Both the position numbers and the translations under genes were made by a program. Of a DNA stretch of 64,000 nt, positions 1 through 64,000 are shown piece after piece. The stretch is from Halpernia frigidisoli (lineage in GTDB: Bacteria > Bacteroidota > Bacteroidia > Flavobacteriales > Weeksellaceae). The notes below the pieces were generated by a model, which did no database searches, was not told the origin of the DNA, and saw only the letters and a list, made by a program, of their open reading frames with translations. Numbering within the stretch: the stretch's first letter is position 1; the number at the start of each line of letters is the position of its first letter. The stretch spans positions 1 to 64,000 of the forward strand of contig NZ_FOQT01000002.1 in NCBI RefSeq assembly GCF_900113805.1. The letters are read 5' to 3'.

Positions 1-99
1 ATCGCAAGTTTAAACATTTTAGATATTTCGAATATTAATTTTTAATAGCAAAAGTCGGTATTTTTAGCCGCACCATCGCCAATACGCAAAACGTTAGCT
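1..99 (+). repeat. attC-like site S0, right part only
   Basis: This is the loop and right arm of a site cut by the window edge. It shows the A/T-rich loop, then AGCCGCACCATCGCCAATAC and a terminal GTTAGCT at 93-99. The right arm is nearly identical to those of S2 and S11. It shows that the array continues to the left. Confidence 0.8.
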
Positions 100-190
100 G
101 CAACCCTAACAGACACCTTGCAAACATTCAGCACTACAATAGAACGAAGATCCAAAGCCCACCCACCACCCAAAAAAATCAATTAATTTC

Positions 191-198
191 TATCTTTG
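191..198 (+). promoter_or_regulatory. -7 box of the first AraC gene
   Basis: TATCTTTG matches the Bacteroidota -7 consensus TAnnTTTG exactly. It ends four bases before the ATG at 203, so the transcript would be leaderless or nearly so. No clear TTG element lies 17-19 bases upstream. Confidence 0.5.
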
Positions 199-202
199 TA
201 AA

Positions 203-1048
203 ATGATAAAAACTATTTCAATTTCTGACCTTTTAAATAAACCAACCGAAAAGGTAGAATTTGTTGTAGACAGATTTGAAGAAATGGAAGAACCTGAAAA
301 TATTGAGTTTCCACACAATCATAATTTTTACGAAATTCTTTGGATTACAAACGGAAGTAGCAAACACACCATTGATTTCAAAAACTATGAAATAGAAGCA
401 GACACATTATTTTTTATTTCGCCAGGACAATTACATTTGTTTGAAGAATGGCAAGACATTAATGGCTATTGCATTGCTTTTACCGAAGATTTTTTCTTGC
501 ATATTTTTCAAAATAAAAATATACTTTTTGAATTATCTTACTTGGATAATATGTACGAAAATCCTTTTATAAAAATTAAACAACAAGACAAATCTAAATT
601 AAAAGCAATAGTTGATTTGCTACTAAATGAAAAGGCACACGAAACAATACAAGCACTTATATATGTGTTTTTAAAACAAATTCAAACCTTATTTTCAGAA
701 AAAGGAAATTCCCAAAACTCAAAACATCAAATTGTAATTTTTAAACAATTTAAAAATTTAGTTGACGAAAATTTTACTAAAAGTTTAGCTTTAACCGAAT
801 ATGCAAATCAACTTAATGTTACACTTCATAATTTAAATAGCATCGTAAAGTCAGTTTGTAACAAAACAACAAGCGAAATTATTAATGAAAGAACAATTTT
901 AGAAGCCAAACGATTACTTCAATTTTCTGACGATAACATAAGTGAAATTAGCTACAAATTAGGTTTTGAAGACAGTAGTTATTTTGCCCGATATTTCAAA
1001 AAACATACTTCCTCTTCGCCTTTAGATTTTAGAAAAAACATTTTCTAA
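203..1048 (+). CDS. AraC family transcriptional regulator
   Basis: This 281-residue protein has an N-terminal cupin-like sensor half (His-Asn-His near residue 40, followed by GQLHLF) and a C-terminal double helix-turn-helix of about 95 residues ending in the typical YFARYFKKH...SPLDFRK signature. It is the first gene of the first cassette and lies 80 bp upstream of a tight seven-gene operon in the same direction. It is therefore the likely regulator of that operon, with an effector that cannot be told from sequence. A regulator travelling with its operon in one cassette is unusual. The start is the ATG just after a TAnnTTTG box. Confidence 0.92.
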   Translation: MIKTISISDLLNKPTEKVEFVVDRFEEMEEPENIEFPHNHNFYEILWITNGSSKHTIDFKNYEIEADTLFFISPGQLHLFEEWQDINGYCIAFTEDFFLHIFQNKNILFELSYLDNMYENPFIKIKQQDKSKLKAIVDLLLNEKAHETIQALIYVFLKQIQTLFSEKGNSQNSKHQIVIFKQFKNLVDENFTKSLALTEYANQLNVTLHNLNSIVKSVCNKTTSEIINERTILEAKRLLQFSDDNISEISYKLGFEDSSYFARYFKKHTSSSPLDFRKNIF

Positions 1049-1128
1049 AAGTACCGAAAACGCAACTATTTGTCCTAACAAAATAGTACGACTTCGTCTC
1101 ATCTTTGCATCATCAAATTATATTAAAA

Positions 1129-1716
1129 ATGATGAGCGAAACAATCACAGAAAAAGAAACCGTTGAAGAATTTTTACTTCAACACAAAAACAAATGGACT
1201 TTTTTTAATGTGCCTTTTGAAGATGGGCAAGCATTAGAAAATTTAGTTCTCGAAAACAATTCCCAAACTATTTTAGAAATAGGCACTTCCACAGGACATT
1301 CCACAATTTGGTTGGCAAAAGCCGTTGAAAAAACGGGCGGTAAAATTATTACCATCGAAATTGATAAAAACCGCCACCAACAAGCTCTCAAAAATTTTAA
1401 AGAAGCAGATGTTTCACATTTAATAGAAGCCAAATTAGGGGATGCTTTACAAATTATTCCTACGTTAAACGAAACCTTCGATTTCGTTTTTTCTGATGCT
1501 ACTCTTACGGTTCAACCCAAAGAAAGTTATTTACTTTTTTTTAAAGCCACCGAGCCAAAACTCAAAATAGGCGGACTTTACACAATGCACAACGTAACCG
1601 ATGGTTATGGCGATGATGGTCGTTTTTTTAAATATTTAGAAAAATTAGGCAACTATCAAACCTCTATCATAAGAGCATCTCACAACGGAATTTCTGTAAG
1701 TAAAAAACTAAAATAA
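1129..1716 (+). CDS. SAM-dependent O-methyltransferase-like protein
   Basis: The product is about 195 residues of the class I methyltransferase fold related to the caffeoyl-CoA/catechol O-methyltransferase group (COG4122-like). Motif I is seen as LEIGTSTGHS, followed by an acidic strand end (IITIEIDKNR) and the FDFVFSDA motif. The frame opens upstream at a TTG (1105), but the ATGATG at 1129/1132 is a better start; a -7-like ATCTTTG at 1101-1107 lies just upstream. It is the first gene of the AraC-linked operon, six bases before the next gene. The substrate is unknown. Confidence 0.85.
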   Translation: MMSETITEKETVEEFLLQHKNKWTFFNVPFEDGQALENLVLENNSQTILEIGTSTGHSTIWLAKAVEKTGGKIITIEIDKNRHQQALKNFKEADVSHLIEAKLGDALQIIPTLNETFDFVFSDATLTVQPKESYLLFFKATEPKLKIGGLYTMHNVTDGYGDDGRFFKYLEKLGNYQTSIIRASHNGISVSKKLK

Positions 1717-1722
1717 ATTAAA

Positions 1723-2349
1723 ATGAGCAAAAAAGTAATCGTTTTCGGGGCAACAGGCTTAATGGGAAAACAAATAGTAAAAGAAAACTTGAAAGCAGGT
1801 AACGAAGTGACAGTTTACATTCGTCAAACTCAATTTCCAGATGAAAATGTAAAAATCATTACAGGAGAATTAATTGACGAAGCTAAAATTGTAACTGCAA
1901 TTAAGAATTTTGATGTAATCGTTTCTGCGGTTGGAAATAGAAACTATGAAGACCCAACGATGATAGTAGCATCATTAGGAATTTTATTAGCTGAAGCAAT
2001 TTCATCAAACCAAAGATTAATCTTAGTCGCAGGTTCGGGACTTACTTTATTTGACGCCAAAACCTTGCGAAGAAATTTGGCAGGACAACCTGAATTTTTA
2101 AAAAATCAACGTGCCGATCATTGGGAAGCGTATACACAAATTGCACCGTTGGATATAAATTGCCTTTTTATTTGCCCAACAATGGTGGTAGATGGCGATG
2201 CAAATGGAAATTATCTTTTTGAAGAAAATTATTTCCCAAAAAGTGAAGCCAGGCAAATATTTGCAGGAAATGTAGGGCATTTTATCGCAAATGAAATTGT
2301 AGAAAACAAGTTTAATAAAACCAGAATTGGATTAGTAAATATATGTTGA
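1723..2349 (+). CDS. NAD(P)-binding protein, atypical SDR / NmrA-like
   Basis: This 208-residue protein has an N-terminal Rossmann motif, GATGLMGK, near residues 9-16, and the overall pattern of atypical short-chain dehydrogenases of the NmrA/YwnB type. These proteins bind NAD(P) and act as reductases or redox sensors. No classical YxxxK pair is obvious, so catalysis is uncertain. It lies inside the first-cassette operon and ends in a TGATG overlap with the next start, implying translational coupling. A second SDR of the same broad type occurs in cassette 3. Confidence 0.82.
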   Translation: MSKKVIVFGATGLMGKQIVKENLKAGNEVTVYIRQTQFPDENVKIITGELIDEAKIVTAIKNFDVIVSAVGNRNYEDPTMIVASLGILLAEAISSNQRLILVAGSGLTLFDAKTLRRNLAGQPEFLKNQRADHWEAYTQIAPLDINCLFICPTMVVDGDANGNYLFEENYFPKSEARQIFAGNVGHFIANEIVENKFNKTRIGLVNIC

Positions 2350-2885
2350 TGCCAAATTCGGACATTTTAGAATTTTTATTTTCAACTGCCTCTGCAATAG
2401 TTGCAACTTTAACGGGTTTAATTGGCGCATTTTCAACCTTTCAACTGCAAAACATTAGCAATGAAATTAGTTTTTTAAAAGGCTTCGTCTTAGAAAAAAA
2501 ACCCGATAATAATAAAACGCTTACTGAATATATTAAAGGCGAAGATTATCATCTATTAGAAAAAATTTATGATAGGAATTTGGAAGGAATTCAGATTATG
2601 GAAAACGTAATTGCTAAGCATAATTTGCATTTGCAACTAAACGAATTTTCATTTGACTTGCAAAATATTAGAAATAATCAATTGAAATATAGTCACATAA
2701 AAAAATTGACCATCAAAAATTTTAGTTTGTCGGTGGTATTCGTAATGCTAAGTTTAGCCTTACTGATTTTTACAAATAACATTTTATCATTCCATTTTTT
2801 TTGGATTTTTATTAGCACCTATTTCGTATTAATCGGCATTATGCTTTATCAATTTAAAAAACAAATAAAACAATTAATTAAATAA
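2349..2885 (+). CDS. Membrane protein of unknown function
   Basis: About 178 residues. There is one hydrophobic segment near the N-terminus (about residues 8-28), a charged central helical region, and two hydrophobic segments near residues 125-145 and 148-168. The family is not recognised. The ATG at 2349 overlaps the previous stop as TGATG; an in-frame ATG at 2343 is the alternative. Position within the operon suggests expression with the methyltransferase and SDR genes. Confidence 0.7.
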   Translation: MPNSDILEFLFSTASAIVATLTGLIGAFSTFQLQNISNEISFLKGFVLEKKPDNNKTLTEYIKGEDYHLLEKIYDRNLEGIQIMENVIAKHNLHLQLNEFSFDLQNIRNNQLKYSHIKKLTIKNFSLSVVFVMLSLALLIFTNNILSFHFFWIFISTYFVLIGIMLYQFKKQIKQLIK

Positions 2886-2890
2886 AAAAA

Positions 2891-3277
2891 ATGAAAAAAT
2901 CAATCTTCACTTTTGCATTAATATTCATCGCAACCATAACTTTTGCACAGAAAAAACATAAAAATAATCGCTTAGATTTTGTGGGAAAAACCTACGAGTA
3001 CACCATCGAGGAAACGCATCTTAACCTTACAATAATCTCAAACACCGAAGCAAAATGGTTGTACGTTTCTTCCCCAAATAATGAAACCGGTAAGACTGAA
3101 ACCGAAAAAGCCACGATTACTAAAATAGCAAAAGGCGTTTATCAAATCACTTGGACAGAAAAAGATGGTTCAAACGTTATCGATATTTTTAACTTGAATA
3201 CCAATGAAGTTTTTGTGAATTTCACCTTGCCCGATGCCAAAATGTACAATTTAAAAGCAAACTTTAAAATCAAATAA
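2891..3277 (+). CDS. Secreted MoaF-like (calycin fold) protein
   Basis: This 128-residue protein starts with a signal peptide (ITFAQ cleavage region near residue 20). The mature part, with GKTYEYTI, a central VYQITWTEKDG and a closing beta pattern, resembles MoaF-like small calycin-fold proteins that bind small ligands. The resemblance is by eye and moderate. It is the fourth gene of the operon, two bases before the DJ-1-like gene, and both products are predicted to be exported. Confidence 0.65.
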   Translation: MKKSIFTFALIFIATITFAQKKHKNNRLDFVGKTYEYTIEETHLNLTIISNTEAKWLYVSSPNNETGKTETEKATITKIAKGVYQITWTEKDGSNVIDIFNLNTNEVFVNFTLPDAKMYNLKANFKIK

Positions 3278-3279
3278 AA

Positions 3280-4077
3280 ATGAAAAAAAAATTAACAACA
3301 ATTGCACTAACCTTACTGGTAACAATTGGTTTTGCACAAAAATCACAAACTAAAACAAACAAAAAAATGAAAATCGTATTTGTAGTTTCCAACCAAGTAA
3401 AATCCGAAACAACAGATTATCCAATCGGTTTTTGGTTATCCGAATTAGCACAACCTTATTATGCTTTTAGCGAAGCAGGCTATGAAATTACTATCGCTTC
3501 ACCCGATGGTGGAAAAATTGTTTTTGACGGTTGGAGCGACCCCGAAAGTCCGAATGCAAGAGAATTAGATTTAGTAAGTACAGGTTTTAAACACAACCCT
3601 AAAACGGTTGCGTTGATGGAAAATACCGTAAAATTAGACGAAATAAAAGCCGATAATTTTGATGGCATTTTTGTAGTAGGCGGACTTGGACCAATGCAAA
3701 CGTTTTACAACAATGAAAATCTGCAAAAATTATTTGCTCAATTTTATGAAGCAGGCAAAGCATCTGCAACTATTTGCCACGGTTCGGCTATTTTATTACA
3801 AACAAAATTAAGCAATGGAAAATTATTATCCGAAGGTAAAAAATGGACAGGCTTTTGCAATGCCGAAGAAGATATAGTAGATAAAGGAGCAGGTAAAAAA
3901 ATGCAACCTTTCCGCATAGAAGATGAGGCCCAAAAATTGCACACCAAATACATAACAGGTGATATCCCATACAAATCTTTTGCTGTTGCTGATGACAATT
4001 TAGTTAGTGGACAACAAGGAAGTAGTGGAAAAGAGACAGCCGAATTAGTGATTAAATTTTTGAAATCAAAAAAATAA
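3280..4077 (+). CDS. Exported DJ-1/PfpI family protein (class I glutamine amidotransferase-like)
   Basis: This 265-residue protein has an N-terminal signal peptide followed by a full DJ-1/PfpI domain of the Hsp31-like subgroup. The nucleophile elbow ATICHGSA places the catalytic Cys near residue 166, followed by His. GIFVVGGLGPMQ is the conserved loop before it. Family members act as glyoxalase III, chaperone or protease. Export is less usual, since most relatives are cytoplasmic; an internal Met (MKIVFVV, residue 30) could give a cytoplasmic form. It fits an operon for coping with reactive small molecules. Confidence 0.87.
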   Translation: MKKKLTTIALTLLVTIGFAQKSQTKTNKKMKIVFVVSNQVKSETTDYPIGFWLSELAQPYYAFSEAGYEITIASPDGGKIVFDGWSDPESPNARELDLVSTGFKHNPKTVALMENTVKLDEIKADNFDGIFVVGGLGPMQTFYNNENLQKLFAQFYEAGKASATICHGSAILLQTKLSNGKLLSEGKKWTGFCNAEEDIVDKGAGKKMQPFRIEDEAQKLHTKYITGDIPYKSFAVADDNLVSGQQGSSGKETAELVIKFLKSKK

Positions 4078-4078
4078 A

Positions 4079-5080
4079 ATGAAGCATTTAATCTCAACCA
4101 TCATTGTGGCTTTTGCTACGATGATGGTTTCTTGTAATTCAAAAAACATCAAAATGGAACAAAATTTCACTACTCAAAAGGTAAATTTTAAAAGCGAAAA
4201 TCAAAATATTGTTGGGCTTTTATGTCAAAACGATACAAAAACTAAAAAATCGGCTGTTGTGATTTTGGGACCAATATGTTCGGTAAAAGAACAATCACCT
4301 ATTCAATATGCCACAAGATTAGCCCAAAATGGCTTTATTGCTTTGTGTTTTGATGCAAGAAGTTATGGTGAAAGCGAAGGAATGCCAAGACAATTTGAAA
4401 GTTTAAAAAACAAAGAACAAGACGTAAAATCTGCCATAGATTATTTGATTTCAAGAAATGATGTAGATGCTCAAAATATATTTGTTTTGGGAATTTGCAA
4501 TGGCACAAACGAAATGATGCAGGTAAGCATTGATGATAAAAGAGTAAAAGCATTGGCGTTAGTTTCGGGAAATTATTTAATCAAAGAAAATATGTTGCAT
4601 CTTTTGGGCGATGAAACTATTTGGAATAAGCACTTGCAAAGAGCAAAAACGGCAAAAGAAAAATTTGAAAAAACAGGTGAAGTAGATTACATAAAAATTA
4701 TTGACAGCATAGGAACAGACCAGTTATTACCACCTTTGCCTATTTACGAATGGTACCATCCTTGGGAAAAGAAAGCACCATATTTTGCTTATCGTGGCGG
4801 TTGGAAAAACGAAGTAACGGCAATGAGTGAATGGGAAACTTTGAATTTTGATGCGTTGAGCGTTGCAAAAAAAATAAAAAAGCCAACTTTGCTTATTCAC
4901 GGAGAAATGAGCGATGGAGGTTATGAATTTGCAAAACAAATTTTTAATGCAATCCCAACGCCAAACAAAAAATCTGTTTGGATAGACAAAACAGTACATT
5001 TTCAATTTTATGACGACCCGAGAATAATTGGACAATCGGTAAATGAAATTTCTAATTGGTTTAATAACAATATAAAATAA
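4079..5080 (+). CDS. Lipoprotein alpha/beta hydrolase with Cys nucleophile elbow
   Basis: This 333-residue protein has a lipoprotein signal (MMVSC, lipidated Cys near residue 19) and an alpha/beta hydrolase fold with the loop FDARSYGES. The nucleophile elbow reads GICNG with Cys near residue 140, where esterases have Ser. Dienelactone hydrolases also use Cys at this position. A distal acidic residue (LLIHGEMSDGG) and a late His (KTVHFQF) complete a plausible triad. It starts one base after the DJ-1 gene stop, inside the operon. The substrate is unknown. Confidence 0.82.
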   Translation: MKHLISTIIVAFATMMVSCNSKNIKMEQNFTTQKVNFKSENQNIVGLLCQNDTKTKKSAVVILGPICSVKEQSPIQYATRLAQNGFIALCFDARSYGESEGMPRQFESLKNKEQDVKSAIDYLISRNDVDAQNIFVLGICNGTNEMMQVSIDDKRVKALALVSGNYLIKENMLHLLGDETIWNKHLQRAKTAKEKFEKTGEVDYIKIIDSIGTDQLLPPLPIYEWYHPWEKKAPYFAYRGGWKNEVTAMSEWETLNFDALSVAKKIKKPTLLIHGEMSDGGYEFAKQIFNAIPTPNKKSVWIDKTVHFQFYDDPRIIGQSVNEISNWFNNNIK

Positions 5081-5085
5081 AACAA

Positions 5086-5544
5086 ATGAGCAAAGCAATA
5101 ATATTTTCAGATAGCAGAATTTTAAAAACTACTGTTGAAAATGCCTATCAAAAATTGATAGAACCAGCCGAACAAGTACAATGGAATTCACTTTATTTAG
5201 AAGCCACCATTTTCCCCAAAGGCGAAATAAAAAACGGTTCTGTAATGACAGGGAATTTTAAAGGTTCAGGGAAAGCAAAAGTTACTTTTCAAAATGTTCA
5301 GACAAACAAAGAGTTTACACACTATTCAAAAATGAAAATGTTTAACTTTTTTAACCTTGGCGAATTTCATCATACATATCAAGTAACTGACAAAGGCGGA
5401 CAAACAGAAATTACGCAAACTGTTTCTTTTGAACCTAAAAGTTTAGGGCTACTTTTAAAAAATGTAATCGCCAATAGTTTCAAGAAAAGATTACCCGAAA
5501 GTTTTAATGAGTTTCAAAAGTATGTGGAAGAATTAAATTCGTAA
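5086..5544 (+). CDS. SRPBCC (START-like) domain protein
   Basis: This 152-residue protein has no signal peptide and shows the polyketide cyclase/START-like pattern: an N-terminal strand, a helical stretch, a run of strands with NGSVMTGNFKGSG and ITQTVSFEPKS, and a long C-terminal amphipathic helix. Such domains bind hydrophobic ligands and sometimes act as cyclases. It is the last gene of the first cassette and ends 17 bp before attC-like site S1. Confidence 0.75.
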   Translation: MSKAIIFSDSRILKTTVENAYQKLIEPAEQVQWNSLYLEATIFPKGEIKNGSVMTGNFKGSGKAKVTFQNVQTNKEFTHYSKMKMFNFFNLGEFHHTYQVTDKGGQTEITQTVSFEPKSLGLLLKNVIANSFKKRLPESFNEFQKYVEELNS

Positions 5545-5560
5545 AGCACAGAAAGGGCAG

Positions 5561-5693
5561 CAGCTAACAAGGGTTTTGCAAAAGTGGGGCATTTGTACTA
5601 AATTTGAGTATTGGAATTCTAATCAACATTTGTGCTGAAATGAACATTTGTGCTTCGATTTCCCCACCTTCGCAAAGCCCCAAACCGTTATCT
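5561..5693 (+). repeat. attC-like site S1
   Basis: The left box CAGCTAAC (5561-5568) and right box GTTATCT (5687-5693) bound a palindrome. The inner stem pairs CAAAAGTGGGG with CCCCACCTTCG. The adjacent bases GGGCAGCAGCTAAC pair with the start of cassette 1 at 93, while GTTATCTGTAAGCG pairs with the end of cassette 2. The loop carries a perfect TAAATTTG box at 5599-5606 with TTG 20 bases upstream. It shares its inner stem type with S3. Confidence 0.8.
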
Positions 5694-5726
5694 GTAAGCG
5701 TATAGAGCGTTTTATAAAAATTAAAG

Positions 5727-6155
5727 ATGGAAAATATCGAAAAAATTTTAGGTAAATACGGTTGGTTAAAACGAAAAGAAAATATCAATATTAATTTTCA
5801 GCAAATTGAAGATATGACAGGTTTTAAACTTCCGCTTGACTACAAAATGTACGCTGAAAATTTTTATGGAAACGAAAATTCTATTGGAAATGAATATGTA
5901 CGACTTTGGGATTGTGAAACTGAATTATTAGAGGCCAACGAAGATTATGAAATATTTAAAAATTTAAAAAAGACGATTGCTATTGGCGGAAATGGTGGTG
6001 GCGAATTTATTGGAATTCAAAATTTTAGAAATAATGAATTAAGAATTATTCTTTGCCCATTTATGGGAATGTCAGAAGAATATTTTATCGAAATTGGAAA
6101 ATCATTTACAGATTTTTTAATAAGTTTGGAAAATGGAAAAAATTGGTTTGAATAA
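5727..6155 (+). CDS. SMI1/KNR4 (SUKH) family protein
   Basis: This 142-residue cytoplasmic protein shows the SUKH pattern: an N-terminal helix, then FKLPLDYKMYAENFYG (the LPxDY...F signature), a central WDCETELLEAN, and a strand with GGNGGGEFIGIQ. SUKH proteins are frequent immunity proteins against polymorphic toxins but also have other roles. It is the sole gene of cassette 2 and no toxin partner lies next to it. A stand-alone immunity gene carried by a cassette is a reasonable inference. Confidence 0.82.
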   Translation: MENIEKILGKYGWLKRKENININFQQIEDMTGFKLPLDYKMYAENFYGNENSIGNEYVRLWDCETELLEANEDYEIFKNLKKTIAIGGNGGGEFIGIQNFRNNELRIILCPFMGMSEEYFIEIGKSFTDFLISLENGKNWFE

Positions 6156-6164
6156 AAACGCCTA

Positions 6165-6296
6165 CAGATAACAGCGGTTTTGCAATAGTGCGGGATTTTC
6201 GCAAGTTTAAAGATTTTAGATATTTTGAAGATTAATTTATAATAGAAAAAGTTTGTATTTTTAGCCGCACCATCGCCAATACGCAAACCGTTAGCG
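6165..6296 (+). repeat. attC-like site S2
   Basis: The left box CAGATAAC (6165-6172) and right box GTTAGCG (6290-6296) enclose a site of the commonest subtype (left arm GCAATAGTGCGG, right arm CCGCACCATCGCCAATACGC). The cassette 2 end CGCCTACAGATAAC matches its own start GTTATCTGTAAGCG at 13 of 14 positions. The loop contains a -7-like TATTTTTA at 6256-6263. Confidence 0.8.
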
Positions 6297-6342
6297 GTCA
6301 TTGTAAAACGACACCGTAAATCAAGGAAACAAAATAAAAAAT

Positions 6343-6963
6343 ATGAAAAGTAAAATAATAGTATTTGGCGGAACAGGAGATGTTGGACAAATCATTGTGC
6401 GAAAACTTCTTGACAAGGAACAAAATGTTTGTATTTTGACAAGACAAGAAAAAGAGAACAAAGACAACTTGACCTACAAAGTCGGTAATGTGCTTGAATT
6501 AGAAACTTTTGAGCAAATAATTCAAAAAGACGATAAAATTATTGTTGCGTTAGGATTTAACAACAGTAGTTTGGACACAATGTCAAAAGGAACTGCAAAC
6601 ATCATTTCTGCAATGAAAAAAAATGGAGCAACTCGACTTGTTTGTTTGAGTGCACAAGGTGCAGGCGATAGTTGGGAATATATGCCAAACGAATTCAAAG
6701 AAATGGTTTTAGAAAACGACATTTTGAAGGCATCTTTTAAAGACCACGGAATACAAGAAGAATTTGTAAAGAACTCAGACCTTAAATGGACAATTGTACG
6801 ACCAACGGAAATTACAGGGAATATAGAAACCGCAAATTTTACAGTTAACAATCCAAGCCCACATTCAAGTTATCAAATTAGCAATCTTGATGTTGCCCAA
6901 TTTATTGTGACTGAAATTTTGGAAGACAAATATTTGAAACAAATAGCAATGATTACAAACTAA
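6343..6963 (+). CDS. NAD(P)-binding protein, atypical SDR / NmrA-like
   Basis: This 206-residue protein has an N-terminal Rossmann motif GGTGDVGQ (about residues 9-16) and an NmrA-like pattern (CLSAQGAGDSWEYMP, then WTIVRPTEITG), typical of NAD(P)H-binding atypical SDRs. It probably reduces or senses a small redox-active compound, with unknown substrate. It shares cassette 3 with an NTF2-like gene six bases downstream, so the two are likely cotranscribed. It is related in type to, but different from, the SDR in cassette 1. Confidence 0.84.
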   Translation: MKSKIIVFGGTGDVGQIIVRKLLDKEQNVCILTRQEKENKDNLTYKVGNVLELETFEQIIQKDDKIIVALGFNNSSLDTMSKGTANIISAMKKNGATRLVCLSAQGAGDSWEYMPNEFKEMVLENDILKASFKDHGIQEEFVKNSDLKWTIVRPTEITGNIETANFTVNNPSPHSSYQISNLDVAQFIVTEILEDKYLKQIAMITN

Positions 6964-6969
6964 AAAAAA

Positions 6970-7329
6970 ATGGAATTGACAATCAAACAAATTGCGGAAG
7001 CATTTTCAAATCATAATTTTGAAATAACTTATCCATTCATTTCAGACAATATCCAATGGAATATGGTTGGTGGCGAACATATGCTTGGAAAAGAAACTGT
7101 GATTAAGACGTGCGAACAGTCTGCAAGTTATCTTAAAACAGTTGAAACAACATTCAGTAAATTTTTAGTCCTTGAAACAGACAACTATATAACTGTTGAC
7201 AGCATTTCAGACTATATAGACCAAAACAACGAAAAATCAAGAGTTGCGTCTTGCGACATTTACAAGTTTGACAACGGACAAATGATAGAAATTACATCTT
7301 ATTGTATTGAACTTGGAAAAGAAAATTAA
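6970..7329 (+). CDS. NTF2/SnoaL-like domain protein
   Basis: This 119-residue protein shows the NTF2-like cone fold pattern: an N-terminal helix, a YPFISDNIQWNMVGG segment with the common xxDNIxW, a helical insert, then long strands ending in EITSYCIELG. Members bind small ligands or catalyse isomerase/cyclase reactions. It is the second gene of cassette 3 and probably acts with the SDR upstream. Confidence 0.8.
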   Translation: MELTIKQIAEAFSNHNFEITYPFISDNIQWNMVGGEHMLGKETVIKTCEQSASYLKTVETTFSKFLVLETDNYITVDSISDYIDQNNEKSRVASCDIYKFDNGQMIEITSYCIELGKEN

Positions 7330-7350
7330 GTGGCGAGAAGAACAACGAAC

Positions 7351-7482
7351 CGCTAACAAGGGTTTTGCAAAAGTGGGGCAAAAGTGCTGAATTGAGCATT
7401 TGTACTTCTAATAAATATTTGTGCGAAATTGAACATTTGAGCTTCTAATTCCCCACCTTCGCAAAGCCCCAAACCGTTAGCT
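7351..7482 (+). repeat. attC-like site S3
   Basis: The left box CGCTAAC (7351-7357) and right box GTTAGCT (7476-7482) enclose a site of the same subtype as S1 (left arm AAGGGTTTTGCAAAAGTGGGG, given here as 7358-7378). The end of cassette 3 matches its own start over GTTAGCGGT. The complementarity then continues as TTGT after a one-base offset. Confidence 0.8.
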
Positions 7483-7550
7483 GTTATTTTAACCGACCAC
7501 TCTGCAAACCTCAACTGACAAAAAAAATATTTTCAACTTTATGTCCAATA

Positions 7551-7577
7551 TTGAAAAACTCAATCGTCATAGATTTG
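7551..7577 (+). promoter_or_regulatory. Promoter of the YCII/sigma cassette
   Basis: TTG at 7551-7553, a 16-base spacer and TAGATTTG at 7570-7577 fit the Bacteroidota TTG...TAnnTTTG promoter. It lies inside cassette 4, between the site and the ATG at 7614. The cassette therefore seems to carry its own promoter. Confidence 0.65.
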
Positions 7578-7613
7578 TAAACAATTAATTTAACAATTTA
7601 AAAAAGTAAAAAA

Positions 7614-7958
7614 ATGAAAGAATTTATAATGATTTTCAGAAGCGAAATCAACGAATCGTTTGGACCTACACCAGAACAAACGCAAGGCAACATGCAAGAT
7701 TGGATGGATTGGATGGGCGGTATTGCTGCACAAGAAAAAATGGCAGGTGGAAGCCGTTTGAGTTTTGAAGGAAAAACATTGAAGCCTAATAATGTAATTG
7801 CCGATGGGCCATATGCAGAAGTAAAAGAAATTATTGGAGGTACCATAGTTGTAAAAGCAAATAACATTGACGAAGCGATGAAATTGGCAGAAGGTTGTCC
7901 TATTCTTAGCCACGGAGGAAATGTTGAAGTCAGAACTATTATACCAGTTAATAGTTAA
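7614..7958 (+). CDS. YCII-related (YCII/DGPF) domain protein
   Basis: This 114-residue protein shows the YCII/DGPF family pattern: MKEFIMIFRSE, a central GGSRLSFEGKTL, then IADGPYAEVKEIIGG, the DGPY-type motif, and a helix NIDEAMKLAEGCPIL. The molecular function is not established. YCII genes are commonly next to ECF-type sigma genes, exactly as here. It shares cassette 4 with the sigma gene, whose reading frame may overlap its 3' end. Confidence 0.9.
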   Translation: MKEFIMIFRSEINESFGPTPEQTQGNMQDWMDWMGGIAAQEKMAGGSRLSFEGKTLKPNNVIADGPYAEVKEIIGGTIVVKANNIDEAMKLAEGCPILSHGGNVEVRTIIPVNS

Positions 7959-7959
7959 T

Positions 7960-9207
7960 TTGAACGAGAAAGAATTAATTGCACAACTTTTTAAGACAGA
8001 GTACAGAAAGATAATTTCTGTACTCTGTAAGTTGTTTGGCATTGTTCATATTGAAATTGCAGAAGATATTACCAACGATACTTTTTTATTGGCTTCTGAA
8101 ACTTGGGAATTAAAAGGCATTCCCGAAAATCCAACGGCTTGGCTTTATACTGTTGCTAAAAACAGAACCAAAGACTACTTTAAACGACATAAAACATTTT
8201 CTGAAAAAATAGTTGTTGATTTTAAACTGAATCAAAACCAAAGTGAATCAATTGAAGTTGATTTATCTCATAAAAATATAACAGACAGCCAATTGCAAAT
8301 GATTTTCACCATTTGCAATCCAATAATTCCAGCAGAAGCACAAATTGGTTTAGCATTAAGAATTCTTTGTGGTTTTGGAATTGATGAAATTGCAGAGGCA
8401 TTTTTGACCAATAAAGAAACCATCAATAAACGATTATTTAGAGCCAAAGAAAAATTACGAACAGAAAATATTAAAATTGAATTACCGACTGAAAACGATG
8501 TTAATTCAAGATTAGAAACTGTACTGACTACATTATACTTGCTTTTTAATGAAGGTTATCATTCAAGTACACAGAAAACTCATTTACGAAAAGAATTGTG
8601 TTTGGAAGCAATGCGTTTAAATTATTTTTTGATAGAAAATGAAACTACAAACAAACCCATCGTAAACGCTTTGATGGCTTTAATGTGCTTTCACTCTTCA
8701 CGTTTTGAAGCAAGAACCAATCAAATAGGCGAACCAATTTTGTATGACCAACAAGATAAAAATTTATGGAACGAAGAACTCATAGCAAAAGGAAATTTTT
8801 ATTTAATACAAAGTGCCCAAGGTAATGAATTAAGCAAATATCATTTAGAGGCAAACATTGCCTATTGGCATAGTAGCAAAATTGAAAATCCAAAAAAGTG
8901 GGACAATATTTTACAAGCCTATAATCAACTTTTGCTAATTGAATATTCACCAATAACAGCACTAAACAGAACTTATGCGTTGGCACAAGTAAAGGGTAAA
9001 CAAACCGCAATTATAGAGGCAGAAAAATTAAATCTAACAGACAATCATTTTTACTTTTCCTTGCTTGGTTATTTGCATACAGATATTAACAATATGAAAG
9101 CAATTGAAAATTTTGAAATTGCATTAACTTTGGCAAAGACAAATGCAGACAAATCAACAATTACTAAAAATTTGTACGACTTGAAAGCGAAAAAAAACAA
9201 CAGCTAA
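7960..9207 (+). CDS. ECF-type RNA polymerase sigma factor with long C-terminal domain (DUF6596 type)
   Basis: About 415 residues. The N-terminal sigma-70 region 2 and region 4 (IDEIAEAFLTNKETINKRLFRAKEKLR) are followed by a TPR-like C-terminal domain of the DUF6596 type (LYLLFNEGYH, LNRTYALAQVKG). Relatives begin NEKEL...LFRTEY, which matches a TTG start at 7960, one base after the YCII stop; an in-frame ATG at 7921 would add 13 residues and overlap the YCII gene. The stop TAA (9205-9207) lies in the left box of site S4. The pair probably acts as a sigma switch with YCII as partner. Confidence 0.88.
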   Translation: MNEKELIAQLFKTEYRKIISVLCKLFGIVHIEIAEDITNDTFLLASETWELKGIPENPTAWLYTVAKNRTKDYFKRHKTFSEKIVVDFKLNQNQSESIEVDLSHKNITDSQLQMIFTICNPIIPAEAQIGLALRILCGFGIDEIAEAFLTNKETINKRLFRAKEKLRTENIKIELPTENDVNSRLETVLTTLYLLFNEGYHSSTQKTHLRKELCLEAMRLNYFLIENETTNKPIVNALMALMCFHSSRFEARTNQIGEPILYDQQDKNLWNEELIAKGNFYLIQSAQGNELSKYHLEANIAYWHSSKIENPKKWDNILQAYNQLLLIEYSPITALNRTYALAQVKGKQTAIIEAEKLNLTDNHFYFSLLGYLHTDINNMKAIENFEIALTLAKTNADKSTITKNLYDLKAKKNNS

Positions 9208-9333
9208 CAGCGGTTTTGCGTAATGGCGGGTTCAGTGCTTCGTATGACAGTTTTGTGGTAGATTCAAGTTCAGTTCTTCGATTGAGGTTTTGTGCTAAAA
9301 TCCGCCACTACGCAAAGCTACCAACCGTTATGC
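9202..9333 (+). repeat. attC-like site S4
   Basis: The left box AGCTAAC (9202-9208) and right box GTTATGC (9327-9333) bound the clearest example of the fold. The inner stem pairs TTTGCGTAATGGCGG with CCGCCACTACGCAAA, leaving one A/C mismatch on the top strand (G-T on the bottom). The unpaired segments between stems are about 6 nt on the left and 10 nt on the right. The stop codon of the sigma gene is within the left box. Confidence 0.82.
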
Positions 9334-9352
9334 GTCATTATATCCAGACCTC

Positions 9353-10051
9353 GTGAAATCAACATTTTTGATATTTTTTTCAGTTTTTTCAGTTTTTGTT
9401 TTTGGACAAAAAGCATTTAATTATGAATTGACTTATGATAGTGATACTCTTCATTATTATAAATATGAAAAACCAATTGTTAAAAAACTGAACTTACTAA
9501 AACCCGAAGGAAATTATAACTTTTTCAGATTTAGTTCGGACAAATATTATTTAGAATTATCTGAAATTTCAAATAAGTATTTAATTTATGCGGATGAAAT
9601 ATGGGATAATAGAAAAACAGGAGAAGTTTTTATTCGGGAGATAAAATTAAATGACAGTCAAGTTTATAAAATTAATAAGTTAATTGATTCCTTAAAAATA
9701 AACGATATTCCAAGTGATAATCGCATCAAAGAATGGACTTTTGGTTTTGATGGAATCACTTATAAAATGGAAAATAAAAACGGAATAAATTATTCCTACA
9801 AACATTATTGGACACCAACTTCGCAAAATAAATTTATGGAATCTGACAAAATAAATTTTTTTGTAACGGAAATAGATAAAATAATAGATTATAAAACGAA
9901 TCAAGAAAAGTTTGTGAGTGAAGTTCCCTATTTTACCTGGACAAGAGATGGTGTTTCCTGGAGTGCTGTGAAAATATTATCTGCCGAAAATTATTCTGAA
10001 TATAGAAAATATAGGAAACTGAAAAGGAAGCAAATAAAAAGCAGAAAATAA
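9353..10051 (+). CDS. Secreted protein of unknown function
   Basis: This 232-residue protein starts at GTG; that start gives an immediate, well-formed signal peptide (hydrophobic core of residues 5-17, then FGQK). The mature part is rich in Tyr and Lys with alternating strands, and no family was recognised. The C-terminus is strongly basic (RKYRKLKRKQIKSRK). It is the only gene of cassette 5. Confidence 0.7.
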   Translation: MKSTFLIFFSVFSVFVFGQKAFNYELTYDSDTLHYYKYEKPIVKKLNLLKPEGNYNFFRFSSDKYYLELSEISNKYLIYADEIWDNRKTGEVFIREIKLNDSQVYKINKLIDSLKINDIPSDNRIKEWTFGFDGITYKMENKNGINYSYKHYWTPTSQNKFMESDKINFFVTEIDKIIDYKTNQEKFVSEVPYFTWTRDGVSWSAVKILSAENYSEYRKYRKLKRKQIKSRK

Positions 10052-10055
10052 CGCC

Positions 10056-10183
10056 GCATAACAAAGTATTTATACAAGCGGGTCTGAAGTTTTCATCGAA
10101 GATTTTAGCGATTAAGTAAGTTTTTAGCAAGTAGAAAGTTTTCGTATTTTTATCCCGCCTGCATAAATACCCAAACGTTAGCA
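10056..10183 (+). repeat. attC-like site S5
   Basis: The left box GCATAAC (10056-10062) and right box GTTAGCA (10177-10183) enclose a distinct subtype. Its inner stem pairs GTATTTATACAAGCGGG with CCCGCCTGCATAAATAC, with two A/C positions that become G-T wobbles on the bottom strand. The only close relative in the window is the broken site S14. GCATAAC pairs with the cassette 5 start GTTATGC. Confidence 0.8.
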
Positions 10184-10213
10184 CCAATTGTAAAGCCCAT
10201 AGAACTTAAAAAT

Positions 10214-11998
10214 ATGAAAAACAGAATTTTAGCAGGTATTTTAGCATTGTTTTTTGGTGGATTTGGAATTCATAGATTTTATCTTGGTCAGAAAGGTTTA
10301 GGTATTTTATATTTATTATTCTTTTGGACTTTAATTCCTTTTTTTATTGCATTTATTGATGCCATAATTTTCTTTTTAAGTAGTGATGAAAAGTTTAATT
10401 CCAAATTTAACCACATAGATAAAACGACAGATTTATTTTGTGCAAATTGCAGTACAAAATTAACATATATGACTACGCCAAATTTGGGCGGGGGAAAACT
10501 AAATGACGGAGAAAAAGTTTGCAGAGAATGCTTCAAAAAAATGACGAAGTTTGATGCAGGTTTTGGTTTAAATTCAAGTAAAAAATATAGCACATTAAAG
10601 GTTAAAGAAATTATAAATAATTCATTTGAAAAACCAAGAGAAAAATCAGATAATTTTGTTTCAAAACTAAATTTCATAACCTTTCCAGACAGAATTGATG
10701 CAATAGTTTGGCATATTAAAGCCATTGATAAAGGACTTTTAAATGAAGACTTGGAACTTGCAAATCTCTCTTATGCAAAACTCATTGAAAGTATTAGACA
10801 ACAAAACATAACAGAAAACGGAACTTTTGAAGACCATTTAGAAACTATAAGAAAAGAGTATGACGAATTTAGAGCATACTACGGCCTTGAATATCCACAA
10901 CAATTTTTACCACCTTCTCAAAGACAAAAGACACAAACCACTTCAACTATTCAAAGTAATCCCAAGCCGACAGTAACAAGCAATAATTCAAAATTAAAAA
11001 CACTTTTATCGGAATTAGGCTCAAAAGGACACGCTGAATATCCACTTTTAAGAAAAGAATACGCAGTAACTTCTGGAATGCCTTACACAGACTTTTCAGG
11101 CTGGGTAATTGAGCAACTTAAAACGAAAGACTATAACTCACTTTACGCATTTGTAAAAGAGTATTATTTAGGCAGAGACAAAGACACACACAGTGAGCAA
11201 GAACTCAAAAAGACATTTGAAAAATTTTTGACCAAAAATTTCAAAGCATTGTTCAGCAATATTGACGAACAAGCAATTTTTGAAATCCAAGCGTTTTTTA
11301 TTCTCAAACGTGGCATTGACGACTTTAATAGAGAATTCTGGATAGCAGAAGACAAAGAAGCTGAATTGCTTTGCAAAATTTTAAGTGTTTATTCTTTTGA
11401 AATCGTTCCAAACTCATTTGACCCACTAATTAAAAAAGCAAATAAGTTTTTGCGTGAAATGCGAAAAGACGTTGATTTTTGGAAAGAGTATAAAAATTAC
11501 AAAATAGAAGAACTACAAAACGAATACAAACTTGAAACAGCCAACGGTTTAGAAAAGAAACTCAAACAAATTAATACAGGAGAAAGACTTCATTTTTTTG
11601 ACTTTGCAACTGTTTACTCTTACAGGAAATTTTGGAATGGAGACAGCTCTTACAAAACAAGAAGTTATGGCATTAACGAGTTAGACAGCATAAAAAATAT
11701 TTCAGAATTGGGGATTTTTGACACCGTAAATGATATAAATGCCATACCCGAAATTACGAGTAAAGGAGAACTAAAAGAGACAGCAGAAAAAGCTGGATTT
11801 GAAATCAAAAAATCTTGGACAATGGACAAGATTTTTGAAAACCTTATGAAAAGTGAGCAAGGACAATCGTTCCTAAAAGAGTTTATAAAAGACAAACAAG
11901 TTTTAGCGTTTAAAGACGAATATCGGATTGACTTGACAAATATTTTTAAACACCAAGAAAAAATTAAACGGACAGTTGACCTTATAACAATGATGTAA
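10214..11998 (+). CDS. TM2-domain membrane protein with zinc-ribbon-like motif and large C-terminal region
   Basis: This 594-residue protein begins with a TM2 domain (GGFGIHRFYLG, two membrane segments within residues 5-55). Two CxxC knuckles follow at about Cys76/79 and Cys103/106, suggesting a zinc-binding module. The remaining 480 residues are charged and helical with no domain I recognise. A low-complexity Gln/Thr/Pro/Ser linker lies near residues 232-255. It is the sole gene of cassette 6, the largest single-gene cassette here. Confidence 0.78.
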   Translation: MKNRILAGILALFFGGFGIHRFYLGQKGLGILYLLFFWTLIPFFIAFIDAIIFFLSSDEKFNSKFNHIDKTTDLFCANCSTKLTYMTTPNLGGGKLNDGEKVCRECFKKMTKFDAGFGLNSSKKYSTLKVKEIINNSFEKPREKSDNFVSKLNFITFPDRIDAIVWHIKAIDKGLLNEDLELANLSYAKLIESIRQQNITENGTFEDHLETIRKEYDEFRAYYGLEYPQQFLPPSQRQKTQTTSTIQSNPKPTVTSNNSKLKTLLSELGSKGHAEYPLLRKEYAVTSGMPYTDFSGWVIEQLKTKDYNSLYAFVKEYYLGRDKDTHSEQELKKTFEKFLTKNFKALFSNIDEQAIFEIQAFFILKRGIDDFNREFWIAEDKEAELLCKILSVYSFEIVPNSFDPLIKKANKFLREMRKDVDFWKEYKNYKIEELQNEYKLETANGLEKKLKQINTGERLHFFDFATVYSYRKFWNGDSSYKTRSYGINELDSIKNISELGIFDTVNDINAIPEITSKGELKETAEKAGFEIKKSWTMDKIFENLMKSEQGQSFLKEFIKDKQVLAFKDEYRIDLTNIFKHQEKIKRTVDLITMM

Positions 11999-12022
11999 TT
12001 ACGTCGAAAAGAGAACAACTGG

Positions 12023-12153
12023 TGCTAACAGCGGTTTGCATAAATGGCGAAATATGAGGTAAATTCACGTTTATCTTTCGCAAGAAATTTTATCTTAGCC
12101 GAAAAATCTCGGTTACGAAGTTCGCCACTTCTGCAAGCCGCGAAACGTTAGCA
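12023..12153 (+). repeat. attC-like site S6
   Basis: The left box TGCTAAC (12023-12029) and right box GTTAGCA (12147-12153). CAACTGGTGCTAAC at the cassette 6 end matches its own start GTTAGCACCAATTG at 13 of 14 positions. The inner stem pairs TTGCATAAATGGCGAA with TTCGCCACTTCTGCAA. The loop carries TATCTTAG at 12091-12098, 18 bases after a TTT. The subtype is shared with S8. Confidence 0.8.
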
Positions 12154-12172
12154 ACAATTTAAACCGAAAACT

Positions 12173-12598
12173 GTGAAAACCAAAATAACAACTTCAATTC
12201 TACTATTGTTCTTTACCTTTTCTTTTAGTCAACAGAAATATGATGATTGGGAAATTGCGAAAAAAGAATCTCAGATTTCAAATAAGAAAATTTTAATTAT
12301 CTTAACTGGTTCTGAATGGTGCAAACCTTGTGTGAAAATGGAAAAAAATGTTATTGAAAATACTGAATTTATTTCATATGCAAACCTTAATCTTATAATT
12401 CTTGAAATTAACCTGAAAAGACATATGGATTATGACACGAAACTAGTCAAAGACTATGTTTACTTTAGAGATAAATATCAGGCCAACTCTTTACCTTCTT
12501 TGATATTAGTCAATTCTGAAGGGAAGGAAATATCTAAAATTTCTACCGGTTTAAATTCTTTAGAAAAAATAATGAAAGAATTAATAAAATACAAATAA
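12173..12598 (+). CDS. Secreted thioredoxin-like protein (CKPC)
   Basis: This 141-residue protein starts at GTG with a signal peptide (cleavage near SFSQ). A thioredoxin fold follows with the active-site motif WCKPC (Cys50/Cys53), then an NSLPSLILVN segment with the conserved cis-Pro. It resembles DUF255/thioredoxin_7-type proteins that act outside the cytoplasm in disulfide exchange. It is the only gene of cassette 7. Confidence 0.85.
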   Translation: MKTKITTSILLLFFTFSFSQQKYDDWEIAKKESQISNKKILIILTGSEWCKPCVKMEKNVIENTEFISYANLNLIILEINLKRHMDYDTKLVKDYVYFRDKYQANSLPSLILVNSEGKEISKISTGLNSLEKIMKELIKYK

Positions 12599-12603
12599 AC
12601 TGT

Positions 12604-12734
12604 TGCTAACATCGGTTTTGCAATAGTGCGGGATTTTCGCCAGTTTCGAGATTTTAGATATTTTGAAGTTTCGTTTATAATAGAAAGATTTATCATATTA
12701 ATCCGCACCATCGCAAAGCCGCCAAACGTTAGGT
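12604..12734 (+). repeat. attC-like site S7
   Basis: The left box TGCTAAC (12604-12610) and right box GTTAGGT (12728-12734). It has the common GCAATAGTGCGG inner arm paired with CCGCACCATCGC. The cassette 7 end AAACTGTTGCTAAC matches its own start at 13 of 14 positions. Confidence 0.8.
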
Positions 12735-12765
12735 GAGATACTCTCTCGAAAATGCTAAAAAAGAA

Positions 12766-13323
12766 ATGATTGAAACTAAATCGAAACATTTAACGAAATT
12801 AGAAAAACATAAATTGAAAATTAAAAGGCTAAAAAAAGAAAATTTGACTAGCAAATTAGGTTGTCTTTTTTATGTTTTAGGAATTTTTTGTTTAGTATAC
12901 TCTGGAAGAGCATTTAACTTTAGCATTTTTGAATTTAAGTATTTTGCAATATTGACAGTATGCTTTGGCGTTTCTGCAGGTATAATTTTAGACTATATTA
13001 AGAACAAAAAAATAACTTTAAGTTTTGCAAAAACTTGGGAATATTTATTTTTAGGCAACATAATGTTTACCATAATATTTCTAACAAACAAATATGGAAG
13101 TATGACAGAAAACTATACCGAGATTTTCCCAATATTATCCAAACAATATTTACAGAGCAATAAAGGAGTAAATAGTGTAGAAATAAATTGCAACGGAATA
13201 ACTCAAGAAATACTATTACCAAATATTGAGAAAAATGAATTAGCAAATGCAGACAAAATTTTAATAGAATTAAATAAAGGCATATTAGAAATAACAAGTA
13301 TCAAGAAAATAAAATTAAAATAG
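12766..13323 (+). CDS. Membrane protein of unknown function
   Basis: About 185 residues from the ATG at 12766. A strongly basic N-terminal segment is followed by three hydrophobic segments near residues 38-56, 64-82 and 98-115, then a hydrophilic C-terminal domain. No family was recognised. The frame is open to a GTG at 12733 that lies within the right box of S7. Using it would make the first codons part of the recombination site, so ATG 12766 is preferred. It is the sole gene of cassette 8. Confidence 0.68.
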   Translation: MIETKSKHLTKLEKHKLKIKRLKKENLTSKLGCLFYVLGIFCLVYSGRAFNFSIFEFKYFAILTVCFGVSAGIILDYIKNKKITLSFAKTWEYLFLGNIMFTIIFLTNKYGSMTENYTEIFPILSKQYLQSNKGVNSVEINCNGITQEILLPNIEKNELANADKILIELNKGILEITSIKKIKLK

Positions 13324-13343
13324 GAAATCTGAATAAGTACCTC

Positions 13344-13475
13344 ACCTAACAGCCGTTTCGCGCAATTGCGAATTTTGTTCAAAATTCACGTTTGCGTTTC
13401 GCAAGAAATATTACCTTAATAGAAAATAATCGGTTCCGAAGTTCGCAACTGTCGCGAAGCGCCGGAACGTTAGCA
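13344..13475 (+). repeat. attC-like site S8
   Basis: The left box ACCTAAC (13344-13350) and right box GTTAGCA (13469-13475). The inner stem pairs TTCGCGCAATTGCGAA with TTCGCAACTGTCGCGAA. The loop has the best promoter-like pair among the sites: TTG at 13392-13394, 17 bases, then TACCTTAA at 13412-13419. The cassette 8 end GTACCTCACCTAAC matches its own start at 13 of 14 positions. Confidence 0.8.
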
Positions 13476-13482
13476 GATAGCA

Positions 13483-14034
13483 ATGAAAAATACGTACAAA
13501 TACATAAATTCCAATGATTTAATACAGAATTTGACATTTAAATATGTTGAAACTTATTCTTTGCAAAGAGGAGAAAAATATTATACTGAATTCACAATCG
13601 CTGAAAAAGATTTAAATACTTTGGAAAAAAGAAAATCAAAAAAAAATGATTTAAATCCTGAAAGTGAACAAAGATTATTAAAATTAAAAGAGATCGTAAA
13701 TTATACTCAATATTTAATTGATAAGAATGGTGCTTTTCATTCATCGAGTGTTAAAATGAATACTTTCGATAATAGTGACAAAGAAACAAAACAAATTATC
13801 AGCATATTAAAAAATCCAATTCTAAATAAAATGGATTGGATGTGCGCACCAAAATATAGAGATGGAATTGTATTTTATGGTGATAATGACAAAATAGTTT
13901 TGTCTTTAAATATTTGTTTAAGTTGTGAATATATGCAATTAGATAATGAAACATTTGTTGACGCAGACACCAAAACATATGAAGAATTCAGAAAATTTTT
14001 CATAGAAATTGGACATAACGTTGAAAAAAAATAA
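13483..14034 (+). CDS. Protein of unknown function
   Basis: This 183-residue, apparently cytoplasmic protein has no signal peptide or membrane segment. It is rich in Lys, Asn and Glu, with a CLSCEYM motif near the C-terminus followed by a helix. No family was recognised. The ATG lies only 8 bases after the right box of S8, so its leader is essentially the site itself. It is the sole gene of cassette 9. Confidence 0.65.
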   Translation: MKNTYKYINSNDLIQNLTFKYVETYSLQRGEKYYTEFTIAEKDLNTLEKRKSKKNDLNPESEQRLLKLKEIVNYTQYLIDKNGAFHSSSVKMNTFDNSDKETKQIISILKNPILNKMDWMCAPKYRDGIVFYGDNDKIVLSLNICLSCEYMQLDNETFVDADTKTYEEFRKFFIEIGHNVEKK

Positions 14035-14041
14035 AGCCATC

Positions 14042-14174
14042 TGCTAACAGCCGTTTGGCGAGATTGGGGTTTTAGGCTTAATTTAAAGATGGTTTTGTAC
14101 TTGTAAAATTTGTGTTTAATGGAAAAATCTCGCATCTTTACTCCCCAACCTCGCCAAGCGCCAAGACGTTAGCT
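14042..14174 (+). repeat. attC-like site S9
   Basis: The left box TGCTAAC (14042-14048) and right box GTTAGCT (14168-14174). The inner stem pairs TTGGCGAGATTGGGG with CCCCAACCTCGCCAA, one A/C mismatch being the only defect. This inner stem is unlike all others in the window. Cassette 9 ends in ATCTGCTAAC, complementary to its start GTTAGCAGAT. Confidence 0.8.
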
Positions 14175-14199
14175 GTAATTTTATACAAACCGTTTGTAA

Positions 14200-14703
14200 A
14201 TGAGACTTTCAATAGTAATTTTATGTTCACTTTTATTTTTCGTTAGTTGTAATCAGAATAAAATAAAGGAAATGGACTATACATTATCAGATTCCTTTAA
14301 AGTTAACTTTTCAATAAAATATAAAAATGGTGATACAGTTTATTTCAGAAAAAATTTTGAAGACACAAGTAGAAATCCATACCAATGGAATGAAAATTAT
14401 TATGCAATTTTAAATTCAAAACAAAAAAAAGATTTCAACTATTATCTTAGCGGATTGAAAATAGAAAAGTATAATTCCATTTATCAACAAAATTTTGTTG
14501 ATGGAGTAACCTACCAATTTTATTTCAAAACCAATTTAAACGAAAAGTTAATATTAGTTCATAGCCATGATGCACCAAAAGAACTTAATGAATTTTCAAA
14601 TTGGATTTATAATTTTCACAAGAATATTAAGCTATACAAACTAAAAAAACAAATAGAAGTTAAAAGTGAAAACATTAGCGCAAAGCCAGTGTCAATCCAC
14701 TAA
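14200..14703 (+). CDS. Lipoprotein of unknown function
   Basis: This 167-residue protein starts with a lipoprotein signal (LFFVSC, lipidated Cys near residue 18). The mature domain is of mixed alpha/beta character, with Tyr-rich strands and a WIYNFHKNIK helix near the end. No family was recognised. It is the only gene of cassette 10, and its stop is followed within 20 bp by site S10. Confidence 0.7.
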   Translation: MRLSIVILCSLLFFVSCNQNKIKEMDYTLSDSFKVNFSIKYKNGDTVYFRKNFEDTSRNPYQWNENYYAILNSKQKKDFNYYLSGLKIEKYNSIYQQNFVDGVTYQFYFKTNLNEKLILVHSHDAPKELNEFSNWIYNFHKNIKLYKLKKQIEVKSENISAKPVSIH

Positions 14704-14713
14704 AAAAAACTAC

Positions 14714-14844
14714 AGCTAACAGCGGTTTTGCAATAGTGCGGGATTTTCCCGAGTTTAAAGATTTTAGATATTCCGTAGTTTAGTTTATAATAGAAAGATT
14801 TGTCATATTAAGCCGCACCATCGCAAAGATGCAAAACGTTGTAG
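14714..14844 (+). repeat. attC-like site S10
   Basis: The left box AGCTAAC (14714-14720) and right box GTTGTAG (14838-14844). The inner stem pairs TTTGCAATAGTGCGG with CCGCACCATCGCAAA, with exactly two A/C positions, both G-T on the bottom strand. The cassette 10 end AAACTACAGCTAAC matches its own start at 13 of 14 positions. Confidence 0.82.
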
Positions 14845-14871
14845 GTAATGCTAAATAACAATACATAGAAA

Positions 14872-15624
14872 ATGAAAATGAAATTTACAATATTATTTAT
14901 CTCACTCTTTTTTCTTAAAATTTTTGCAACTTCACAAGAACCTGATAAAATAAAAATTAAGGGGATTGAATATTCATTATTAAATAATCCTTTGGAAAAA
15001 TACTTAAGTGAAAATAAAATAATTGATGAAAAACTTTATGATTTGGGGACTTCAATTGATGGATATAGGAACATATCAACAGGGAATTACAGAGGTTATA
15101 TCGCAACATATGAAATAAAAAATTCAAAACTATATTTGATTGACTTAGTTATTCCTGACCCAAATTCGAATTTTGAAAAAGAAATTTCTGTGTTTGATAA
15201 GTTATTTCAAGACGAAAATTCAATGAACCTACATTATACTGGAATTTTAGAACTTCCAACAGGAGAATTTATCGATTCCGACAATTTTGCATACTCCTCA
15301 CTCTTTGAAAATTACAAATTGATAACCGTAATCAACGACAAACTTGAAAAAATTAAAGATGTATCAAAAAAAGAATATCAAATTTTTAAAATTAACCAAT
15401 TTATTAAATTTCGTAAAACAGATGAATATAAAAAAAGATTTGAGGAAAATATGAAAGTTTCAAGGGAAGATATTATTCCAGATAATATTTGGAATAACGC
15501 ATCCGAATCTCAAAAAAAAATATTACAACTCGGCATTCCTCAAAAGGGAAAAAAAGCAAGAAAAGAAACTGAAAATTTCCTTTTTTTAATGGGCGATTTT
15601 GACTTTATCATTGTTGACTATTAA
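14872..15624 (+). CDS. Secreted protein of unknown function
   Basis: This 250-residue protein has an N-terminal signal peptide (hydrophobic core of residues 5-17, then ATSQE). The mature part has a strand-rich region up to about residue 140 and a charged helical region after it. No family was recognised. A second in-frame ATG six bases downstream is an equally good start. It is the only gene of cassette 11. Confidence 0.68.
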   Translation: MKMKFTILFISLFFLKIFATSQEPDKIKIKGIEYSLLNNPLEKYLSENKIIDEKLYDLGTSIDGYRNISTGNYRGYIATYEIKNSKLYLIDLVIPDPNSNFEKEISVFDKLFQDENSMNLHYTGILELPTGEFIDSDNFAYSSLFENYKLITVINDKLEKIKDVSKKEYQIFKINQFIKFRKTDEYKKRFEENMKVSREDIIPDNIWNNASESQKKILQLGIPQKGKKARKETENFLFLMGDFDFIIVDY

Positions 15625-15634
15625 AAAGCACTAC

Positions 15635-15766
15635 CTACAACAGCGGTTTTGCAATAGTGCGGGATTTTCGCCAAGTTTAACTATTTTAGATTTTCCGAAG
15701 TTTAGTTTATAATAGAAAGATTTGTCATATTAATCCACACCATCGCCAATACGCAAAACGTTATCT
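15635..15766 (+). repeat. attC-like site S11
   Basis: The left box CTACAAC (15635-15641) and right box GTTATCT (15760-15766). The left box carries CAAC rather than TAAC, and the start of the same cassette correspondingly reads GTTGTAG rather than GTTA. This is a compensatory change preserving self-complementarity. The cassette 11 end GCACTACCTACAAC matches its own start at 13 of 14 positions. Confidence 0.82.
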
Positions 15767-15802
15767 GCAATGCTAATATAACCCCGAACTAAAAAACAAA
15801 AG

Positions 15803-16642
15803 ATGAAGTACATTTTAGTATTTATCCTATTTCTCTCAAATATATGTGTTGCTCAAACTCATAGGTTTATTTATGAATATAAATTCGTTGCTGACTCAAC
15901 AAAAAGCGACAGTATTATTGTTGAAAATACAAGATTAGAAATATTTAAAGACCATTCTGAATTTTTGAGTGATGTAAATACAAAAAAAGATTCTGCAATA
16001 GCGACTGCAAAGGAAAGAAAAGAAAGTGAGGCTAATATTCAGTTTGCAGATGGAAAATACCTAGGTAAAACGTATAAAAGTAAAAATCTGGTTTATACAA
16101 TTGATTACATTGGAATTCAACCTTTTAAGGTGGTAAGAAATGCAAAATTAAAATGGTCATTATCAAACGAAAAAAGAATAATTGAAGGTTATAAATGTCA
16201 GAAAGCAACCATAAATTTTGGAAACCGTCAATGGGAAGCATGGTTTACTGAAGACATACCCATTCAGGAAGGCCCCTATCTTTTTAGTGGGCTCCCGGGA
16301 TTAATAGTAAAAATTTATGATACTACAAATCAACATTCTTTTTTGTTAGTTGCAAACTATAAAACAACAAGTACTAAAACAAATATTATTAATAAACCTT
16401 ATTTAGTGCCTACTCAAATCAGCGAGATTCTTTTTAATAAAAAATGGAATGAATTTAGAAAAAATCCGATTGGAGGAACTGAACAATTTATGATTCTGAA
16501 CCCAGGCCTTTTAAGCGGAGAAAGATTTGATGAAAATGGAAATAAACTTGATTTCAGACAAGGTTTAAGGGAAGAGAAAAAGTATACGGAAAAATGGATA
16601 AAAAATAATAATAATTTTCTGGATTTAAAATTATATAAGTAA
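15803..16642 (+). CDS. GLPGLI family secreted protein
   Basis: This 279-residue protein has a signal peptide (NICVAQ) and the signature FSGLPGLIVKI (GLPGLI at about residues 163-168) that defines this Bacteroidota family. Its strand-rich pattern includes EAWFTEDIPIQEGPYLF just before the motif, as in relatives. The function is unknown; members are often near TonB-dependent transport or metal-related genes. Here it is the sole gene of cassette 12. About 95 bases of non-coding sequence follow the stop before S12. Confidence 0.9.
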   Translation: MKYILVFILFLSNICVAQTHRFIYEYKFVADSTKSDSIIVENTRLEIFKDHSEFLSDVNTKKDSAIATAKERKESEANIQFADGKYLGKTYKSKNLVYTIDYIGIQPFKVVRNAKLKWSLSNEKRIIEGYKCQKATINFGNRQWEAWFTEDIPIQEGPYLFSGLPGLIVKIYDTTNQHSFLLVANYKTTSTKTNIINKPYLVPTQISEILFNKKWNEFRKNPIGGTEQFMILNPGLLSGERFDENGNKLDFRQGLREEKKYTEKWIKNNNNFLDLKLYK

Positions 16643-16739
16643 GCTATGATTAAAATAATTGATAACATTTTTTTATACGGTAAAAAATAGAAAAACAATA
16701 TTCCATGAAAAATTCGGAGGAAGGAAGAAATAGCACTGC

Positions 16740-16867
16740 AGATAACATATTGGCAATAGTGCGGAACAATCGCACGTTTAACTATCTTATATATTCCGAA
16801 GATTAATTTACAATACAAAAAATCTGTATTTTTAGCCGCACCATCGGAAAACCGCGGAACGTTATAA
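16740..16867 (+). repeat. attC-like site S12
   Basis: The left box AGATAAC (16740-16746) and right box GTTATAA (16861-16867). The end of cassette 12, TAGCACTGCAGATAAC, matches its own start at 15 of 16 positions, the longest match in the array. The outer part of the right arm (CATCGGAAAACCGCGGAAC) departs from the common subtype. Confidence 0.78.
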
Positions 16868-16911
16868 ATCTGCTAACCAACAGCCGTACAAAAAAGAAAA
16901 ACAGAAAACAA

Positions 16912-17637
16912 ATGAAAAATTTAATCTTTTATTTAATTTTGGTTTTCGCATTACAATCTTGTGAAAATAAAACGAAAAAATCAACAGAATTTAACTCAAA
17001 GTTAAAAAACTCAACAGAGATAAATTCCATACCAACTGATTTTCAAAGTCTGCTAAGACCAGATGAAAAATTGAAACTTGGAAAAATTTATACAGACACT
17101 TTAAAGTATGTCACTTTTGATGACAATGGAGATAATTGGTTAGTTTTTGTCAAGAAAAACAATGACACAATTGGTTTAGTATATAATAAAGAACAAACTT
17201 ATTTTAAAAGTGGAGATGAAATAAAAATCGAATGGAAGATGGATAGTATTAGAAATGCAGGCGATTCTGATTTTCTTGACTATAAAGAATTTATAATTAA
17301 AATACAAAAAACTAAAAGTAATGTTGCGGGTAGAAATTTCAACAATATTGAAAACGAATCATTCGTTATAAGTTGTGGTACTGGCTGTGCAATGACATAC
17401 AATGTAAAAAAAATAACACAAATAAATTCTAACACCGTTAAAGTTGTTTTTCAAATAGAACAATATATAGATGAAGAATTGACTGAAACTTACGATGAGA
17501 CTTATATTTTTAGAAATGACCAAAATAATACAATAGAAATGGTAACTGATAATGGTAAAAATGAAAATATCAAAGAAATGTTATTTGGAGGTGCATTGCA
17601 ATCGTTTCAAAATTTTGGAAAAAAACTAATGCAATAA
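16912..17637 (+). CDS. Lipoprotein of unknown function
   Basis: This 241-residue protein has a lipoprotein signal (ALQSC, lipidated Cys near residue 17), a Ser/Thr/Lys-rich linker and a strand-rich mature domain. A CGTGCAM motif near residue 158 contains two close Cys residues. No family was recognised. It is the only gene of cassette 13, whose ends are less well matched than those of the other cassettes. Confidence 0.68.
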   Translation: MKNLIFYLILVFALQSCENKTKKSTEFNSKLKNSTEINSIPTDFQSLLRPDEKLKLGKIYTDTLKYVTFDDNGDNWLVFVKKNNDTIGLVYNKEQTYFKSGDEIKIEWKMDSIRNAGDSDFLDYKEFIIKIQKTKSNVAGRNFNNIENESFVISCGTGCAMTYNVKKITQINSNTVKVVFQIEQYIDEELTETYDETYIFRNDQNNTIEMVTDNGKNENIKEMLFGGALQSFQNFGKKLMQ

Positions 17638-17684
17638 ATTAAAAAAGATGGTTACTGAAAATTCAAAAGAATGTAAAGCAGATC

Positions 17685-17714
17685 GCACAACAGCAGTTTG
17701 GCAAAACCTTAGAC
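17685..17714 (+). repeat. Collapsed attC-like site S13
   Basis: Only about 30 bp remain: a left box GCACAAC, then AGCAGTTTGGC, then AAAAC and a mutated right box CTTAGAC (17708-17714). The whole inner hairpin and loop of about 100 bp is missing, as if deleted between the two arms. CTTAGACGAAATTCT still matches the rc of the end of cassette 14 except at positions 1, 6 and 11, which supports the reading of this stretch as a former site. Confidence 0.65.
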
Positions 17715-17733
17715 GAAATTCTAAAAACAACAT

Positions 17734-18084
17734 ATGACACCAAAAAAGATTTTGAAAATTTCGGGAATTATTTTAGTGCTATTTGCAATTTTTAGATTGA
17801 TAAATCCGGACATAACAAAATCAATTACTATACAAGATTGTAAAAGTGAATATAAAATGTCTGTGTTTGGACGTGAATATGAAGGGTACAGATATCATAA
17901 CGCAAAAATGGAAGTTGCGAAATGCTTATGTAAAAAATATATCCAAACCAAAAACAAAAAATATGATGATGAAATTTATAAAATCATCAATGAGTTCGAA
18001 CTCAATGAATTCGTAGAAAAAAATTCAATTGAAGAAATTTGCAAAAATAATGAAGAAATTTTTTCAAATTGGTATTATGAATGA
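17734..18084 (+). CDS. Small membrane-anchored protein of unknown function
   Basis: This 116-residue protein has one N-terminal membrane segment (about residues 8-23) and a charged C-terminal domain containing CLCKKY. No family was recognised. It is the last gene of the array, followed by the broken site S14 only 9 bases after the stop. The collapsed site upstream may have fused its transcription to cassette 13. Confidence 0.65.
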   Translation: MTPKKILKISGIILVLFAIFRLINPDITKSITIQDCKSEYKMSVFGREYEGYRYHNAKMEVAKCLCKKYIQTKNKKYDDEIYKIINEFELNEFVEKNSIEEICKNNEEIFSNWYYE

Positions 18085-18093
18085 AAGAACTTC

Positions 18094-18160
18094 GCCTAAC
18101 AGAGTATTTCTATTAGCGGGTCGGAAGTTCCTATCATCAAGATTTTCGCTAACTGTTCAA
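18094..18160 (+). repeat. Degenerate attC-like site S14 (left arm only)
   Basis: GCCTAAC (18094-18100) is followed by AGAGTATTTCTATTAGCGGG and a stretch similar to the left half of S5. No matching right arm or GTTA box occurs downstream. AGAACTTCGCCTAAC pairs with the mutated start of cassette 14. This marks the right boundary of the array. Confidence 0.65.
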
Positions 18161-18447
18161 TTTTTTATTTACCAAGACTTGTTGTAAAAATTTTTCTTAA
18201 AAAGAAAATGTTTGGAAACGCTAATTAGAAGCCATTTTATACACAGAAATTTAAAATAATTTTTAGGACAAAAAATGATTTGAAGTTATTTATATTGCCG
18301 ATAATAAATTCAAACATCTTCTTAAATTTTCAACAATACAGATTGTTTAATACGAAAAAAGAACTGCACAACACATAAAAAAAGAACTTTACAACAAAGC
18401 CAATCAATTCCATCATTATTAATTTTGCATTATAAAATTTATAAAAA
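18161..18447. other. Non-coding boundary between array and chromosome
   Basis: A/T-rich sequence without an ORF or repeat that I recognise. TAATTTTG at 18420-18427 is a plausible -7 box for the SDR gene at 18448. Confidence 0.5.
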
Positions 18448-19407
18448 ATGAAAATGACCAGAACAGTATTAGTAACCGGAGGAACAGGGTTTGTTGGAAT
18501 TCATACTATTTTGCAATTACTGCAACGAGGTTATAAAGTAAAAACAACGCTACGTTCTTTAGCAAAAAAAGACCTCATTATTAATGCGTTGAAAGAAGCA
18601 GGAATTACCAGTTTCGATAACCTGTCATTTTACGAAGCGGAACTAACGGATGATAAAGGATGGGACGAAGCGGTGAAAGATTGTGATTATGTTTTGCATA
18701 TTGCTTCCCCCGTTCCTGCAAAACAGCCAAAGGACGAGAATGAAGTAATTATTCCTGCTCGTGATGGTGCTTTGAGAGTATTGAGAGCGGCAAAAAGAGC
18801 AGGCGTAAAACGTGTAGTGCTCACTTCGTCATTTGCGGCAATTGGATATAGTAGAAACTCAAAAAATCATGTTTTTACCGAAGAAGATTGGACCGATGAA
18901 AATGCGCCTATTGAACCTTATATCAAATCAAAAGTGGTTGCTGAAAAAGCAGCTTGGGATTTTATAAAAAATGAAGGCGGCGATCTAGAATTTACTGTGA
19001 TTAATCCAGTCGGAATTACCGGTCCTGTTATCGGCGGTATTTATCCTGTTGTGCAAGATCTTCTTAAGTCTATTATCGATGGTGTCGTTACAGAAACACC
19101 TTTGTTTACTTTTGCGACCGTTGATGTTAGAGATGTCGCAGATATTCATATTAAGGCAATGTTGGATCCTGATGCAGACGGACAACGTTTTTTGGCTACG
19201 ACAGCTGGTTCAGTTGCCTTTAATGATATTGCAGAACTCATCAAAAAAGAACGTCCTGAAATAAGCAGTAAAATCGCAGATTTAAAACCCGTTTCAGAAG
19301 AATTTTATGTAGCTATTTCATATAAAAAAGCAGAAGAAATACTAGATTGGCATCCTCGAAGTAAAGAAGAAACACTTTTAGCAAGTATTGATAGTATAAT
19401 TAACTAA
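18448..19407 (+). CDS. NAD(P)-dependent reductase/epimerase, extended SDR (dihydroflavonol 4-reductase-like)
   Basis: This 319-residue protein has the Rossmann motif TGGTGFVG (about residues 10-17), a Ser-rich active-site strand (VVLTSSFAAIGY) and the catalytic pair Tyr158/Lys162 in YIKSK. Length and motifs fit the extended SDR group of cinnamoyl-CoA/dihydroflavonol reductase-like proteins, which reduce aldehydes or ketones with NADPH in the cytoplasm. The AraC gene 30 bp downstream is probably in the same unit or controls it. This is the first gene past the array. Confidence 0.9.
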   Translation: MKMTRTVLVTGGTGFVGIHTILQLLQRGYKVKTTLRSLAKKDLIINALKEAGITSFDNLSFYEAELTDDKGWDEAVKDCDYVLHIASPVPAKQPKDENEVIIPARDGALRVLRAAKRAGVKRVVLTSSFAAIGYSRNSKNHVFTEEDWTDENAPIEPYIKSKVVAEKAAWDFIKNEGGDLEFTVINPVGITGPVIGGIYPVVQDLLKSIIDGVVTETPLFTFATVDVRDVADIHIKAMLDPDADGQRFLATTAGSVAFNDIAELIKKERPEISSKIADLKPVSEEFYVAISYKKAEEILDWHPRSKEETLLASIDSIIN

Positions 19408-19437
19408 ATTTGATTTGTAAATAATCTTCCAAAAAAA

Positions 19438-20244
19438 ATGCAAACCACCGCTATCCAATCTTGCCATTTAGGTCCGGAAATTTCGCCCGAACAGTTTATA
19501 CCTGAGCATTTTTTCCTATATATTTTGCAAGGTTCGATGAAGGCTTTTGATGGGAAAAATAATTATTCGATGAAGCCGGGCGATTATTGTATTGCCCGGA
19601 AAAATCATTTAATGCGCTACACAAAACTTAAAGATGAAAATAATTCCTTTCAAAAAATAGTCATCACTTTAGACGAAATTTTTTTAAAAAACTATCTGGA
19701 AAAACATCCAATATCGGTTGGCGTTTTTGATAATGAAAATTCATTTTTATTTGTAGAGGAAAATGTATTGATAAAAAGTTTTATACAATCATTAAAACCT
19801 TACTACAGCGGAAATGAGCAAATTGACCAAACTTTTGCAGATGTAAAGCGGGAAGAATTATTGCTGATTTTACTAAAAAACAATCCTATACTTGCAGATG
19901 CATTTTTCAATTTTGGAATACCTGAAAAAATAAATTTAGAAGAATTTATGAATCTTAATTTCAGGTTTAATATTAGTTTGGAACGTTTTGTATTTCTTAC
20001 GGGTAGAAGTTTATCTTCATTTAAAAGAGATTTTCAGAAAATATTTGGAACAAACCCGGGAATTTGGCTCAAAAAGAAACGTCTTGATGAAGCCTATTTT
20101 CAAATCAGCAACCAACACGAAAAACCAGGCAATATTTATCTTGAAGTAGGCTTTGAAGATTTTTCCCATTTTTCATTCGCTTTTAAAAAAGAATTTGGTT
20201 TAGCACCAACACAATTAGCTGCTAATAATTTGGGCAACAGGTAA
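19438..20244 (+). CDS. AraC family transcriptional regulator
   Basis: This 268-residue protein has an N-terminal cupin-like region (LYILQGSMKAFDG, MKPGDYCIARKN) and a C-terminal AraC helix-turn-helix (GRSLSSFKRDFQKIFG, then DFSHFSFAFKKEFGLAP). This type, which resembles exsA-like regulators, is common in Bacteroidota. It follows the SDR gene closely, so the pair may form a regulator/target unit. It is similar in plan to the regulator at 31757. Confidence 0.9.
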   Translation: MQTTAIQSCHLGPEISPEQFIPEHFFLYILQGSMKAFDGKNNYSMKPGDYCIARKNHLMRYTKLKDENNSFQKIVITLDEIFLKNYLEKHPISVGVFDNENSFLFVEENVLIKSFIQSLKPYYSGNEQIDQTFADVKREELLLILLKNNPILADAFFNFGIPEKINLEEFMNLNFRFNISLERFVFLTGRSLSSFKRDFQKIFGTNPGIWLKKKRLDEAYFQISNQHEKPGNIYLEVGFEDFSHFSFAFKKEFGLAPTQLAANNLGNR

Positions 20245-20347
20245 CCGCGGTTTTCGTAATTGTTGCTTTTTCTTAAATTTGAACGAGGTTTTTATAGCTG
20301 GAAAATTTGATTTAAAAATAAATCTTTAACGACTTAAATCTCTAAAT

Positions 20348-20965
20348 ATGAATTATGCACAATTAGCTTTTACAGATGCTGTTAAAAACTTGCAGGAAAA
20401 GCAGGGAAGCAGAAATGGTTATGACAGGATGGAAAAAATGTCGGTTGTTGACGGACTTACAGATAATGAAATTAGTTTTATTCAAGACCGTGACAGTTTT
20501 TATATGGCAAGTTTCGGCGAAAATGAATTTCCATACATTCAACATCGCGGCGGACCGAAAGGTTTTGTAAAGGTGATTGATGATAAAACTATTGGCTTCG
20601 TAGATTTTGCGGGAAATAAGCAATATATATCTGCAGGAAATATAGTCACAAATAATAATGTGGCGATTATTATGGTGTCCTATCCGCATCGTGCAAGATT
20701 AAAACTTTACGCCAAAGCAAAAATTGTAGATCTTGAAAATGATCAAAAATTATATGAACTTCTAAAACCTGAAGACTATCAATTTCGTCCTGAAAGAATG
20801 ATGGTATTCGAAATTCAGGCCTACGACTGGAATTGTCCGCAATATATTACACTACGTTTTACCAGCGAAGAGATTGAGGAAATCTTGAAACCACAGAAAG
20901 AATATATCCTAACTCTCGAAAATAAGGTGAAGATGTTGGAAGAAAAATTGAAAGATCAAAAATAA
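20348..20965 (+). CDS. Pyridoxamine 5'-phosphate oxidase-like flavin-binding protein
   Basis: This 205-residue protein shows the split-barrel PNPOx pattern: DRDSFYMASFGENEFPYIQHRGGP early on, a GFVDFAGNKQYISAGN central segment and an ENDQKLYELL helix. It resembles the PNPOx-like family that binds FMN rather than true PdxH. The C-terminus is a short coiled helix. It is probably a flavin-dependent reductase of unknown substrate and lies between two AraC genes. Confidence 0.83.
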   Translation: MNYAQLAFTDAVKNLQEKQGSRNGYDRMEKMSVVDGLTDNEISFIQDRDSFYMASFGENEFPYIQHRGGPKGFVKVIDDKTIGFVDFAGNKQYISAGNIVTNNNVAIIMVSYPHRARLKLYAKAKIVDLENDQKLYELLKPEDYQFRPERMMVFEIQAYDWNCPQYITLRFTSEEIEEILKPQKEYILTLENKVKMLEEKLKDQK

Positions 20966-21066
20966 ACAAAGATTAGTTTTATTTAAATTTATTTACCAAT
21001 AGAAAATTTAGTAAGCAATTTAACTGAACTTTTAATTACTTTTAAAAATCAACAAAGTACCTCTAT

Positions 21067-21927
21067 ATGAAAAATATGATCTCAAAATCTGGTGAGTATT
21101 TAATTGGAATAGAAGAAAATGTTGATCTTAATTTGACGATTCGCGTTCAGTTTTATGAGTATGCATTTATTCTTATCCATAATGGTGAAGGAATTTACCA
21201 CGCAGATTTTTCCTCATTTCTTTTTACGGGACCAAAATTATTGTTTGCAACGCCTATGCAAACTATTTTTTTTACTTCTGAGAAAGAAATAAAATATACT
21301 CTGTTACGCTTCCATTCAGACTTTTATTGTATTGAAGCGCATCGGGATGAGGTGGCTTGCAACGGACTTTTATTTAATAATATTTATGCTGAGCCTTCAG
21401 TTGACCTTTCGAAAAAGCAATTACAAGAATTTTCACAACTGATCAACCAAATTAAGTTTGAGTTTAAAGATGTTGCTTCTTCAGAGATTGTTTTAAAAGC
21501 TTACCTGCAGGTATTTTTAGCGAAATGCAGCAGTATCAAGTTAAAAACTTTAGAAATTTTGAATGTCAATACTTTGAAAGATGATAAAATGGAACAGTTC
21601 AGGTTGCTGTTAGATAAAAATTTCTTAACGCTGCACAAACCCAATGATTACGCTGAACTTTTATTAATTACCTCAAATACACTCAGCAAAAAATCAATAA
21701 AATACTTCGGTAAAACACCTTCTCAGTTAATTCAGGATCGATTGGTTTTAGAGGCTAAAAAATTATTGCACCTTACCACTTTCAGTATCAAGGAAATTGC
21801 TTTTCGCCTGCAATTTAATGACGAATATTATTTTAGTCGGTTTTTTAAGAAATGTACCAAATTATCACCACAAACTTTTAGAAAAAAAGGCGGTATTTCT
21901 GAAATAGCATATTTGTCCAAGGAATAG
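21067..21927 (+). CDS. AraC family transcriptional regulator
   Basis: This 286-residue protein has a divergent N-terminal sensor half and a C-terminal AraC domain (SNTLSKKSIKYFGKTP, IKEIAFRLQFNDEYYFSRFFKK, LSPQTFRKKG). It lies 70 bp upstream of the RclC-like gene, which has a separate -7 box, so control of that gene by this regulator is likely. The effector is unknown. Confidence 0.9.
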   Translation: MKNMISKSGEYLIGIEENVDLNLTIRVQFYEYAFILIHNGEGIYHADFSSFLFTGPKLLFATPMQTIFFTSEKEIKYTLLRFHSDFYCIEAHRDEVACNGLLFNNIYAEPSVDLSKKQLQEFSQLINQIKFEFKDVASSEIVLKAYLQVFLAKCSSIKLKTLEILNVNTLKDDKMEQFRLLLDKNFLTLHKPNDYAELLLITSNTLSKKSIKYFGKTPSQLIQDRLVLEAKKLLHLTTFSIKEIAFRLQFNDEYYFSRFFKKCTKLSPQTFRKKGGISEIAYLSKE

Positions 21928-21963
21928 TCGTTTTCGTCCATTTTTTCAACGTCATATTCAGCC

Positions 21964-21971
21964 TAATTTTG
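21964..21971 (+). promoter_or_regulatory. -7 box upstream of the RclC-like gene
   Basis: TAATTTTG matches TAnnTTTG and lies 26 bp before the ATG at 21998. No exact TTG was found at 17-19 bases upstream, as would suit an activator-dependent promoter. Confidence 0.5.
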
Positions 21972-21997
21972 CTTCATAATAATTAAAATAAACTATT

Positions 21998-22552
21998 ATG
22001 AAAAGCACCTTATATTTTTTAGCAAATTCTCAAAAACAATTTATCAACTTACTTAGAATATCCATTTTCATTGTTATGACATGGATTGGTAGGTTAAAAG
22101 CCTTTCAATACGAAGCAGAAGGCATTGTTCCCTTTGTCGCGAACAGTCCGGTTATGAGTTTTTTTTATAACCATCCGGTAGAATATAAAACCCATAAAAA
22201 CAAAGAAGGTGAAGTAAATCTCACAAATATTCAATGGAATAAAGATAACGGGACTTACACTTTCGCTTTGGTTCTTGGATTTTCTATTATTTTGATTGGA
22301 TTCCTAACGTTTTTAGGAATTTGGTTTGCAAAAATAGGTCTATTTGGTGCTTTGCTCACTTTTGGAATGTCGCTGGTTACACTTTCTTTTTTAATTACCA
22401 CCCCGGAAGCTTATGTTCCCAATTTGGGCGGTGCAGATTACGGTTTTCCCTTTCTATCAGGCGCGGGTAGATTGGTTATAAAAGATATTATCATGATGAC
22501 TGCTGGATTAGTAATTGCATCCGATTCAGCCCGGAAAATTGAAATTAAATGA
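21998..22552 (+). CDS. YkgB/RclC-like (DUF417) membrane protein
   Basis: This 184-residue protein has about four membrane segments (residues 20-37, 85-105, 110-130 and 155-172) and the family features MTWIGRLKAFQYEAEGIVPFVANSPVMSF... and PEAYVPNLGG. In E. coli the relative RclC belongs to the reactive chlorine response and is controlled by an AraC protein, RclR; here too an AraC gene lies just upstream. A similar oxidant-response role is inferred only. Confidence 0.88.
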   Translation: MKSTLYFLANSQKQFINLLRISIFIVMTWIGRLKAFQYEAEGIVPFVANSPVMSFFYNHPVEYKTHKNKEGEVNLTNIQWNKDNGTYTFALVLGFSIILIGFLTFLGIWFAKIGLFGALLTFGMSLVTLSFLITTPEAYVPNLGGADYGFPFLSGAGRLVIKDIIMMTAGLVIASDSARKIEIK

Positions 22553-22644
22553 AAATAACTAACTCTGAATACCTTACAATCTATGCGTTGCAAAAGAAAA
22601 CGCAATTTAATTATGAAATATTTAAATTAAAATACAAACAATAA
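22549..22644 (+). CDS. Possible 31-residue ORF overlapping the rclC-like stop
   Basis: An ATGA overlap with the RclC-like stop opens a 31-codon frame (MKITNSEYLTIYALQ...). The arrangement suggests translational coupling, but there is no independent support and it may be chance in A/T-rich DNA. Confidence 0.2.
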   Translation: MKITNSEYLTIYALQKKTQFNYEIFKLKYKQ

Positions 22645-22656
22645 AAAATAAAAATC

Positions 22657-23478
22657 ATGAATTCAAAAACATATACAGAGGACGGTTTAAAATCAATTTC
22701 CCTCTACAACATTGCTTTTACAGTAGAAAATATAGATGCGTCAATTAAATGGTACAAGGATGTATTGGGTTTCGAACTTAAAAATAAATCTAAATTCAGC
22801 TTACCTTCAGGCTCGGCGGATATCGCTATTCTTAAATTGGGAGATTTAAATCTAGAGTTACTTCAAGTTCCAAATAGCAAAAAAATTCCGGAAATGTTTG
22901 CTGATGTGCCAATGCACCTAATTCCGATAGGAAATAAAGTAATTGTATTTCAGGTAACTGATCTCAATTTAACAACCCAGCAATTGGAAGAAAAAGAGGT
23001 GAAATTTGTGTGGAAGGAGCAATATATAGCAGGTGACAAAATGCTGTGTACCATGATTGAAGACATTGATGGCAATAAAATTAACATATTTCAAACGAAT
23101 ACTATTTTTGAAGATGAAAAAATCGAAAATAATTTAAGTGCAGAAAATATGGCCAAAAAACATTTACAATTATGGAACGAAAAAAATATGGAACTTCGAA
23201 GAAATGCTATCGATTTAATATATTCAGATTATATCAAATTTTTAGATCCTCAGATCAACTTTGAGGGAAAAGAAAAATTAAATGATTTTATTACAGATCT
23301 TCAATCAAAACATCCAGATCATGCTTTTAGTTTGGTTGGTGAAGTTTTAAATCATCATCATACTATAAAATTTAACTGGGAATTCAAGTCGGAAAAAGAT
23401 AATTCAAAAATAATGGGTTCAGATATTCTATATCTAAAAAATGGATTAGTTGATAAGATATCCGTATTTATCGAGTAA
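22657..23478 (+). CDS. Fusion of VOC (glyoxalase/bleomycin resistance) and SnoaL-like domains
   Basis: This 273-residue protein has an N-terminal VOC domain (about residues 12-145: IAFTVENIDASIKWYKDVLGF, LNLELLQVP, ending DIDGNKINIFQ) joined to a SnoaL/NTF2-like domain (about 160-273: HLQLWNEKNMELRRNAIDLIYSDY). VOC domains handle small thiol adducts or bind drugs; SnoaL domains are small-molecule isomerases or binders. The fused protein is probably a cytoplasmic detoxification enzyme. It lies downstream of the RclC-like gene with about 100 bp between. Confidence 0.87.
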   Translation: MNSKTYTEDGLKSISLYNIAFTVENIDASIKWYKDVLGFELKNKSKFSLPSGSADIAILKLGDLNLELLQVPNSKKIPEMFADVPMHLIPIGNKVIVFQVTDLNLTTQQLEEKEVKFVWKEQYIAGDKMLCTMIEDIDGNKINIFQTNTIFEDEKIENNLSAENMAKKHLQLWNEKNMELRRNAIDLIYSDYIKFLDPQINFEGKEKLNDFITDLQSKHPDHAFSLVGEVLNHHHTIKFNWEFKSEKDNSKIMGSDILYLKNGLVDKISVFIE

Positions 23479-23529
23479 AATATAATTCAAAATTTGAATT
23501 ATTTAAGTGAATAAAATAATTATTTTAAA

Positions 23530-24009
23530 ATGTTTGAAATCAAAAAATTTGAAGTCAAAGATCAAAATCAAGTACGGGAATTTGTTTTAAACATACAAAA
23601 CAATGAATTCAATCTGGGTTTTGAAGCAGCAGAACAACCTGACTTAATTGATATAGAAAAGTTTTACAAAAGTGGAGGTTTTTGGACTGCAAAAATAAAT
23701 AATACCATCGTCGGAACGATAGGTCTTCAAATTACTAACGAGAAAAATGGAATATTAAGAAAAATGTTTGTTCAAAATGAACTTAGAGGAAAAGAATTTC
23801 ATTTAGCGCAAAAATTATTTAATACCTTAATTAAATTTGCAAAAAACAAAGAAATTAATACCTTATGGCTTGATACACCAAAAATTGCAACTGCATCTCA
23901 CAAATTTTACATACGAAATGGATTTGAACAATCTTTTAATGAAAATTTACCAATGGATTATGTTTTCCCCGATCGGAATTCAATGATATACAAACTGTGC
24001 GTAAAATAA
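23530..24009 (+). CDS. GNAT family N-acetyltransferase
   Basis: This 159-residue protein has the GNAT core: NTIVGTIGLQI for strands 3-4, the acetyl-CoA segment LRKMFVQNELRGKEFHLAQKLF (R-G-K in the pyrophosphate loop) and a C-terminal ASHKFYIRNGFEQ. The substrate is unknown. Confidence 0.88.
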   Translation: MFEIKKFEVKDQNQVREFVLNIQNNEFNLGFEAAEQPDLIDIEKFYKSGGFWTAKINNTIVGTIGLQITNEKNGILRKMFVQNELRGKEFHLAQKLFNTLIKFAKNKEINTLWLDTPKIATASHKFYIRNGFEQSFNENLPMDYVFPDRNSMIYKLCVK

Positions 24010-24195
24010 GATGTAAGATGGATATAAAAAGGAGGTTTTTTTGCTAACATAATCTTGCTAAAAATCTAATTTATTACAAGACAATTATTACAAAAATTTA
24101 CCAGAAGATTTTTCTCAACAAAAATAAAAATTATCATAGAAAAAATTAGATTTCAAAAACTGAAATCGAAATTGATTTAAGCTAATTCTCTACAT

Positions 24196-25062
24196 TTATT
24201 TTTTAAAAATTTTCTTTCCTAATTCTACTACTAAAACAGCAAGACCACCAACAGCAAGACCTAAAATAAGATCTTTGATAGTCGCCGGAACACTTTCTAA
24301 AAAGTGATGAAAGATCTCAATATTATGTGAAAAAATACCGCCCGCAACTAATAGCAACGCGATTGTACCAACTATCGCCAAACCTTTAATAACTAAAGGC
24401 AAGGCCTGAACCAGGATTTTACCAAATTTACTTTGAAAACTATTTTCCTTTTTGCTTTTTTTAATAAGATAAAAACCAGCTTCATCCATCCTTACTATCA
24501 AAGCAACAATTCCATAAACGCCGACTGTTGCTAGAAGTGCGATAGCAGAAACAACCAATATTTGAGTTTGTAAAGGCCTGTCAACGACGGTGCTCATCGC
24601 AATAATTACAATTTCTACGGAGAGAATAAAGTCTGTTAGGATTGCAGATTTAACACGAGATTTTTCAAGATTTAAAATATCTTCTTCCGATTCTACCTGA
24701 TTTATAATATCTTTTTTTGGATGTGCATGCGGAAAAAGCGTTTCGTAAATTTTTTCAGCGCCTTCAAAAGCAAGATAAACTCCGCCAAGAATTAAAATAA
24801 TATTAATTGCAACAGGAAAAAACGCACTCAACAAAAATGCAACAGGGAAAATTATCAATTTATTGAGAAGCGACCCTTTTGTGATTGCCCACAAAACAGG
24901 TAATTCTCTCGTAGAAGCAAAACCCGAAGCTTTTTCGGCATTTACAGCGAGATCATCGCCCAAAATACCGGCCGTTTTTTTTGCCGCGATTTTGCTCATC
25001 GCTGCAACATCATCCAGTAAAACTGCTATATCATCTAAAACTGCGAAAAAACCTGAAGCCAT
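24196..25062 (-). CDS. DUF808 (YedI) family membrane protein
   Basis: This 288-residue protein starts with the family signature ASGFFAVLDDIAVLLDD...AAKKTAGILGDDLAVNAE and has several membrane segments (about residues 68-100, 140-165, 170-190 and 225-245) typical of YedI/DUF808. Function is not established; it is an inner membrane protein. It is transcribed convergently to the GNAT gene. The 186 bp between them hold no clear hairpin. Confidence 0.9.
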   Translation of the reverse strand: MASGFFAVLDDIAVLLDDVAAMSKIAAKKTAGILGDDLAVNAEKASGFASTRELPVLWAITKGSLLNKLIIFPVAFLLSAFFPVAINIILILGGVYLAFEGAEKIYETLFPHAHPKKDIINQVESEEDILNLEKSRVKSAILTDFILSVEIVIIAMSTVVDRPLQTQILVVSAIALLATVGVYGIVALIVRMDEAGFYLIKKSKKENSFQSKFGKILVQALPLVIKGLAIVGTIALLLVAGGIFSHNIEIFHHFLESVPATIKDLILGLAVGGLAVLVVELGKKIFKK

Positions 25063-25356
25063 AAAATTGCTGTATATTTTTCAAATATAATTTAAAAAAA
25101 ATTAATATAAAATCTAAAATGCAAAAATTACCTTTAAGAAATTAAAACAGAAAAAATGTCAAAATTAGGGTTCAAAAATTTATTACTAATAAAATTTCTT
25201 TGAAGAAATTAATTTAAATGTTTTAAAATCCGGTAGCAGAAAAGCTCAACATGATGAATTGATTTTTTCTATATTAAAAAAAATTATTGCTTTCGGAAAT
25301 AACTAACTTTACAAAACGATCATCGTAAAAAATAATTTTAAATCAATCAATTAATT
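25063..25356. other. Divergent intergenic region
   Basis: This A/T-rich stretch between the divergent DUF808 and ABM genes should hold both promoters. TAACTTTA near 25303 resembles a -7 box for the ABM gene. Nothing else was seen. Confidence 0.35.
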
Positions 25357-25650
25357 ATGGAAAAATTTGCAATTTTAGTAAGAGTCGAGGCTAAAACCGG
25401 AAAAGAAGCAGAAGTGCTTGATTTTTTAAAATCGGCATTGCCTCTAGCGGAAAACGAGCCAGATACAGTTCGTTGGTATGCTTTACAATTAGGTCCGTCA
25501 ACTTTCGGAATATTCGACACGTTCCCAACGGAAGAAGGACGTACCGCACATCTCAATGGACCAATTGCAGCTGCTTTAATGGCAAACGCATCGGAACTAC
25601 TATCAAGTGATCCGATTATTGAAATGGTAGATTTGTTGGCAGTTAAATAA
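25357..25650 (+). CDS. Antibiotic biosynthesis monooxygenase (ABM) domain protein
   Basis: This 97-residue protein has the dimeric ferredoxin-like ABM fold: ILVRVEAKTGKEAEVLDFLKSALPLAENEPDTVRWYALQLG, then FGIFDTFPTEEGRTAHLNG. Such proteins are quinone or heme-related monooxygenases or small stress proteins. It is a single gene ending at a bidirectional terminator shared with atpG. Confidence 0.87.
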   Translation: MEKFAILVRVEAKTGKEAEVLDFLKSALPLAENEPDTVRWYALQLGPSTFGIFDTFPTEEGRTAHLNGPIAAALMANASELLSSDPIIEMVDLLAVK

Positions 25651-25680
25651 TTTGTAAAAATCATCAATAGTAAGATGAAA

Positions 25681-25713
25681 AAAAGCATTGAAAAATTATT
25701 CAATGCTTTTTTT
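25681..25713. terminator. Bidirectional terminator between ABM and atpG
   Basis: AAAAGCATTGAA and TTCAATGCTTTT form a 12-bp stem around a 6-base loop, flanked by A and T tracts on both sides. It can end both the ABM transcript and the ATP synthase operon. Confidence 0.85.
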
Positions 25714-25733
25714 ATATTTAAATGAGAAATCTT

Positions 25734-26594
25734 TTACGAATCCTTCAATGCTTCTGCTCCAGAAACAATTTCTAAAATTTCATTTGTAATTGCTGCCTGA
25801 CGCGCTTTGTTATAAAATATTTTAAGATCGTTTCTCAATGCTTCTGCGTTGTCAGTTGCTTTATGCATGGCTGTCATTCTTGCGCCGTGCTCAGAAGCTA
25901 CAGAATCTAAAATTGCTTTATAAACTTGTGTTTTAATGGATTTTGGTATTAAAACATCAAGGATCTCTTTTGCATTTGGTTCAAAAACGTAATCTGTACT
26001 GGATGCTGAAACGTTGCTTTCCGGCATTGCAATTGGTAAAACCTGCTCTGTGTGAACTTCCTGCGTTGCAGCGTTGATAAATTTATTATAAACAATATAT
26101 ACTTTATCAAAATTCCCCAACGAAAATTCATTCATTACCGACTTGGTAAATTTTGAAACTACCTCAAATGTTAAGGAATCAAAAACGCTGCTTTGGTTAT
26201 CAAAAACTTTTCTGGTTTTATGAACCGCGTCATGTACTTTTTTACCAACTGTTAAAATCTCAACTTCATGATTTTCATTTGAAATTCTTGTGTTGAGTTC
26301 TTTGATAACAGAAGAATTAAAAGCACCAGCCAAACCTCTGTTTGACGTCACGGTGATATATAAAACTTTTTTTACAGGTCTCTGAGTTGCGTATGGCGAA
26401 ATATTGTCAGGATCCGGATTAGAATTTACATTCTCAATCAATTCCTGCAGCTTTTCGGAATACGGTCTAAGCATCACGATCGCATCCTGTGCTTTCTTCA
26501 ATTTTGCAGCAGAAACCATTTTCATGGCGCTTGTGATCTGCATCGTAGAAGAGATGGAGGAAATTCTCGCGCGTATTTCTTTTAAATTTGCCAT
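25734..26594 (-). CDS. atpG: ATP synthase F1 gamma subunit
   Basis: This 286-residue protein is the rotor shaft of F1. Its N-terminal helix MANLKEIRARISSISSTMQITSAMKMVSAAKLKKAQ and C-terminal helix (ITNEILEIVSGAEAL) are the highly conserved antiparallel pair. Length is normal. It is the last gene of the operon, 85 bp after atpA. That gap holds a GTTGGTTGTCGGTTG repeat. Confidence 0.98.
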   Translation of the reverse strand: MANLKEIRARISSISSTMQITSAMKMVSAAKLKKAQDAIVMLRPYSEKLQELIENVNSNPDPDNISPYATQRPVKKVLYITVTSNRGLAGAFNSSVIKELNTRISNENHEVEILTVGKKVHDAVHKTRKVFDNQSSVFDSLTFEVVSKFTKSVMNEFSLGNFDKVYIVYNKFINAATQEVHTEQVLPIAMPESNVSASSTDYVFEPNAKEILDVLIPKSIKTQVYKAILDSVASEHGARMTAMHKATDNAEALRNDLKIFYNKARQAAITNEILEIVSGAEALKDS

Positions 26595-26597
26595 TTT

Positions 26598-26676
26598 TAA
26601 TTTAGTTGTTGGTTGTCGGTTGTTGGTTGTTAGTTCTGGAAAAATCCATCAACTATCAACCAAAAACCATCAACTA
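26598..26676. repeat. GGTTGT-type repeat with inverted partner in the atpA-atpG gap
   Basis: A run of GGTTGTCGGTTGTTGGTTG units (26604-26630) is followed by its inverted counterpart ATCAACTATCAACCAAAAACC (26648-26669). The two can pair into a hairpin between atpA and atpG. Similar units occur at 52996-53040. Confidence 0.6.
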
Positions 26677-26679
26677 ATT

Positions 26680-28257
26680 TTAGTTATACTTTGAAGCTAA
26701 TTCTGCAGCCGCTTGTTTTAAAACGCTGGTAATTGAATCATCAATTTTCCCCGCTTTAATTGCAGCCATAGTTTCAGGATGTTTGCTTCTTAAAAAGTCA
26801 ATATATTCTACCTGAAATTCTTTTACTTTTCTAATAGGAATAGATCTCAAAAGATTTTCCGTTCCTGCATAGATCATTGCAACCTGGCTATCAACTGGTA
26901 ATGGAGAATTTACGGGTTGTTTTAACAATTCCACATTTCTCTCACCTTTCGAAATTACAGCCATTGTCGCAGCATCTAGATCTGAACCAAATTTTGCAAA
27001 CGCCTCTAATTCTTTATATTGCGCCTGGTCTAATTTTAAAGTTCCTGATACTTTTTTCATTGATTTAATTTGAGCATTTCCACCCACACGTGATACCGAA
27101 ATACCTACGTTAATTGCCGGACGAACACCTGAATTAAATAAATCTGTTTCCAGGAAAATCTGTCCGTCAGTAATTGAAATTACATTCGTAGGAATATAGG
27201 CCGAAACGTCACCTGCTTGTGTTTCAATAATTGGAAGTGCTGTTAATGAACCACCACCTTTTATAATTGGTTTCAAAGATTCTGGTAAATCGTTCATTTG
27301 TGCTGCGATCGTGTCATCAGCAATTACTTTTGCTGCTCTTTCCAAAAGTCTGGAATGTAAATAAAATACATCTCCTGGATAAGCCTCACGTCCCGGTGGT
27401 CTTCTTAATAATAAAGATAATTCACGGTAAGCAACTGCTTGTTTAGATAAATCATCGTAAATAATTAATGCTGGACGACCAGTGTCACGGAAATATTCAC
27501 CGATTGCAGCACCCGCCATTGGCGCGTAAACCTGCATTGGTGTTGGATCTGAAGCGTTTGCAGCAACTACAGTTGTGTAAGCCATCGCGCCTTTATCCGT
27601 TAATGTTTTTACGATCTGTGCAACAGTTGAACCTTTTTGTCCAATCGCTACATAAATACAATATACTGGCTGACCTGCGTCATAAAATTCTTTTTGGTTA
27701 AGAATCGTATCAATCGCAACCACAGTTTTACCTGTTTGACGGTCACCAATGATCAACTCTCTTTGTCCACGACCCACAGGAATCATGGAATCAATCGCAA
27801 CAATACCCGTTTGAAGTGGTTCTGTTACCGGCTGACGAAAAATAACACCAGGTGCTTTTCTCTCTAATGGCATTTCATAAGTTGTCCCTTCAATAGGTCC
27901 TTTTCCATCGATAGGATTTCCAAGTGTGTCAACAACTCTTCCAAGCATTCCTTCACCAACATTGATGGAAGAAATTCTCTCAGTTCTTCTTACAGTATCA
28001 CCTTCTTTGATCAATCTGGATTCGCCCAAAAGTGCAACACCCACATTATCTTCTTCAAGATTTAATACGATCCCTTCTACACCACTTTCAAATTTTACCA
28101 ATTCTCCGTACTGTACATTTTCTAAACCGTAAACTCTGGCAATACCATCACCAATTGTTAACACAGTTCCTACTTCTTCTACATTAGATTGCGTATCAAA
28201 ATTAGCTAACTGCTGTTTTAAAATTGCTGAAACTTCAGCTGGATTTATTTCTGCCAT
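26680..28257 (-). CDS. atpA: ATP synthase F1 alpha subunit
   Basis: This 525-residue protein is the non-catalytic nucleotide-binding subunit of F1. The Walker A motif GDRQTGKT lies near residues 172-179, and the alpha signature [14 protein letters not shown] is present. Length and motifs are standard. It lies 15 bp after atpH in the operon. No atpD or atpC follows, as is usual in Bacteroidota where these lie elsewhere. Confidence 0.99.
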
Positions 28258-28272
28258 TTTATGCTTATTTTC

Positions 28273-28812
28273 TTAATTTAATTGAAATTCTTTTTTTAAT
28301 TGGGTCAATTTACTTTTCACAGACGCATCAATTTGCTGGTCTCCTACTCTCAAAATATAACCGCCCAAAATATTTGGATTAATGTTGGTCTGCAAATCAA
28401 ATTTTTGAGAAGCATTAACCAAATCAGTTGACTTTAAAATCGCTTCTACATTTTCCTTTGAAAGCTGAGTTGCTGAAGTTAAAGAAACGCGCTGCACACC
28501 TTGTAAAGTTTCCACTTTGTTAATGTATTCCTGCGCTATTTGCTGCATATTTTTTTCTCTACCCTGTTTAATAATTAAACTGATAAAGTTTTTTGCAGTT
28601 GTTGAAAAGTTTTTAAAAATCTCGCCGGCGATCGCAATTTTCTTTTTGCTGTCCAAGATTGGCGTGGCAAGAAAACTGTGTAATTCTTTGGAAGAATTTA
28701 AAATATTAACCAAATCCTTCATCTCCCCGAAAAGCTCGGTTGTAGAATTAGAATCCGTGGAAAACTCTAATAAACCCTGCGCGTATCTTTTTGCTACTTT
28801 AGAAGTTCGCAT
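28273..28812 (-). CDS. atpH: ATP synthase F1 delta subunit
   Basis: This 179-residue protein links F1 to the peripheral stalk. The N-terminal KVAKRYAQGLLEFS and C-terminal LGGYILRVGDQQIDASVKSKLTQL are typical. It starts one base after the atpF stop, implying coupled translation. Confidence 0.96.
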   Translation of the reverse strand: MRTSKVAKRYAQGLLEFSTDSNSTTELFGEMKDLVNILNSSKELHSFLATPILDSKKKIAIAGEIFKNFSTTAKNFISLIIKQGREKNMQQIAQEYINKVETLQGVQRVSLTSATQLSKENVEAILKSTDLVNASQKFDLQTNINPNILGGYILRVGDQQIDASVKSKLTQLKKEFQLN

Positions 28813-28813
28813 T

Positions 28814-29308
28814 TTAGTTTAAATTTTTTGTAAGATAATCATTAACCAAAGTATTTTGGGCCTCAGAATTATCTAATTTTTGTTTTAAAATAGATTCAGC
28901 AATATTTACTGATAAAGCACCTATCTGATTTTTAATTTCAGCCATTGCAGCCGTTTTTTCCGACTGGATAGATTGTCTTGCGCTTGCGATCATTTTATCA
29001 CCTTCAACTTTTGCTAAATCTTTAGCTTCACCTACGATACGATCTTTTATATCTCTGGCTTCCTTTAAAATAGTATCACGTTCCACTTTCGCAGCACGGA
29101 TAATATTTTCATTCTCAGCAGCTAAATTTTCAACTTCTTGTCTGGCTAATTTTGCCTGATTTAAAGAATCAACAATCGTTATTTCTCTTTCATTAACAGC
29201 ATTCATAATTGGTTTCCAAGCTAATCTGTGTAATATGAAAAGCAGGATCAAAAAGATTACTGTCTGAATGATGAATAAACCTGAAGAAAAATTTTCTAAT
29301 AATCCCAT
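28814..29308 (-). CDS. atpF: ATP synthase F0 b subunit
   Basis: This 164-residue protein has one N-terminal membrane helix (about residues 10-30, IIQTVIFLILLFILHRLAWKPI) and a long charged helix that dimerises to form the peripheral stalk. The FxxxW-K-P pattern after the membrane helix is standard. It follows atpE after a 98-bp gap containing a terminator-like hairpin. Confidence 0.96.
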   Translation of the reverse strand: MGLLENFSSGLFIIQTVIFLILLFILHRLAWKPIMNAVNEREITIVDSLNQAKLARQEVENLAAENENIIRAAKVERDTILKEARDIKDRIVGEAKDLAKVEGDKMIASARQSIQSEKTAAMAEIKNQIGALSVNIAESILKQKLDNSEAQNTLVNDYLTKNLN

Positions 29309-29354
29309 AAGATTTTATAATAAAATTATTTTTTTTAACTTAATTTTTTAAAAA

Positions 29355-29390
29355 ACTACCTGTCGTGACCAACCGTCGCCGGCAGGTAGT
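29355..29390 (-). terminator. Terminator-like hairpin between atpE and atpF
   Basis: On the minus strand, ACTACCTG and CAGGTAGT form a stem around a GC-rich loop of about 19 bases, followed by a T tract. It lies right after the atpE stop, before atpF. Partial termination or 3'-end stabilisation here would raise c-subunit output relative to downstream genes. Confidence 0.65.
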
Positions 29391-29406
29391 ATTTTTTGAG
29401 AACTTC

Positions 29407-29607
29407 CTAGTTTACTGCAAATAAAGCAGCAAAAGCAACTCCTTCTACAAGAGCCGCAGCGATCAACATCGCAGTTTGAAGTTTACCAGCTTGTTCTGGT
29501 TGTCTAGCCATACCTTCTAAAGCAGCTGCACCGATTTTTCCGATACCGATACCTGTTCCGATAACTACTAAACCTGCACCGATAATTTTTGGCATTGATT
29601 CGTTCAT
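29407..29607 (-). CDS. atpE: ATP synthase F0 c subunit
   Basis: This 66-residue hairpin of two membrane helices has a polar loop ARQPE and the ion-binding Glu in ALVEGVAF in helix 2. The residue after the Glu is Gly rather than the Ser/Thr of sodium-binding rings, consistent with proton coupling. The Gly-rich helix 1 GTGIGIGKIGAAALEG is standard. Confidence 0.97.
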   Translation of the reverse strand: MNESMPKIIGAGLVVIGTGIGIGKIGAAALEGMARQPEQAGKLQTAMLIAAALVEGVAFAALFAVN

Positions 29608-29673
29608 AATATAAATTTTAAAAAATTAGTTTCTGTTAAATTATGGATTTTAAAAATCCTTTTTTTTCCTTAA

Positions 29674-30807
29674 TTAATGCGCCATTCCCTCTTCACCTTC
29701 GTGACCGTGCTCTTCATTTGCCATTCCGAAATAAACTGCGGAAAGCATTGTAAAAATGTAAGCCTGCAAAAATGCCACTAAAATTTCCAGTAAATAAATA
29801 ACAAATGTTAAAAGTGGAAAAGCAACACCTGCAATGATATTTTGAAAGTAAAAAATTAAAGCAATTAAACTCATTACAACAATATGTCCCGCGCTCATAT
29901 TAGCAAAAAGACGTATCAAAAGTGCAAATGGTTTAATAAAAACCCCAATAATCTCAATTGGCATCATTACTATTTTCATTGGCCATGGCAAACCTGGCAT
30001 CCAGAAAATATGTTTCCAGTAATTTCCGTTAGCTGTAAATTGAGTTATGATAAAAGTAAGCAATGCTAAGGCAAATGTGATGGCGATATTACCTGTAACA
30101 TTAATACCGAAAGGCATCAGACCAAAAACATTTAAAAATAAAATAAAGAAAAATACAGTCAATAAATAACTCATGTATTTTTGATATTTAATACCAATAT
30201 TTGGTTTTGCGATCTCATCACGTACAAAGATAACCAAAGGTTCAAAGATTTTACCAACGCCAGTAGGAACTGGTGATTTCTTGTAATTTCTAGCCATTGA
30301 ACCGAAAATTAAAATCAATAATAAACCTGTGATCAGGATCATCATTACACTTTTTGTGATAGAAAGATCAAGAACTTTTTCGTTTTCTGCGTGACCTTCT
30401 TTGTTTAAAGTTAAAGTTCCGGCAGCGTCCGTTTTGTAAATTTTTTCGTGGGAAAGTTTGTAAAAACCGCCTTTACTTGCTACAACTTCTTCGCCATGGT
30501 TAAATTCCGAACTCATGAAAGAATGGAAACCGTTTGCTTTGTCGTAAAAAATAATTGGCAAAGGAAAACCAACATGGTGCTCAGTTCCGTCCGCATTTTT
30601 CACCGCCATAATATCGAAACTGTGTCCGTCTAGAAGGTGATGATCGATGTATTCTTTATTCTCAACTTTAATTTTTTCTTTCGCAGATGTTGGTCCGGTT
30701 GCTTCAGATAAATCTGTTACAATCGCTTTACCTGCATTCTCCTGCTGTGCAAAAGAGCTTGAAAATATCGAGAAAAAACCCAGAATCAGTATTAATCTTT
30801 TCAGCAT
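29674..30807 (-). CDS. atpB: ATP synthase F0 a subunit, with N-terminal signal sequence
   Basis: This protein of about 377 residues forms the proton channel with the c ring. The essential Arg lies in FALLIRLFANMSAGH. As in other Bacteroidota it has a signal sequence (FSSSFAQQ) and a periplasmic domain of roughly 130 residues before the membrane part. The frame runs back to a TTG at 30834, but ATG 30807 is the better start. A TATTTTTG box at 30832-30839 (minus) could be an internal promoter, though no TTG is correctly spaced. Confidence 0.96.
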   Translation of the reverse strand: MLKRLILILGFFSIFSSSFAQQENAGKAIVTDLSEATGPTSAKEKIKVENKEYIDHHLLDGHSFDIMAVKNADGTEHHVGFPLPIIFYDKANGFHSFMSSEFNHGEEVVASKGGFYKLSHEKIYKTDAAGTLTLNKEGHAENEKVLDLSITKSVMMILITGLLLILIFGSMARNYKKSPVPTGVGKIFEPLVIFVRDEIAKPNIGIKYQKYMSYLLTVFFFILFLNVFGLMPFGINVTGNIAITFALALLTFIITQFTANGNYWKHIFWMPGLPWPMKIVMMPIEIIGVFIKPFALLIRLFANMSAGHIVVMSLIALIFYFQNIIAGVAFPLLTFVIYLLEILVAFLQAYIFTMLSAVYFGMANEEHGHEGEEGMAH

Positions 30808-30870
30808 TCCTATATCTTGTTTTAAGTTTTGCAAAAATATAACAATTTTTTAGAATATAAAAGCGAAGAA

Positions 30871-31236
30871 TTACTGATTTTTTTCATCTTTGATCAATTG
30901 AACGGCGTACAAAGTTTCTAGAAGCAGAGACATTAAATAAGGCAAAATAAAGTTGAGTTTATAGTTTGGAACTTCCACAATATTAAGTTTCTTTTTTATG
31001 ATCATGATCATCATTAATTTAACCATAATTAAACCGATAAAAACAAAACCCAAATGATCTGGATAAATCTTTTTAAATAAAGATAAAATCGTGATTACCA
31101 TCATAAAAATGATCGTTAAAAAAAGATAATATTTAAAAAACACAACTTCAAAATCAAGCTTTAAATAAGTCCAGATCCCAAAATGCATAAAAAACATCAA
31201 AAAATAAAGGAAAACATATATCGTGGTTTTTTTCAT
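30871..31236 (-). CDS. DUF6168-like membrane protein of the ATP synthase operon
   Basis: This 121-residue protein has four hydrophobic segments (about residues 5-22, 33-55, 63-80 and 93-113). It occupies the place of atpI, between atpZ and atpB, and resembles flavobacterial DUF6168 proteins. It may help c-ring assembly like AtpI, but that is inference. Its ATG overlaps the atpZ stop by four bases. Confidence 0.78.
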   Translation of the reverse strand: MKKTTIYVFLYFLMFFMHFGIWTYLKLDFEVVFFKYYLFLTIIFMMVITILSLFKKIYPDHLGFVFIGLIMVKLMMIMIIKKKLNIVEVPNYKLNFILPYLMSLLLETLYAVQLIKDEKNQ

Positions 31237-31439
31237 TTTTTATCTTTTTCTTCTTTGTATTTTAATAATCTCAATGTGTTGTAAAGTGCTAAAGCCAGAC
31301 CTAAAAATCCAATTCCAACGGTCATTAAATTTGTTTGCATTTCAAAATGTTTTGTCAGCCAGTTTCCGCCCCAAAAAGCCAAACCAATTGTTGCCAGCAT
31401 TTGGAAAACAACCGTGGAATAAAAGCCGTAATCTTTCAT
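31233..31439 (-). CDS. atpZ: AtpZ/AtpI family protein
   Basis: This 68-residue protein has two membrane helices with the pattern STVVFQMLATIGLAFWGGNWL...MTVGIGFLGLALALYNTLR and a charged tail, typical of the small AtpZ/AtpI proteins encoded ahead of atpB and implicated in F0 assembly or magnesium uptake. It is the first gene of the operon. Confidence 0.9.
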   Translation of the reverse strand: MKDYGFYSTVVFQMLATIGLAFWGGNWLTKHFEMQTNLMTVGIGFLGLALALYNTLRLLKYKEEKDKK

Positions 31440-31490
31440 AAAAATTAAAATTTTAAATAAAAAATTACAAAAACTGCACTTTTATTTTTG

Positions 31491-31520
31491 CAAAAATAGA
31501 TAATTTTTAGCTTTTTGCAA
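31491..31520 (-). promoter_or_regulatory. Promoter of the ATP synthase operon
   Basis: On the minus strand TTG (31520-31518), a 19-base spacer and TATTTTTG (31498-31491) match the Bacteroidota consensus exactly. It lies about 50 bp before the atpZ start. Confidence 0.8.
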
Positions 31521-31756
31521 TTTGAGAATCAGAGAGAAAAATCATTTAAAATAAAACAAAGAATTCAATTCCTGAGTTTCATTTTTAAAATGCGCCATTT
31601 ACTTAACTATAAAATCTTCGAATTATAAATTGCTTTTATTTAAAAAAAATTAATTTTATACAAGACAATATATTTTTAAGTAAAAGTCATTTTGATAATT
31701 TTATCTATATTTGAAATTAATGAATTTCCTTCAAATATAATATTTTTGACTAATTA
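31521..31756. other. Divergent intergenic region between atpZ and AraC gene
   Basis: With 31440-31520 this makes a 317-bp gap. TATATTTG at 31706-31713 is a good -7 box for the AraC gene at 31757. Nothing else was recognised. Confidence 0.5.
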
Positions 31757-32596
31757 ATGCCGATCGCAAACATACCGGAATCTTATTTAAAAATTGGTCA
31801 GGAATCGCCTGAGCTGTTGGTTTATGATTTTAAAATGACCAGCGATGTTGTGAACAGCAAGGTCAATCTAAGTATGAATATGTTCAGTTTTTTGCAAATT
31901 GGTAAAAAACAGGTTCACTTCGCGGGAACTTCGGTTGCTGTTAATAAAAACCAATCTTTATTATTAAAAAAAGGCAACTGGCTTTGGACAGAATTGCTGG
32001 ATCAGGAAACAATTTATTACTGCAAACTTCTATTTTTTTCGGAAAAAATCCTTCGTGATTTTCTACACAAACACAATATTCAGGAGCATGAAAGTGAAAA
32101 TGAAATTCCGTATTTTATCATTAAAAACGACCGTTACATTAAAAATTATTTAAAGTCACTTTCTACTTTAAGTGAGACTTCTACCCCATTTCTAAACAAT
32201 CTTTTGCAGGTAAAATTTGAAGAATTGATGCTTTACCTTTTACAGAATTATGATGAAAATTTCGAAAAATACCTCTATTCATTAATTAGCAACGAGATTT
32301 CTTCATTCAAGAAAATTATTGAGAGCAAAGTATATTCTAATTTAAAACTGGAAGAAATTGCCTTTTTATGCAATATGAGTTTATCAACTTTTAAACGTCA
32401 TTTTATAAAAGAATACGAAATTTCCCCCGGAAAATGGTTGCAGGATAAAAGATTGCAAAAAGCAAAAGAATTACTGGAAAACGGAAGTTTTAAACCCGCT
32501 GAAATCTATTTTGACAGCGGTTACAACAATTTTTCCAATTTTAGTATTGCCTTTAAAAACAAATTTGGTGTCAGTCCAAAAGAGGTTTATAAATAA
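31757..32596 (+). CDS. AraC family transcriptional regulator
   Basis: This 279-residue protein is of the same architecture as the regulator at 19438: a cupin-like N-terminal half and a C-terminal AraC domain (CNMSLSTFKRHFIKEYEISPGKWL, FSNFSIAFKNKFGVSPKEVY). It precedes the HbpS-like and formaldehyde dehydrogenase genes, which makes them candidate targets. Confidence 0.9.
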   Translation: MPIANIPESYLKIGQESPELLVYDFKMTSDVVNSKVNLSMNMFSFLQIGKKQVHFAGTSVAVNKNQSLLLKKGNWLWTELLDQETIYYCKLLFFSEKILRDFLHKHNIQEHESENEIPYFIIKNDRYIKNYLKSLSTLSETSTPFLNNLLQVKFEELMLYLLQNYDENFEKYLYSLISNEISSFKKIIESKVYSNLKLEEIAFLCNMSLSTFKRHFIKEYEISPGKWLQDKRLQKAKELLENGSFKPAEIYFDSGYNNFSNFSIAFKNKFGVSPKEVYK

Positions 32597-32718
32597 TTCA
32601 ACTTCACAATATTTGAACTTTTTTCATAACTTTTTGAACTTTTTTGGTGAGTTTAAATTATGGTACTATTATTAGCTTTACCTAAATAATTTATTTAATA
32701 ATTTAAAACCAAAAAAGT

Positions 32719-33117
32719 ATGAACATTACATTAGCACAAGCTGAAAAATTGATTTCAGCAGCAAAGGAAAAAGCAGCAGCAATCGACACAAAAATGAACA
32801 TTGCAGTTGTGGATGGTGGTGCAAATTTAGTAGCCTTCGCACGTATGGATGGTGCATGGTTAGGCTCATTAGACATTTCCATCAAGAAAGCTAAAACTGC
32901 AAGATTCTTTGATATGAACACCGGTGATTTAGGTCAGGCTTCTCAACCTGGTGGTCCTTTATTTAATATCGAGCATTCAAATCTAGGATTAATTACATTT
33001 CCTGGTGGAATTCCAATTAAGAATGCAGAAGGTGAAGTAATTGGCGCAATCGGCGTGAGCGGAAGTTCTGTTGAAAACGATCATACTGTTGCAGAAGCAG
33101 GTGTATCAGCACTTTAA
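32719..33117 (+). CDS. GlcG/HbpS family protein
   Basis: This 132-residue protein shows the family pattern: [46 protein letters not shown] and FPGGIPI...GAIGVSGSS. Relatives bind heme (HbpS) or are of unknown role near glycolate or alcohol oxidation genes. Here it lies 63 bp before a formaldehyde dehydrogenase gene, suggesting a shared unit. Confidence 0.92.
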
Positions 33118-33180
33118 AAAAGGTCATAAAAAAGCTTGAAATACAAGCTTAAAGAATTTTAATTTAAAAATTTTAAACAA

Positions 33181-34365
33181 ATGGCAACAAACAGAGCAAT
33201 TGTATATATAAAACCCGGCGTGGTAGAAGTTCAGGATATCAGTTATCCAAAACTGGCGTTGGGCGATAGAAAATGTAACCATGGTGTAATTTTAAAAGTA
33301 GTTTCAACTAATATTTGTGGGAGCGATCAACACATGGTAAGAGGCAGAACAACCGCACCTTCCGGATTGGTTTTGGGTCACGAAATTACAGGTTTGGTAA
33401 TAGAAAAAGGCAGTGATGTAGAATTTATGCAGATCGGTGATCTGGTTTCAGTTCCTTTTAATATCGCTTGCGGAAGATGCAGAAACTGCAAAGAACAACA
33501 AACCGGAATTTGCTTAAATGTAAATGATTCCCGTCCCGGCGCAGCTTACGGCTACGTTGATATGGGCGGATGGATCGGTGGACAATCTGAATATGTGATG
33601 GTTCCTTACGCCGATTTTAATTTATTGAAATTACCAAACAAGGATGCGGCGATGGAAAAGATCCGAGATCTTACTTTATTATCAGATATACTTCCAACAG
33701 GTTACCATGGCGCTGTAACGGCGGGTGTAAAACCTGGCGCAACGGTTTATGTAGCCGGAGCCGGACCGGTTGGTTTAGCTTGTGCAGCTTCCTGCCATCT
33801 TTTAGGTGCTGCGGTTGTAATCGTTGGCGATATGATCCCGGAAAGATTGGAACAGGCTAGAAGTTTTGGTTGTGAAACGGTTGATCTTCGAAAAGATGCA
33901 AGTTTAGCAGATCAGATCGAGCAAATTTTGGGTATTCCAGAAGTAGATTATACAATCGACTGTGTGGGTTTTGAAGCAAAAGGACATGGTGCTGACGCAG
34001 AAGAACAACCTGCAACTGTTTTAAATGACGCTATGAATATTACCAGAGCTGGTGGAGGAATCGGAATTCCGGGACTTTACGTTACGGGTGATCCGGGCGC
34101 GAAAACTGAAGCTGCAAAAGAAGGAAGTTTAAGTGTAAGATTTGGAATGGGTTGGGCAAAATCCCACCATTTTCACACAGGACAATGTCCGGTAATGACT
34201 TACAACAGAAATTTAATGCACGCGATTATGAATGATAAAATTAAAATTGCTGATGCCGTAAACGTTCAGGTAATTTCTCTGGATGAAGGTCCAAAAGGTT
34301 ACGCTGATTTTGATAAAGGCGCAGCGAAGAAATTTGTGATCAATCCGCACGGAATGGCTTACTAA
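33181..34365 (+). CDS. fdhA: Zinc-dependent formaldehyde dehydrogenase, glutathione-independent
   Basis: This 394-residue medium-chain dehydrogenase has catalytic zinc ligands Cys46, His67 and Glu68 (NICGSDQH, GHEITG), a structural zinc loop Cys97/100/103/111 and a Rossmann segment AGAGPVGLACAASCHLLGA. The insertion with HGADAEEQPATVLN is typical of FdhA, which holds NAD tightly and dismutates or oxidises formaldehyde. It ends at a terminator. Its position with the HbpS-like and AraC genes suggests an aldehyde-responsive unit. Confidence 0.93.
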   Translation: MATNRAIVYIKPGVVEVQDISYPKLALGDRKCNHGVILKVVSTNICGSDQHMVRGRTTAPSGLVLGHEITGLVIEKGSDVEFMQIGDLVSVPFNIACGRCRNCKEQQTGICLNVNDSRPGAAYGYVDMGGWIGGQSEYVMVPYADFNLLKLPNKDAAMEKIRDLTLLSDILPTGYHGAVTAGVKPGATVYVAGAGPVGLACAASCHLLGAAVVIVGDMIPERLEQARSFGCETVDLRKDASLADQIEQILGIPEVDYTIDCVGFEAKGHGADAEEQPATVLNDAMNITRAGGGIGIPGLYVTGDPGAKTEAAKEGSLSVRFGMGWAKSHHFHTGQCPVMTYNRNLMHAIMNDKIKIADAVNVQVISLDEGPKGYADFDKGAAKKFVINPHGMAY

Positions 34366-34381
34366 TTTTTCTTTAATATTT

Positions 34382-34414
34382 AAAGTCCAGTTTTTCATTA
34401 AACCGGACTTTTTT
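34382..34414 (+). terminator. Terminator of fdhA
   Basis: AAAGTCC...GGACTTTTTT forms a stem with additional inner TTT/AAA pairs, followed by T residues, 17 bp after the fdhA stop. Confidence 0.75.
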
Positions 34415-34455
34415 ATTACTTTAAATACCAGATTTGCATCAATTAATCTTAAAAT

Positions 34456-34486
34456 AAAAGTGCGAATTTCTCAATCCGCACTTTTT
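34456..34486. terminator. Bidirectional terminator downstream of aminopeptidase P
   Basis: AAAGTGCG and CGCACTTT pair around a short loop, with A and T tracts on either side. It lies just after the stop of the convergent aminopeptidase gene. Confidence 0.8.
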
Positions 34487-34488
34487 AA

Positions 34489-36261
34489 TTATAAAGGTTT
34501 TACCTGTTCTAAAAACCAGGTTTTAATTTCACCTTCAAGATCATTTTCCAGTTTTTCTTTACACCAAATGTGGTAATTATTCAGCCAGTCTTTTTCCGGT
34601 TGCGTCAAAAGATCTAAGTTTAAAACCTTTCTGTCGAACGGACAGACCGTTAAAGTTTCAAAGTCATAAAATGTTCCGTAATCTGTAGTTTCCAGTTCGC
34701 GGACGGCGATCAGATTTTCGTGGCGGATTCCATAATGGTAATCATAATAGAAGCCTGGTTCATTAGACAAAACCATTCCCGGAATCAACTGCTGCATATT
34801 CATATCTTTTCGGATATTTTGCGGACCTTCATGAACATTCATAAAACTTCCCACGCCGTGACCCGTTCCGTGGTTGTAATCTTTTCCTTCTTTCCAAAGC
34901 GCCATTCTCGCAAAAGCATCCAACTGAACACCGCGCGTTCCTTTCGGAAATTTCACCATAGAAAGTTGAATTAAACCTTTTAAAGCCAAAGTACAATCAG
35001 TTTTAAATTCTTCAGAAGCCGTTCCCAAAGCAAAAGTTCTTGTAATATCTGTCGTTCCTTCTAGATATTGTCCGCCGGAATCTACTAAAATGGTGTCTGC
35101 ATTTGTTACTTCTTTACTGCCTTCATTTTTCGCGGAATAATGCATGATTGCACCATTCTCCCCGTAACCAACAATACTTCCAAAACTTTCCCCCACGAAA
35201 TTTTTTCCTTCAGCACGAAAACCACGTAATTTTTCACCAATAGAGTATTCTGTTAAACTTTCATTTCCTGCAGTATGAGTCAGCCAATAAAGAAATTTTA
35301 CCATCGCAACGCCGTCTCTTTGCATAACGGTTCTAAAACCTTCCAGTTCGGTCTCATTTTTAATGGCTTTCATTAAATTTCCCGGAACCGGCGCTTTTAT
35401 GAAGGTATTATTTTCCTTTAAAGCCTCAAAAATAGATTGATTGCTATTTGGTGAAACTAAAACTTTTTCATTTTTAATGGTTTTCAATTCCTCATAAAAC
35501 ATTTCATAAGGCATCATTTTCACCCACGCATCGTCCATTTGTTTTCGGGAATCAATATCTAATTTTTCAAGATCAACAAAAAGTTTTGCATCGTTTTTTG
35601 TTAAAATTAAATATGCCAAAAAAACCGGATTCGACTGCACATCGCTTCCACGCAAATTCAATGTCCAGGCAACATCGTCCAAACTTGAAATAATATGAAC
35701 CGACGCGTCCATTTCTTCCATTTTATTTCGGATGTCCACAAATTTATCCATCACAGATTTTCCCGCTCTTTCTACCGGATGGGCAAAAATTGGATTTTTC
35801 ACAGAGTTAAAATTTCTATCCGTCCAGACATCTTTTAACAAAGGAAAATCAACCACTTTTCTATTGTTAGCCTCAAGTTTTTCCTTTAATAATTCCCAGT
35901 TGGCGTGAGAAGTAGCAATTGCATTCACTGCAACCGTTCCATTTTCTGGAATTTCAGAAATGATCCAGTCAATATAATTTGGCGTGCCGTCCATTCCATC
36001 TTTAAAAAGGTCGATTCCAGAATCTTTCAATTCAATCGGCGCCTGCACAAAATACCGTCCGTCCGTCCAAAGTCCTGCATTTTCTTTCGTAATAACCACA
36101 AAACCTGCCGAACCTGTAAATCCCGACAGCCACGACCTTTCCTGCCATTCTTTCGGCAAATATTCACTCATGTGCGGATCTGCGGAATAAACGATAAAGG
36201 CGTCAATATTATTTTCAGCCATTTTTGTGCGCAATTGTGCGACTTTTTCTCTGGAAGTCAT
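34489..36261 (-). CDS. Xaa-Pro aminopeptidase (M24B, aminopeptidase P family)
   Basis: The product is about 590 residues with two creatinase-like N-terminal domains and a C-terminal pita-bread domain. Metal ligands are seen in VDSGGQYLEGTTDITRTF (two Asp), GTGHGVGSF (His), LSNEPGFY (Glu) and RHENL (Glu). It removes N-terminal residues preceding proline and is expected in the cytoplasm. The frame is open 83 codons further upstream, but that part is a dispersed repeat, so ATG 36261 (MTSREKVAQLR) is the real start. Confidence 0.94.
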   Translation of the reverse strand: MTSREKVAQLRTKMAENNIDAFIVYSADPHMSEYLPKEWQERSWLSGFTGSAGFVVITKENAGLWTDGRYFVQAPIELKDSGIDLFKDGMDGTPNYIDWIISEIPENGTVAVNAIATSHANWELLKEKLEANNRKVVDFPLLKDVWTDRNFNSVKNPIFAHPVERAGKSVMDKFVDIRNKMEEMDASVHIISSLDDVAWTLNLRGSDVQSNPVFLAYLILTKNDAKLFVDLEKLDIDSRKQMDDAWVKMMPYEMFYEELKTIKNEKVLVSPNSNQSIFEALKENNTFIKAPVPGNLMKAIKNETELEGFRTVMQRDGVAMVKFLYWLTHTAGNESLTEYSIGEKLRGFRAEGKNFVGESFGSIVGYGENGAIMHYSAKNEGSKEVTNADTILVDSGGQYLEGTTDITRTFALGTASEEFKTDCTLALKGLIQLSMVKFPKGTRGVQLDAFARMALWKEGKDYNHGTGHGVGSFMNVHEGPQNIRKDMNMQQLIPGMVLSNEPGFYYDYHYGIRHENLIAVRELETTDYGTFYDFETLTVCPFDRKVLNLDLLTQPEKDWLNNYHIWCKEKLENDLEGEIKTWFLEQVKPL

Positions 36262-36329
36262 ATTTTTAATTTTGATAGGTAAATTTACAAAATTCAAACT
36301 GAAGTAAGGAGCAACAAGAGCCTGCATTT

Positions 36330-36415
36330 TCCGAAAATCAGTCCCGCTGTCCACTATATCTTTTTTGGCGCTTGCTTCGCTCGCGCCAAAAAAGGATGCC
36401 GTTCCCATCGGGGCT
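36330..36415 (-). repeat. Dispersed element A, copy 1
   Basis: Read on the minus strand it goes AGCCCCGATGGGAACGGCAT-CC, a T tract, a GGCGC...GCGCC hairpin, an A tract and GATATAGTGGACAGCGGGAC. The same arms with different hairpin centres occur at 40641, 46623 and 63850. Confidence 0.75.
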
Positions 36416-36553
36416 AAAAAGAAGATTTTTTTTTCGTTCGAAATGAAGAAAAAAATTTTAAAATCTGAAAATTGAGTTGTTGCCTTCCAATTGTAAAGAA
36501 AAAAATTCAAAAAAAATTAATATCTTAACCGAAACATAACTTAATTTTTAAAC

Positions 36554-38101
36554 ATGAATTTTTATTTAAAAGTAAGCTTTCTTTCTGCCGCACTTTCCAG
36601 CGGTTTTATATTTTCTCAAACCAAAGATGAAGTCATAAAAAACATCATGAAAGAAAGCTTTGATAATTCTCAATTAGAAAACCTCGCATTTTCGCTCACT
36701 GACAGCATCGGACCAAGATTAGTCGGCAGTCCAAAAATGCAGATGGCAAACAACTGGGCAGTTTCCAAATTTAGTAAATGGGGAATTGAAGCAAAAAATG
36801 AACAATGGGGAACCTGGAAATCCTGGGATCGCGGTACCTCTTCTGTAGAAATGGTTTATCCTTATATTAAATCTTTAGAAGGAATGCAATTGGCGTGGAG
36901 TCCGGCCACAAAAAAAGACGGCATCACCGCTGAAGTTATCATGATGCCGGAATTTGCTACAAAGGCAGATTTTGAAAAATGGTTACCATCCGTAAAAGGC
37001 AAACTAGTAATGGTTTCTCAATACCAATGGACCGGCCGCCCGGAAGCCAACTGGAAAGAATTTGCCACACCTGAATTATTTGAAAAATACCAAAAACAAA
37101 GTGATGCAGCCAATGAAAAGTGGAATAAATCTTTACAAACAATCGGTCTAACATGGAGAACTTTAAACAAACCTTTCGACAAAGCCGGCGCCGCAGGAAT
37201 AATCTGGTCCAACTGGTCTAAAGGCTTCGGTGTGAATAAAGTTTTTATGGCAGGAACGGAAAAAATTCCCGCAGTAGATATTTCTCTCGAAGCTTATGGT
37301 CAGTTATACAGATTTATTAAGCACGGTATTACGCCAAAATTAAAAATTATAGCCAACTCAAAAGATCTGGGAATGGCGCCAACTTTTAACACGATCGCAA
37401 CCATAAAAGGAACTGAAAAACCCGATGAATACGTCATTCTTTCTGCTCACTTTGATTCCTGGGACGGCGGAACAGGCGCCACAGACAACGGAACTGGAAC
37501 GATCACAATGATGGAAGCCGCAAGAATTTTAAAAAAATATTATCCAAACCCAAAAAGAACCATCGTTATTGGACTTTGGGGAAGTGAAGAACAGGGTTTA
37601 AATGGTTCACGCGCTTACGTTTCCGATCATAAAGATCAATTGCCAAAAATTCAGGCAGTTTTTAATCAGGATAACGGAACCGGAAGGGTTGTAAATATCG
37701 GCGGACAGGGATTTGTGAATTCTTATAATTACATCGGCAAATGGCTTTCTGCAGTTCCAAAAAGTATCACAAAAGAAATTAAAACCGATTTTCCCGGTTA
37801 TCCCGGCGGAGGCGGTTCCGATCACGCTTCTTTTGTGGAAGCGGGCGTTCCGGCGTTTAGTTTAAGTTCAAACAGTTGGGATTATGGCCGTTATACATGG
37901 CACACAACGAGAGATACTTACGATAAAATTGTTTTTGATGAAGTAAAAAATAATGTGGCTTTAACGGCAATTTTGGCTTACATGGCAAGCGAAGATCCGG
38001 AAAAAACTTCCGCCGAAAGAATTGTGATGCCAATAAATTCGCAAACCGGAAAACCTGCAGAATGGCCTTCAATTCAGGAACCGATAAGAAAAGGGGAATA
38101 A
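36554..38101 (+). CDS. Secreted M28 family zinc metallopeptidase
   Basis: This 515-residue protein has a signal peptide (GFIFSQ) and, after a PA-like insert, an M28 catalytic domain. Zinc ligands are visible as His in AHFDSWDGG, Asp in GATDNGTG, Glu-Glu in WGSEEQGL, Asp in FNQDNGTG and His in GGSDHASF. It acts as an aminopeptidase or carboxypeptidase outside the cytoplasm. Its divergent neighbour is another peptidase. Confidence 0.94.
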   Translation: MNFYLKVSFLSAALSSGFIFSQTKDEVIKNIMKESFDNSQLENLAFSLTDSIGPRLVGSPKMQMANNWAVSKFSKWGIEAKNEQWGTWKSWDRGTSSVEMVYPYIKSLEGMQLAWSPATKKDGITAEVIMMPEFATKADFEKWLPSVKGKLVMVSQYQWTGRPEANWKEFATPELFEKYQKQSDAANEKWNKSLQTIGLTWRTLNKPFDKAGAAGIIWSNWSKGFGVNKVFMAGTEKIPAVDISLEAYGQLYRFIKHGITPKLKIIANSKDLGMAPTFNTIATIKGTEKPDEYVILSAHFDSWDGGTGATDNGTGTITMMEAARILKKYYPNPKRTIVIGLWGSEEQGLNGSRAYVSDHKDQLPKIQAVFNQDNGTGRVVNIGGQGFVNSYNYIGKWLSAVPKSITKEIKTDFPGYPGGGGSDHASFVEAGVPAFSLSSNSWDYGRYTWHTTRDTYDKIVFDEVKNNVALTAILAYMASEDPEKTSAERIVMPINSQTGKPAEWPSIQEPIRKGE

Positions 38102-38120
38102 ATATAATTTAAATAAAAGT

Positions 38121-38152
38121 AAAAAGAGCAGAAATAAATCTGCTCTTTTTTT
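38121..38152. terminator. Bidirectional terminator between M28 peptidase and xth
   Basis: AAAAAGAGCAGA and TCTGCTCTTTTT pair around an 8-base loop, flanked by A and T tracts. It serves both convergent genes. Confidence 0.88.
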
Positions 38153-38924
38153 ACAGATCAATTTCTATCCAAACCGGCACGTGATCGCTGGATTTTTCCC
38201 AACCTCTCACCTCTTTATCAATGCCGAAAGTTTTTAAATTTTCTTCCAGATTTTCACTCAAAAGAAAGTGATCGATCCGCATTCCGGCGTTTCTCTCAAA
38301 GGCTTTACGAAAATAATCGTAAAAAGTATAAAGTTCTGCTTCCGGTTTTAAAAAACGCAAAGCATCTGTAAATCCAAGCGAAATTAAATTTGAAAACTCT
38401 TCCCGAACTCTTGGCAGAAAAAGCGCGTCTTTTTCATATTTTACAGGTTTATAAACATCTTTTTCTGTCGGAATAATATTAAAATCACCGCAAATAATGA
38501 TCTTTTTTCCAGAAGAAATCAAAACTTCTGCTTGCGCCTGAAAATGTTCCAGCCAGTTTAATTTGTACTCATATTTTTCGCCCGGCGTAGGATTTCCGTT
38601 TGGGACATAAATACAGCACAAAATAAAATCATCTGTTTCAACTTCCAAATACCGGCTTTGCTTATCGGAATCATTTCCCGGTAAAGTGCGTCGGCGCTCT
38701 TTTAATTTAATATTTTTGCTTAAAATTGCCACACCATTCCAACTTTTTTGCCCGACCCAAATGGCTTCATAACCAGCAGCATTTATGTCTTCCAACGGAA
38801 ATTTTTCCTGTGGCGCTTTTAATTCCTGCAGAAAAACAAGATCGGGTTTTGATTCTTCCAACCATTTAAGTAAAACCGGCAATCTGCCGTTTATTCCGTT
38901 CACATTATAAGTCGCAATTTTCAT
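38151..38924 (-). CDS. xth: Exodeoxyribonuclease III / AP endonuclease
   Basis: This 257-residue protein belongs to the exonuclease III family: MKIATYNVNGINGRL at the N-terminus, the metal-binding Glu in FLQELKAP, CGDFNIIPTEKDVY, and the terminal SSDHVPVWIE with the catalytic Asp-His. It cleaves at abasic sites in base excision repair. Length is typical of XthA. Confidence 0.95.
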   Translation of the reverse strand: MKIATYNVNGINGRLPVLLKWLEESKPDLVFLQELKAPQEKFPLEDINAAGYEAIWVGQKSWNGVAILSKNIKLKERRRTLPGNDSDKQSRYLEVETDDFILCCIYVPNGNPTPGEKYEYKLNWLEHFQAQAEVLISSGKKIIICGDFNIIPTEKDVYKPVKYEKDALFLPRVREEFSNLISLGFTDALRFLKPEAELYTFYDYFRKAFERNAGMRIDHFLLSENLEENLKTFGIDKEVRGWEKSSDHVPVWIEIDL

Positions 38925-38996
38925 TTTTTTTATTTAGAAATCTAATTTAAACAAATAAGTTTTGAAATTGACATTCTGAAGTCGTTTAAACAGATT

Positions 38997-39401
38997 TTAT
39001 TTTACGGCGGTCATAGGTTCTTCGGGAAATGCTGAAGATCTTTCCACACAATCATCCTTTATCATTGCAAGCGACAATTTATTATCATTTAATTGGAAAC
39101 GGTAAACGCCTACAGCTTTTGCGTCACAAGGACTTCCACCAGAGATTTTCTGAAATGCGATGGTATCTTTATCAATTTTATAACTCATTTTTTCTGTAAG
39201 CTCTTCATCAGAATTTGAATTTATTACAAAACCTTCAGCAAACTTAAGATTTACCGTGTCCTTACCGAATTCCAGCACGCTTTCTATCGGTGTTGGAACC
39301 ATAAAAGTACCCTTCCATACAGTATTTTCGAGCTGTGCAGATAAAGTATTGAAGCCTAAAAATAAGAATAAAAGAAGAAGAAATGTTTTTGTAGTTTTCA
39401 T
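38997..39401 (-). CDS. Secreted protein of unknown function
   Basis: This 134-residue protein has a signal peptide (GFNTLSAQ) and a small lipocalin-like strand pattern (TVWKGTFMVP, VLEFGKDTVNLKFAEGFV, CDAKAVGVYRFQLNDNKLSLAMIKDDC). Two Cys residues could form a disulfide. No firm family assignment. Confidence 0.72.
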   Translation of the reverse strand: MKTTKTFLLLLFLFLGFNTLSAQLENTVWKGTFMVPTPIESVLEFGKDTVNLKFAEGFVINSNSDEELTEKMSYKIDKDTIAFQKISGGSPCDAKAVGVYRFQLNDNKLSLAMIKDDCVERSSAFPEEPMTAVK

Positions 39402-39675
39402 TTTTTTAATTTAATGATTACGTTATAAATTATTATATTTTATGCGAAATTAAATAAAAACTAAATGTAAATATTAATTTTTAACTATAAATATTACTAA
39501 TCTTTAACTTTAAAAATTAACAGTTTAGTAGTTAAGAATAAAAAATTTTAAAGTCAATAATTTGTTAATATCTTTATCACACATTTAAATCAAAGATTTA
39601 AAATTTAGATTAGCTAAGAACGAATTCCATCGCTTCAACTGTTTTAAATAAAGTAATAATTTTTAAAATAAAAAA
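39402..39675. other. Non-coding region with divergent promoters
   Basis: Very A/T-rich. TATCTTTA near 39569 is a -7-like box for the gene at 39676. Nothing else was recognised. Confidence 0.35.
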
Positions 39676-39966
39676 ATGATTAATACACCAAAATATACAG
39701 TTGATTTTTTGAAAAATGCCCACCAGCATATCTCATCAAATAAAAAAGAAATTCTGGATGGCAATTTATGTGGTTGTATGGTTTGTCTCGCCACTTTTGC
39801 ACCGGCAGAAATTCCTGAATTTGTTTTAGAACCCAACTTAAAAACAGAAACAGCCGTATGCCCAAAATGTCAAATGGACTGCGTTTTAAGTTCGGAATTT
39901 CCTGTTGATGATCCGCAGTTTTTAGAAGAAATGCATCAATATTACATTACTAACAAACAGTATTAA
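39676..39966 (+). CDS. Small Cys-rich protein of unknown function
   Basis: This 96-residue protein has four Cys in two close pairs, CGCMVC near residue 33 and CPKCQMDC near residue 63, suggesting zinc binding. The rest is helical with an acidic C-terminus. The family is not recognised. Confidence 0.72.
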   Translation: MINTPKYTVDFLKNAHQHISSNKKEILDGNLCGCMVCLATFAPAEIPEFVLEPNLKTETAVCPKCQMDCVLSSEFPVDDPQFLEEMHQYYITNKQY

Positions 39967-40057
39967 ATAAATATTTCCCTGAAATTTAAGATTATTTTTT
40001 AGATTTTTTTTAAGAATAAATTTTCCGATTTTCTATTTGGATAATTTGAGGATTACT

Positions 40058-40555
40058 CTATTTTAAAGTTTCCAAAAGTTCATCAAGGTAATTTAAAGTC
40101 ATGGTAAAACCGCCTTGAAATCCCATTTCTATTTGCTGTTCCATTCTTTCCAAAGACTCGTTATAGATCTCAATATTCACTTTTGTATTTCCGTTTTCTT
40201 CGGTAAAATTAAATTCCCAATCTGAGCCTGGTAAATCTGGATTTTGATCTTTATCCGCAAATGCATTATGCATTTTAAAATTGCTTTTAGGCGTGATCAA
40301 TTTATAAGTTTGCAAAGACCAGTGTTCCGCCCCTTCCGGACTGACCATGGCGTAAAATCTTTTTCCACCTTCTTTGAAATCCATAATTTTTGAAACAGAT
40401 TTCCAGGGTTTTGGCGCCCACCATTTATCTAAAATTTCTTTTTTGGTGAAAGCGTACCAAACCAAAGGCAATTCGGCAGCGAATTCTTTGGTAATGGAAA
40501 CAGTTTTTGTGGTTTTATCAACAATAAAATCGAAAGGTAATTTGGTTGCGCTCAT
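40058..40555 (-). CDS. SRPBCC / AHSA1-like protein
   Basis: This 165-residue protein shows the AHSA1 pattern: [55 protein letters not shown] and a C-terminal [20 protein letters not shown]. Such proteins bind hydrophobic ligands; the role here is unknown. It is a single gene. Confidence 0.9.
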
Positions 40556-40640
40556 TTTTTAACATTTTTGGCTCAAAATTTTTATTAGAATTTCTGATCA
40601 CTAAATTCTTCACTTCAAAAATAGCAAAAATCTACAACCT

Positions 40641-40735
40641 AGCCCGGATGGCAGCGGCATCCTTTTTATCCCGATGACAATCGGGAGAAAAAGATATAGC
40701 GAACAGCCGGCAGAGTTTTCGGACTATGCGAAATT
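40641..40735 (+). repeat. Dispersed element A, copy 2
   Basis: AGCCCGGATGGCAGCGGCAT-CC, T tract, hairpin ATCCCGAT...ATCGGGAG, A tract, GATATAGCGAACAGCCGGCAG. The arms match copies 1, 3 and 4, while the hairpin centre is unique. Confidence 0.75.
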
Positions 40736-40749
40736 TGTCCTGCTCATAA

Positions 40750-40780
40750 AAAAAAAGAAGGCTAAAATTAACCTTCTTCT
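40750..40780 (-). terminator. Terminator of the RaiA-like gene
   Basis: On the minus strand AGAAGAAGG...CCTTCTT is followed by a run of T residues, 20 bp after the stop of the gene at 40801. Confidence 0.8.
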
Positions 40781-40800
40781 ATAATATTTTTTGTTGATGT

Positions 40801-41115
40801 TTAATGATCACTCAATCGCCCCATCGTGCTGTCAAGTGATTTTTTCAATTTATTTGAAGCATCTTTCACCGCTTTTTTCACCGTGTCTTCATGACTTGTT
40901 ACTACGAAAGGCTGCATTCCTTTTAAGCGCGCTTCCATCACGCATTTTTTATCTCTTTCAGAAAATTTTTCGCCATTTTCATCACTGATCTTTACTTCAA
41001 TTCTCGTTAAATGTTCATTAAATCTTTCAAAATCATCCTGAATTTCTGACTTATAATAAGCGATCATTTCCTCGCTACTTTCTACGTTGTGATCGGTATT
41101 TATTAAAATTTCCAT
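40801..41115 (-). CDS. HPF/RaiA-like ribosome-associated protein
   Basis: This 104-residue protein matches the small HPF/RaiA (S30AE) fold: strands around TRIEVKISDENGEK and KKCVMEARLKGMQPFVVTSH and a closing helix VKKAVKDASNKLKKSL. Such proteins bind and silence ribosomes under stress. It lies 25 bp after the MoxR-like gene on the same strand and may be read through from it. Confidence 0.85.
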   Translation of the reverse strand: MEILINTDHNVESSEEMIAYYKSEIQDDFERFNEHLTRIEVKISDENGEKFSERDKKCVMEARLKGMQPFVVTSHEDTVKKAVKDASNKLKKSLDSTMGRLSDH

Positions 41116-41139
41116 ATTTATTTAATTTATATTATAATG

Positions 41140-42594
41140 TTAGTTTTTGTAATATTGACCAATTCCTGCGGCGTCAAATTTTGAGGAATTTTGACTATCT
41201 GCTTTATCTAATTTTTTACTGATCGTCAAAGCCCAAAGAATTAATTCTTTGCAAAAATTTTGGTCTTCTTTGCTAAAATCAGTTGCATATTCGCTAATGA
41301 TTTCCGTTAAAGGTTTTACTGTTTTTAAACTTGCAAAAAATTCCTCATCTGTGTCTGTGAAATTAAGTTCCAGTTCGTTTTTCTCAAACCATTGAATTAA
41401 GTCGGTGTAAGCATTTTTCTTTCCTTCTTTTTCTAATTTTGAAATCCGTGGGAATATTTTTTCAAACTCATTCATCACGGCTTTATCAATTAATATTTTA
41501 GCCACAAAATCTGCGCCTTCCTGTTCGCCTTCATAAACTAACTCAATTTTTCCTGTGATAGAAGGAATTATTGAAATAAAATCTACCAAACGAACAGTCG
41601 TTTTTTCGGAATTAGATTCTATCAAACGTAATTTTGCAGCAGCCATTAAATTTTCCATCGCGGAAATTGTCAATCTTGCACTCACGCCACTTTTCTCATC
41701 CACATATTCACTTTCTCTCGCTGCAAACGCCACTTCTTCCAGTAAATCTTTGGCTAAAGTTGGAACTGAAATTTGCGCTTTATCTTCTACTGAAATTTTC
41801 GCTTCTTGTTCGGTAATTTGTTTTGCTAACTCAATCGTTTTTGGATAATGCGTGAAAATCTGAGAGCCAATTCTGTCTTTCAACGGTGTTACTATACTTC
41901 CTCTATTAGTATAATCTTCAGGATTTGCGGTAAACACAAACTGAATATCCAAAGGCATTCTCAACTGAAAACCACGAATTTGAATATCACCTTCCTGTAA
42001 AATATTAAACAAAGAAACCTGAATTCTTGCTTGAAGATCTGGCAATTCGTTTAAAACAAAAATACAACGGTTGGCACGCGGAATCATACCGTAATGCAAA
42101 ACACGTTCATCTGAATAAGGTAATTTTAAAGTCGCCGCTTTTATCGGATCAATGTCACCAATTAAATCGGAAACATTTACGTCTGGTGTTGCTAATTTTT
42201 CAAAAAACCGGTCCGAACGGTGAACCCAGGAAATTGGTGTTTCATCACCTTTTTCTTCAATTAAATCTCTGGCAAATTTCGAAATAGGCTGAAAAGGACT
42301 GTCGTTAATTTCAGAACCTTTTACAATCGGCATATATTCGTCTAAAAGACTCACCATACTTCTCGCAATTCTGGTTTTCGCTTGTCCACGAAGTCCTAAC
42401 AAATTAATGTGGTGTCCGGCTAAAATTGCTTTTTTCAATTGCGGAACAACGGTGTCTTCATAACCCCAAAGTCCTTCAAAAACTGGCTCTTTTGCTTTTA
42501 TCTTTTTAATTAAATTCGCCTGAATTTCTTGATTAATGGTTTTATCGGTATAACCTGATTTTTTTAAATCTTTAAATGTAGTATCTTGTTTCAT
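41140..42594 (-). CDS. MoxR/magnesium-chelatase-like AAA+ ATPase
   Basis: This 484-residue protein has Walker A GLRGQAKTR (about residues 67-75) and Walker B with sensor features in FVLNELPDLQARIQVSLFNILQEGDIQIRG, followed by VFTANPEDY. Such ATPases partner with VWA proteins in chaperone-like remodelling of complexes. The VWA partner gene lies about 170 bp upstream on the same strand. Confidence 0.9.
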   Translation of the reverse strand: MKQDTTFKDLKKSGYTDKTINQEIQANLIKKIKAKEPVFEGLWGYEDTVVPQLKKAILAGHHINLLGLRGQAKTRIARSMVSLLDEYMPIVKGSEINDSPFQPISKFARDLIEEKGDETPISWVHRSDRFFEKLATPDVNVSDLIGDIDPIKAATLKLPYSDERVLHYGMIPRANRCIFVLNELPDLQARIQVSLFNILQEGDIQIRGFQLRMPLDIQFVFTANPEDYTNRGSIVTPLKDRIGSQIFTHYPKTIELAKQITEQEAKISVEDKAQISVPTLAKDLLEEVAFAARESEYVDEKSGVSARLTISAMENLMAAAKLRLIESNSEKTTVRLVDFISIIPSITGKIELVYEGEQEGADFVAKILIDKAVMNEFEKIFPRISKLEKEGKKNAYTDLIQWFEKNELELNFTDTDEEFFASLKTVKPLTEIISEYATDFSKEDQNFCKELILWALTISKKLDKADSQNSSKFDAAGIGQYYKN

Positions 42595-42763
42595 ATCTTA
42601 TTTTCTCTATTTCTTTTATTTTGAACGATGAGTTCGCAAAGTTTTTTAATTGTAATGAATATTTAGAGACACGCAGAGGCGTTTCACTTAGCAAAATTAC
42701 TTATCTTGAGTTGCAAGTTTTTTTTAATCTTGGCTCTTGACTCTTTTATCTTGACTCTTTTAT

Positions 42764-43906
42764 CTAAATTCTCTTTATTCTATTTTTTTCGTAATCTTCA
42801 AAAATCATCTCACCTAAACCAGAAAGTCCCGTGAGAAAGGCTTTGCCATTATTTTGAGCGGTAAATGCTTCCACAAATTTCTTTAGATAAGGATCTTGCG
42901 CAATCATAAACGTGGTAATTGGGATTTTTAATTTTCTGGCCTGTGCGGCTTTTGTCAAACATTGATCCACGATATATTGATCTAAACCGTTGCTATTCAT
43001 GTAAAATTCACCGGAAGGTAATTTTAGGCAACTTGGTTTTCCGTCGGTGATCATGAAAATCTGCTTATTGGTATTTCGTTTTCTGCGCAAAATATCCATT
43101 GCCAATTCCAAACCGGCAACCGTGTTTGTGTGGTAAGGTCCGACTTTTAAATAAGGTAGATCTTTGATTTTTATCGGCCAGGCTTCATCTCCAAAAACGA
43201 TAATGTCAATGGAATCTTTCGGATATTTTCGGTGAATTAATTCTACCAAAGCCATCGCGACTTTCTTTGCGGGTGTAATTCTGTCTTCCCCGTACAAGAT
43301 CATTGAATGACTAATGTCAATCATCAAAACCGTACTCATTTGCGCTTTATGCTTGGTTTCCTCAACAATTAAATCGTCTTCTGTCAAACGCAGATCTGAA
43401 ATTCCGTTGTTGATCTGGGCATTTTTTAAACTTTCTGTCATGTTTAAAGTCGCCATGTCGTCACCATATTGGAAATTTCTGGTTTCACCGTCACGATCAT
43501 CACCTACACCTATTTTCTTGGTGTTGTGATTTCCGACGCCGCTTTTTTTAAGTTTACCAAAAATTTGATCTAAAGCGTATTCTCGTAGAGCATTTTCAAG
43601 TTTTGCCGTTAAAACATTTTTGCCTTTTCCTGTGCCGGTATTTCCGTCTTCGGGATCAATCTCTTCTTTAATGTAACCGCGTTTTTTAAGATCTTCCTCG
43701 AAATCCTCAAGTGAATATTCATCAGTGAAAATATCATATTCTTTGTCCAGCATTTCCAGCCATTCAAAGGCTTCTTCAATATCGCCGGAAGTGTGCGTGA
43801 GCAAATCTTTAAAAACATCAAAGACCCGCTCAAAATGAGAAACTTCTCCGGGAACGTGTTTTTTAAAAGTAAAACCCTTCCCAAAATTATAATTAATATC
43901 CTTCAT
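42764..43906 (-). CDS. VWA domain protein, partner of the MoxR-like ATPase
   Basis: This 380-residue protein has a charged N-terminal half and a C-terminal von Willebrand A domain with a MIDAS motif DISHS (about residues 197-201), a later TN (HTNTVAG) and an FMITDGKPS segment. No signal peptide or membrane segment was seen, so it acts in the cytoplasm. Together with the downstream ATPase it resembles the BchI/BchD-type or MoxR-VWA pairs. Confidence 0.9.
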   Translation of the reverse strand: MKDINYNFGKGFTFKKHVPGEVSHFERVFDVFKDLLTHTSGDIEEAFEWLEMLDKEYDIFTDEYSLEDFEEDLKKRGYIKEEIDPEDGNTGTGKGKNVLTAKLENALREYALDQIFGKLKKSGVGNHNTKKIGVGDDRDGETRNFQYGDDMATLNMTESLKNAQINNGISDLRLTEDDLIVEETKHKAQMSTVLMIDISHSMILYGEDRITPAKKVAMALVELIHRKYPKDSIDIIVFGDEAWPIKIKDLPYLKVGPYHTNTVAGLELAMDILRRKRNTNKQIFMITDGKPSCLKLPSGEFYMNSNGLDQYIVDQCLTKAAQARKLKIPITTFMIAQDPYLKKFVEAFTAQNNGKAFLTGLSGLGEMIFEDYEKNRIKRI

Positions 43907-44131
43907 GTATTCTTTCTTCTAATTTAGTAATGTAATTTACGAAATAGTTTCACCAAAATCCTGAGTGAAACTTATAAATTAAAGTTAAATTATTTTTTAG
44001 GACATTCTAAGTCCTTTAAAATAACACTAACGAAGGTATAAAAATTTAATGCCGAAAATCTTACTAATTAATAGAAAATAGTAATGATTTGTATTTCATT
44101 TTGCTGAACTGATCTTATAATGAATTATTTT
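43907..44131. other. Intergenic region upstream of the VWA gene
   Basis: A/T-rich non-coding sequence; no hairpin or repeat that I can support. It should hold the VWA gene promoter. Confidence 0.3.
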
Positions 44132-45229
44132 TTATTCATAATCTTCCCACCACTTTTCATACACTTTTTCATCATCTTCCCAATTCACTTTCTCCCCGAT
44201 TTTTGGAATTATTAAACGTAGCTTTTCTATTTCATTAAATTGAGTAATTTGTTCCAAAGGCTCTTTCCAGGTATGAACGGATAATGCAAATTTTGAGTTG
44301 TGGACGGCGATCGTACGTTTTGCTTTAAGATTTTTTGCTGCCAGAAAAAACTCATTTGGCAAAAGATGAATGTATTTCCAGGCTTCATTATATTGTCCGT
44401 TTTCTAAAATTGCTAAATCAAAACCGCCATATTTTTCACCGATTTTTTCAAAATGGGTGTCAAACCCTGAGTCTCCGCCGATATAAATTTTTTGATTTGG
44501 GGTTTCAAAAACAAAACTTGCCCAAATCGCCTGATTTCTTTTTAAAGTTCTACCAGAAAAATGTCTCGCCGTTTCGCAATAAACCTTAAAACCGTTTCCA
44601 AGATCAAAATTTTCGCCCCAGTCAAGTTCCATAATTATTTTGAGATCGTATTTCCAGTATTCTAAATGTTCACCAGTTCCCAAACCTGTAATGATTTGCT
44701 TCACTTTTGGGCGAAGTTTAGTAACGGTTTTATAATCCAAATGATCCCAATGATCGTGAGTAATAATTAAATAATCCAATTCCGGAATATCTTCTGCGGC
44801 ATATAAATCGCTTCCCGCAAAGGCTTTTGTGGTAAAACTAACCGGCGACGCGTTTCCGCTAAAAACTGGATCGACAAGGATTTTTTTACTGTCAATTTGT
44901 AGAAAATAAGAAGAATGTCCCATCCAGACGTAAACATTTTCTGCTGGATTTAAGTTTTTGAGATCTGTTTTGCTAAAATTAAATGCTTTTGAAGGCTTTA
45001 GGTTTAGTTTTTTACCAAAGAAAAAATTAAACATCACTTTCGGCACAGACACATCTTCCGCAAATTGTGGTGTAAAACTTAAATTGTTAAATCCCCCGTT
45101 CTTGTAATTTGGTGATTTTTTCATTCTTTCTAAACGTTCGCCAGAAGGTGCTTTTCCGAAAGTTGGTTGTTGGAGGAAAATGTAGATTGAAGCAATCAAT
45201 ATTGCGAGGATAATGGACATTGCTAGCAT
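44132..45229 (-). CDS. Membrane-anchored MBL-fold hydrolase (NAPE-PLD/UlaG-like)
   Basis: This 365-residue protein has an N-terminal membrane anchor (residues 3-20) and a metallo-beta-lactamase domain with the metal motif HDHWDHLD, a later His in ETARHFSGR, Asp in IGGDSGFDTHF and a C-terminal IAVHNSKF. The MGHSSYFLQIDSKKILVDPVF start is typical of the UlaG/NAPE-PLD group. It is probably a phosphodiesterase-type hydrolase at the cell envelope. Confidence 0.9.
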   Translation of the reverse strand: MLAMSIILAILIASIYIFLQQPTFGKAPSGERLERMKKSPNYKNGGFNNLSFTPQFAEDVSVPKVMFNFFFGKKLNLKPSKAFNFSKTDLKNLNPAENVYVWMGHSSYFLQIDSKKILVDPVFSGNASPVSFTTKAFAGSDLYAAEDIPELDYLIITHDHWDHLDYKTVTKLRPKVKQIITGLGTGEHLEYWKYDLKIIMELDWGENFDLGNGFKVYCETARHFSGRTLKRNQAIWASFVFETPNQKIYIGGDSGFDTHFEKIGEKYGGFDLAILENGQYNEAWKYIHLLPNEFFLAAKNLKAKRTIAVHNSKFALSVHTWKEPLEQITQFNEIEKLRLIIPKIGEKVNWEDDEKVYEKWWEDYE

Positions 45230-45293
45230 AATTTTTTAAAAAATATTTGCAAATTTAATTGAATTTTGAATCAGTTTGTAATAATTTTCAACG

Positions 45294-45317
45294 GATTGCT
45301 TCGTTCCTCGCAATGAC
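45294..45317. repeat. Dispersed element C, copy 1
   Basis: A 24-base unit, GATTGCTTCGTTCCTCGCAA plus TGAC. It occurs with one change at 46570-46593 and inverted at 63796-63819. It abuts the stop codon of the oxidoreductase gene. Confidence 0.75.
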
Positions 45318-46375
45318 TAATTCAAATAAACCACCTTTTCTTCTGTCGCACTTTCTAAAACCGCATCAATAATTTTCATATTTTGAATGACTTCAGTTCC
45401 TGGTGAAGGCAGTTTTAAATTGGAAACAAAGTGGTCATAAATTTCCTGGTAATAATCCATATAATTTCCTGCTTCGCTGGAAGTCAATTGTCTTTCCCAT
45501 TCAGAATTTTCTTTTTGATAATTGAGAATACCGTCTGGTTTTTCTAAATTTTTTGTCCAGTTTTCATTTAATTTTGGAATAATTCCTGAAACTACTTCCG
45601 ATTCTTGCGTGTCGGTTCTTTCCTGTAAAAAACTGCCTTTTTCACCTTGAAGGATAAATTCGTTATGCGTTTCTTTGGCAAAAACCGAGGCTTTCAAACG
45701 AACGCGCAAATCATTTTCATAATAGAGAATAATTTCAAAATAATCATTGGCAAAAGCAGAACCTTTCATCGCAAAAACATCGGCAAAAAGTTTTTCTGGA
45801 AAGCCAAAAAGATGGACAGCCTGATCTATTAAATGCGAACCTAAATCGTGTAATGCGCCAGAACCGGGCAAATCGGGATTTTCTTTGTGTGCTTTTTCAC
45901 TCGCTTCTATTCTAAAACGATCATAGCTTATTTCTGCTTCTTTTATATTTCCTAATTTTCCTCCGTCTAAAATTTTCTTAAACTGTAGATAATCACGGTC
46001 AAAGCGGCGGTTTTGGTAAACACTCAGGAACAGATTTTTTTCTTTTGCCAAATTCACTAACATTTCAGATTCTCGAACATTGACAGTAAAAGGTTTTTCG
46101 ACGATCACATTTTTTCCGGCTTCCAAAGCCATTTTTACATATTCGAAATGAGTTTGAATTGGGGAATTAACAACTACTAAATCAATATCTGCGTTTTCCA
46201 ACATATCGCTGACAGATCTGTAAATCGTTGCTTCAGGATATTTTTCTTTGGATTCTTCGCGGTTTCTTTCTACGATTGCTGCTAATAAAAATCCGGGATG
46301 TTCTTTTATAAAAGGTGCATGAAAAACTTTCCCACTCATTCCGAAGGCGCAAAGCCCAACTTTTATAATCTGCAT
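45317..46375 (-). CDS. Gfo/Idh/MocA family oxidoreductase
   Basis: This protein of about 352 residues has a Rossmann start (KVGLCAFGMSGKVFHAPFI), the EKPFTVNVRE motif with the conserved Lys-Pro and the HDLGSHLIDQAVHLFG segment with the active-site His. It oxidises or reduces a sugar or related polyol with NAD(P); the substrate is unknown. The frame begins six codons earlier, but ATG 46375 (MQIIKVG) is the likely start. Confidence 0.92.
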   Translation of the reverse strand: MQIIKVGLCAFGMSGKVFHAPFIKEHPGFLLAAIVERNREESKEKYPEATIYRSVSDMLENADIDLVVVNSPIQTHFEYVKMALEAGKNVIVEKPFTVNVRESEMLVNLAKEKNLFLSVYQNRRFDRDYLQFKKILDGGKLGNIKEAEISYDRFRIEASEKAHKENPDLPGSGALHDLGSHLIDQAVHLFGFPEKLFADVFAMKGSAFANDYFEIILYYENDLRVRLKASVFAKETHNEFILQGEKGSFLQERTDTQESEVVSGIIPKLNENWTKNLEKPDGILNYQKENSEWERQLTSSEAGNYMDYYQEIYDHFVSNLKLPSPGTEVIQNMKIIDAVLESATEEKVVYLN

Positions 46376-46415
46376 AATTTTTATTTTTAACAAATATAAT
46401 GAAAATGGAATTTCA

Positions 46416-46552
46416 CGCGAAGGCGCAAAGGGAACTCACGCAAAGGGCGCAAAGGAATACACGCAAAGTGGGCGAAGGTTTTTATTAGATGTGTTTAAAT
46501 TTTACGCTTGAATTTCTTTGCGTAAATCTTTGTGACTTTGCGTGAAAGGGTT
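46416..46552. repeat. CACGCAAAGGCGCAAAG-type repeats
   Basis: Three tandem variants of the CACGCAAAG/GGCGCAAAG unit (46416-46480) are followed by an inverted set (CTTTGCGT, CTTTGCGTGAAA, 46515-46552). The two sets could pair. Related fragments are at 42664-42690 and 54948-54982. Confidence 0.6.
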
Positions 46553-46569
46553 TCGATGCATTTACATGG

Positions 46570-46593
46570 GATTGCTTCGTGCCTCGCAATGAC
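46570..46593. repeat. Dispersed element C, copy 2
   Basis: The same 24-base unit as at 45294 with one base change (GTGCC for GTTCC). Confidence 0.75.
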
Positions 46594-46622
46594 TATTCGG
46601 ACGAAAAAATAAACTTCTTTTT

Positions 46623-46700
46623 TAGCCGCGATTGAAACGGCATCCTTTTTTTTTTTTTTCAAAAAAAAAGAAAAAGATATAGTGGAAAGCGGGACAAACC
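46623..46700 (+). repeat. Dispersed element A, copy 3
   Basis: AGCCGCGATTGAAACGGCAT-CC, a long T tract, a matching A tract, then GATATAGTGGAAAGCGGGAC. The arms match the other copies. The centre is reduced to a T/A tract hairpin. Confidence 0.72.
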
Positions 46701-46787
46701 TTCTTAAAAAGCAAAAAATCTCTTGCTTCAAATTCATAAAAAAAACTTAATTAATTGAACAAATTCGCAAGTCCGAAATGAAAGCCT

Positions 46788-46795
46788 TAACTTTG
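46788..46795 (+). promoter_or_regulatory. -7 box of pruA
   Basis: TAACTTTG matches TAnnTTTG and lies 33 bp before the ATG at 46829. The -33 element is not clear. Confidence 0.55.
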
Positions 46796-46828
46796 TGAAA
46801 CTTGATTTTAAACTATAAAAATAAATAT

Positions 46829-48454
46829 ATGTCAAAAGCAATTTCGGATGTGCCAGTGGTTTTAAACGAACCGGTAAGATCTTACGAACCCGGCTCAGCA
46901 GAGGTGAAAAGCCTGATCTCAACTTACAAAAAAATGTGGGGCGAGAAAATGGAAATCCCAATGGTGATCAACGGAAAGGAAATTACCACATCTAAAAAAG
47001 TGCAGTTGCAGTCACCACAAAATCATCAGCACGACTTTGGTTTTTACTACGAAGGCGATATGTCTCACGTGGATGACGCGATAAAAACGGCTTTGGAAGC
47101 GCGCCAAAAATGGGCGGCTTTAGGCTGGGAACAAAGAGTTGCGATTTTCTTGAAAGCTGCTGATCTTTTTGCAGGACCTTACAGAGATCGCTTAAATGCA
47201 GCAACAATGATCGGGCAATCTAAAAGTGTGCATCAAACAGAAATTGACGCGGCTTGTGAATTTATCGATTTTCTAAGATTTAATGTAGAGTTTGTGCGCG
47301 AAATGTATGCGGAACAACCAATTTCTGATGAAGGAATGTGGAACCGCGTTGAATACAGAGCTTTGGAAGGTTTTACTTTTGCGGTGACGCCTTTTAATTT
47401 TACCGCAATTTCAGGGAATTTGCCTTCTTGTATGGCGATGCTTGGAAATGTGGTTTTGTGGAAACCTTCAGACAAACAGGTTTACTCTGCGCACGTCATT
47501 ATGGAAGTTTTCCGTGAAGCAGGACTTCCGGATGGCGTAATCAATATGGTTTTTACAGACGGAAAAGAAACGGCTGAAAAAGTATTGCAACATCCAGATT
47601 TTGCTGGTTTGCATTTCACAGGTTCGACGAGTGTTTTCCAAAATATGTGGAAACAGATTGGCGATAATATTCACAAATACAAAACTTATCCAAGAATTGT
47701 AGGTGAAACAGGTGGAAAAGATTTCGTAATCGCGCATCCTTCAGCTCACGCAGACGCGGTTGCAACTGGTTTGGTTCGTGGTGCTTTTGAATACCAAGGA
47801 CAAAAATGTTCTGCGGCTTCAAGAGCTTATATTCCACAATCTTTGTGGGAAGCTGTAAAATCTTCAATGGACGCTCAATTGAAAACGATAAAAATGGGAT
47901 CGCCGGAAGATCCTTCAAATTACATTAACGCCGTGATTAGTCAGGTTTCTTTTGATAAATGCAAAGGTTATATTGAAAGAGCAAATGCTTCTAATGACGC
48001 AGAAGTCATTTTTGGTGGAAAATGTGATGATAGCAAAGGCTGGTTTGTAGAGCCAACTGTGATTTTGACTACCAATTCAAAATACGAAAGTATTTGTGAA
48101 GAAATTTTTGGACCTATTTTAACGATTTATATTTATGAAGATCGAAAGTGGAAAGAAACTTTAAAACTGGTTGATGAGACTTCACCTTACGCTTTAACTG
48201 GCGCAGTTTTCAGCCAAGATCGTTACGCAATTGAAGAAGCTTACATCGCTTTGGAAAATGCAGCGGGGAATTTTTATATCAATGACAAACCGACTGGTGC
48301 AGTTGTCGGTCAACAACCATTTGGTGGCGCAAGAGCCTCGGGAACGAATGACAAAGCAGGTTCAAAAATGAATTTGATGCGTTGGGTTTCTGTGAGAACG
48401 ATTAAGGAAACATTTAATCCGCCGAAGAATTATAGATATCCTTTTTTAGGTTAA
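46829..48454 (+). CDS. pruA: L-glutamate gamma-semialdehyde (1-pyrroline-5-carboxylate) dehydrogenase
   Basis: About 541 residues, the length of the single-domain PruA of Bacteroidota. The NAD-binding and catalytic elements VGETGGKDFVIA (Glu) and GQKCSAASRAYIP (nucleophilic Cys) are present, with FTGSTSVFQNMW between substrate and cofactor regions. It completes proline catabolism to glutamate. The frame begins at a TTG nine codons upstream, but ATG 46829 is the better start. It ends at a strong terminator. Confidence 0.96.
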   Translation: MSKAISDVPVVLNEPVRSYEPGSAEVKSLISTYKKMWGEKMEIPMVINGKEITTSKKVQLQSPQNHQHDFGFYYEGDMSHVDDAIKTALEARQKWAALGWEQRVAIFLKAADLFAGPYRDRLNAATMIGQSKSVHQTEIDAACEFIDFLRFNVEFVREMYAEQPISDEGMWNRVEYRALEGFTFAVTPFNFTAISGNLPSCMAMLGNVVLWKPSDKQVYSAHVIMEVFREAGLPDGVINMVFTDGKETAEKVLQHPDFAGLHFTGSTSVFQNMWKQIGDNIHKYKTYPRIVGETGGKDFVIAHPSAHADAVATGLVRGAFEYQGQKCSAASRAYIPQSLWEAVKSSMDAQLKTIKMGSPEDPSNYINAVISQVSFDKCKGYIERANASNDAEVIFGGKCDDSKGWFVEPTVILTTNSKYESICEEIFGPILTIYIYEDRKWKETLKLVDETSPYALTGAVFSQDRYAIEEAYIALENAAGNFYINDKPTGAVVGQQPFGGARASGTNDKAGSKMNLMRWVSVRTIKETFNPPKNYRYPFLG

Positions 48455-48463
48455 AATTTAAAT

Positions 48464-48501
48464 AAAAAAAATCCGGAATTTAATTATTCCGGATTTTTTT
48501 T
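48464..48501 (+). terminator. Terminator of pruA
   Basis: AATCCGGAAT and ATTCCGGATT form a perfect 10-bp stem between A and T tracts, 15 bp after the stop. Confidence 0.9.
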
Positions 48502-48790
48502 GCTTTTTCAAAAATTTTTATTTTTTGAACGAATCTCCTGCAAAATTTTTTTTTCCCAACCCTAAAGAATAAAAAATTTATGCAAAACTATATTCTTAAT
48601 AATATGATTAGTTTTCACGAAATGTTTCTTAATGATTTTTAAAAAACTCTATTATGAAATAGTGTTGTTTATAAATTATTGGAAATCTATAATTTATAGT
48701 TTTATTAACACAAAAAATTTTTCTTTGGCACATAATTTTCAATAACAGAAACTTCAAACAAAAATTATTAATACATAAAAATTAGAAATT
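48502..48790. other. Non-coding region before the YtxH-like gene
   Basis: A/T-rich and gene-free. TTTTCTTTGG near 48718 is the only weak promoter-like box. Nothing else was recognised. Confidence 0.35.
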
Positions 48791-49030
48791 ATGGCAAGTA
48801 AAGGTAAAGGTCTTTTAGCATTATTAGGATTAGGTGCATTAGCTTATTGGAAATACAAAAATTCTTCTGCAGCTGATCAACAAGTAGTAAAAGACAAAAT
48901 CAACAACGCAAAAGACAACTTAAAAGGTTGGGGAAATGATTTAAAATCAAAAGCAAATGACGTTGCTGGTCAAGTGAAAGACAAAGCTGGTGATTTACAG
49001 TCTCAAGCTGAAAACGTCGCTTCAAACTAA
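48791..49030 (+). CDS. Small YtxH-like / stress-type protein
   Basis: This 79-residue protein has a short hydrophobic N-terminal segment (residues 7-18) and a long amphipathic, Lys/Asp/Ala-rich helix with repeated DLKxKANDVAGQVKDKAGDL units, as in YtxH or CsbD-like and LEA-like stress proteins. It is a single gene between two terminators, with a long A/T-rich leader. Abundant stress expression is plausible but inferred. Confidence 0.75.
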   Translation: MASKGKGLLALLGLGALAYWKYKNSSAADQQVVKDKINNAKDNLKGWGNDLKSKANDVAGQVKDKAGDLQSQAENVASN

Positions 49031-49048
49031 GAAAAAATTTAGGTTAGT

Positions 49049-49083
49049 AAAAAAACTCTTTTCAAATGAAAAGAGTTTTTTTT
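49049..49083 (+). terminator. Terminator of the YtxH-like gene
   Basis: AAAAAACTCTTTTC and GAAAAGAGTTTTTT form a stem with a 4-base loop and a T tail. Confidence 0.88.
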
Positions 49084-49196
49084 GTCTATTGGTGCTGTTT
49101 ACAAATTGACATTTTTTAAAGGCCTTTTAAAATTTTAGTAAAATTAGATAGGCTATTACAATCATAAAAGATTCTTAAAAATAATATATTCGGATT

Positions 49197-49223
49197 TTGT
49201 TAGCCATATTATTTCTAACTTAG
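49197..49223 (+). promoter_or_regulatory. Promoter of the aldehyde dehydrogenase-DUF779 operon
   Basis: TTG (49197-49199), a 16-base spacer and TAACTTAG (49216-49223) resemble the Bacteroidota promoter, 32 bp before the ATG. Confidence 0.5.
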
Positions 49224-49255
49224 TAGAAATGATTTTTAATAATTAAAAACAAAGT

Positions 49256-50785
49256 ATGAGTACATTAACAAAAACAGAATCGGAAAATCTTATCAAAAGA
49301 CCCGACTTCAAAAGTAAATATGGTAATTACATTAATGGTAAATTCACCGAACCTGTCAATGGAAAATATTTTGATGTAGTTTCTCCAATAGATGGACAGG
49401 TTTTTACAGAAGTAGCACATTCATCCAAAGAAGACCTTGAAGTTGCAGTGAACGCAGCAGAAGCGGCTTTTAAAACGTGGAAAGACACTTCTTCTACAGA
49501 ACGAAGTATTATTTTAAATAAAATTGCGGACCGTATTGAAGCAAATCTGGAATACATTGCAGCCGTCGAAACGGTTGATAATGGAAAAGCTGTTCGTGAA
49601 ACTTTGATGGCAGATATTCCTTTAGCGATAGATCATTTCAGATATTTTGCCTCAGTGATCAGAGGTGAAGAAGGTTCTGCAACTGAGCTTGATAAAGACA
49701 CCGTTTCCCTGATTATTCATGAACCTTTAGGTGTAATTGCGCAGATCATTCCTTGGAATTTCCCAATATTAATGGCGGTTTGGAAACTTGCACCAGCTTT
49801 AGCAGCCGGAAATTGTGTCGTTTTGAAACCTGCCGAAAGTACACCGGTTTCAATTTTAATTTTAATGGAATTGATCGGCGATCTTTTGCCAAAAGGTGTT
49901 GTAAATATTGTTAATGGTTTCGGTGGTGAATTAGGTAGAGCATTAGTTACGAATCCAAAAATAAATAAAGCCGCTTTCACAGGTTCTACAGCAACCGGAA
50001 GATTGGTAATGCAATATGCAACTGAAAATATTATCCCTGTAACTTTAGAATTGGGCGGTAAATCTCCCAACATTTTCTTCAATTCTGTAATGGATGCAGA
50101 CGATGAATTTTTAGATAAAGCTTTAGAAGGTGCGGTTTTATTTGCCTTAAATCAGGGCGAAATTTGTACTGCGCCCTCAAGATTATTGGTTCAGGAAGAT
50201 ATTGCAGATGCATTTATTGCAAAAGTAATTGAAAGAGTTAAAGCTATAAAATTTGGAAATCCTTTAGATAAAACCGTGATGATGGGTGCGCAGGCGTCTA
50301 AAATTCAAAAAGACAAAATTGAATCTTACATCAAACTTGGAAAAGAAGAAGGTGCAGAATGTCTAGTTGGTGGCGAGGTTAATCATCTTGGTGAAGATTT
50401 AGAGGAAGGTTACTACATTCAACCGACCATTTTTAAAGGAAATAACAAAATGCGCATTTTTCAGGAAGAAATTTTTGGACCTGTTCTCGCATTTACCACT
50501 TTTAAAGATGAGGCAGAAGCAATTGAGATTGCAAATGATACTATTTATGGTCTTGGCGCCGGAGTTTGGACCCGTGATGCACATCAATTATATCAAATAC
50601 CGAGACAGGTGCAGGCTGGAAGAGTTTGGGTAAATCAATACCACGCTTATCCTGCGGGCGCACCTTTTGGCGGATATAAGCAATCGGGAATTGGACGTGA
50701 AAATCATAAAATGATGCTTGATCATTACCGAAACACGAAAAACATGCTGATTTCTTACAATAAAAATAAATTAGGATTTTTCTAA
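49256..50785 (+). CDS. NAD-dependent aldehyde dehydrogenase (acetaldehyde dehydrogenase type)
   Basis: This 509-residue protein has the catalytic Glu in LELGGKSPN and nucleophilic Cys in [12 protein letters not shown], with FTGSTATGR at the cofactor site and the terminal [13 protein letters not shown] of the family. It oxidises short aldehydes such as acetaldehyde in the cytoplasm. The next gene, DUF779, starts immediately after the stop, a pairing widely seen for this subgroup (ExaC/AcoD/AldB-like). Confidence 0.95.
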
Positions 50786-51160
50786 ATGATAAGAAGATTA
50801 AGCGTTACCGAAAAAGCCCTCGACACTATTTTTGAACTTGAAAAAAAATATGGTGAACTCATGTTTTATCAAGCAGGTGGTTGTTGTGAAGGAACACAAC
50901 CACAGTGTTTTGAGAAAGGTGGTTATTTTCCGCGGATGAATGACGCGATGATCGGTCACATCAACGAACATGAATTTTGGGTCGATAGGGATTTATTTGA
51001 ATATTGGAAATACTCGCATTTTACCCTGGATATTTTGGAAGGAATCGGACCCGGCGGCTTTTCTTTAGAAACTCCACTTGGTAAAACTTTTAAAGTTCAT
51101 TATAAATTATTTTCCAAGGAAGAATTAGAAGATCTTGAACCGGTTATTCGGAACGAGTAA
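50786..51160 (+). CDS. DUF779 family protein
   Basis: This 124-residue protein shows the family pattern FYQAGGCCEGTQPQCF, HEFWVDRDLFEYWKYSHFTLD and GPGGFSLETPLG. The conserved GGCC suggests a thiol or metal role. Function is unproven, but the gene is habitually next to aldehyde dehydrogenase genes, here with zero spacing, so a cofactor or product-related role is inferred. Confidence 0.92.
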   Translation: MIRRLSVTEKALDTIFELEKKYGELMFYQAGGCCEGTQPQCFEKGGYFPRMNDAMIGHINEHEFWVDRDLFEYWKYSHFTLDILEGIGPGGFSLETPLGKTFKVHYKLFSKEELEDLEPVIRNE

Positions 51161-51178
51161 ATTTTAATCAATCAAAAC

Positions 51179-51212
51179 TAAACCCTTTCGATAAAATTTG
51201 AAAGGGTTTTTT
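51179..51212. terminator. Bidirectional terminator
   Basis: ACCCTTTC and GAAAGGGT pair around a 10-base loop, with a T tail on the plus strand and an A tract on the other side. It lies between the DUF779 gene and the convergent EamA gene. Confidence 0.82.
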
Positions 51213-51628
51213 TATTTAAAAATTAGCAAAATGGTTCCGGCAATTATTAAAAGTGCACCAACGCCTGCTTTCCAGGAAATCGTTTCGCCAAGAAATACAA
51301 TTGAAAATACAATTGTCAAAGCCAAACTTAATTTATCAACACCAGCGACTTTTGAAACTTCACCCATTTGCAAAGCTTTGAAATAAAATATCCAGGAAAG
51401 CCCGGTGCAAACGCCGGAAATTGTCAGAAATATCCAGGTTCTTGTGGTAATTTCACCGATGTTTTTAAACTCGTTTCTAAAAAATACAATCGCGGTTATC
51501 ATAATTAAAACAACAACGGTTCTAATATTTGTGGCTAAATTGGAATTGACATTTTTAACGCCAATTTTAGCAAAAATCGCAGTTAAAGCGGCAAATAATG
51601 CAGAAACCAAAGCGTAAATCCACCACAT
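51212..51628 (-). CDS. EamA-domain small membrane transporter
   Basis: This 138-residue protein consists of one EamA repeat with five membrane segments (MWWIYALVSALFAALTAIFAKIG, ATNIRTVVVLIMITAIVFF, WIFLTISGVCTGLSWIFYFKAL, KLSLALTIVFSIVFLGETI and a final hydrophobic segment). Single-repeat members (COG2510-like) work as dimers; the substrate is unknown. It follows hisS by 8 bp. Confidence 0.9.
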   Translation of the reverse strand: MWWIYALVSALFAALTAIFAKIGVKNVNSNLATNIRTVVVLIMITAIVFFRNEFKNIGEITTRTWIFLTISGVCTGLSWIFYFKALQMGEVSKVAGVDKLSLALTIVFSIVFLGETISWKAGVGALLIIAGTILLIFK

Positions 51629-51636
51629 GATTTTAA

Positions 51637-52992
51637 TTAAATTTGATTAAGAAATTCCTGCTGATCGTAAGTTTTTTGTTCGCCGGACTGAAGATTCTTT
51701 ACAGTGATCGTTGCATTTTTCAATTCCTCTTCACCTAAAAAAACCATATTTTCAATACCTTTCTTTTCAGCGTAAGAAAATTGTTTTTTAAGCTTTGTAT
51801 TTTCAGGATACAGTTCTGAGGAAATGTCTTTTTTATGAAGTTCATTTATAATTTTTAGAGCCTGAATACTTTCCTCAGTTCCATAATTCACAAATAAATA
51901 TTTTGTTTTTTCTACGGAATTTTCCGGAAATAAATTGAGTTCTTCCATTACCAGATAAATGCGATCCAAACCAAAAGAAATTCCAATTCCAGGGATATTT
52001 TTTACGCCAAAAACCTCTGTCAGATTATTATACCTTCCGCCGCCTCCAACAGATCCCATTTCTACGCCATGGGCCTTTATTTCGAAAATCGCTCCGGTGT
52101 AATAATCTAAACCGCGCGCTAAAGTGATATTGAAAACTAAATTCTGGTGAGAAATTCCGAGATTAATACAATTGTTTAAAACAAATTCCAACTCTTCAAC
52201 GCCTTCCAAACCAATTGCAATGTTGGTAAATTTTTCTTTTAAATCTGCTAACAACTGCAACTGATCTGACTGAGTTTTAAATAAAAATTCCAGTTTTTCA
52301 ATAGATTCTGAACTGATATTTTTTGATTCCAATTCTTTAACAACTCCTTCTCTACCGATTTTATCTAATTTATCTAAAGCGACAGTGAAATCAATTAACT
52401 GATCAGGAATTCCCGCATATTCGGCTAAACCAGTTAAAATTTTCCGGTTGTTCATTTGAAGTTTTACCGGAATTTTTAGATCTAAAAACGATTTTAAATA
52501 TAACTGAACCAATTCAACTTCCTGCAGCAAACTTTCGCTTCCTACAACATCAGCATCACATTGGTAAAATTCTCTGAAACGTCCTTTCTGTGGGCGATCT
52601 GCACGCCAAACCGGCTGAATTTGATAACGTTTAAAAGGAAAAGTCAATTGACCGTGATTCATTGCAACATAACGGGCGAAAGGAACTGTCAAGTCGTAGC
52701 GAAGTGCTTTTTCGGAAATTTGCGAAGTTAATTTCTGAGAGTTTTTAGAAGACCAATCTTCGGAATTTGTTTTCGAAGCATAATCACCGGAATTCAAAAT
52801 CTTAAAAATTAATCGATCACCTTCTTCGCCGTATTTTCCGGTTAAAGTTGAAAGATTTTCAAAACTTGGCGTTTCCAAAGGTTGGAAACCAAAAAGACGA
52901 AAGTTTTTTTCTAAAACTGATATAATATATTTTCGGCGGTACACTTCTTCCGCGGTAAAATCGCGTGTTCCTTTGGCTAAACTAGGCTTCAT
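51637..52992 (-). CDS. hisS: Histidyl-tRNA synthetase
   Basis: This 451-residue class II synthetase has motif 1/2 features ([41 protein letters not shown]), the HisA segment [13 protein letters not shown] and motif 3 [10 protein letters not shown]. It charges tRNA-His. Length is normal and the start [12 protein letters not shown] is typical. Confidence 0.98.
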
Positions 52993-52995
52993 TAT

Positions 52996-53040
52996 AATTG
53001 GTTGTCGGTTGTCAGTTATCGGTTGTCGGTTTTTGACAAC
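52996..53040. repeat. GGTTGTCGGTT-type repeat
   Basis: Four GGTTGTCGGTTGTCAGTTATC-like units (given as 53000-53033) lie upstream of hisS, related to those at 26598. Confidence 0.55.
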
Positions 53041-53104
53041 TTTAACTTTAAAAATTAAAACACAAAAATAAGGAAATTAAAACATAATTTTTTGCATTAA
53101 TTAG

Positions 53105-53587
53105 TTACAATTCTTTTAGCATCCAAAGATTACAGCCGCTGTGTCCGGAGTTTCCTAAGGATTTTTCTAAAAATTTAAATCCCTGCTTTTCGTAAATAGA
53201 AACTGCAGTGGAAAACTCCGGTAAACTTTCAATGTAAATTGATTTAAAACCAATGTCTTTGGCAAAACTAATACTTTCTTCCATTAATTTTCGACCGATT
53301 CCTTTTCCGCGTGAATTTTTATGTAAATAAAATTTTACCAATTCTGCGCAATCTTCGGGCAACCCTTCTGTCGGGAAAATGCCGCAACAGCCTAATAATT
53401 TTTCATTTTCTTGTGCTACAAAAAGAGCAGATTTTTTTTCTTTAAATAAATCATAAAGATGATCTGTAGTTGGATCTACATAAACCGTTCCTGATTTTGG
53501 CGCATTGAAATCATCAAAACAACTTCTTATGATTGACGCAATTTCTAAATTATCTTTTTCTTCAATTTTTCTAACTGTGATTTCCAT
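53105..53587 (-). CDS. GNAT family N-acetyltransferase
   Basis: This 160-residue protein has the GNAT core KLLGCCGIFPTEG, the acetyl-CoA loop LHKNSRGKGIGRKLMEESI (Arg-Gly-x-Gly-Ile-Gly) and IYEKQGFKFLE. The substrate is unknown. Confidence 0.93.
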   Translation of the reverse strand: MEITVRKIEEKDNLEIASIIRSCFDDFNAPKSGTVYVDPTTDHLYDLFKEKKSALFVAQENEKLLGCCGIFPTEGLPEDCAELVKFYLHKNSRGKGIGRKLMEESISFAKDIGFKSIYIESLPEFSTAVSIYEKQGFKFLEKSLGNSGHSGCNLWMLKEL

Positions 53588-53644
53588 TTTTTAAAAATAA
53601 TAAAAAATATGGAAATTTCAACTCTAATATTTAGTTTGAAAATA

Positions 53645-53673
53645 AAAAGGCCGAAAGAAAAATTCTTCCGGCC
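53645..53673 (-). terminator. Terminator of the HRDC gene
   Basis: On the minus strand GGCCGGAAGAA and TTCTTTCGGCC pair around a short loop, followed by TTTTTATTTT, 30 bp after the HRDC gene stop. Confidence 0.85.
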
Positions 53674-53702
53674 ACTTCATTTTCCTCCATCAATTTGTGT
53701 TT

Positions 53703-54167
53703 CTATATCTGCTCCAGAATCTCAATAATTTCAGAGCCGTAATGTTCAATTTTAAATTTTCCAAATCCTTTTATCTCCTGTAATTCTTCTTTTTTAAAAG
53801 GTTTAAATTTCGCTATCGAAGAAAGTTCTTTATTGGTAGCAATAAAATAAACCGGTAAATTCTGTTCTTTTGCTTTCTCTGAGCGCCAAAGTTTTAAGCT
53901 TTCTAAAATTTTGATCTCGTCAGTATTTAACTCCTGATCTTCCACCGAATATTTTTGTGCTTTTGGTTCGTTTAAAGTAGTTGAAAGAGTATCTTCCTTC
54001 TTTTTTTTATCTTCATAATAAACGCACGCAGACCAATAATTTTCTTCATATACGAACGAAGAATTGACATTGCAGATCTCATGGTTCAATAAAAATTCAT
54101 CAACAAGTTTTTGGTCAGATAGAAGATGCTCATCAGTAATTCTTACTTTTAATATTTTGACTTTCAT
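53703..54167 (-). CDS. HRDC domain protein
   Basis: This 154-residue protein has a C-terminal HRDC domain (about residues 80-154: ILESLKLWRSEKAKEQNLPVYFIATNKELSSIA, LQEIKGFGKFKIEHYG), a nucleic-acid-binding module of RecQ helicases and RNase D. The N-terminal half is a small domain of unknown fold. No helicase or nuclease domain is attached. Confidence 0.9.
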   Translation of the reverse strand: MKVKILKVRITDEHLLSDQKLVDEFLLNHEICNVNSSFVYEENYWSACVYYEDKKKKEDTLSTTLNEPKAQKYSVEDQELNTDEIKILESLKLWRSEKAKEQNLPVYFIATNKELSSIAKFKPFKKEELQEIKGFGKFKIEHYGSEIIEILEQI

Positions 54168-54207
54168 AAAGGTAAAATTTGGTTATTAAGGGAAATCTTT
54201 TAAAATA

Positions 54208-54238
54208 ACTTTGCCTAATTATTAGCTAGGCAAAGTTT
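54208..54238 (-). terminator. Hairpin downstream of ssb
   Basis: ACTTTGCCTA and a CTAGGCAAAGT partner form a 10-bp stem. The T tail on the minus strand is weak, so it may be a terminator or a stabilising hairpin. Confidence 0.6.
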
Positions 54239-54249
54239 CTTTGAAAAAA

Positions 54250-54579
54250 TTAATTTGCGCCAAGAAGAACTAATTCCTCCACGCGAATTTCAGTGAAATA
54301 ACGTTTTACGCCTTCTTTATCATCGTAAGTACGGTATTGAATTTTTCCTTCAACAGCAATTTCTTTTCCCTTGGTGACATATTTTTCCATAATATCTGCC
54401 AATTTTCCGTTGACAACCAGATTGTGCCACTGCGTTTCTTCTACTTTTTCTCCGAGAGCATTTGTGTAAAAATCGCTTGTTGCCAAACTTACTTTTGCAA
54501 GTTTTCCTTTTTCGAAGTTGATGATCTCTACTTCTTTTCCTGTTCTTCCAATTAAGGATACTTTGTTTCTTAGTGACAT
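54250..54579 (-). CDS. ssb: Short single-stranded DNA-binding protein
   Basis: This 109-residue OB-fold protein starts MSLRNKVSLIGRTGKEVEI and carries the family core TQWHNLVVNGKLADIMEKYVTKGKEIAVEGKI. It ends at VEELVLLGAN without the flexible linker and acidic DDxPF tip that recruit partner proteins in standard SSB. It may be a second, specialised SSB. Confidence 0.92.
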   Translation of the reverse strand: MSLRNKVSLIGRTGKEVEIINFEKGKLAKVSLATSDFYTNALGEKVEETQWHNLVVNGKLADIMEKYVTKGKEIAVEGKIQYRTYDDKEGVKRYFTEIRVEELVLLGAN

Positions 54580-54762
54580 AACATTTAAGTTTAAAAAATT
54601 AATATTAGAAGTGAGCCGTTACTTGTCTGTCTCATTTCTCTGCTGCAAAGATTCATCAACAATGAAAATTTATTCGGTAATTATCTATTTATTTTCGTTT
54701 GTAGTCATTTGTAAACGAATAAGTTGTAATTTAGTTTAGTAAAACTTTAATAAAATAAAAAT

Positions 54763-54945
54763 ATGTATGAGCATTTTTATACCTGTCCTTACTGTTGGGA
54801 AAATATATCAGCTCTGCTCGATTCATCCGTTAGAGATCAGACTTATATCGAAGATTGTGAGGTTTGCTGTAATCCAATTGAGCTTCACGTGGTTTTTGAG
54901 GAAGAAGAATTAATGGGTTTTGAAGCGATTAATATCGAACAATGA
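54763..54945 (+). CDS. CPXCG-motif Cys-rich zinc-binding protein
   Basis: This 60-residue protein has a zinc-ribbon pattern CPYC (Cys8/11) and CEVCC (Cys32/35/36), and IELHVVFEEEE, as in the CPXCG family. Function is unknown. It is a single small gene near several nucleic-acid-related genes. Confidence 0.9.
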   Translation: MYEHFYTCPYCWENISALLDSSVRDQTYIEDCEVCCNPIELHVVFEEEELMGFEAINIEQ

Positions 54946-54947
54946 TT

Positions 54948-54982
54948 TCACGCAAAGGCGCAAAGAAATACACGCAGAGAAA
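54948..54982 (+). repeat. CACGCAAAGGCGCAAAG repeat
   Basis: TTCACGCAAAGGCGCAAAG followed by ACACGCAGAG, related to the units at 46416. Confidence 0.6.
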
Positions 54983-55074
54983 GTGGTAATTTTTATTAAA
55001 TAAAAATATCATTCACAAAAATGATTGCTCGTTTACCTACTCAAAACTCTTCCCAATAATTAAAAAAAGAAACT

Positions 55075-55416
55075 ATGGAATGTCTGGAATGCAGTCAAAA
55101 AATCGTTGGCAGAGCCGATAAAAAATTCTGTGACGATGCCTGCAGAAACAGTTTTAACAACAAACAAAACAGTGATTCTACAAACCTGATGCGAAATGTG
55201 AACAACAAATTGCGTAAAAATTTCAGAATTTTAGAATCTATTAACGAAGATGGAAAAACCAAAACCACCAAAACAAAAATGACTTCCAAAGGGTTTGATT
55301 TTGACTTTTTCACGCAAATTACAGTTTATAAAAATGGCTCAGAATACAGGTTTGTGTACAATCAGGGTTATAAATTTCTGGAGGAAGATTGGGTTTTGCT
55401 CGTGCGGAAAGAATAA
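55075..55416 (+). CDS. Small protein with N-terminal treble-clef-like zinc motif
   Basis: This 113-residue protein starts with CLEC...CDDAC (Cys3/6/19/23), a DUF2116-like zinc finger, followed by a strand-rich domain KGFDFDFFTQITVYKNGSEYRFVYNQGY. Function is unknown; the fold suggests nucleic-acid or protein binding. Confidence 0.82.
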   Translation: MECLECSQKIVGRADKKFCDDACRNSFNNKQNSDSTNLMRNVNNKLRKNFRILESINEDGKTKTTKTKMTSKGFDFDFFTQITVYKNGSEYRFVYNQGYKFLEEDWVLLVRKE

Positions 55417-55418
55417 AT

Positions 55419-55426
55419 TATCTTAG
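55419..55426 (+). promoter_or_regulatory. -7-like box of the T9SS-exported protein
   Basis: TATCTTAG, with TTG about 20 bases upstream inside the previous gene, lies 16 bp before the ATG at 55443. Confidence 0.4.
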
Positions 55427-55442
55427 CCGCTTACTTTATTCG

Positions 55443-58400
55443 ATGAAAAAAACGCTACTTTTTTTAATGATTTCCATAAATTTTTTAAGTTTTGCACAAA
55501 AAGCGAAACAAAATTTTGAGTATTCATTTTACGAAAATAAAGGTCAGATCATCGATCAAAGTGGAAAACAAAATAAAGAAGTTAAATTTCTTTATATTTC
55601 AAATGGTTTGAATGTTCAGATTAAAAAAACAGGATTTTCTTATGATGTTTATGAAAGTGAAAGAAAAGAAATTTCGCCCACAAAAAAATCATTAGTAAGC
55701 ATTTCCAGAAAACAAAAACCAAACTTTAAAACCACTCAAAAATTTCATCGAGTTGATATTGATTTTGAAAATTCTAATCCGAATGTAGAAATTATTGCGG
55801 AAGATCAATCTACCGATTACGATAATTATTATAATATTCCGAACATTCCGAAAGGAGTTGAAAAAGTCTATCGTTACAGAAAAGTTACCTACAAAAATCT
55901 TTATCCAAACATCGATCTGGAATTTTTTAAACCAAGTGATACTTTAAAACCCGTAGAATATAATTTTATTGTAAAACCCGGCGGGAAAATTTCTAATATT
56001 CAGTTAAAATTTAACGGTGCAAAAACAAAGTTAAAAGACGGCAAACTTTATATGAAGTTGCGTTTTGGTGAGATGCAGGAAAATATTCCAAATTCATGGA
56101 TTGAAGATTTAACTTCTAAAAAAGACATTAAAGTTAATTTCAAAGAAACCGGAAATCAAACTTTTGGATTTAAAAGCGCGCAGGATAGTTTTGATAAAAC
56201 GGTGGTGATTGATCCGACGCCGACGCGGATTTGGGCGACTTACTATTTTGGCTCTTCTTATGAACCATTAATTAAAACTGTGAGAACTGATAGTGACGAA
56301 AATATTATTACAACAACTCAAGTTGATATATTTTCAAATAATAATTTAGTTACTTCGGGAGCATTTCAAACAAATTTCAAAAACGTTGATGAATATTCTT
56401 TGCTTTCAAAATTTAATAAAGATGGACAACGTTTGTGGAGTACTTTTATCGGTAATTATTCCTATTACATCAATGGAGGTTTGATGAATGTTATAAATGA
56501 CTGCGTTGTAAATAATAAAAAGGAAATTTATATTGTAGGTAAAGCTGTGGAGCAAATTTCTAATTATTCCAATAACATCACAACACCCGGTGCTCATAAA
56601 GAGATAGCGACAGGATCTCGTGTGGAGGGTGAAATTATGAAATTCAATGAAAATGGTGGTAGAATTTGGGGTACATATTTTGGTGGTGACAGTTCTGATG
56701 AAATACTTTCAGTTTCTTTAGACAGTAATCAAGATTTAATAATTTCTGGAAGAACTTATAGCGATAAAGGAATTGTAACTGCAAATCCTTACAAATCATT
56801 TATACAAAATTCTTATTATATTGGTTTTTTTGCTAAATTTTCCTCTGCTGGAAATCAAATTTATGGAAGTTATTTACCAGACGTCATTTATCACAATGCA
56901 GTGGATAAAAATGATAATTATATTTTTTGCGCTTATAGTTACGATAAAAGCTTTCCATCTGAAGGAACTTCCGGAACACACCAGCCGATTATAGTAGGAC
57001 AGGCAAATTCCCTTCTTATTAAATTCGATAAAAATTTTAATAAAATTTGGGGCACATATTATGGCGGTACATTGTTATATGGATTAAGCGGTCAACATGA
57101 TAATGAAAACTTTCCTTTTGGTGTTGGAACAGATTCAGCAAATAACATTTATATTGCCGGAAATACTACTGCAAAACAAAATATTGCCACGCCAAATTCT
57201 CACAAAGAAAATTTTAGCGGTACTGGATCCGACGTCTTTTTAGCCAAAATTGACGAAAATGGAAACAGAATATGGGGAACTTATTTTGGCGCTAATACTG
57301 GATTTGATGATAAGGTTCATGATTTATTTGTAAAATCTGATGGAAGTTTGTACATCGCAGGTGTGACAGGAAATTCAACAGATATTGCTACATCAAATGG
57401 TTATATTAATGATTTTAAAACATTAAATTATGTAGGAGGATTTCTTACAAAATTTAACAGTTCAGGGATGCAGCTTTGGGGAACTTATTACCCTGAAATT
57501 TTTTCTATTTTTAATAGTAAAAATAATATTTATTCGTACAGTTATTCAGTTAACAATTTTGGAACTTCTGGAACTTTTATGCCTGCTGCAGTATATGGAG
57601 CAACCTTTTTACTCACCAAATTTCAGGACTGCCCCGATGATCTATTTGTTTCGGCAACTTCCCCTGTCTGCCCAAATTCAGATATTAACCTAAAAGCATC
57701 AGGTGGAACTTCTTACGCGTGGACAGGTCCAAATAATTTTAAATCAACAGACCAAAACCCGACAATTTCAAATGCTAATTCAATAAATTCCGGCACTTAT
57801 TATTGTAAAATTACCGGATCGGGAGATTGTGACGGCACATTTTCAGTTGATGTAAAAGTGGAAGATAAAACGCCACCAATTCCAAATATTACAAATCTTC
57901 CAGATATTAAAGGAGATTGTAATACCGTAGTTTCAGTATTTCCAACGGCAATAGATGGTTGTATGGGAAATATTATTGCAACAACAAAAAACCCTTTACA
58001 ATATTCAATTCCCGGAACCTATGTCGTTGTTTGGGATTACGACGACGGAAACGGAAACATTGCACATCAAAATCAAAATGTGATCATTTCTTCGCCTGCT
58101 TTACCCACGGCAAATGCTACGCAAGAGTTTTGTAGCACTGAAAATCGAACAGTTGCAGATCTGCAGATTTTAGGGCAAAATATTACCTGGTATGATGCAG
58201 CCGGAACTGTTTTAGATCCAACTTCAAAACTAGTCAATGGCGATTATTTCGCTTCACAAAATAGTAGCGGTTGCGAAAGTGACAAAATAAAAGTTTCCGT
58301 AAAAATAAATGTAACGGCTCTTCCTACAGCAAATGCAAATCAGGATTTTTGTTCGACTCAAAAAGCCACCATTTCAGATTTAAAAGTAACGGGAACTGGT

Positions 58401-59476
58401 TTAAAGTTTTATGATCTGGCTGGAAATTCTTTACCAACTTCTACTTTGCTTTTAGACAATACTTCTTATTTTGTGACGCAAACCAGCAATTCCTGTGAGT
58501 CAGATAAATTTGAAATAAAAGTCGCAATTAATCAAAATGCTTTGCCAGCAAATGATTTTGGTTTATCGTTTTGCAATGACACAACCTCAACTTCAAAAAT
58601 CGAGGATTTAACAAAATACGAAGAAAACTTAATTAGTAATTCTTCAGGTTACATTTTCGACTATTTTGACCAAAATCAGAATCCCATCAACGATTTTAAA
58701 AGCCGAACACTTTCAATTGGCAACAATGTTTTTTATGTAAAAGTTTCCACCGCGCAAGGTTGTTTTAAATTAGTAAAATTAACGCTTCAGTTGAATGAAA
58801 AACCGGTCATAAATTTACCTGAAACTGCAGAATTTTGCAATGGTTTATCGGTAATTTTAAATCCTGGAAATAATCCCAATTATTCCTATGAATGGAGCAC
58901 CGGCGAAACAACCAATAAAATTCAAGTTGATAAAGAAGGAACTTATACAGTAAAAGTTAAGACAAGTTTTGGCTGCGAAAATACAGCATCAATTATTGTA
59001 AAAAAATCAGTTTTAGCAAATATTTTAAAAGTTGAAATTTTAAATAATAATGCAACCGTAATTCTTTCGGCGAATGGCGATTTCGAATATTCACTCGATA
59101 ATAAATCTGCCAGATTTCTAATCAATTTAAGAATTTAGCAAATGGAAATTATACCGTTTACGTCCGTGCAAAATCCGGTTGTATTATTGGTGAAATGAAC
59201 TTTTCCATATTTAACATAGCCAATTCTTTCTCACCAAATGGCGACGGCATAAATGACACCTGGAAAATTGACGGTTTAGAAAACTACCCAAATTCTGAAG
59301 TTTCAGTTTACGATGTTTCAGGAAAAAGAGTTTTTTATAAAATTACTTCCGGAAGTTTTGAATGGGACGGAAAATTGAATAGTCGAAATCTACCAACGGC
59401 AACTTATTGGTACACGATAAAAGTTTCCGATGGAAGGATTTTAAATGGATATTTGTTGCTGAAAAACAGGAATTAA
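55443..59476 (+). pseudogene. Large T9SS-secreted beta-propeller/HYR protein, frameshifted before its sorting domain
   Basis: From ATG 55443 (MKKTLLFLMISINF, signal peptide) the first frame runs to a stop at 59138: a DUF7948-like N-terminal region, SBBP-type repeats with IWGTYFGG/WGTYYGG, an Ig-like domain, a HYR domain (PGTYVVVWDYDDGNGN) and adhesin-like Cys-rich units. The T9SS type B sorting domain (SFSPNGDGINDTW...LNGYLLLKN) lies in the next frame up to 59476. That frame reads NLANGNYTVYVRAKSG just upstream, so one base is apparently missing between 59105 and 59138. The product would be exported and anchored only if the frame were restored. Confidence 0.88.
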
Positions 59477-59479
59477 TTT

Positions 59480-59633
59480 GGGCAGACTTTTGACTTCGTC
59501 GAGAGTATTTTTATAGTTTTTTTTATGGCAGCTTTTCCGTCCTCCGTTCCCGCTTTTTCTTTTAAATTTTTGTAAAATTTAAAAGAAAAGAGCTCCACTC
59601 AGGCCGGGCTGCAGTTTTTGCCCAATAAGAAAA
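59480..59633. repeat. Dispersed element B, copy 1
   Basis: TTTGACTTCGTCGA near 59489, then ATGGCAGCTTTTCCGTCCTCC, a CTTTTCTTTTAAATTT hairpin with its inverted partner, and GAGCTCCACTCAGGCCGGGC (listed in pieces). The left half recurs inverted at 61488-61571. Confidence 0.7.
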
Positions 59634-59643
59634 ATTTAGCTAC

Positions 59644-60480
59644 TTATTCTCCTTCTTCGTACAATTTGATTTTATCGTCTAAAATCTCAATTTTATTCCA
59701 TTTGTAAAGTCCTCCAATGGCTTTTTTAAAATTTTTCTTACTCATTTGAAGTTCTTGTTTGATGTCTTCCGGTGAAGAGTTATCACTCAAATAAAGCAAA
59801 CCATGATTGGCTTCCAAAGCGTCAAGAATTATTTTTTGAAACTCATCATTGTTTTCATAACCTTCGGGCTGAAGCGAAACATCAATTTTTCCATCTTCGC
59901 GAATGGCTTTTATATAACCGATTTCTTCCGACAAAGGATAAAGTTTTTTGTAAACATCAGAAGCGTAAATTAAGCCAATATATTCTTTGTTGATCACGAC
60001 ATTCCAACCCAATTCTGACTCGTTCATCATAATCAGATTTACTTTATCGCCGTAGTTAAAAGGTGTATTTTCGTATTGTGGATTTCTTTTAAACTTCGTT
60101 GTTCCGGTAATCAGATCGGTAAATTCGTCCACATAAAGTTGAACCAGATATCTTTTCCCTTCTAAAATTTTAGATTTCTGCTGTTTGTACGGAATAAAAA
60201 GATCTTTGATAATTCCCCAGTTCATAAAAGCGCCACTTGGCATAGATTCCACGCAGGTCAAAACAGCAAATTCGCCAACCTCAGCAATTGGTTTTTCGGT
60301 TGTTGCTTTTAATCTGTCATCATCCTGAAAAACAAAAACTTCCATTTCTTCTCCAATCACGGGATTTTCCGGCGCAAAAACTTTAGATAAAAAAGCGCGT
60401 TCGCCATCTTCATCTTCCAGAAATAAACCTGAATAATTTTGTTCTGCGATTTTTAAAAATTGGGTTTTGCCGAGTTTCAT
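59644..60480 (-). CDS. S1-domain RNA-binding protein, CvfB-like
   Basis: This 278-residue protein has tandem S1-like beta-barrel domains (LFLEDEDGERAFLS, KVNLIMMNESELGWNVVINKEYIGLIYASD, IGYIKAIREDGKIDVSL) and a C-terminal winged-helix segment (DIKQELQMSKKNFKKAIGGLYKWNKI). This is the architecture of CvfB/YitL, an RNA-binding regulator. Confidence 0.93.
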   Translation of the reverse strand: MKLGKTQFLKIAEQNYSGLFLEDEDGERAFLSKVFAPENPVIGEEMEVFVFQDDDRLKATTEKPIAEVGEFAVLTCVESMPSGAFMNWGIIKDLFIPYKQQKSKILEGKRYLVQLYVDEFTDLITGTTKFKRNPQYENTPFNYGDKVNLIMMNESELGWNVVINKEYIGLIYASDVYKKLYPLSEEIGYIKAIREDGKIDVSLQPEGYENNDEFQKIILDALEANHGLLYLSDNSSPEDIKQELQMSKKNFKKAIGGLYKWNKIEILDDKIKLYEEGE

Positions 60481-60543
60481 AAGTAATATAGATTGATTGA
60501 ATAAAGAATTTGCAAATTTAACTTAATAAATTGGGTTTAAAAA

Positions 60544-61255
60544 TTATTTGAAAGTTGAAACTTCTACAACTCCATTTTTACCAATATCTCCATATTTTAA
60601 AATGGCTTCTTCAGTATATAAATATTTGCTTTCAATAAAATTTTGTTGATTCATTTGTGAAAAATCCTGAACATTTACTTTCTTTCCATCAACCAAAATT
60701 AAAGGCGCGACATATTCCTTTATTTGAATATTCTCTTCCTGTGCAATAATTTTTAAGTCTGGATTTTTTTTGTTTTCAATTTGTTCCTTGTTAAATTCTA
60801 TAACGTTTAAAAAGTAACTTTCTAAATTTTGAAATTCATATTCTCCGGCTTGCCAATTTGCAAATTTCCAATATCTCCAGTCTTTTTCGTTAGTCGGTGG
60901 AATTAAGAAAAATTGTTGTTCATCATCAAAACCAGCGATAATTAAACATTCTCTCAATTTTTCAATTTGATAATTTTCAATTATCTCAGGATAAATATTC
61001 TTTAAATAATCAATTCTTTCAAGATTTTCAAATGTTGGCTCTATATCGTTTGAAGCAGAAAATCTGTTTGAAATTAATAAAAATTCTTTATAATCTTTTG
61101 GCAAAATAATGTTAAGTTCTTTTTCCTTTAAAGAAATTTTGATCTTTTGTAGCAGGAATATTTCCGATCCAATTATTATTTTTTTGAATTTCATTAAAAT
61201 CAAAATCACCTAATTCAATTGCTTGCTTAGAAATTTTAAGTAAAAGTTCTTTCAT
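60544..61255 (-). pseudogene. SUKH (SMI1/KNR4) protein with plug-like C-terminus, frameshifted near its start
   Basis: From ATG 61255 the frame reads MKELLLKISKQAIEL...WIGNIPATKDQ, the typical SUKH N-terminus, then hits a stop. The next frame continues ISLKEKELNIILPKDYKEFLLISNRF to the end at 60544. Removing one A from the T4/A4 run at 61137-61140 joins the two. After the SUKH domain (WRYWKFANWQAGEYEFQNLESYF) the C-terminus, PLILVDGKKV...AILKYGDIGKNGVVEVSTF, resembles the plug-like tail of TonB-linked proteins. Confidence 0.75.
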
Positions 61256-61487
61256 AATTCAAATTTAATAAAAAATAAGAAGTCGAGACTTTCGTTAATA
61301 ATAAAAAAAATCAACTAACGATAAATAAAATTTTATGCAAAACTTTGCAGCCCGACTTGATGATGAATTTTTATATTTTCATTTGAATCATCCAACCACT
61401 TCGTTAGGTTTGAGTGGAAATCCTTTTTTTGCATTTAAAAAAAAGATTGATTCTACTTTTTATTTATTTTTATTTGAACCATCGAAA

Positions 61488-61571
61488 TTCGTTCCTCGTT
61501 TTGAGAACGGAAGGCGGAAAAGCTGCCATAAAAAATATATAAAAGTGCTTTCGACGAAGTCAAATGCTGCC
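61488..61571. repeat. Dispersed element B, copy 2 (partial, inverted)
   Basis: GGCGGAAAAGCTGCCATAAA and CGACGAAGTCAAA are the inverted counterpart of the left part of copy 1. An open frame over this stretch is not a gene. Confidence 0.7.
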
Positions 61572-61588
61572 AAAAAAAAATCCAATAA

Positions 61589-61615
61589 AAAAGAGAAGCC
61601 GAAACTTCTCTTTTA
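61589..61615. terminator. Terminator downstream of the DUF2442 gene
   Basis: AAAAGAGAAG-CCGAAA-CTTCTCTTTT forms a 10-bp stem with A and T tracts. The same GAGAAGCCGAAACTTCTC hairpin recurs at 62203. Confidence 0.85.
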
Positions 61616-61634
61616 ATAATTGTTAATTAGAATT

Positions 61635-61886
61635 TCAATAACTAAATTCTTTTTTATCTAATAATGAGTATAAAAATTCTGGAGAAAAATCCGCACCATT
61701 TTCCCATTCAATGGTCCAAGAATTTACCTTAAAATTTTTAAATTTTTCTATATTTTTTAGTTCTGCGAAAATGCCTTTTTTCAAATAATTTTCTAAATCA
61801 ATTTCTGCTTTTTCATCTGTATTAAATTCAAATTCAATAATAAAATTTGAAACATATTTTGCATTTTTTATCCAAATTAGATTCAT
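61635..61886 (-). CDS. DUF2442 family protein
   Basis: This 83-residue protein shows the family pattern VSNFIIEFEFNTDEKAEIDLENYLKKGIF, AELKN...FKVNSWTIEWENGADFSPEFLY. DUF2442 proteins are often coupled to DUF4160 proteins in toxin-antitoxin-like pairs. The DUF4160 gene lies 6 bp upstream in the same direction. Confidence 0.9.
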   Translation of the reverse strand: MNLIWIKNAKYVSNFIIEFEFNTDEKAEIDLENYLKKGIFAELKNIEKFKNFKVNSWTIEWENGADFSPEFLYSLLDKKEFSY

Positions 61887-61892
61887 TTTCTA

Positions 61893-62150
61893 TTATTTTA
61901 AAGGTTCAATTTTATGAGGAAGTTCGCCAATTTGAGTTAATCTCCAATTTTCTAATAATTCTTCTTTATGCAATTCCATCCATTCAAAAACAAGTTTCAG
62001 AGCTCTTGCAGGCATAAAACCTTCAATAGTTTCTTCATTAATCGTAATCACTGCTCGATAATCTCCATAATTAATATGAAAATGCGGTGGATTATGATCC
62101 ATAAAAAACATTTGGATAATTATCCCGTAAAATCTACTAATTTCTGGCAA
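61893..62150 (-). CDS. DUF4160 family protein
   Basis: This 85-residue protein matches DUF4160: MPEISRFYGIIIQMFFMDHNPPHFHINYGDYRAVI, with the conserved H-x-P-P-H-F-H cluster, and RALKLVFEWMELHKEELLENW. It is the first gene of the pair with DUF2442. The His-rich motif suggests metal binding or catalysis. Toxin-antitoxin function is an inference. Confidence 0.92.
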   Translation of the reverse strand: MPEISRFYGIIIQMFFMDHNPPHFHINYGDYRAVITINEETIEGFMPARALKLVFEWMELHKEELLENWRLTQIGELPHKIEPLK

Positions 62151-62199
62151 TTTTTCAAATTTATAACGCTAAATTAATCATTTAAAATTAATTCCAGTA

Positions 62200-62224
62200 A
62201 AAAAGAGAAGCCGAAACTTCTCTA
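62200..62224 (-). terminator. Terminator of lpdA
   Basis: AGAGAAG-CCGAAA-CTTCTCT, a 7-bp stem followed on the minus strand by a T tract. It is nearly identical to the hairpin at 61589. Confidence 0.78.
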
Positions 62225-62273
62225 ATATTTATTTGTGAAATTTTGCGACTTTACCAATCAACAACTTTACAAC

Positions 62274-63677
62274 TTACGAGTGAATAGATCTTTTTCCAGT
62301 CGCGTCCAAAGCCGCTTCTTTCACGGCTTCTGCGTAAGTTGGATGCGCGTGAGACATTCTTGCGATATCTTCCGCACTCGCGCGGAATTCCATCGCGACA
62401 ACTGCTTCTGCAATCAAATCCGCAACTCTCGCGCCGATCATGTGAACGCCCAAAACTTCGTCCGTTTTTTCGTCTGCGATGATTTTAATTAAACCGTCTG
62501 TATCACCTGAAGCACGGCTTCTACCTAAAGCACGCATCGGAAAAGTTCCGACTTTTATGGCGCGACCTGCTTCTTTTAGTTGTTCTTCTGTTTGCCCAAC
62601 ACCAGAAACTTCCGGCCAGGTATAAACAACGTTTGGAATTAAATTATAATCGATATGCGGTTTTTGTCCGGCTAAAAGTTCCGCAACCATCGTCCCTTCT
62701 TCTTCCGCTTTGTGCGCGAGCATTGCGCCTGCAACGACGTCACCAATTGCGTAAATATTTGAAACATTCGTTTGCAACTTTTCATTGGTTTTCACTCTTC
62801 CTCTTTCGTCCAGTTCCACGCCGGCCTTTTCTAAACCTAAACCTTCTGTGTAAGGTTTTCTTCCCACAGAAACGAGGCAATAATCGCCTTCGATTGTTAC
62901 TTCTTCGCCCTTTTTATCTTTTGCGGTCACTTTTATAGAATCGCCGTTTCTTTCAACGCCGGAAACTGCGGTTGACAACATAAATTTGATACCTTGTTTT
63001 TTCAAAACTTTAAGCAATTCTTTAGACAAAGCACCGTCCATCACGGCAATTATTTTATCTAAATATTCTATAACCGTTACTTCAGCGCCTAATCTTTTAT
63101 AAATGGAACCGATTTCTAAACCAATCACGCCGCCGCCAATTACAACCAAATGTTTCGGAATTTCTTTTAATTCTAAGGCTTCTGTGGAAGTAATTACGCG
63201 TTCTTTATCTAATTTAATGAATGGCAAATTTGCAGGTTTTGAACCCGTAGCGATGATCACATATTTTGTGTCGATACTTTCTGAACTACCGTCATCTTTT
63301 GCCACATTAATTTTCGTTGCAGATTCAAAACTTCCCATTCCGGTGAAAACTTCGATCTTATTTTTGTTCATCAAAAAGTCGATGCCTTTGGTCGTCACAT
63401 CTACCACTTCATTTTTACGGGCAATCATTCTTGCGAGATCCGCTTTTGGTTCGTCGATGATAATTCCGTGGTCTGCGAAAGAATGTTTCGCGTTATAAAA
63501 ATGCTCAGAACTATCTAATAATGCTTTTGAAGGAATACAACCGACATTAAGACATGTTCCGCCGAGTGTAGAATATTTTTCAATAATGGCAGTTTTAAAA
63601 CCCAATTGTGCGCATCTAATGGCAGCAACATATCCACCAGGTCCCGAACCGATTATAGTAACATCAAATTGACTCAT
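62274..63677 (-). CDS. lpdA: Dihydrolipoyl dehydrogenase
   Basis: This 467-residue flavoprotein has the FAD motif GSGPGGYVAAIRCAQLG, redox-active disulfide GGTCLNVGCIPSK (Cys42/47), the NAD motif GGGVIGLEIGSIYKRLG and the C-terminal HAHPTYAEAVKEAAL with the catalytic His-Glu. It is the E3 component of 2-oxoacid dehydrogenase complexes. It is a single gene with its own promoter. Confidence 0.98.
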   Translation of the reverse strand: MSQFDVTIIGSGPGGYVAAIRCAQLGFKTAIIEKYSTLGGTCLNVGCIPSKALLDSSEHFYNAKHSFADHGIIIDEPKADLARMIARKNEVVDVTTKGIDFLMNKNKIEVFTGMGSFESATKINVAKDDGSSESIDTKYVIIATGSKPANLPFIKLDKERVITSTEALELKEIPKHLVVIGGGVIGLEIGSIYKRLGAEVTVIEYLDKIIAVMDGALSKELLKVLKKQGIKFMLSTAVSGVERNGDSIKVTAKDKKGEEVTIEGDYCLVSVGRKPYTEGLGLEKAGVELDERGRVKTNEKLQTNVSNIYAIGDVVAGAMLAHKAEEEGTMVAELLAGQKPHIDYNLIPNVVYTWPEVSGVGQTEEQLKEAGRAIKVGTFPMRALGRSRASGDTDGLIKIIADEKTDEVLGVHMIGARVADLIAEAVVAMEFRASAEDIARMSHAHPTYAEAVKEAALDATGKRSIHS

Positions 63678-63712
63678 CTTTTTTCGTTTTTTATTTTAAA
63701 TTGAATGTGGTG

Positions 63713-63739
63713 CAAATTTAAGGAAATTTTTTCCTTCAA
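63713..63739 (-). promoter_or_regulatory. Promoter of lpdA
   Basis: On the minus strand TTG (63739-63737), a 16-base spacer and TAAATTTG (63720-63713) fit the Bacteroidota consensus, 35 bp before the start. Confidence 0.7.
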
Positions 63740-63795
63740 GTCTTATAGATTGGTTTGGATTTTTTTGTCGCTGCATTAGAAAGAATTGGCTGAAT

Positions 63796-63819
63796 GTCAT
63801 TGCGAGGAACGAAGCAATC
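63796..63819. repeat. Dispersed element C, copy 3 (inverted)
   Basis: GTCATTGCGAGGAACGAAGC plus AATC is the exact reverse complement of copy 1 at 45294. Confidence 0.75.
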
Positions 63820-63849
63820 TGTTAAACTTATGGCTTATTTTTTTCAGAA

Positions 63850-63923
63850 GCCGGGAACCTGCTTTCCGCTGTATCTTTTTCTTCGCTATGCGAAAGAAAA
63901 AGGATGCCGCTGCAATCAGGGCT
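63850..63923 (-). repeat. Dispersed element A, copy 4
   Basis: On the minus strand: AGCCCTGATTGCAGCGGCAT-CC, T tract, hairpin CTTTCGC...GCGAAG, A tract, GATACAGCGGAAAGCAGG. It lies upstream of lpdA with no gene visible to the window edge. Confidence 0.75.
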
Positions 63924-64000
63924 ATTTAAAATTACAATCAGGTTATTTGGTTTTAATATATAGATAAAATATAATTTCGTAGTTTTTATTTCCAGATAAT

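Follow-up and report, generated by a model that had tools for sequence, protein, structure and literature searches.

The closest described counterparts of the locus analysed here are the sedentary chromosomal integrons (IntI/attI/attC), the core box of which has the consensus GTTRRRY. According to the available text of one account, an additional IntI-specific domain near patch III defines the integrase (PMC9668308), and the Bacteroidota are listed among the phyla with integrons both there and in the available part of another (PMC8618304). Clusters of attC sites without an integrase are known as CALIN elements, and the XerA/XerC-like recombinases (NF040815; PDB 4a8e and 5hxy) are among the best sequence relatives of the recombinase described below. 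In Riemerella anatipestifer, the aph(3')-IVb gene with 27 bp of 5' and 140 bp of 3' sequence is described as integrating without homology, the 140-bp 3' region is said to fold like attC, and lnu(H) and blaRATA are said to behave like aph(3')-IVb; in its available portion, that paper calls the integration mechanism "not fully elucidated" and names no recombinase (PMC13148043). Among the matches listed in the open-licence literature, taken at the level of titles and the beginnings of abstracts, no non-IntI integron lineage in Flavobacteriia was found, and a word search of the accessible part of PMC5371416 gave no wording on distal decay.

The window, i.e., the whole stretch of 64,000 nucleotides that was analysed, comprises bases 1 to 64000 of a 690-kb contig (C3) of the 3.02-Mb, 11-contig genome of Halpernia frigidisoli. 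Its attC-like sites, scored with a covariance model (R1) that was also used to find sites in other genomes, form a cassette array running in one direction (Table 1). As in integrons, the cassettes are one-directional and mostly single-gene, an imperfect-hairpin site follows each of them, the boundary is G|TT, and the system includes a divergent tyrosine recombinase beside the array and an attI-like insertion point with repeated motifs. The recombinase gene and the attI-like region are on contig C7, at the opposite end of the array from sites S12 to S14. We join C7 to C3 through the array because in Halpernia humi DSM 21580 (NZ_FNUS01000008.1) two cassettes separate the orthologous recombinase locus from a homologue of window positions 24305 to 31241; the join rests on this synteny, with a single strain of the species compared. 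The left edge of C3 is a contig end that cuts site S0, and C6 likewise begins inside a site recognized by R1. Cassette sites are also carried by contigs C4, C5, C6, C8, C10, and C11 of the same genome, and the small cassette-bearing contigs C4, C8, C10, and C11 may sit between C7 and C3. We estimate at roughly 80% the probability that the cassette array in the window is integron-like, that its right end is the one distal to the recombinase, and that the last sites there are dead. An earlier note on this DNA had placed the distal end here, and the position of the recombinase and the attI-like region at the other end agrees with it, as does the H. humi synteny.

The recombinase gene encodes a tyrosine recombinase of 361 amino acids on the minus strand of C7 (positions 9037 to 10122 of the fetched locus L014), 3.7 kb from the right end of that contig. 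The first cassette starts at position 10264 on the plus strand of the same locus, divergent from the recombinase gene, and just upstream of it is the attI-like region, which ends in TTGCGTATATTTG and in which a TTGCG-type motif is repeated. Across eight aligned attI-like loci of our choosing, TTGCGTATATTTG is invariant (8/8), and the sequences diverge within a few bases after it; a putative attI site is thus placed at the insertion point. At this end of the array, TATATTTG and a TTG 19 bases upstream of it fit a Bacteroidetes promoter.

The array appears to behave like that of an integron, and it adjoins what seems to be another kind of recombinase than IntI. The IntI profile TIGR02249 matched the recombinase with 180.4 bits, against a cut-off of 265, and in two stretches; in a genome search with this profile, the pieces break at profile position 176 and restart at 242. 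Residues ~200 to 249 of IntI4 (2a3v) have no counterpart in the recombinase, and the IntI-specific additional domain near patch III is absent from it. Its score against the XerA-type family NF040815 is 203.4 bits, below the curated cut-off of 220, and a relative encoded on a plasmid (locus L221) scores 221.5 bits. It also differs from the XerA/XerC-like recombinases in having ~88 residues before the SAM-like domain and in its location at a cassette array. Only 3 of 123 sites match GTTRRRY (GTTA in 87 and GTTG in 30), and because of this and the missing IntI-specific region, we do not class the array as an IntI integron. Both the recombinase of this array and the cassette-end code described below would escape searches in which the IntI domain is required.

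Matches to the recombinase at an E value of 1e-60 or lower were found in 44 of 149 genomes, that of H. frigidisoli included. The layout was read for 41 of the 80 named recombinase loci, fetched with both flanks where the contig allowed: sites were seen in 27 and none in 14, several of the latter being cut by contig ends. The sites were divergent from the recombinase gene in 17 of the 27 loci, downstream in the same direction in 9, and in another arrangement in 1, and the divergent layout is therefore common, not universal. The loci with sites downstream in the same direction (L153, L158, L160, L168, L170, L171, L175, L179, and L181) come from Flavobacterium, Mucilaginibacter, Runella, Telluribacter, and MAGs. 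Plasmid NZ_CP041688.1 of Chryseobacterium sp. SNU WT5 (L221) encodes a relative of the recombinase whose gene is upstream of R1-type sites and shares the orientation of the array instead of diverging from it.

Fourteen sites on C7 and C3 were measured, and their AAC-to-GTT span is 120 to 125 nt. In 13 of these, 95.1% of the stem cells are paired and double changes occur at 14 of the 16 pairs, and none of 500 shuffles was equally good. Folded as single strands, S6, S9, Sa, and Sc gave z values of -2.4 to -4.7, and S4 gave -1.3, these five being the folds available for comparison with S12. Covariation and folds together give the conserved structure with diverse sequence that characterizes the imperfect hairpins of attC. 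The sites matched no Rfam family at gathering scores.

The cassettes carry a second signal, in which this array differs from integrons: their ends are complementary over ~15 nt, with an A/G combination at position 10. For 95 cassettes between adjacent sites, from this genome and its relatives, start and end pair at a mean of 11.76 of 15 positions, versus a mean of 7.00 (SD, 1.93) for mismatched pairings, 132 of 8930 of which reach 12. Of the 76 cassettes pairing at 11/15 or more (the 19 adjacent pairs below 11/15 were excluded from position counts), 74 have A at position 10 of the start and G at that position of the reversed end; these two bases mismatch on the top strand and form a G-T wobble on the bottom one. 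There are 51 distinct 7-nt boxes among the cassette ends. The sites behind these statistics were picked by the R1 model, with a subset of the matches copied by hand, and the pairs are non-independent, as certain cassettes recur across genomes. The first cassette of the end-pairing list (c1) is paired at ~13/15 by eye. The eight plus-strand open reading frames (ORFs) between S0 and S1 behave as a single cassette; the first encodes an AraC-type regulator, and the other seven were named by eye only.

Table 1. Positions of sites, cassettes, and flank in the window
Feature	Positions	Strand	Basis
S0, attC-like site, 5' part cut by contig end	1..100	+	CM R1, 66.5 bits
Multigene cassette, 5.4 kb, S0 to S1	93..5566	+	ends pair 12/15
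S1, attC-like site (AAC..GTT)	5566..5689	+	125.5 bits
S2, attC-like site, arms mismatched (left type A, right type B)	6170..6292	+	125.6 bits, arm pairing
S3, attC-like site	7355..7478	+	covariance model R1
S4, attC-like site	9206..9329	+	covariance model R1, fold
S5, attC-like site	10060..10179	+	covariance model R1
S6, attC-like site	12027..12149	+	covariance model R1, fold z -3.97
S7, attC-like site	12608..12730	+	covariance model R1
S8, attC-like site	13348..13471	+	covariance model R1
S9, attC-like site	14046..14170	+	covariance model R1, fold z -4.70
S10, attC-like site, stem weakened	14718..14840	+	covariance model R1, arm duplex
S11, attC-like site, mismatched arms, weak stem	15639..15762	+	arm duplex -12.5 kcal/mol
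Cassette 12 gene, 279 aa, Porph_ging / PNGase_F-II_N domains, ORF intact	15803..16642	+	
S12, chimeric broken site (left arm type B, right arm type A)	16744..16863	+	72.1 bits, fold, arm pairing
Left-arm-like remnant CTGCTAACCAACAGCCGT, 18 nt, directly behind S12 right box	16870..16887	+	
Cassette 13 gene, 241 aa, lipoprotein-like N terminus by eye, ORF intact	16912..17637	+	
S13, collapsed site, left arm abuts CTTAGAC	17689..17714	+	
Cassette 14 gene, 116 aa, ORF intact	17734..18084	+	
S14, left arm and central region present, right arm and core absent	18098..18190	+	
Right flank, array boundary region, unmatched in Halpernia humi	18191..24190	+	

The three successive terminal sites, S12, S13, and S14, all lack a proper stem, and each has a different defect. 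The defect of S12 had been missed in the earlier note, but this site is also broken. Its minimum-energy fold does not contain the attC stem (z, -1.1; the value of -1.3 for S4 is close to this, yet S4 does form the stem), and its arm duplex of -10.4 kcal/mol equals that of site Sb (-10.4), the other sites ranging from -12.5 to -23.0. The GTT core is present, and the two arms belong to different site subtypes: the left arm pairs with the right arms of S2 (-18.3), S11 (-16.0), and the first H. humi site (-18.9), and the right arm pairs with the left arm common to S2, S10, and S11 (-19.1). S2 and S11 have the reverse arm combination, and their arm duplexes also fail to beat the best of 200 shuffles; since both nevertheless lie inside the array, a mismatch between the arms may be insufficient by itself to inactivate a site. 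The ends of the cassette before S12 pair at 14/15, and those of cassette 13, behind it, at 3/15, a poor match that the earlier note had already remarked on. Within 8 kb, nothing pairs convincingly with the start of cassette 13 (best score, 12; null 95%, 11.5, and 99%, 12.5). The start and end of cassette 13 share ATCTGCT at a similar offset and were considered as a diverged pair, but this was rejected, as the start has no significant partner. Within the fetched DNA, the remnant behind S12, for which the search pattern was built after it had been seen, occurs only at its own position. The good end pairing before S12 and its absence after it, together with the remnant, fit what we infer to be a deletion there. 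S12 itself may have arisen by crossover or conversion between two subtypes that share the inner stem and loop, leaving a left arm of one type and a right arm of the other and hence an outer stem unable to form; a crossover of neighbouring sites would also delete the DNA between them.

S13 extends over 22 nt, from AAC at 17689 to CTT at 17710, compared with 120 to 125 nt in the measured sites, and its collapse, put at ~30 bp in the earlier note, is confirmed. The first 18 nt of S13 form the left arm of an intact site in locus L146 and occur with small differences in sites of L054, L066, and L067; CC and TTAGAC come next, and nothing remains of the stem, the loop, or the right arm. The right box reads CTTAGAC, as had been noted, the core G being replaced or lost, and the strand does not fold (z, +0.45), in agreement with the described loss of the inner hairpin and with hairpin deletion as its cause. 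In such a deletion, the left arm would have been fused with the right core, with loss of the hairpin and of the core G, at a junction that the sequence places only approximately. Because the start of cassette 14 still pairs at 12/15 with the end at S14, which bears out the complementary ends noted for the cassette behind S13, S13 was once a cassette boundary. The R1 model lists neither S13 nor S14 up to an E value of 1.

In S14, the left arm and the central region are kept (94 nt, from 18098 to ~18190), and only the last ~30 nt, comprising the right arm and the core, are missing; its fold has a z of -0.4. Its nearest relatives are nine intact sites (two on C10, one each on C8 and C7, four in Kaistella antarctica, and one on the Chryseobacterium plasmid NZ_CP041688.1), which match at 84 to 91% over 95 to 108 nt, compared with 77% over 66 nt for S5, and the homology to all nine ends at ~18190. 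The earlier description of S14 as only a left arm like that of S5 therefore needs correction, as the central region is also retained and the closest sequences are intact sites elsewhere. The possibility that the right arm has merely diverged was rejected: its score of 25 against five intact tails was equalled or exceeded by 261 of 2000 segments taken at random from the window and by 105 of 2000 shuffles. No match to S14 was found in phage records. The flank from ~18190 to 24190 has no match in H. humi and two weak short ones in the Kaistella antarctica genome. S14 may have lost its right arm and core at the border between array and chromosome, and this loss could be one event linked to the 6-kb flank.

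The defects at this end had been read as a gradient toward an old distal end. For the arm-duplex energies of 17 sites, with S13 entered as 0 and the right arms of Sb and S14 placed by eye, Spearman's rho is 0.42 (two-sided p, 0.095; one-sided permutation p, 0.046). No trend is seen over the first 12 sites (rho, -0.39; p, 0.21), and the last six drop almost in order (rho, 0.94; p, 0.005). Given four dead sites among 17, the probability that the last three are all dead is 0.006, with the threshold set after the values had been seen. Sb (L014, 12340 to 12430), second from the recombinase, is degenerate, with an arm duplex no stronger than that of S12; broken sites therefore also occur away from the end. 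The pattern is a terminal cliff with scattered damage, not a smooth clock: the distal position and the broken terminal sites of the former reading find support, and an age gradient along the whole array does not. Around Sb, the start of the cassette before pairs at 13/15 with the end of the cassette after, a possible fused pair.

By sequence and fold, none of S12, S13, and S14 combines a foldable stem from both arms with a GTT core as a functional attC does, and they are predicted not to recombine. Since integron excision requires two working sites, cassettes 12 to 14 would be unable to move. Their genes are all intact ORFs, and without a working flanking pair the last genes are probably locked in place rather than part of a larger mobile cassette; the fusion of cassettes proposed earlier thus seems overstated. 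Broken sites may persist at the end since nothing would excise them, and array ends could become graveyards. Decay at an array end is the expected kind of thing, and it is the context that makes it useful: gene by gene, this end shows how mobile cassettes can become fixed chromosomal genes, and the intact and broken versions of the same subtypes, side by side, offer a test of which parts of a site matter.

Several other explanations were weighed. The repeats might be dispersed transcription terminators or REP-like hairpins instead of recombination sites, given that they are intergenic and occur in 11 of the 20 family genomes searched in which no recombinase was found (the 20 being those listed among 105, at a recombinase cut-off of E <= 1e-60). 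This is extremely improbable, as the cassette ends, which lie outside the hairpin, are complementary to their own partners on the far side of entire genes, with 51 distinct boxes in use, and as R1 sites are present in all 29 searched recombinase-carrying genomes (of 43 besides that of H. frigidisoli). The 11 genomes are comparable to CALIN elements, from which the present array differs in having a recombinase at its other end. That S13 is a normal working mini-site subtype, not a broken site, is also highly improbable: related arrays do hold shorter sites (model span, 77 to 97 nt), and the cassette behind S13 has well-paired ends, but S13 has neither stem nor core G, and a search of 296 family genomes for its exact 23-nt pattern hit a single genome, at S13 itself, so that the identical degenerate sites expected of a standard subtype were not found elsewhere among them.

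Assembly error, with near-identical repeats collapsed and the sites intact in the real genome, would be in keeping with the beginnings of C3 and C6 inside such sites and with the several small contigs that hold cassettes. We consider it very unlikely, as S12 to S14 lie 16.7 to 18.2 kb inside a 690-kb contig, their three defects differ in kind, and relatives show similar broken ends. A single border event, i.e., an insertion or deletion of the segment 18191 to 24190 that cut S14 without gradual decay, has more in its favour and is a real, if rather unlikely, alternative: the segment is unmatched in H. humi, the homology of S14 to intact sites halts at ~18190, and the array of H. humi itself ends with a left arm running into a gene-like fragment. 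However, such an event leaves S12 and S13 unexplained, which lie 0.4 to 1.4 kb inside and have other defects.

The reading of a recombinase-distal end with dead sites was also considered against related genomes. A comparison proposed in the earlier note, for intact versions of S13 and S14 in relatives, yielded none; the only same-genus genome searched, that of H. humi, has a different array, and its last site is itself reduced to a left arm. Proteins similar to those of cassettes 13 and 14 are encoded in 51 and 25 of 296 genomes, respectively (that of H. frigidisoli counted in both), with best near-full-length identities of 52% and 65%, and neither protein matched Pfam or NCBIfam at the limits used. 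Over the 38 loci obtained from these searches, the R1 model gave four matches in two loci (L126 and L129). A candidate in L129 (genome G201; 77% over 70 amino acids) has an intact upstream site and a similar cassette start, but it was rejected, as that site serves another cassette; the gene runs into tandem repeats.

Ten array ends, hand-picked and not a random sample, were inspected, and seven have a broken last site; arrays that were interrupted or extended beyond the fetched DNA were excluded (e.g., L059, L060, L065, L066, L067, L141, L154, L169, and L181). Three of the seven are from this genome: that of C3, that of C5, where the core is replaced, and that of C6, where GTT is changed to GCT. 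H. humi and genome G062 retain only the left arm of the last site; the MAG UBA1937 lacks the outer right arm, with only 2.7 kb beyond it in view; and plasmid pLPY03 retains only the left arm, with a weak pair score and an opposite-strand match after it. In G005, G027, and G052, the last site is intact, and the cassette start behind it pairs convincingly with nothing in the next 8 kb. Broken array ends thus look common, and we hypothesize a ratchet in which end cassettes that can still move disappear, whereas cassettes located behind broken sites are retained.

Taken together with the known systems, the array may represent a separate, Bacteroidota-wide integron lineage with a XerA-like recombinase lacking the IntI domain, with ~15-nt complementary cassette ends that form a bottom-strand G-T wobble, and with array ends that would fix genes by arm swapping, hairpin deletion, and arm loss, and it may explain the capture, without homology, of resistance genes reported in Riemerella; for this composite proposal, we put the odds at about even. 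The Riemerella aph(3')-IVb system, as far as the available text of its description goes, has lnu(H) in common with the system analysed here, in which this gene is flanked by R1-type sites on an Empedobacter plasmid. On that Weeksellaceae plasmid (NZ_CP104212.1 of Empedobacter stercoris; locus L222, 3810 to 5066), lnu(H) lies between two R1-type sites, its cassette ends are well paired, and other resistance genes are near. R1-type sites around lnu(H) are therefore a concrete candidate for the integration mechanism that, in its available text, the 2026 paper leaves open (PMC13148043).

Some further elements were observed. A second attI-like region is located on the minus strand of locus L016 (G000:C2), at positions 5122 to 5285, with a cassette and a site behind it; the flank usually found after the recombinase gene is also there, but no such gene separates it from the attI-like region. 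In array orientation, the same element end is found at the same left-arm point of the site in four genomes, in L059 (5149), L064 (5646), L065 (1476), and L067 (11514), and the element in L059 encodes an IS1182-family transposase (NF033551, 314 bits). The element resembles the IS1111-attC elements, which target integron sites. The window also contains four Flavo-1 RNAs (RF01705), at positions 36336 to 36419, 40637 to 40717, 46620 to 46700, and 63851 to 63927.
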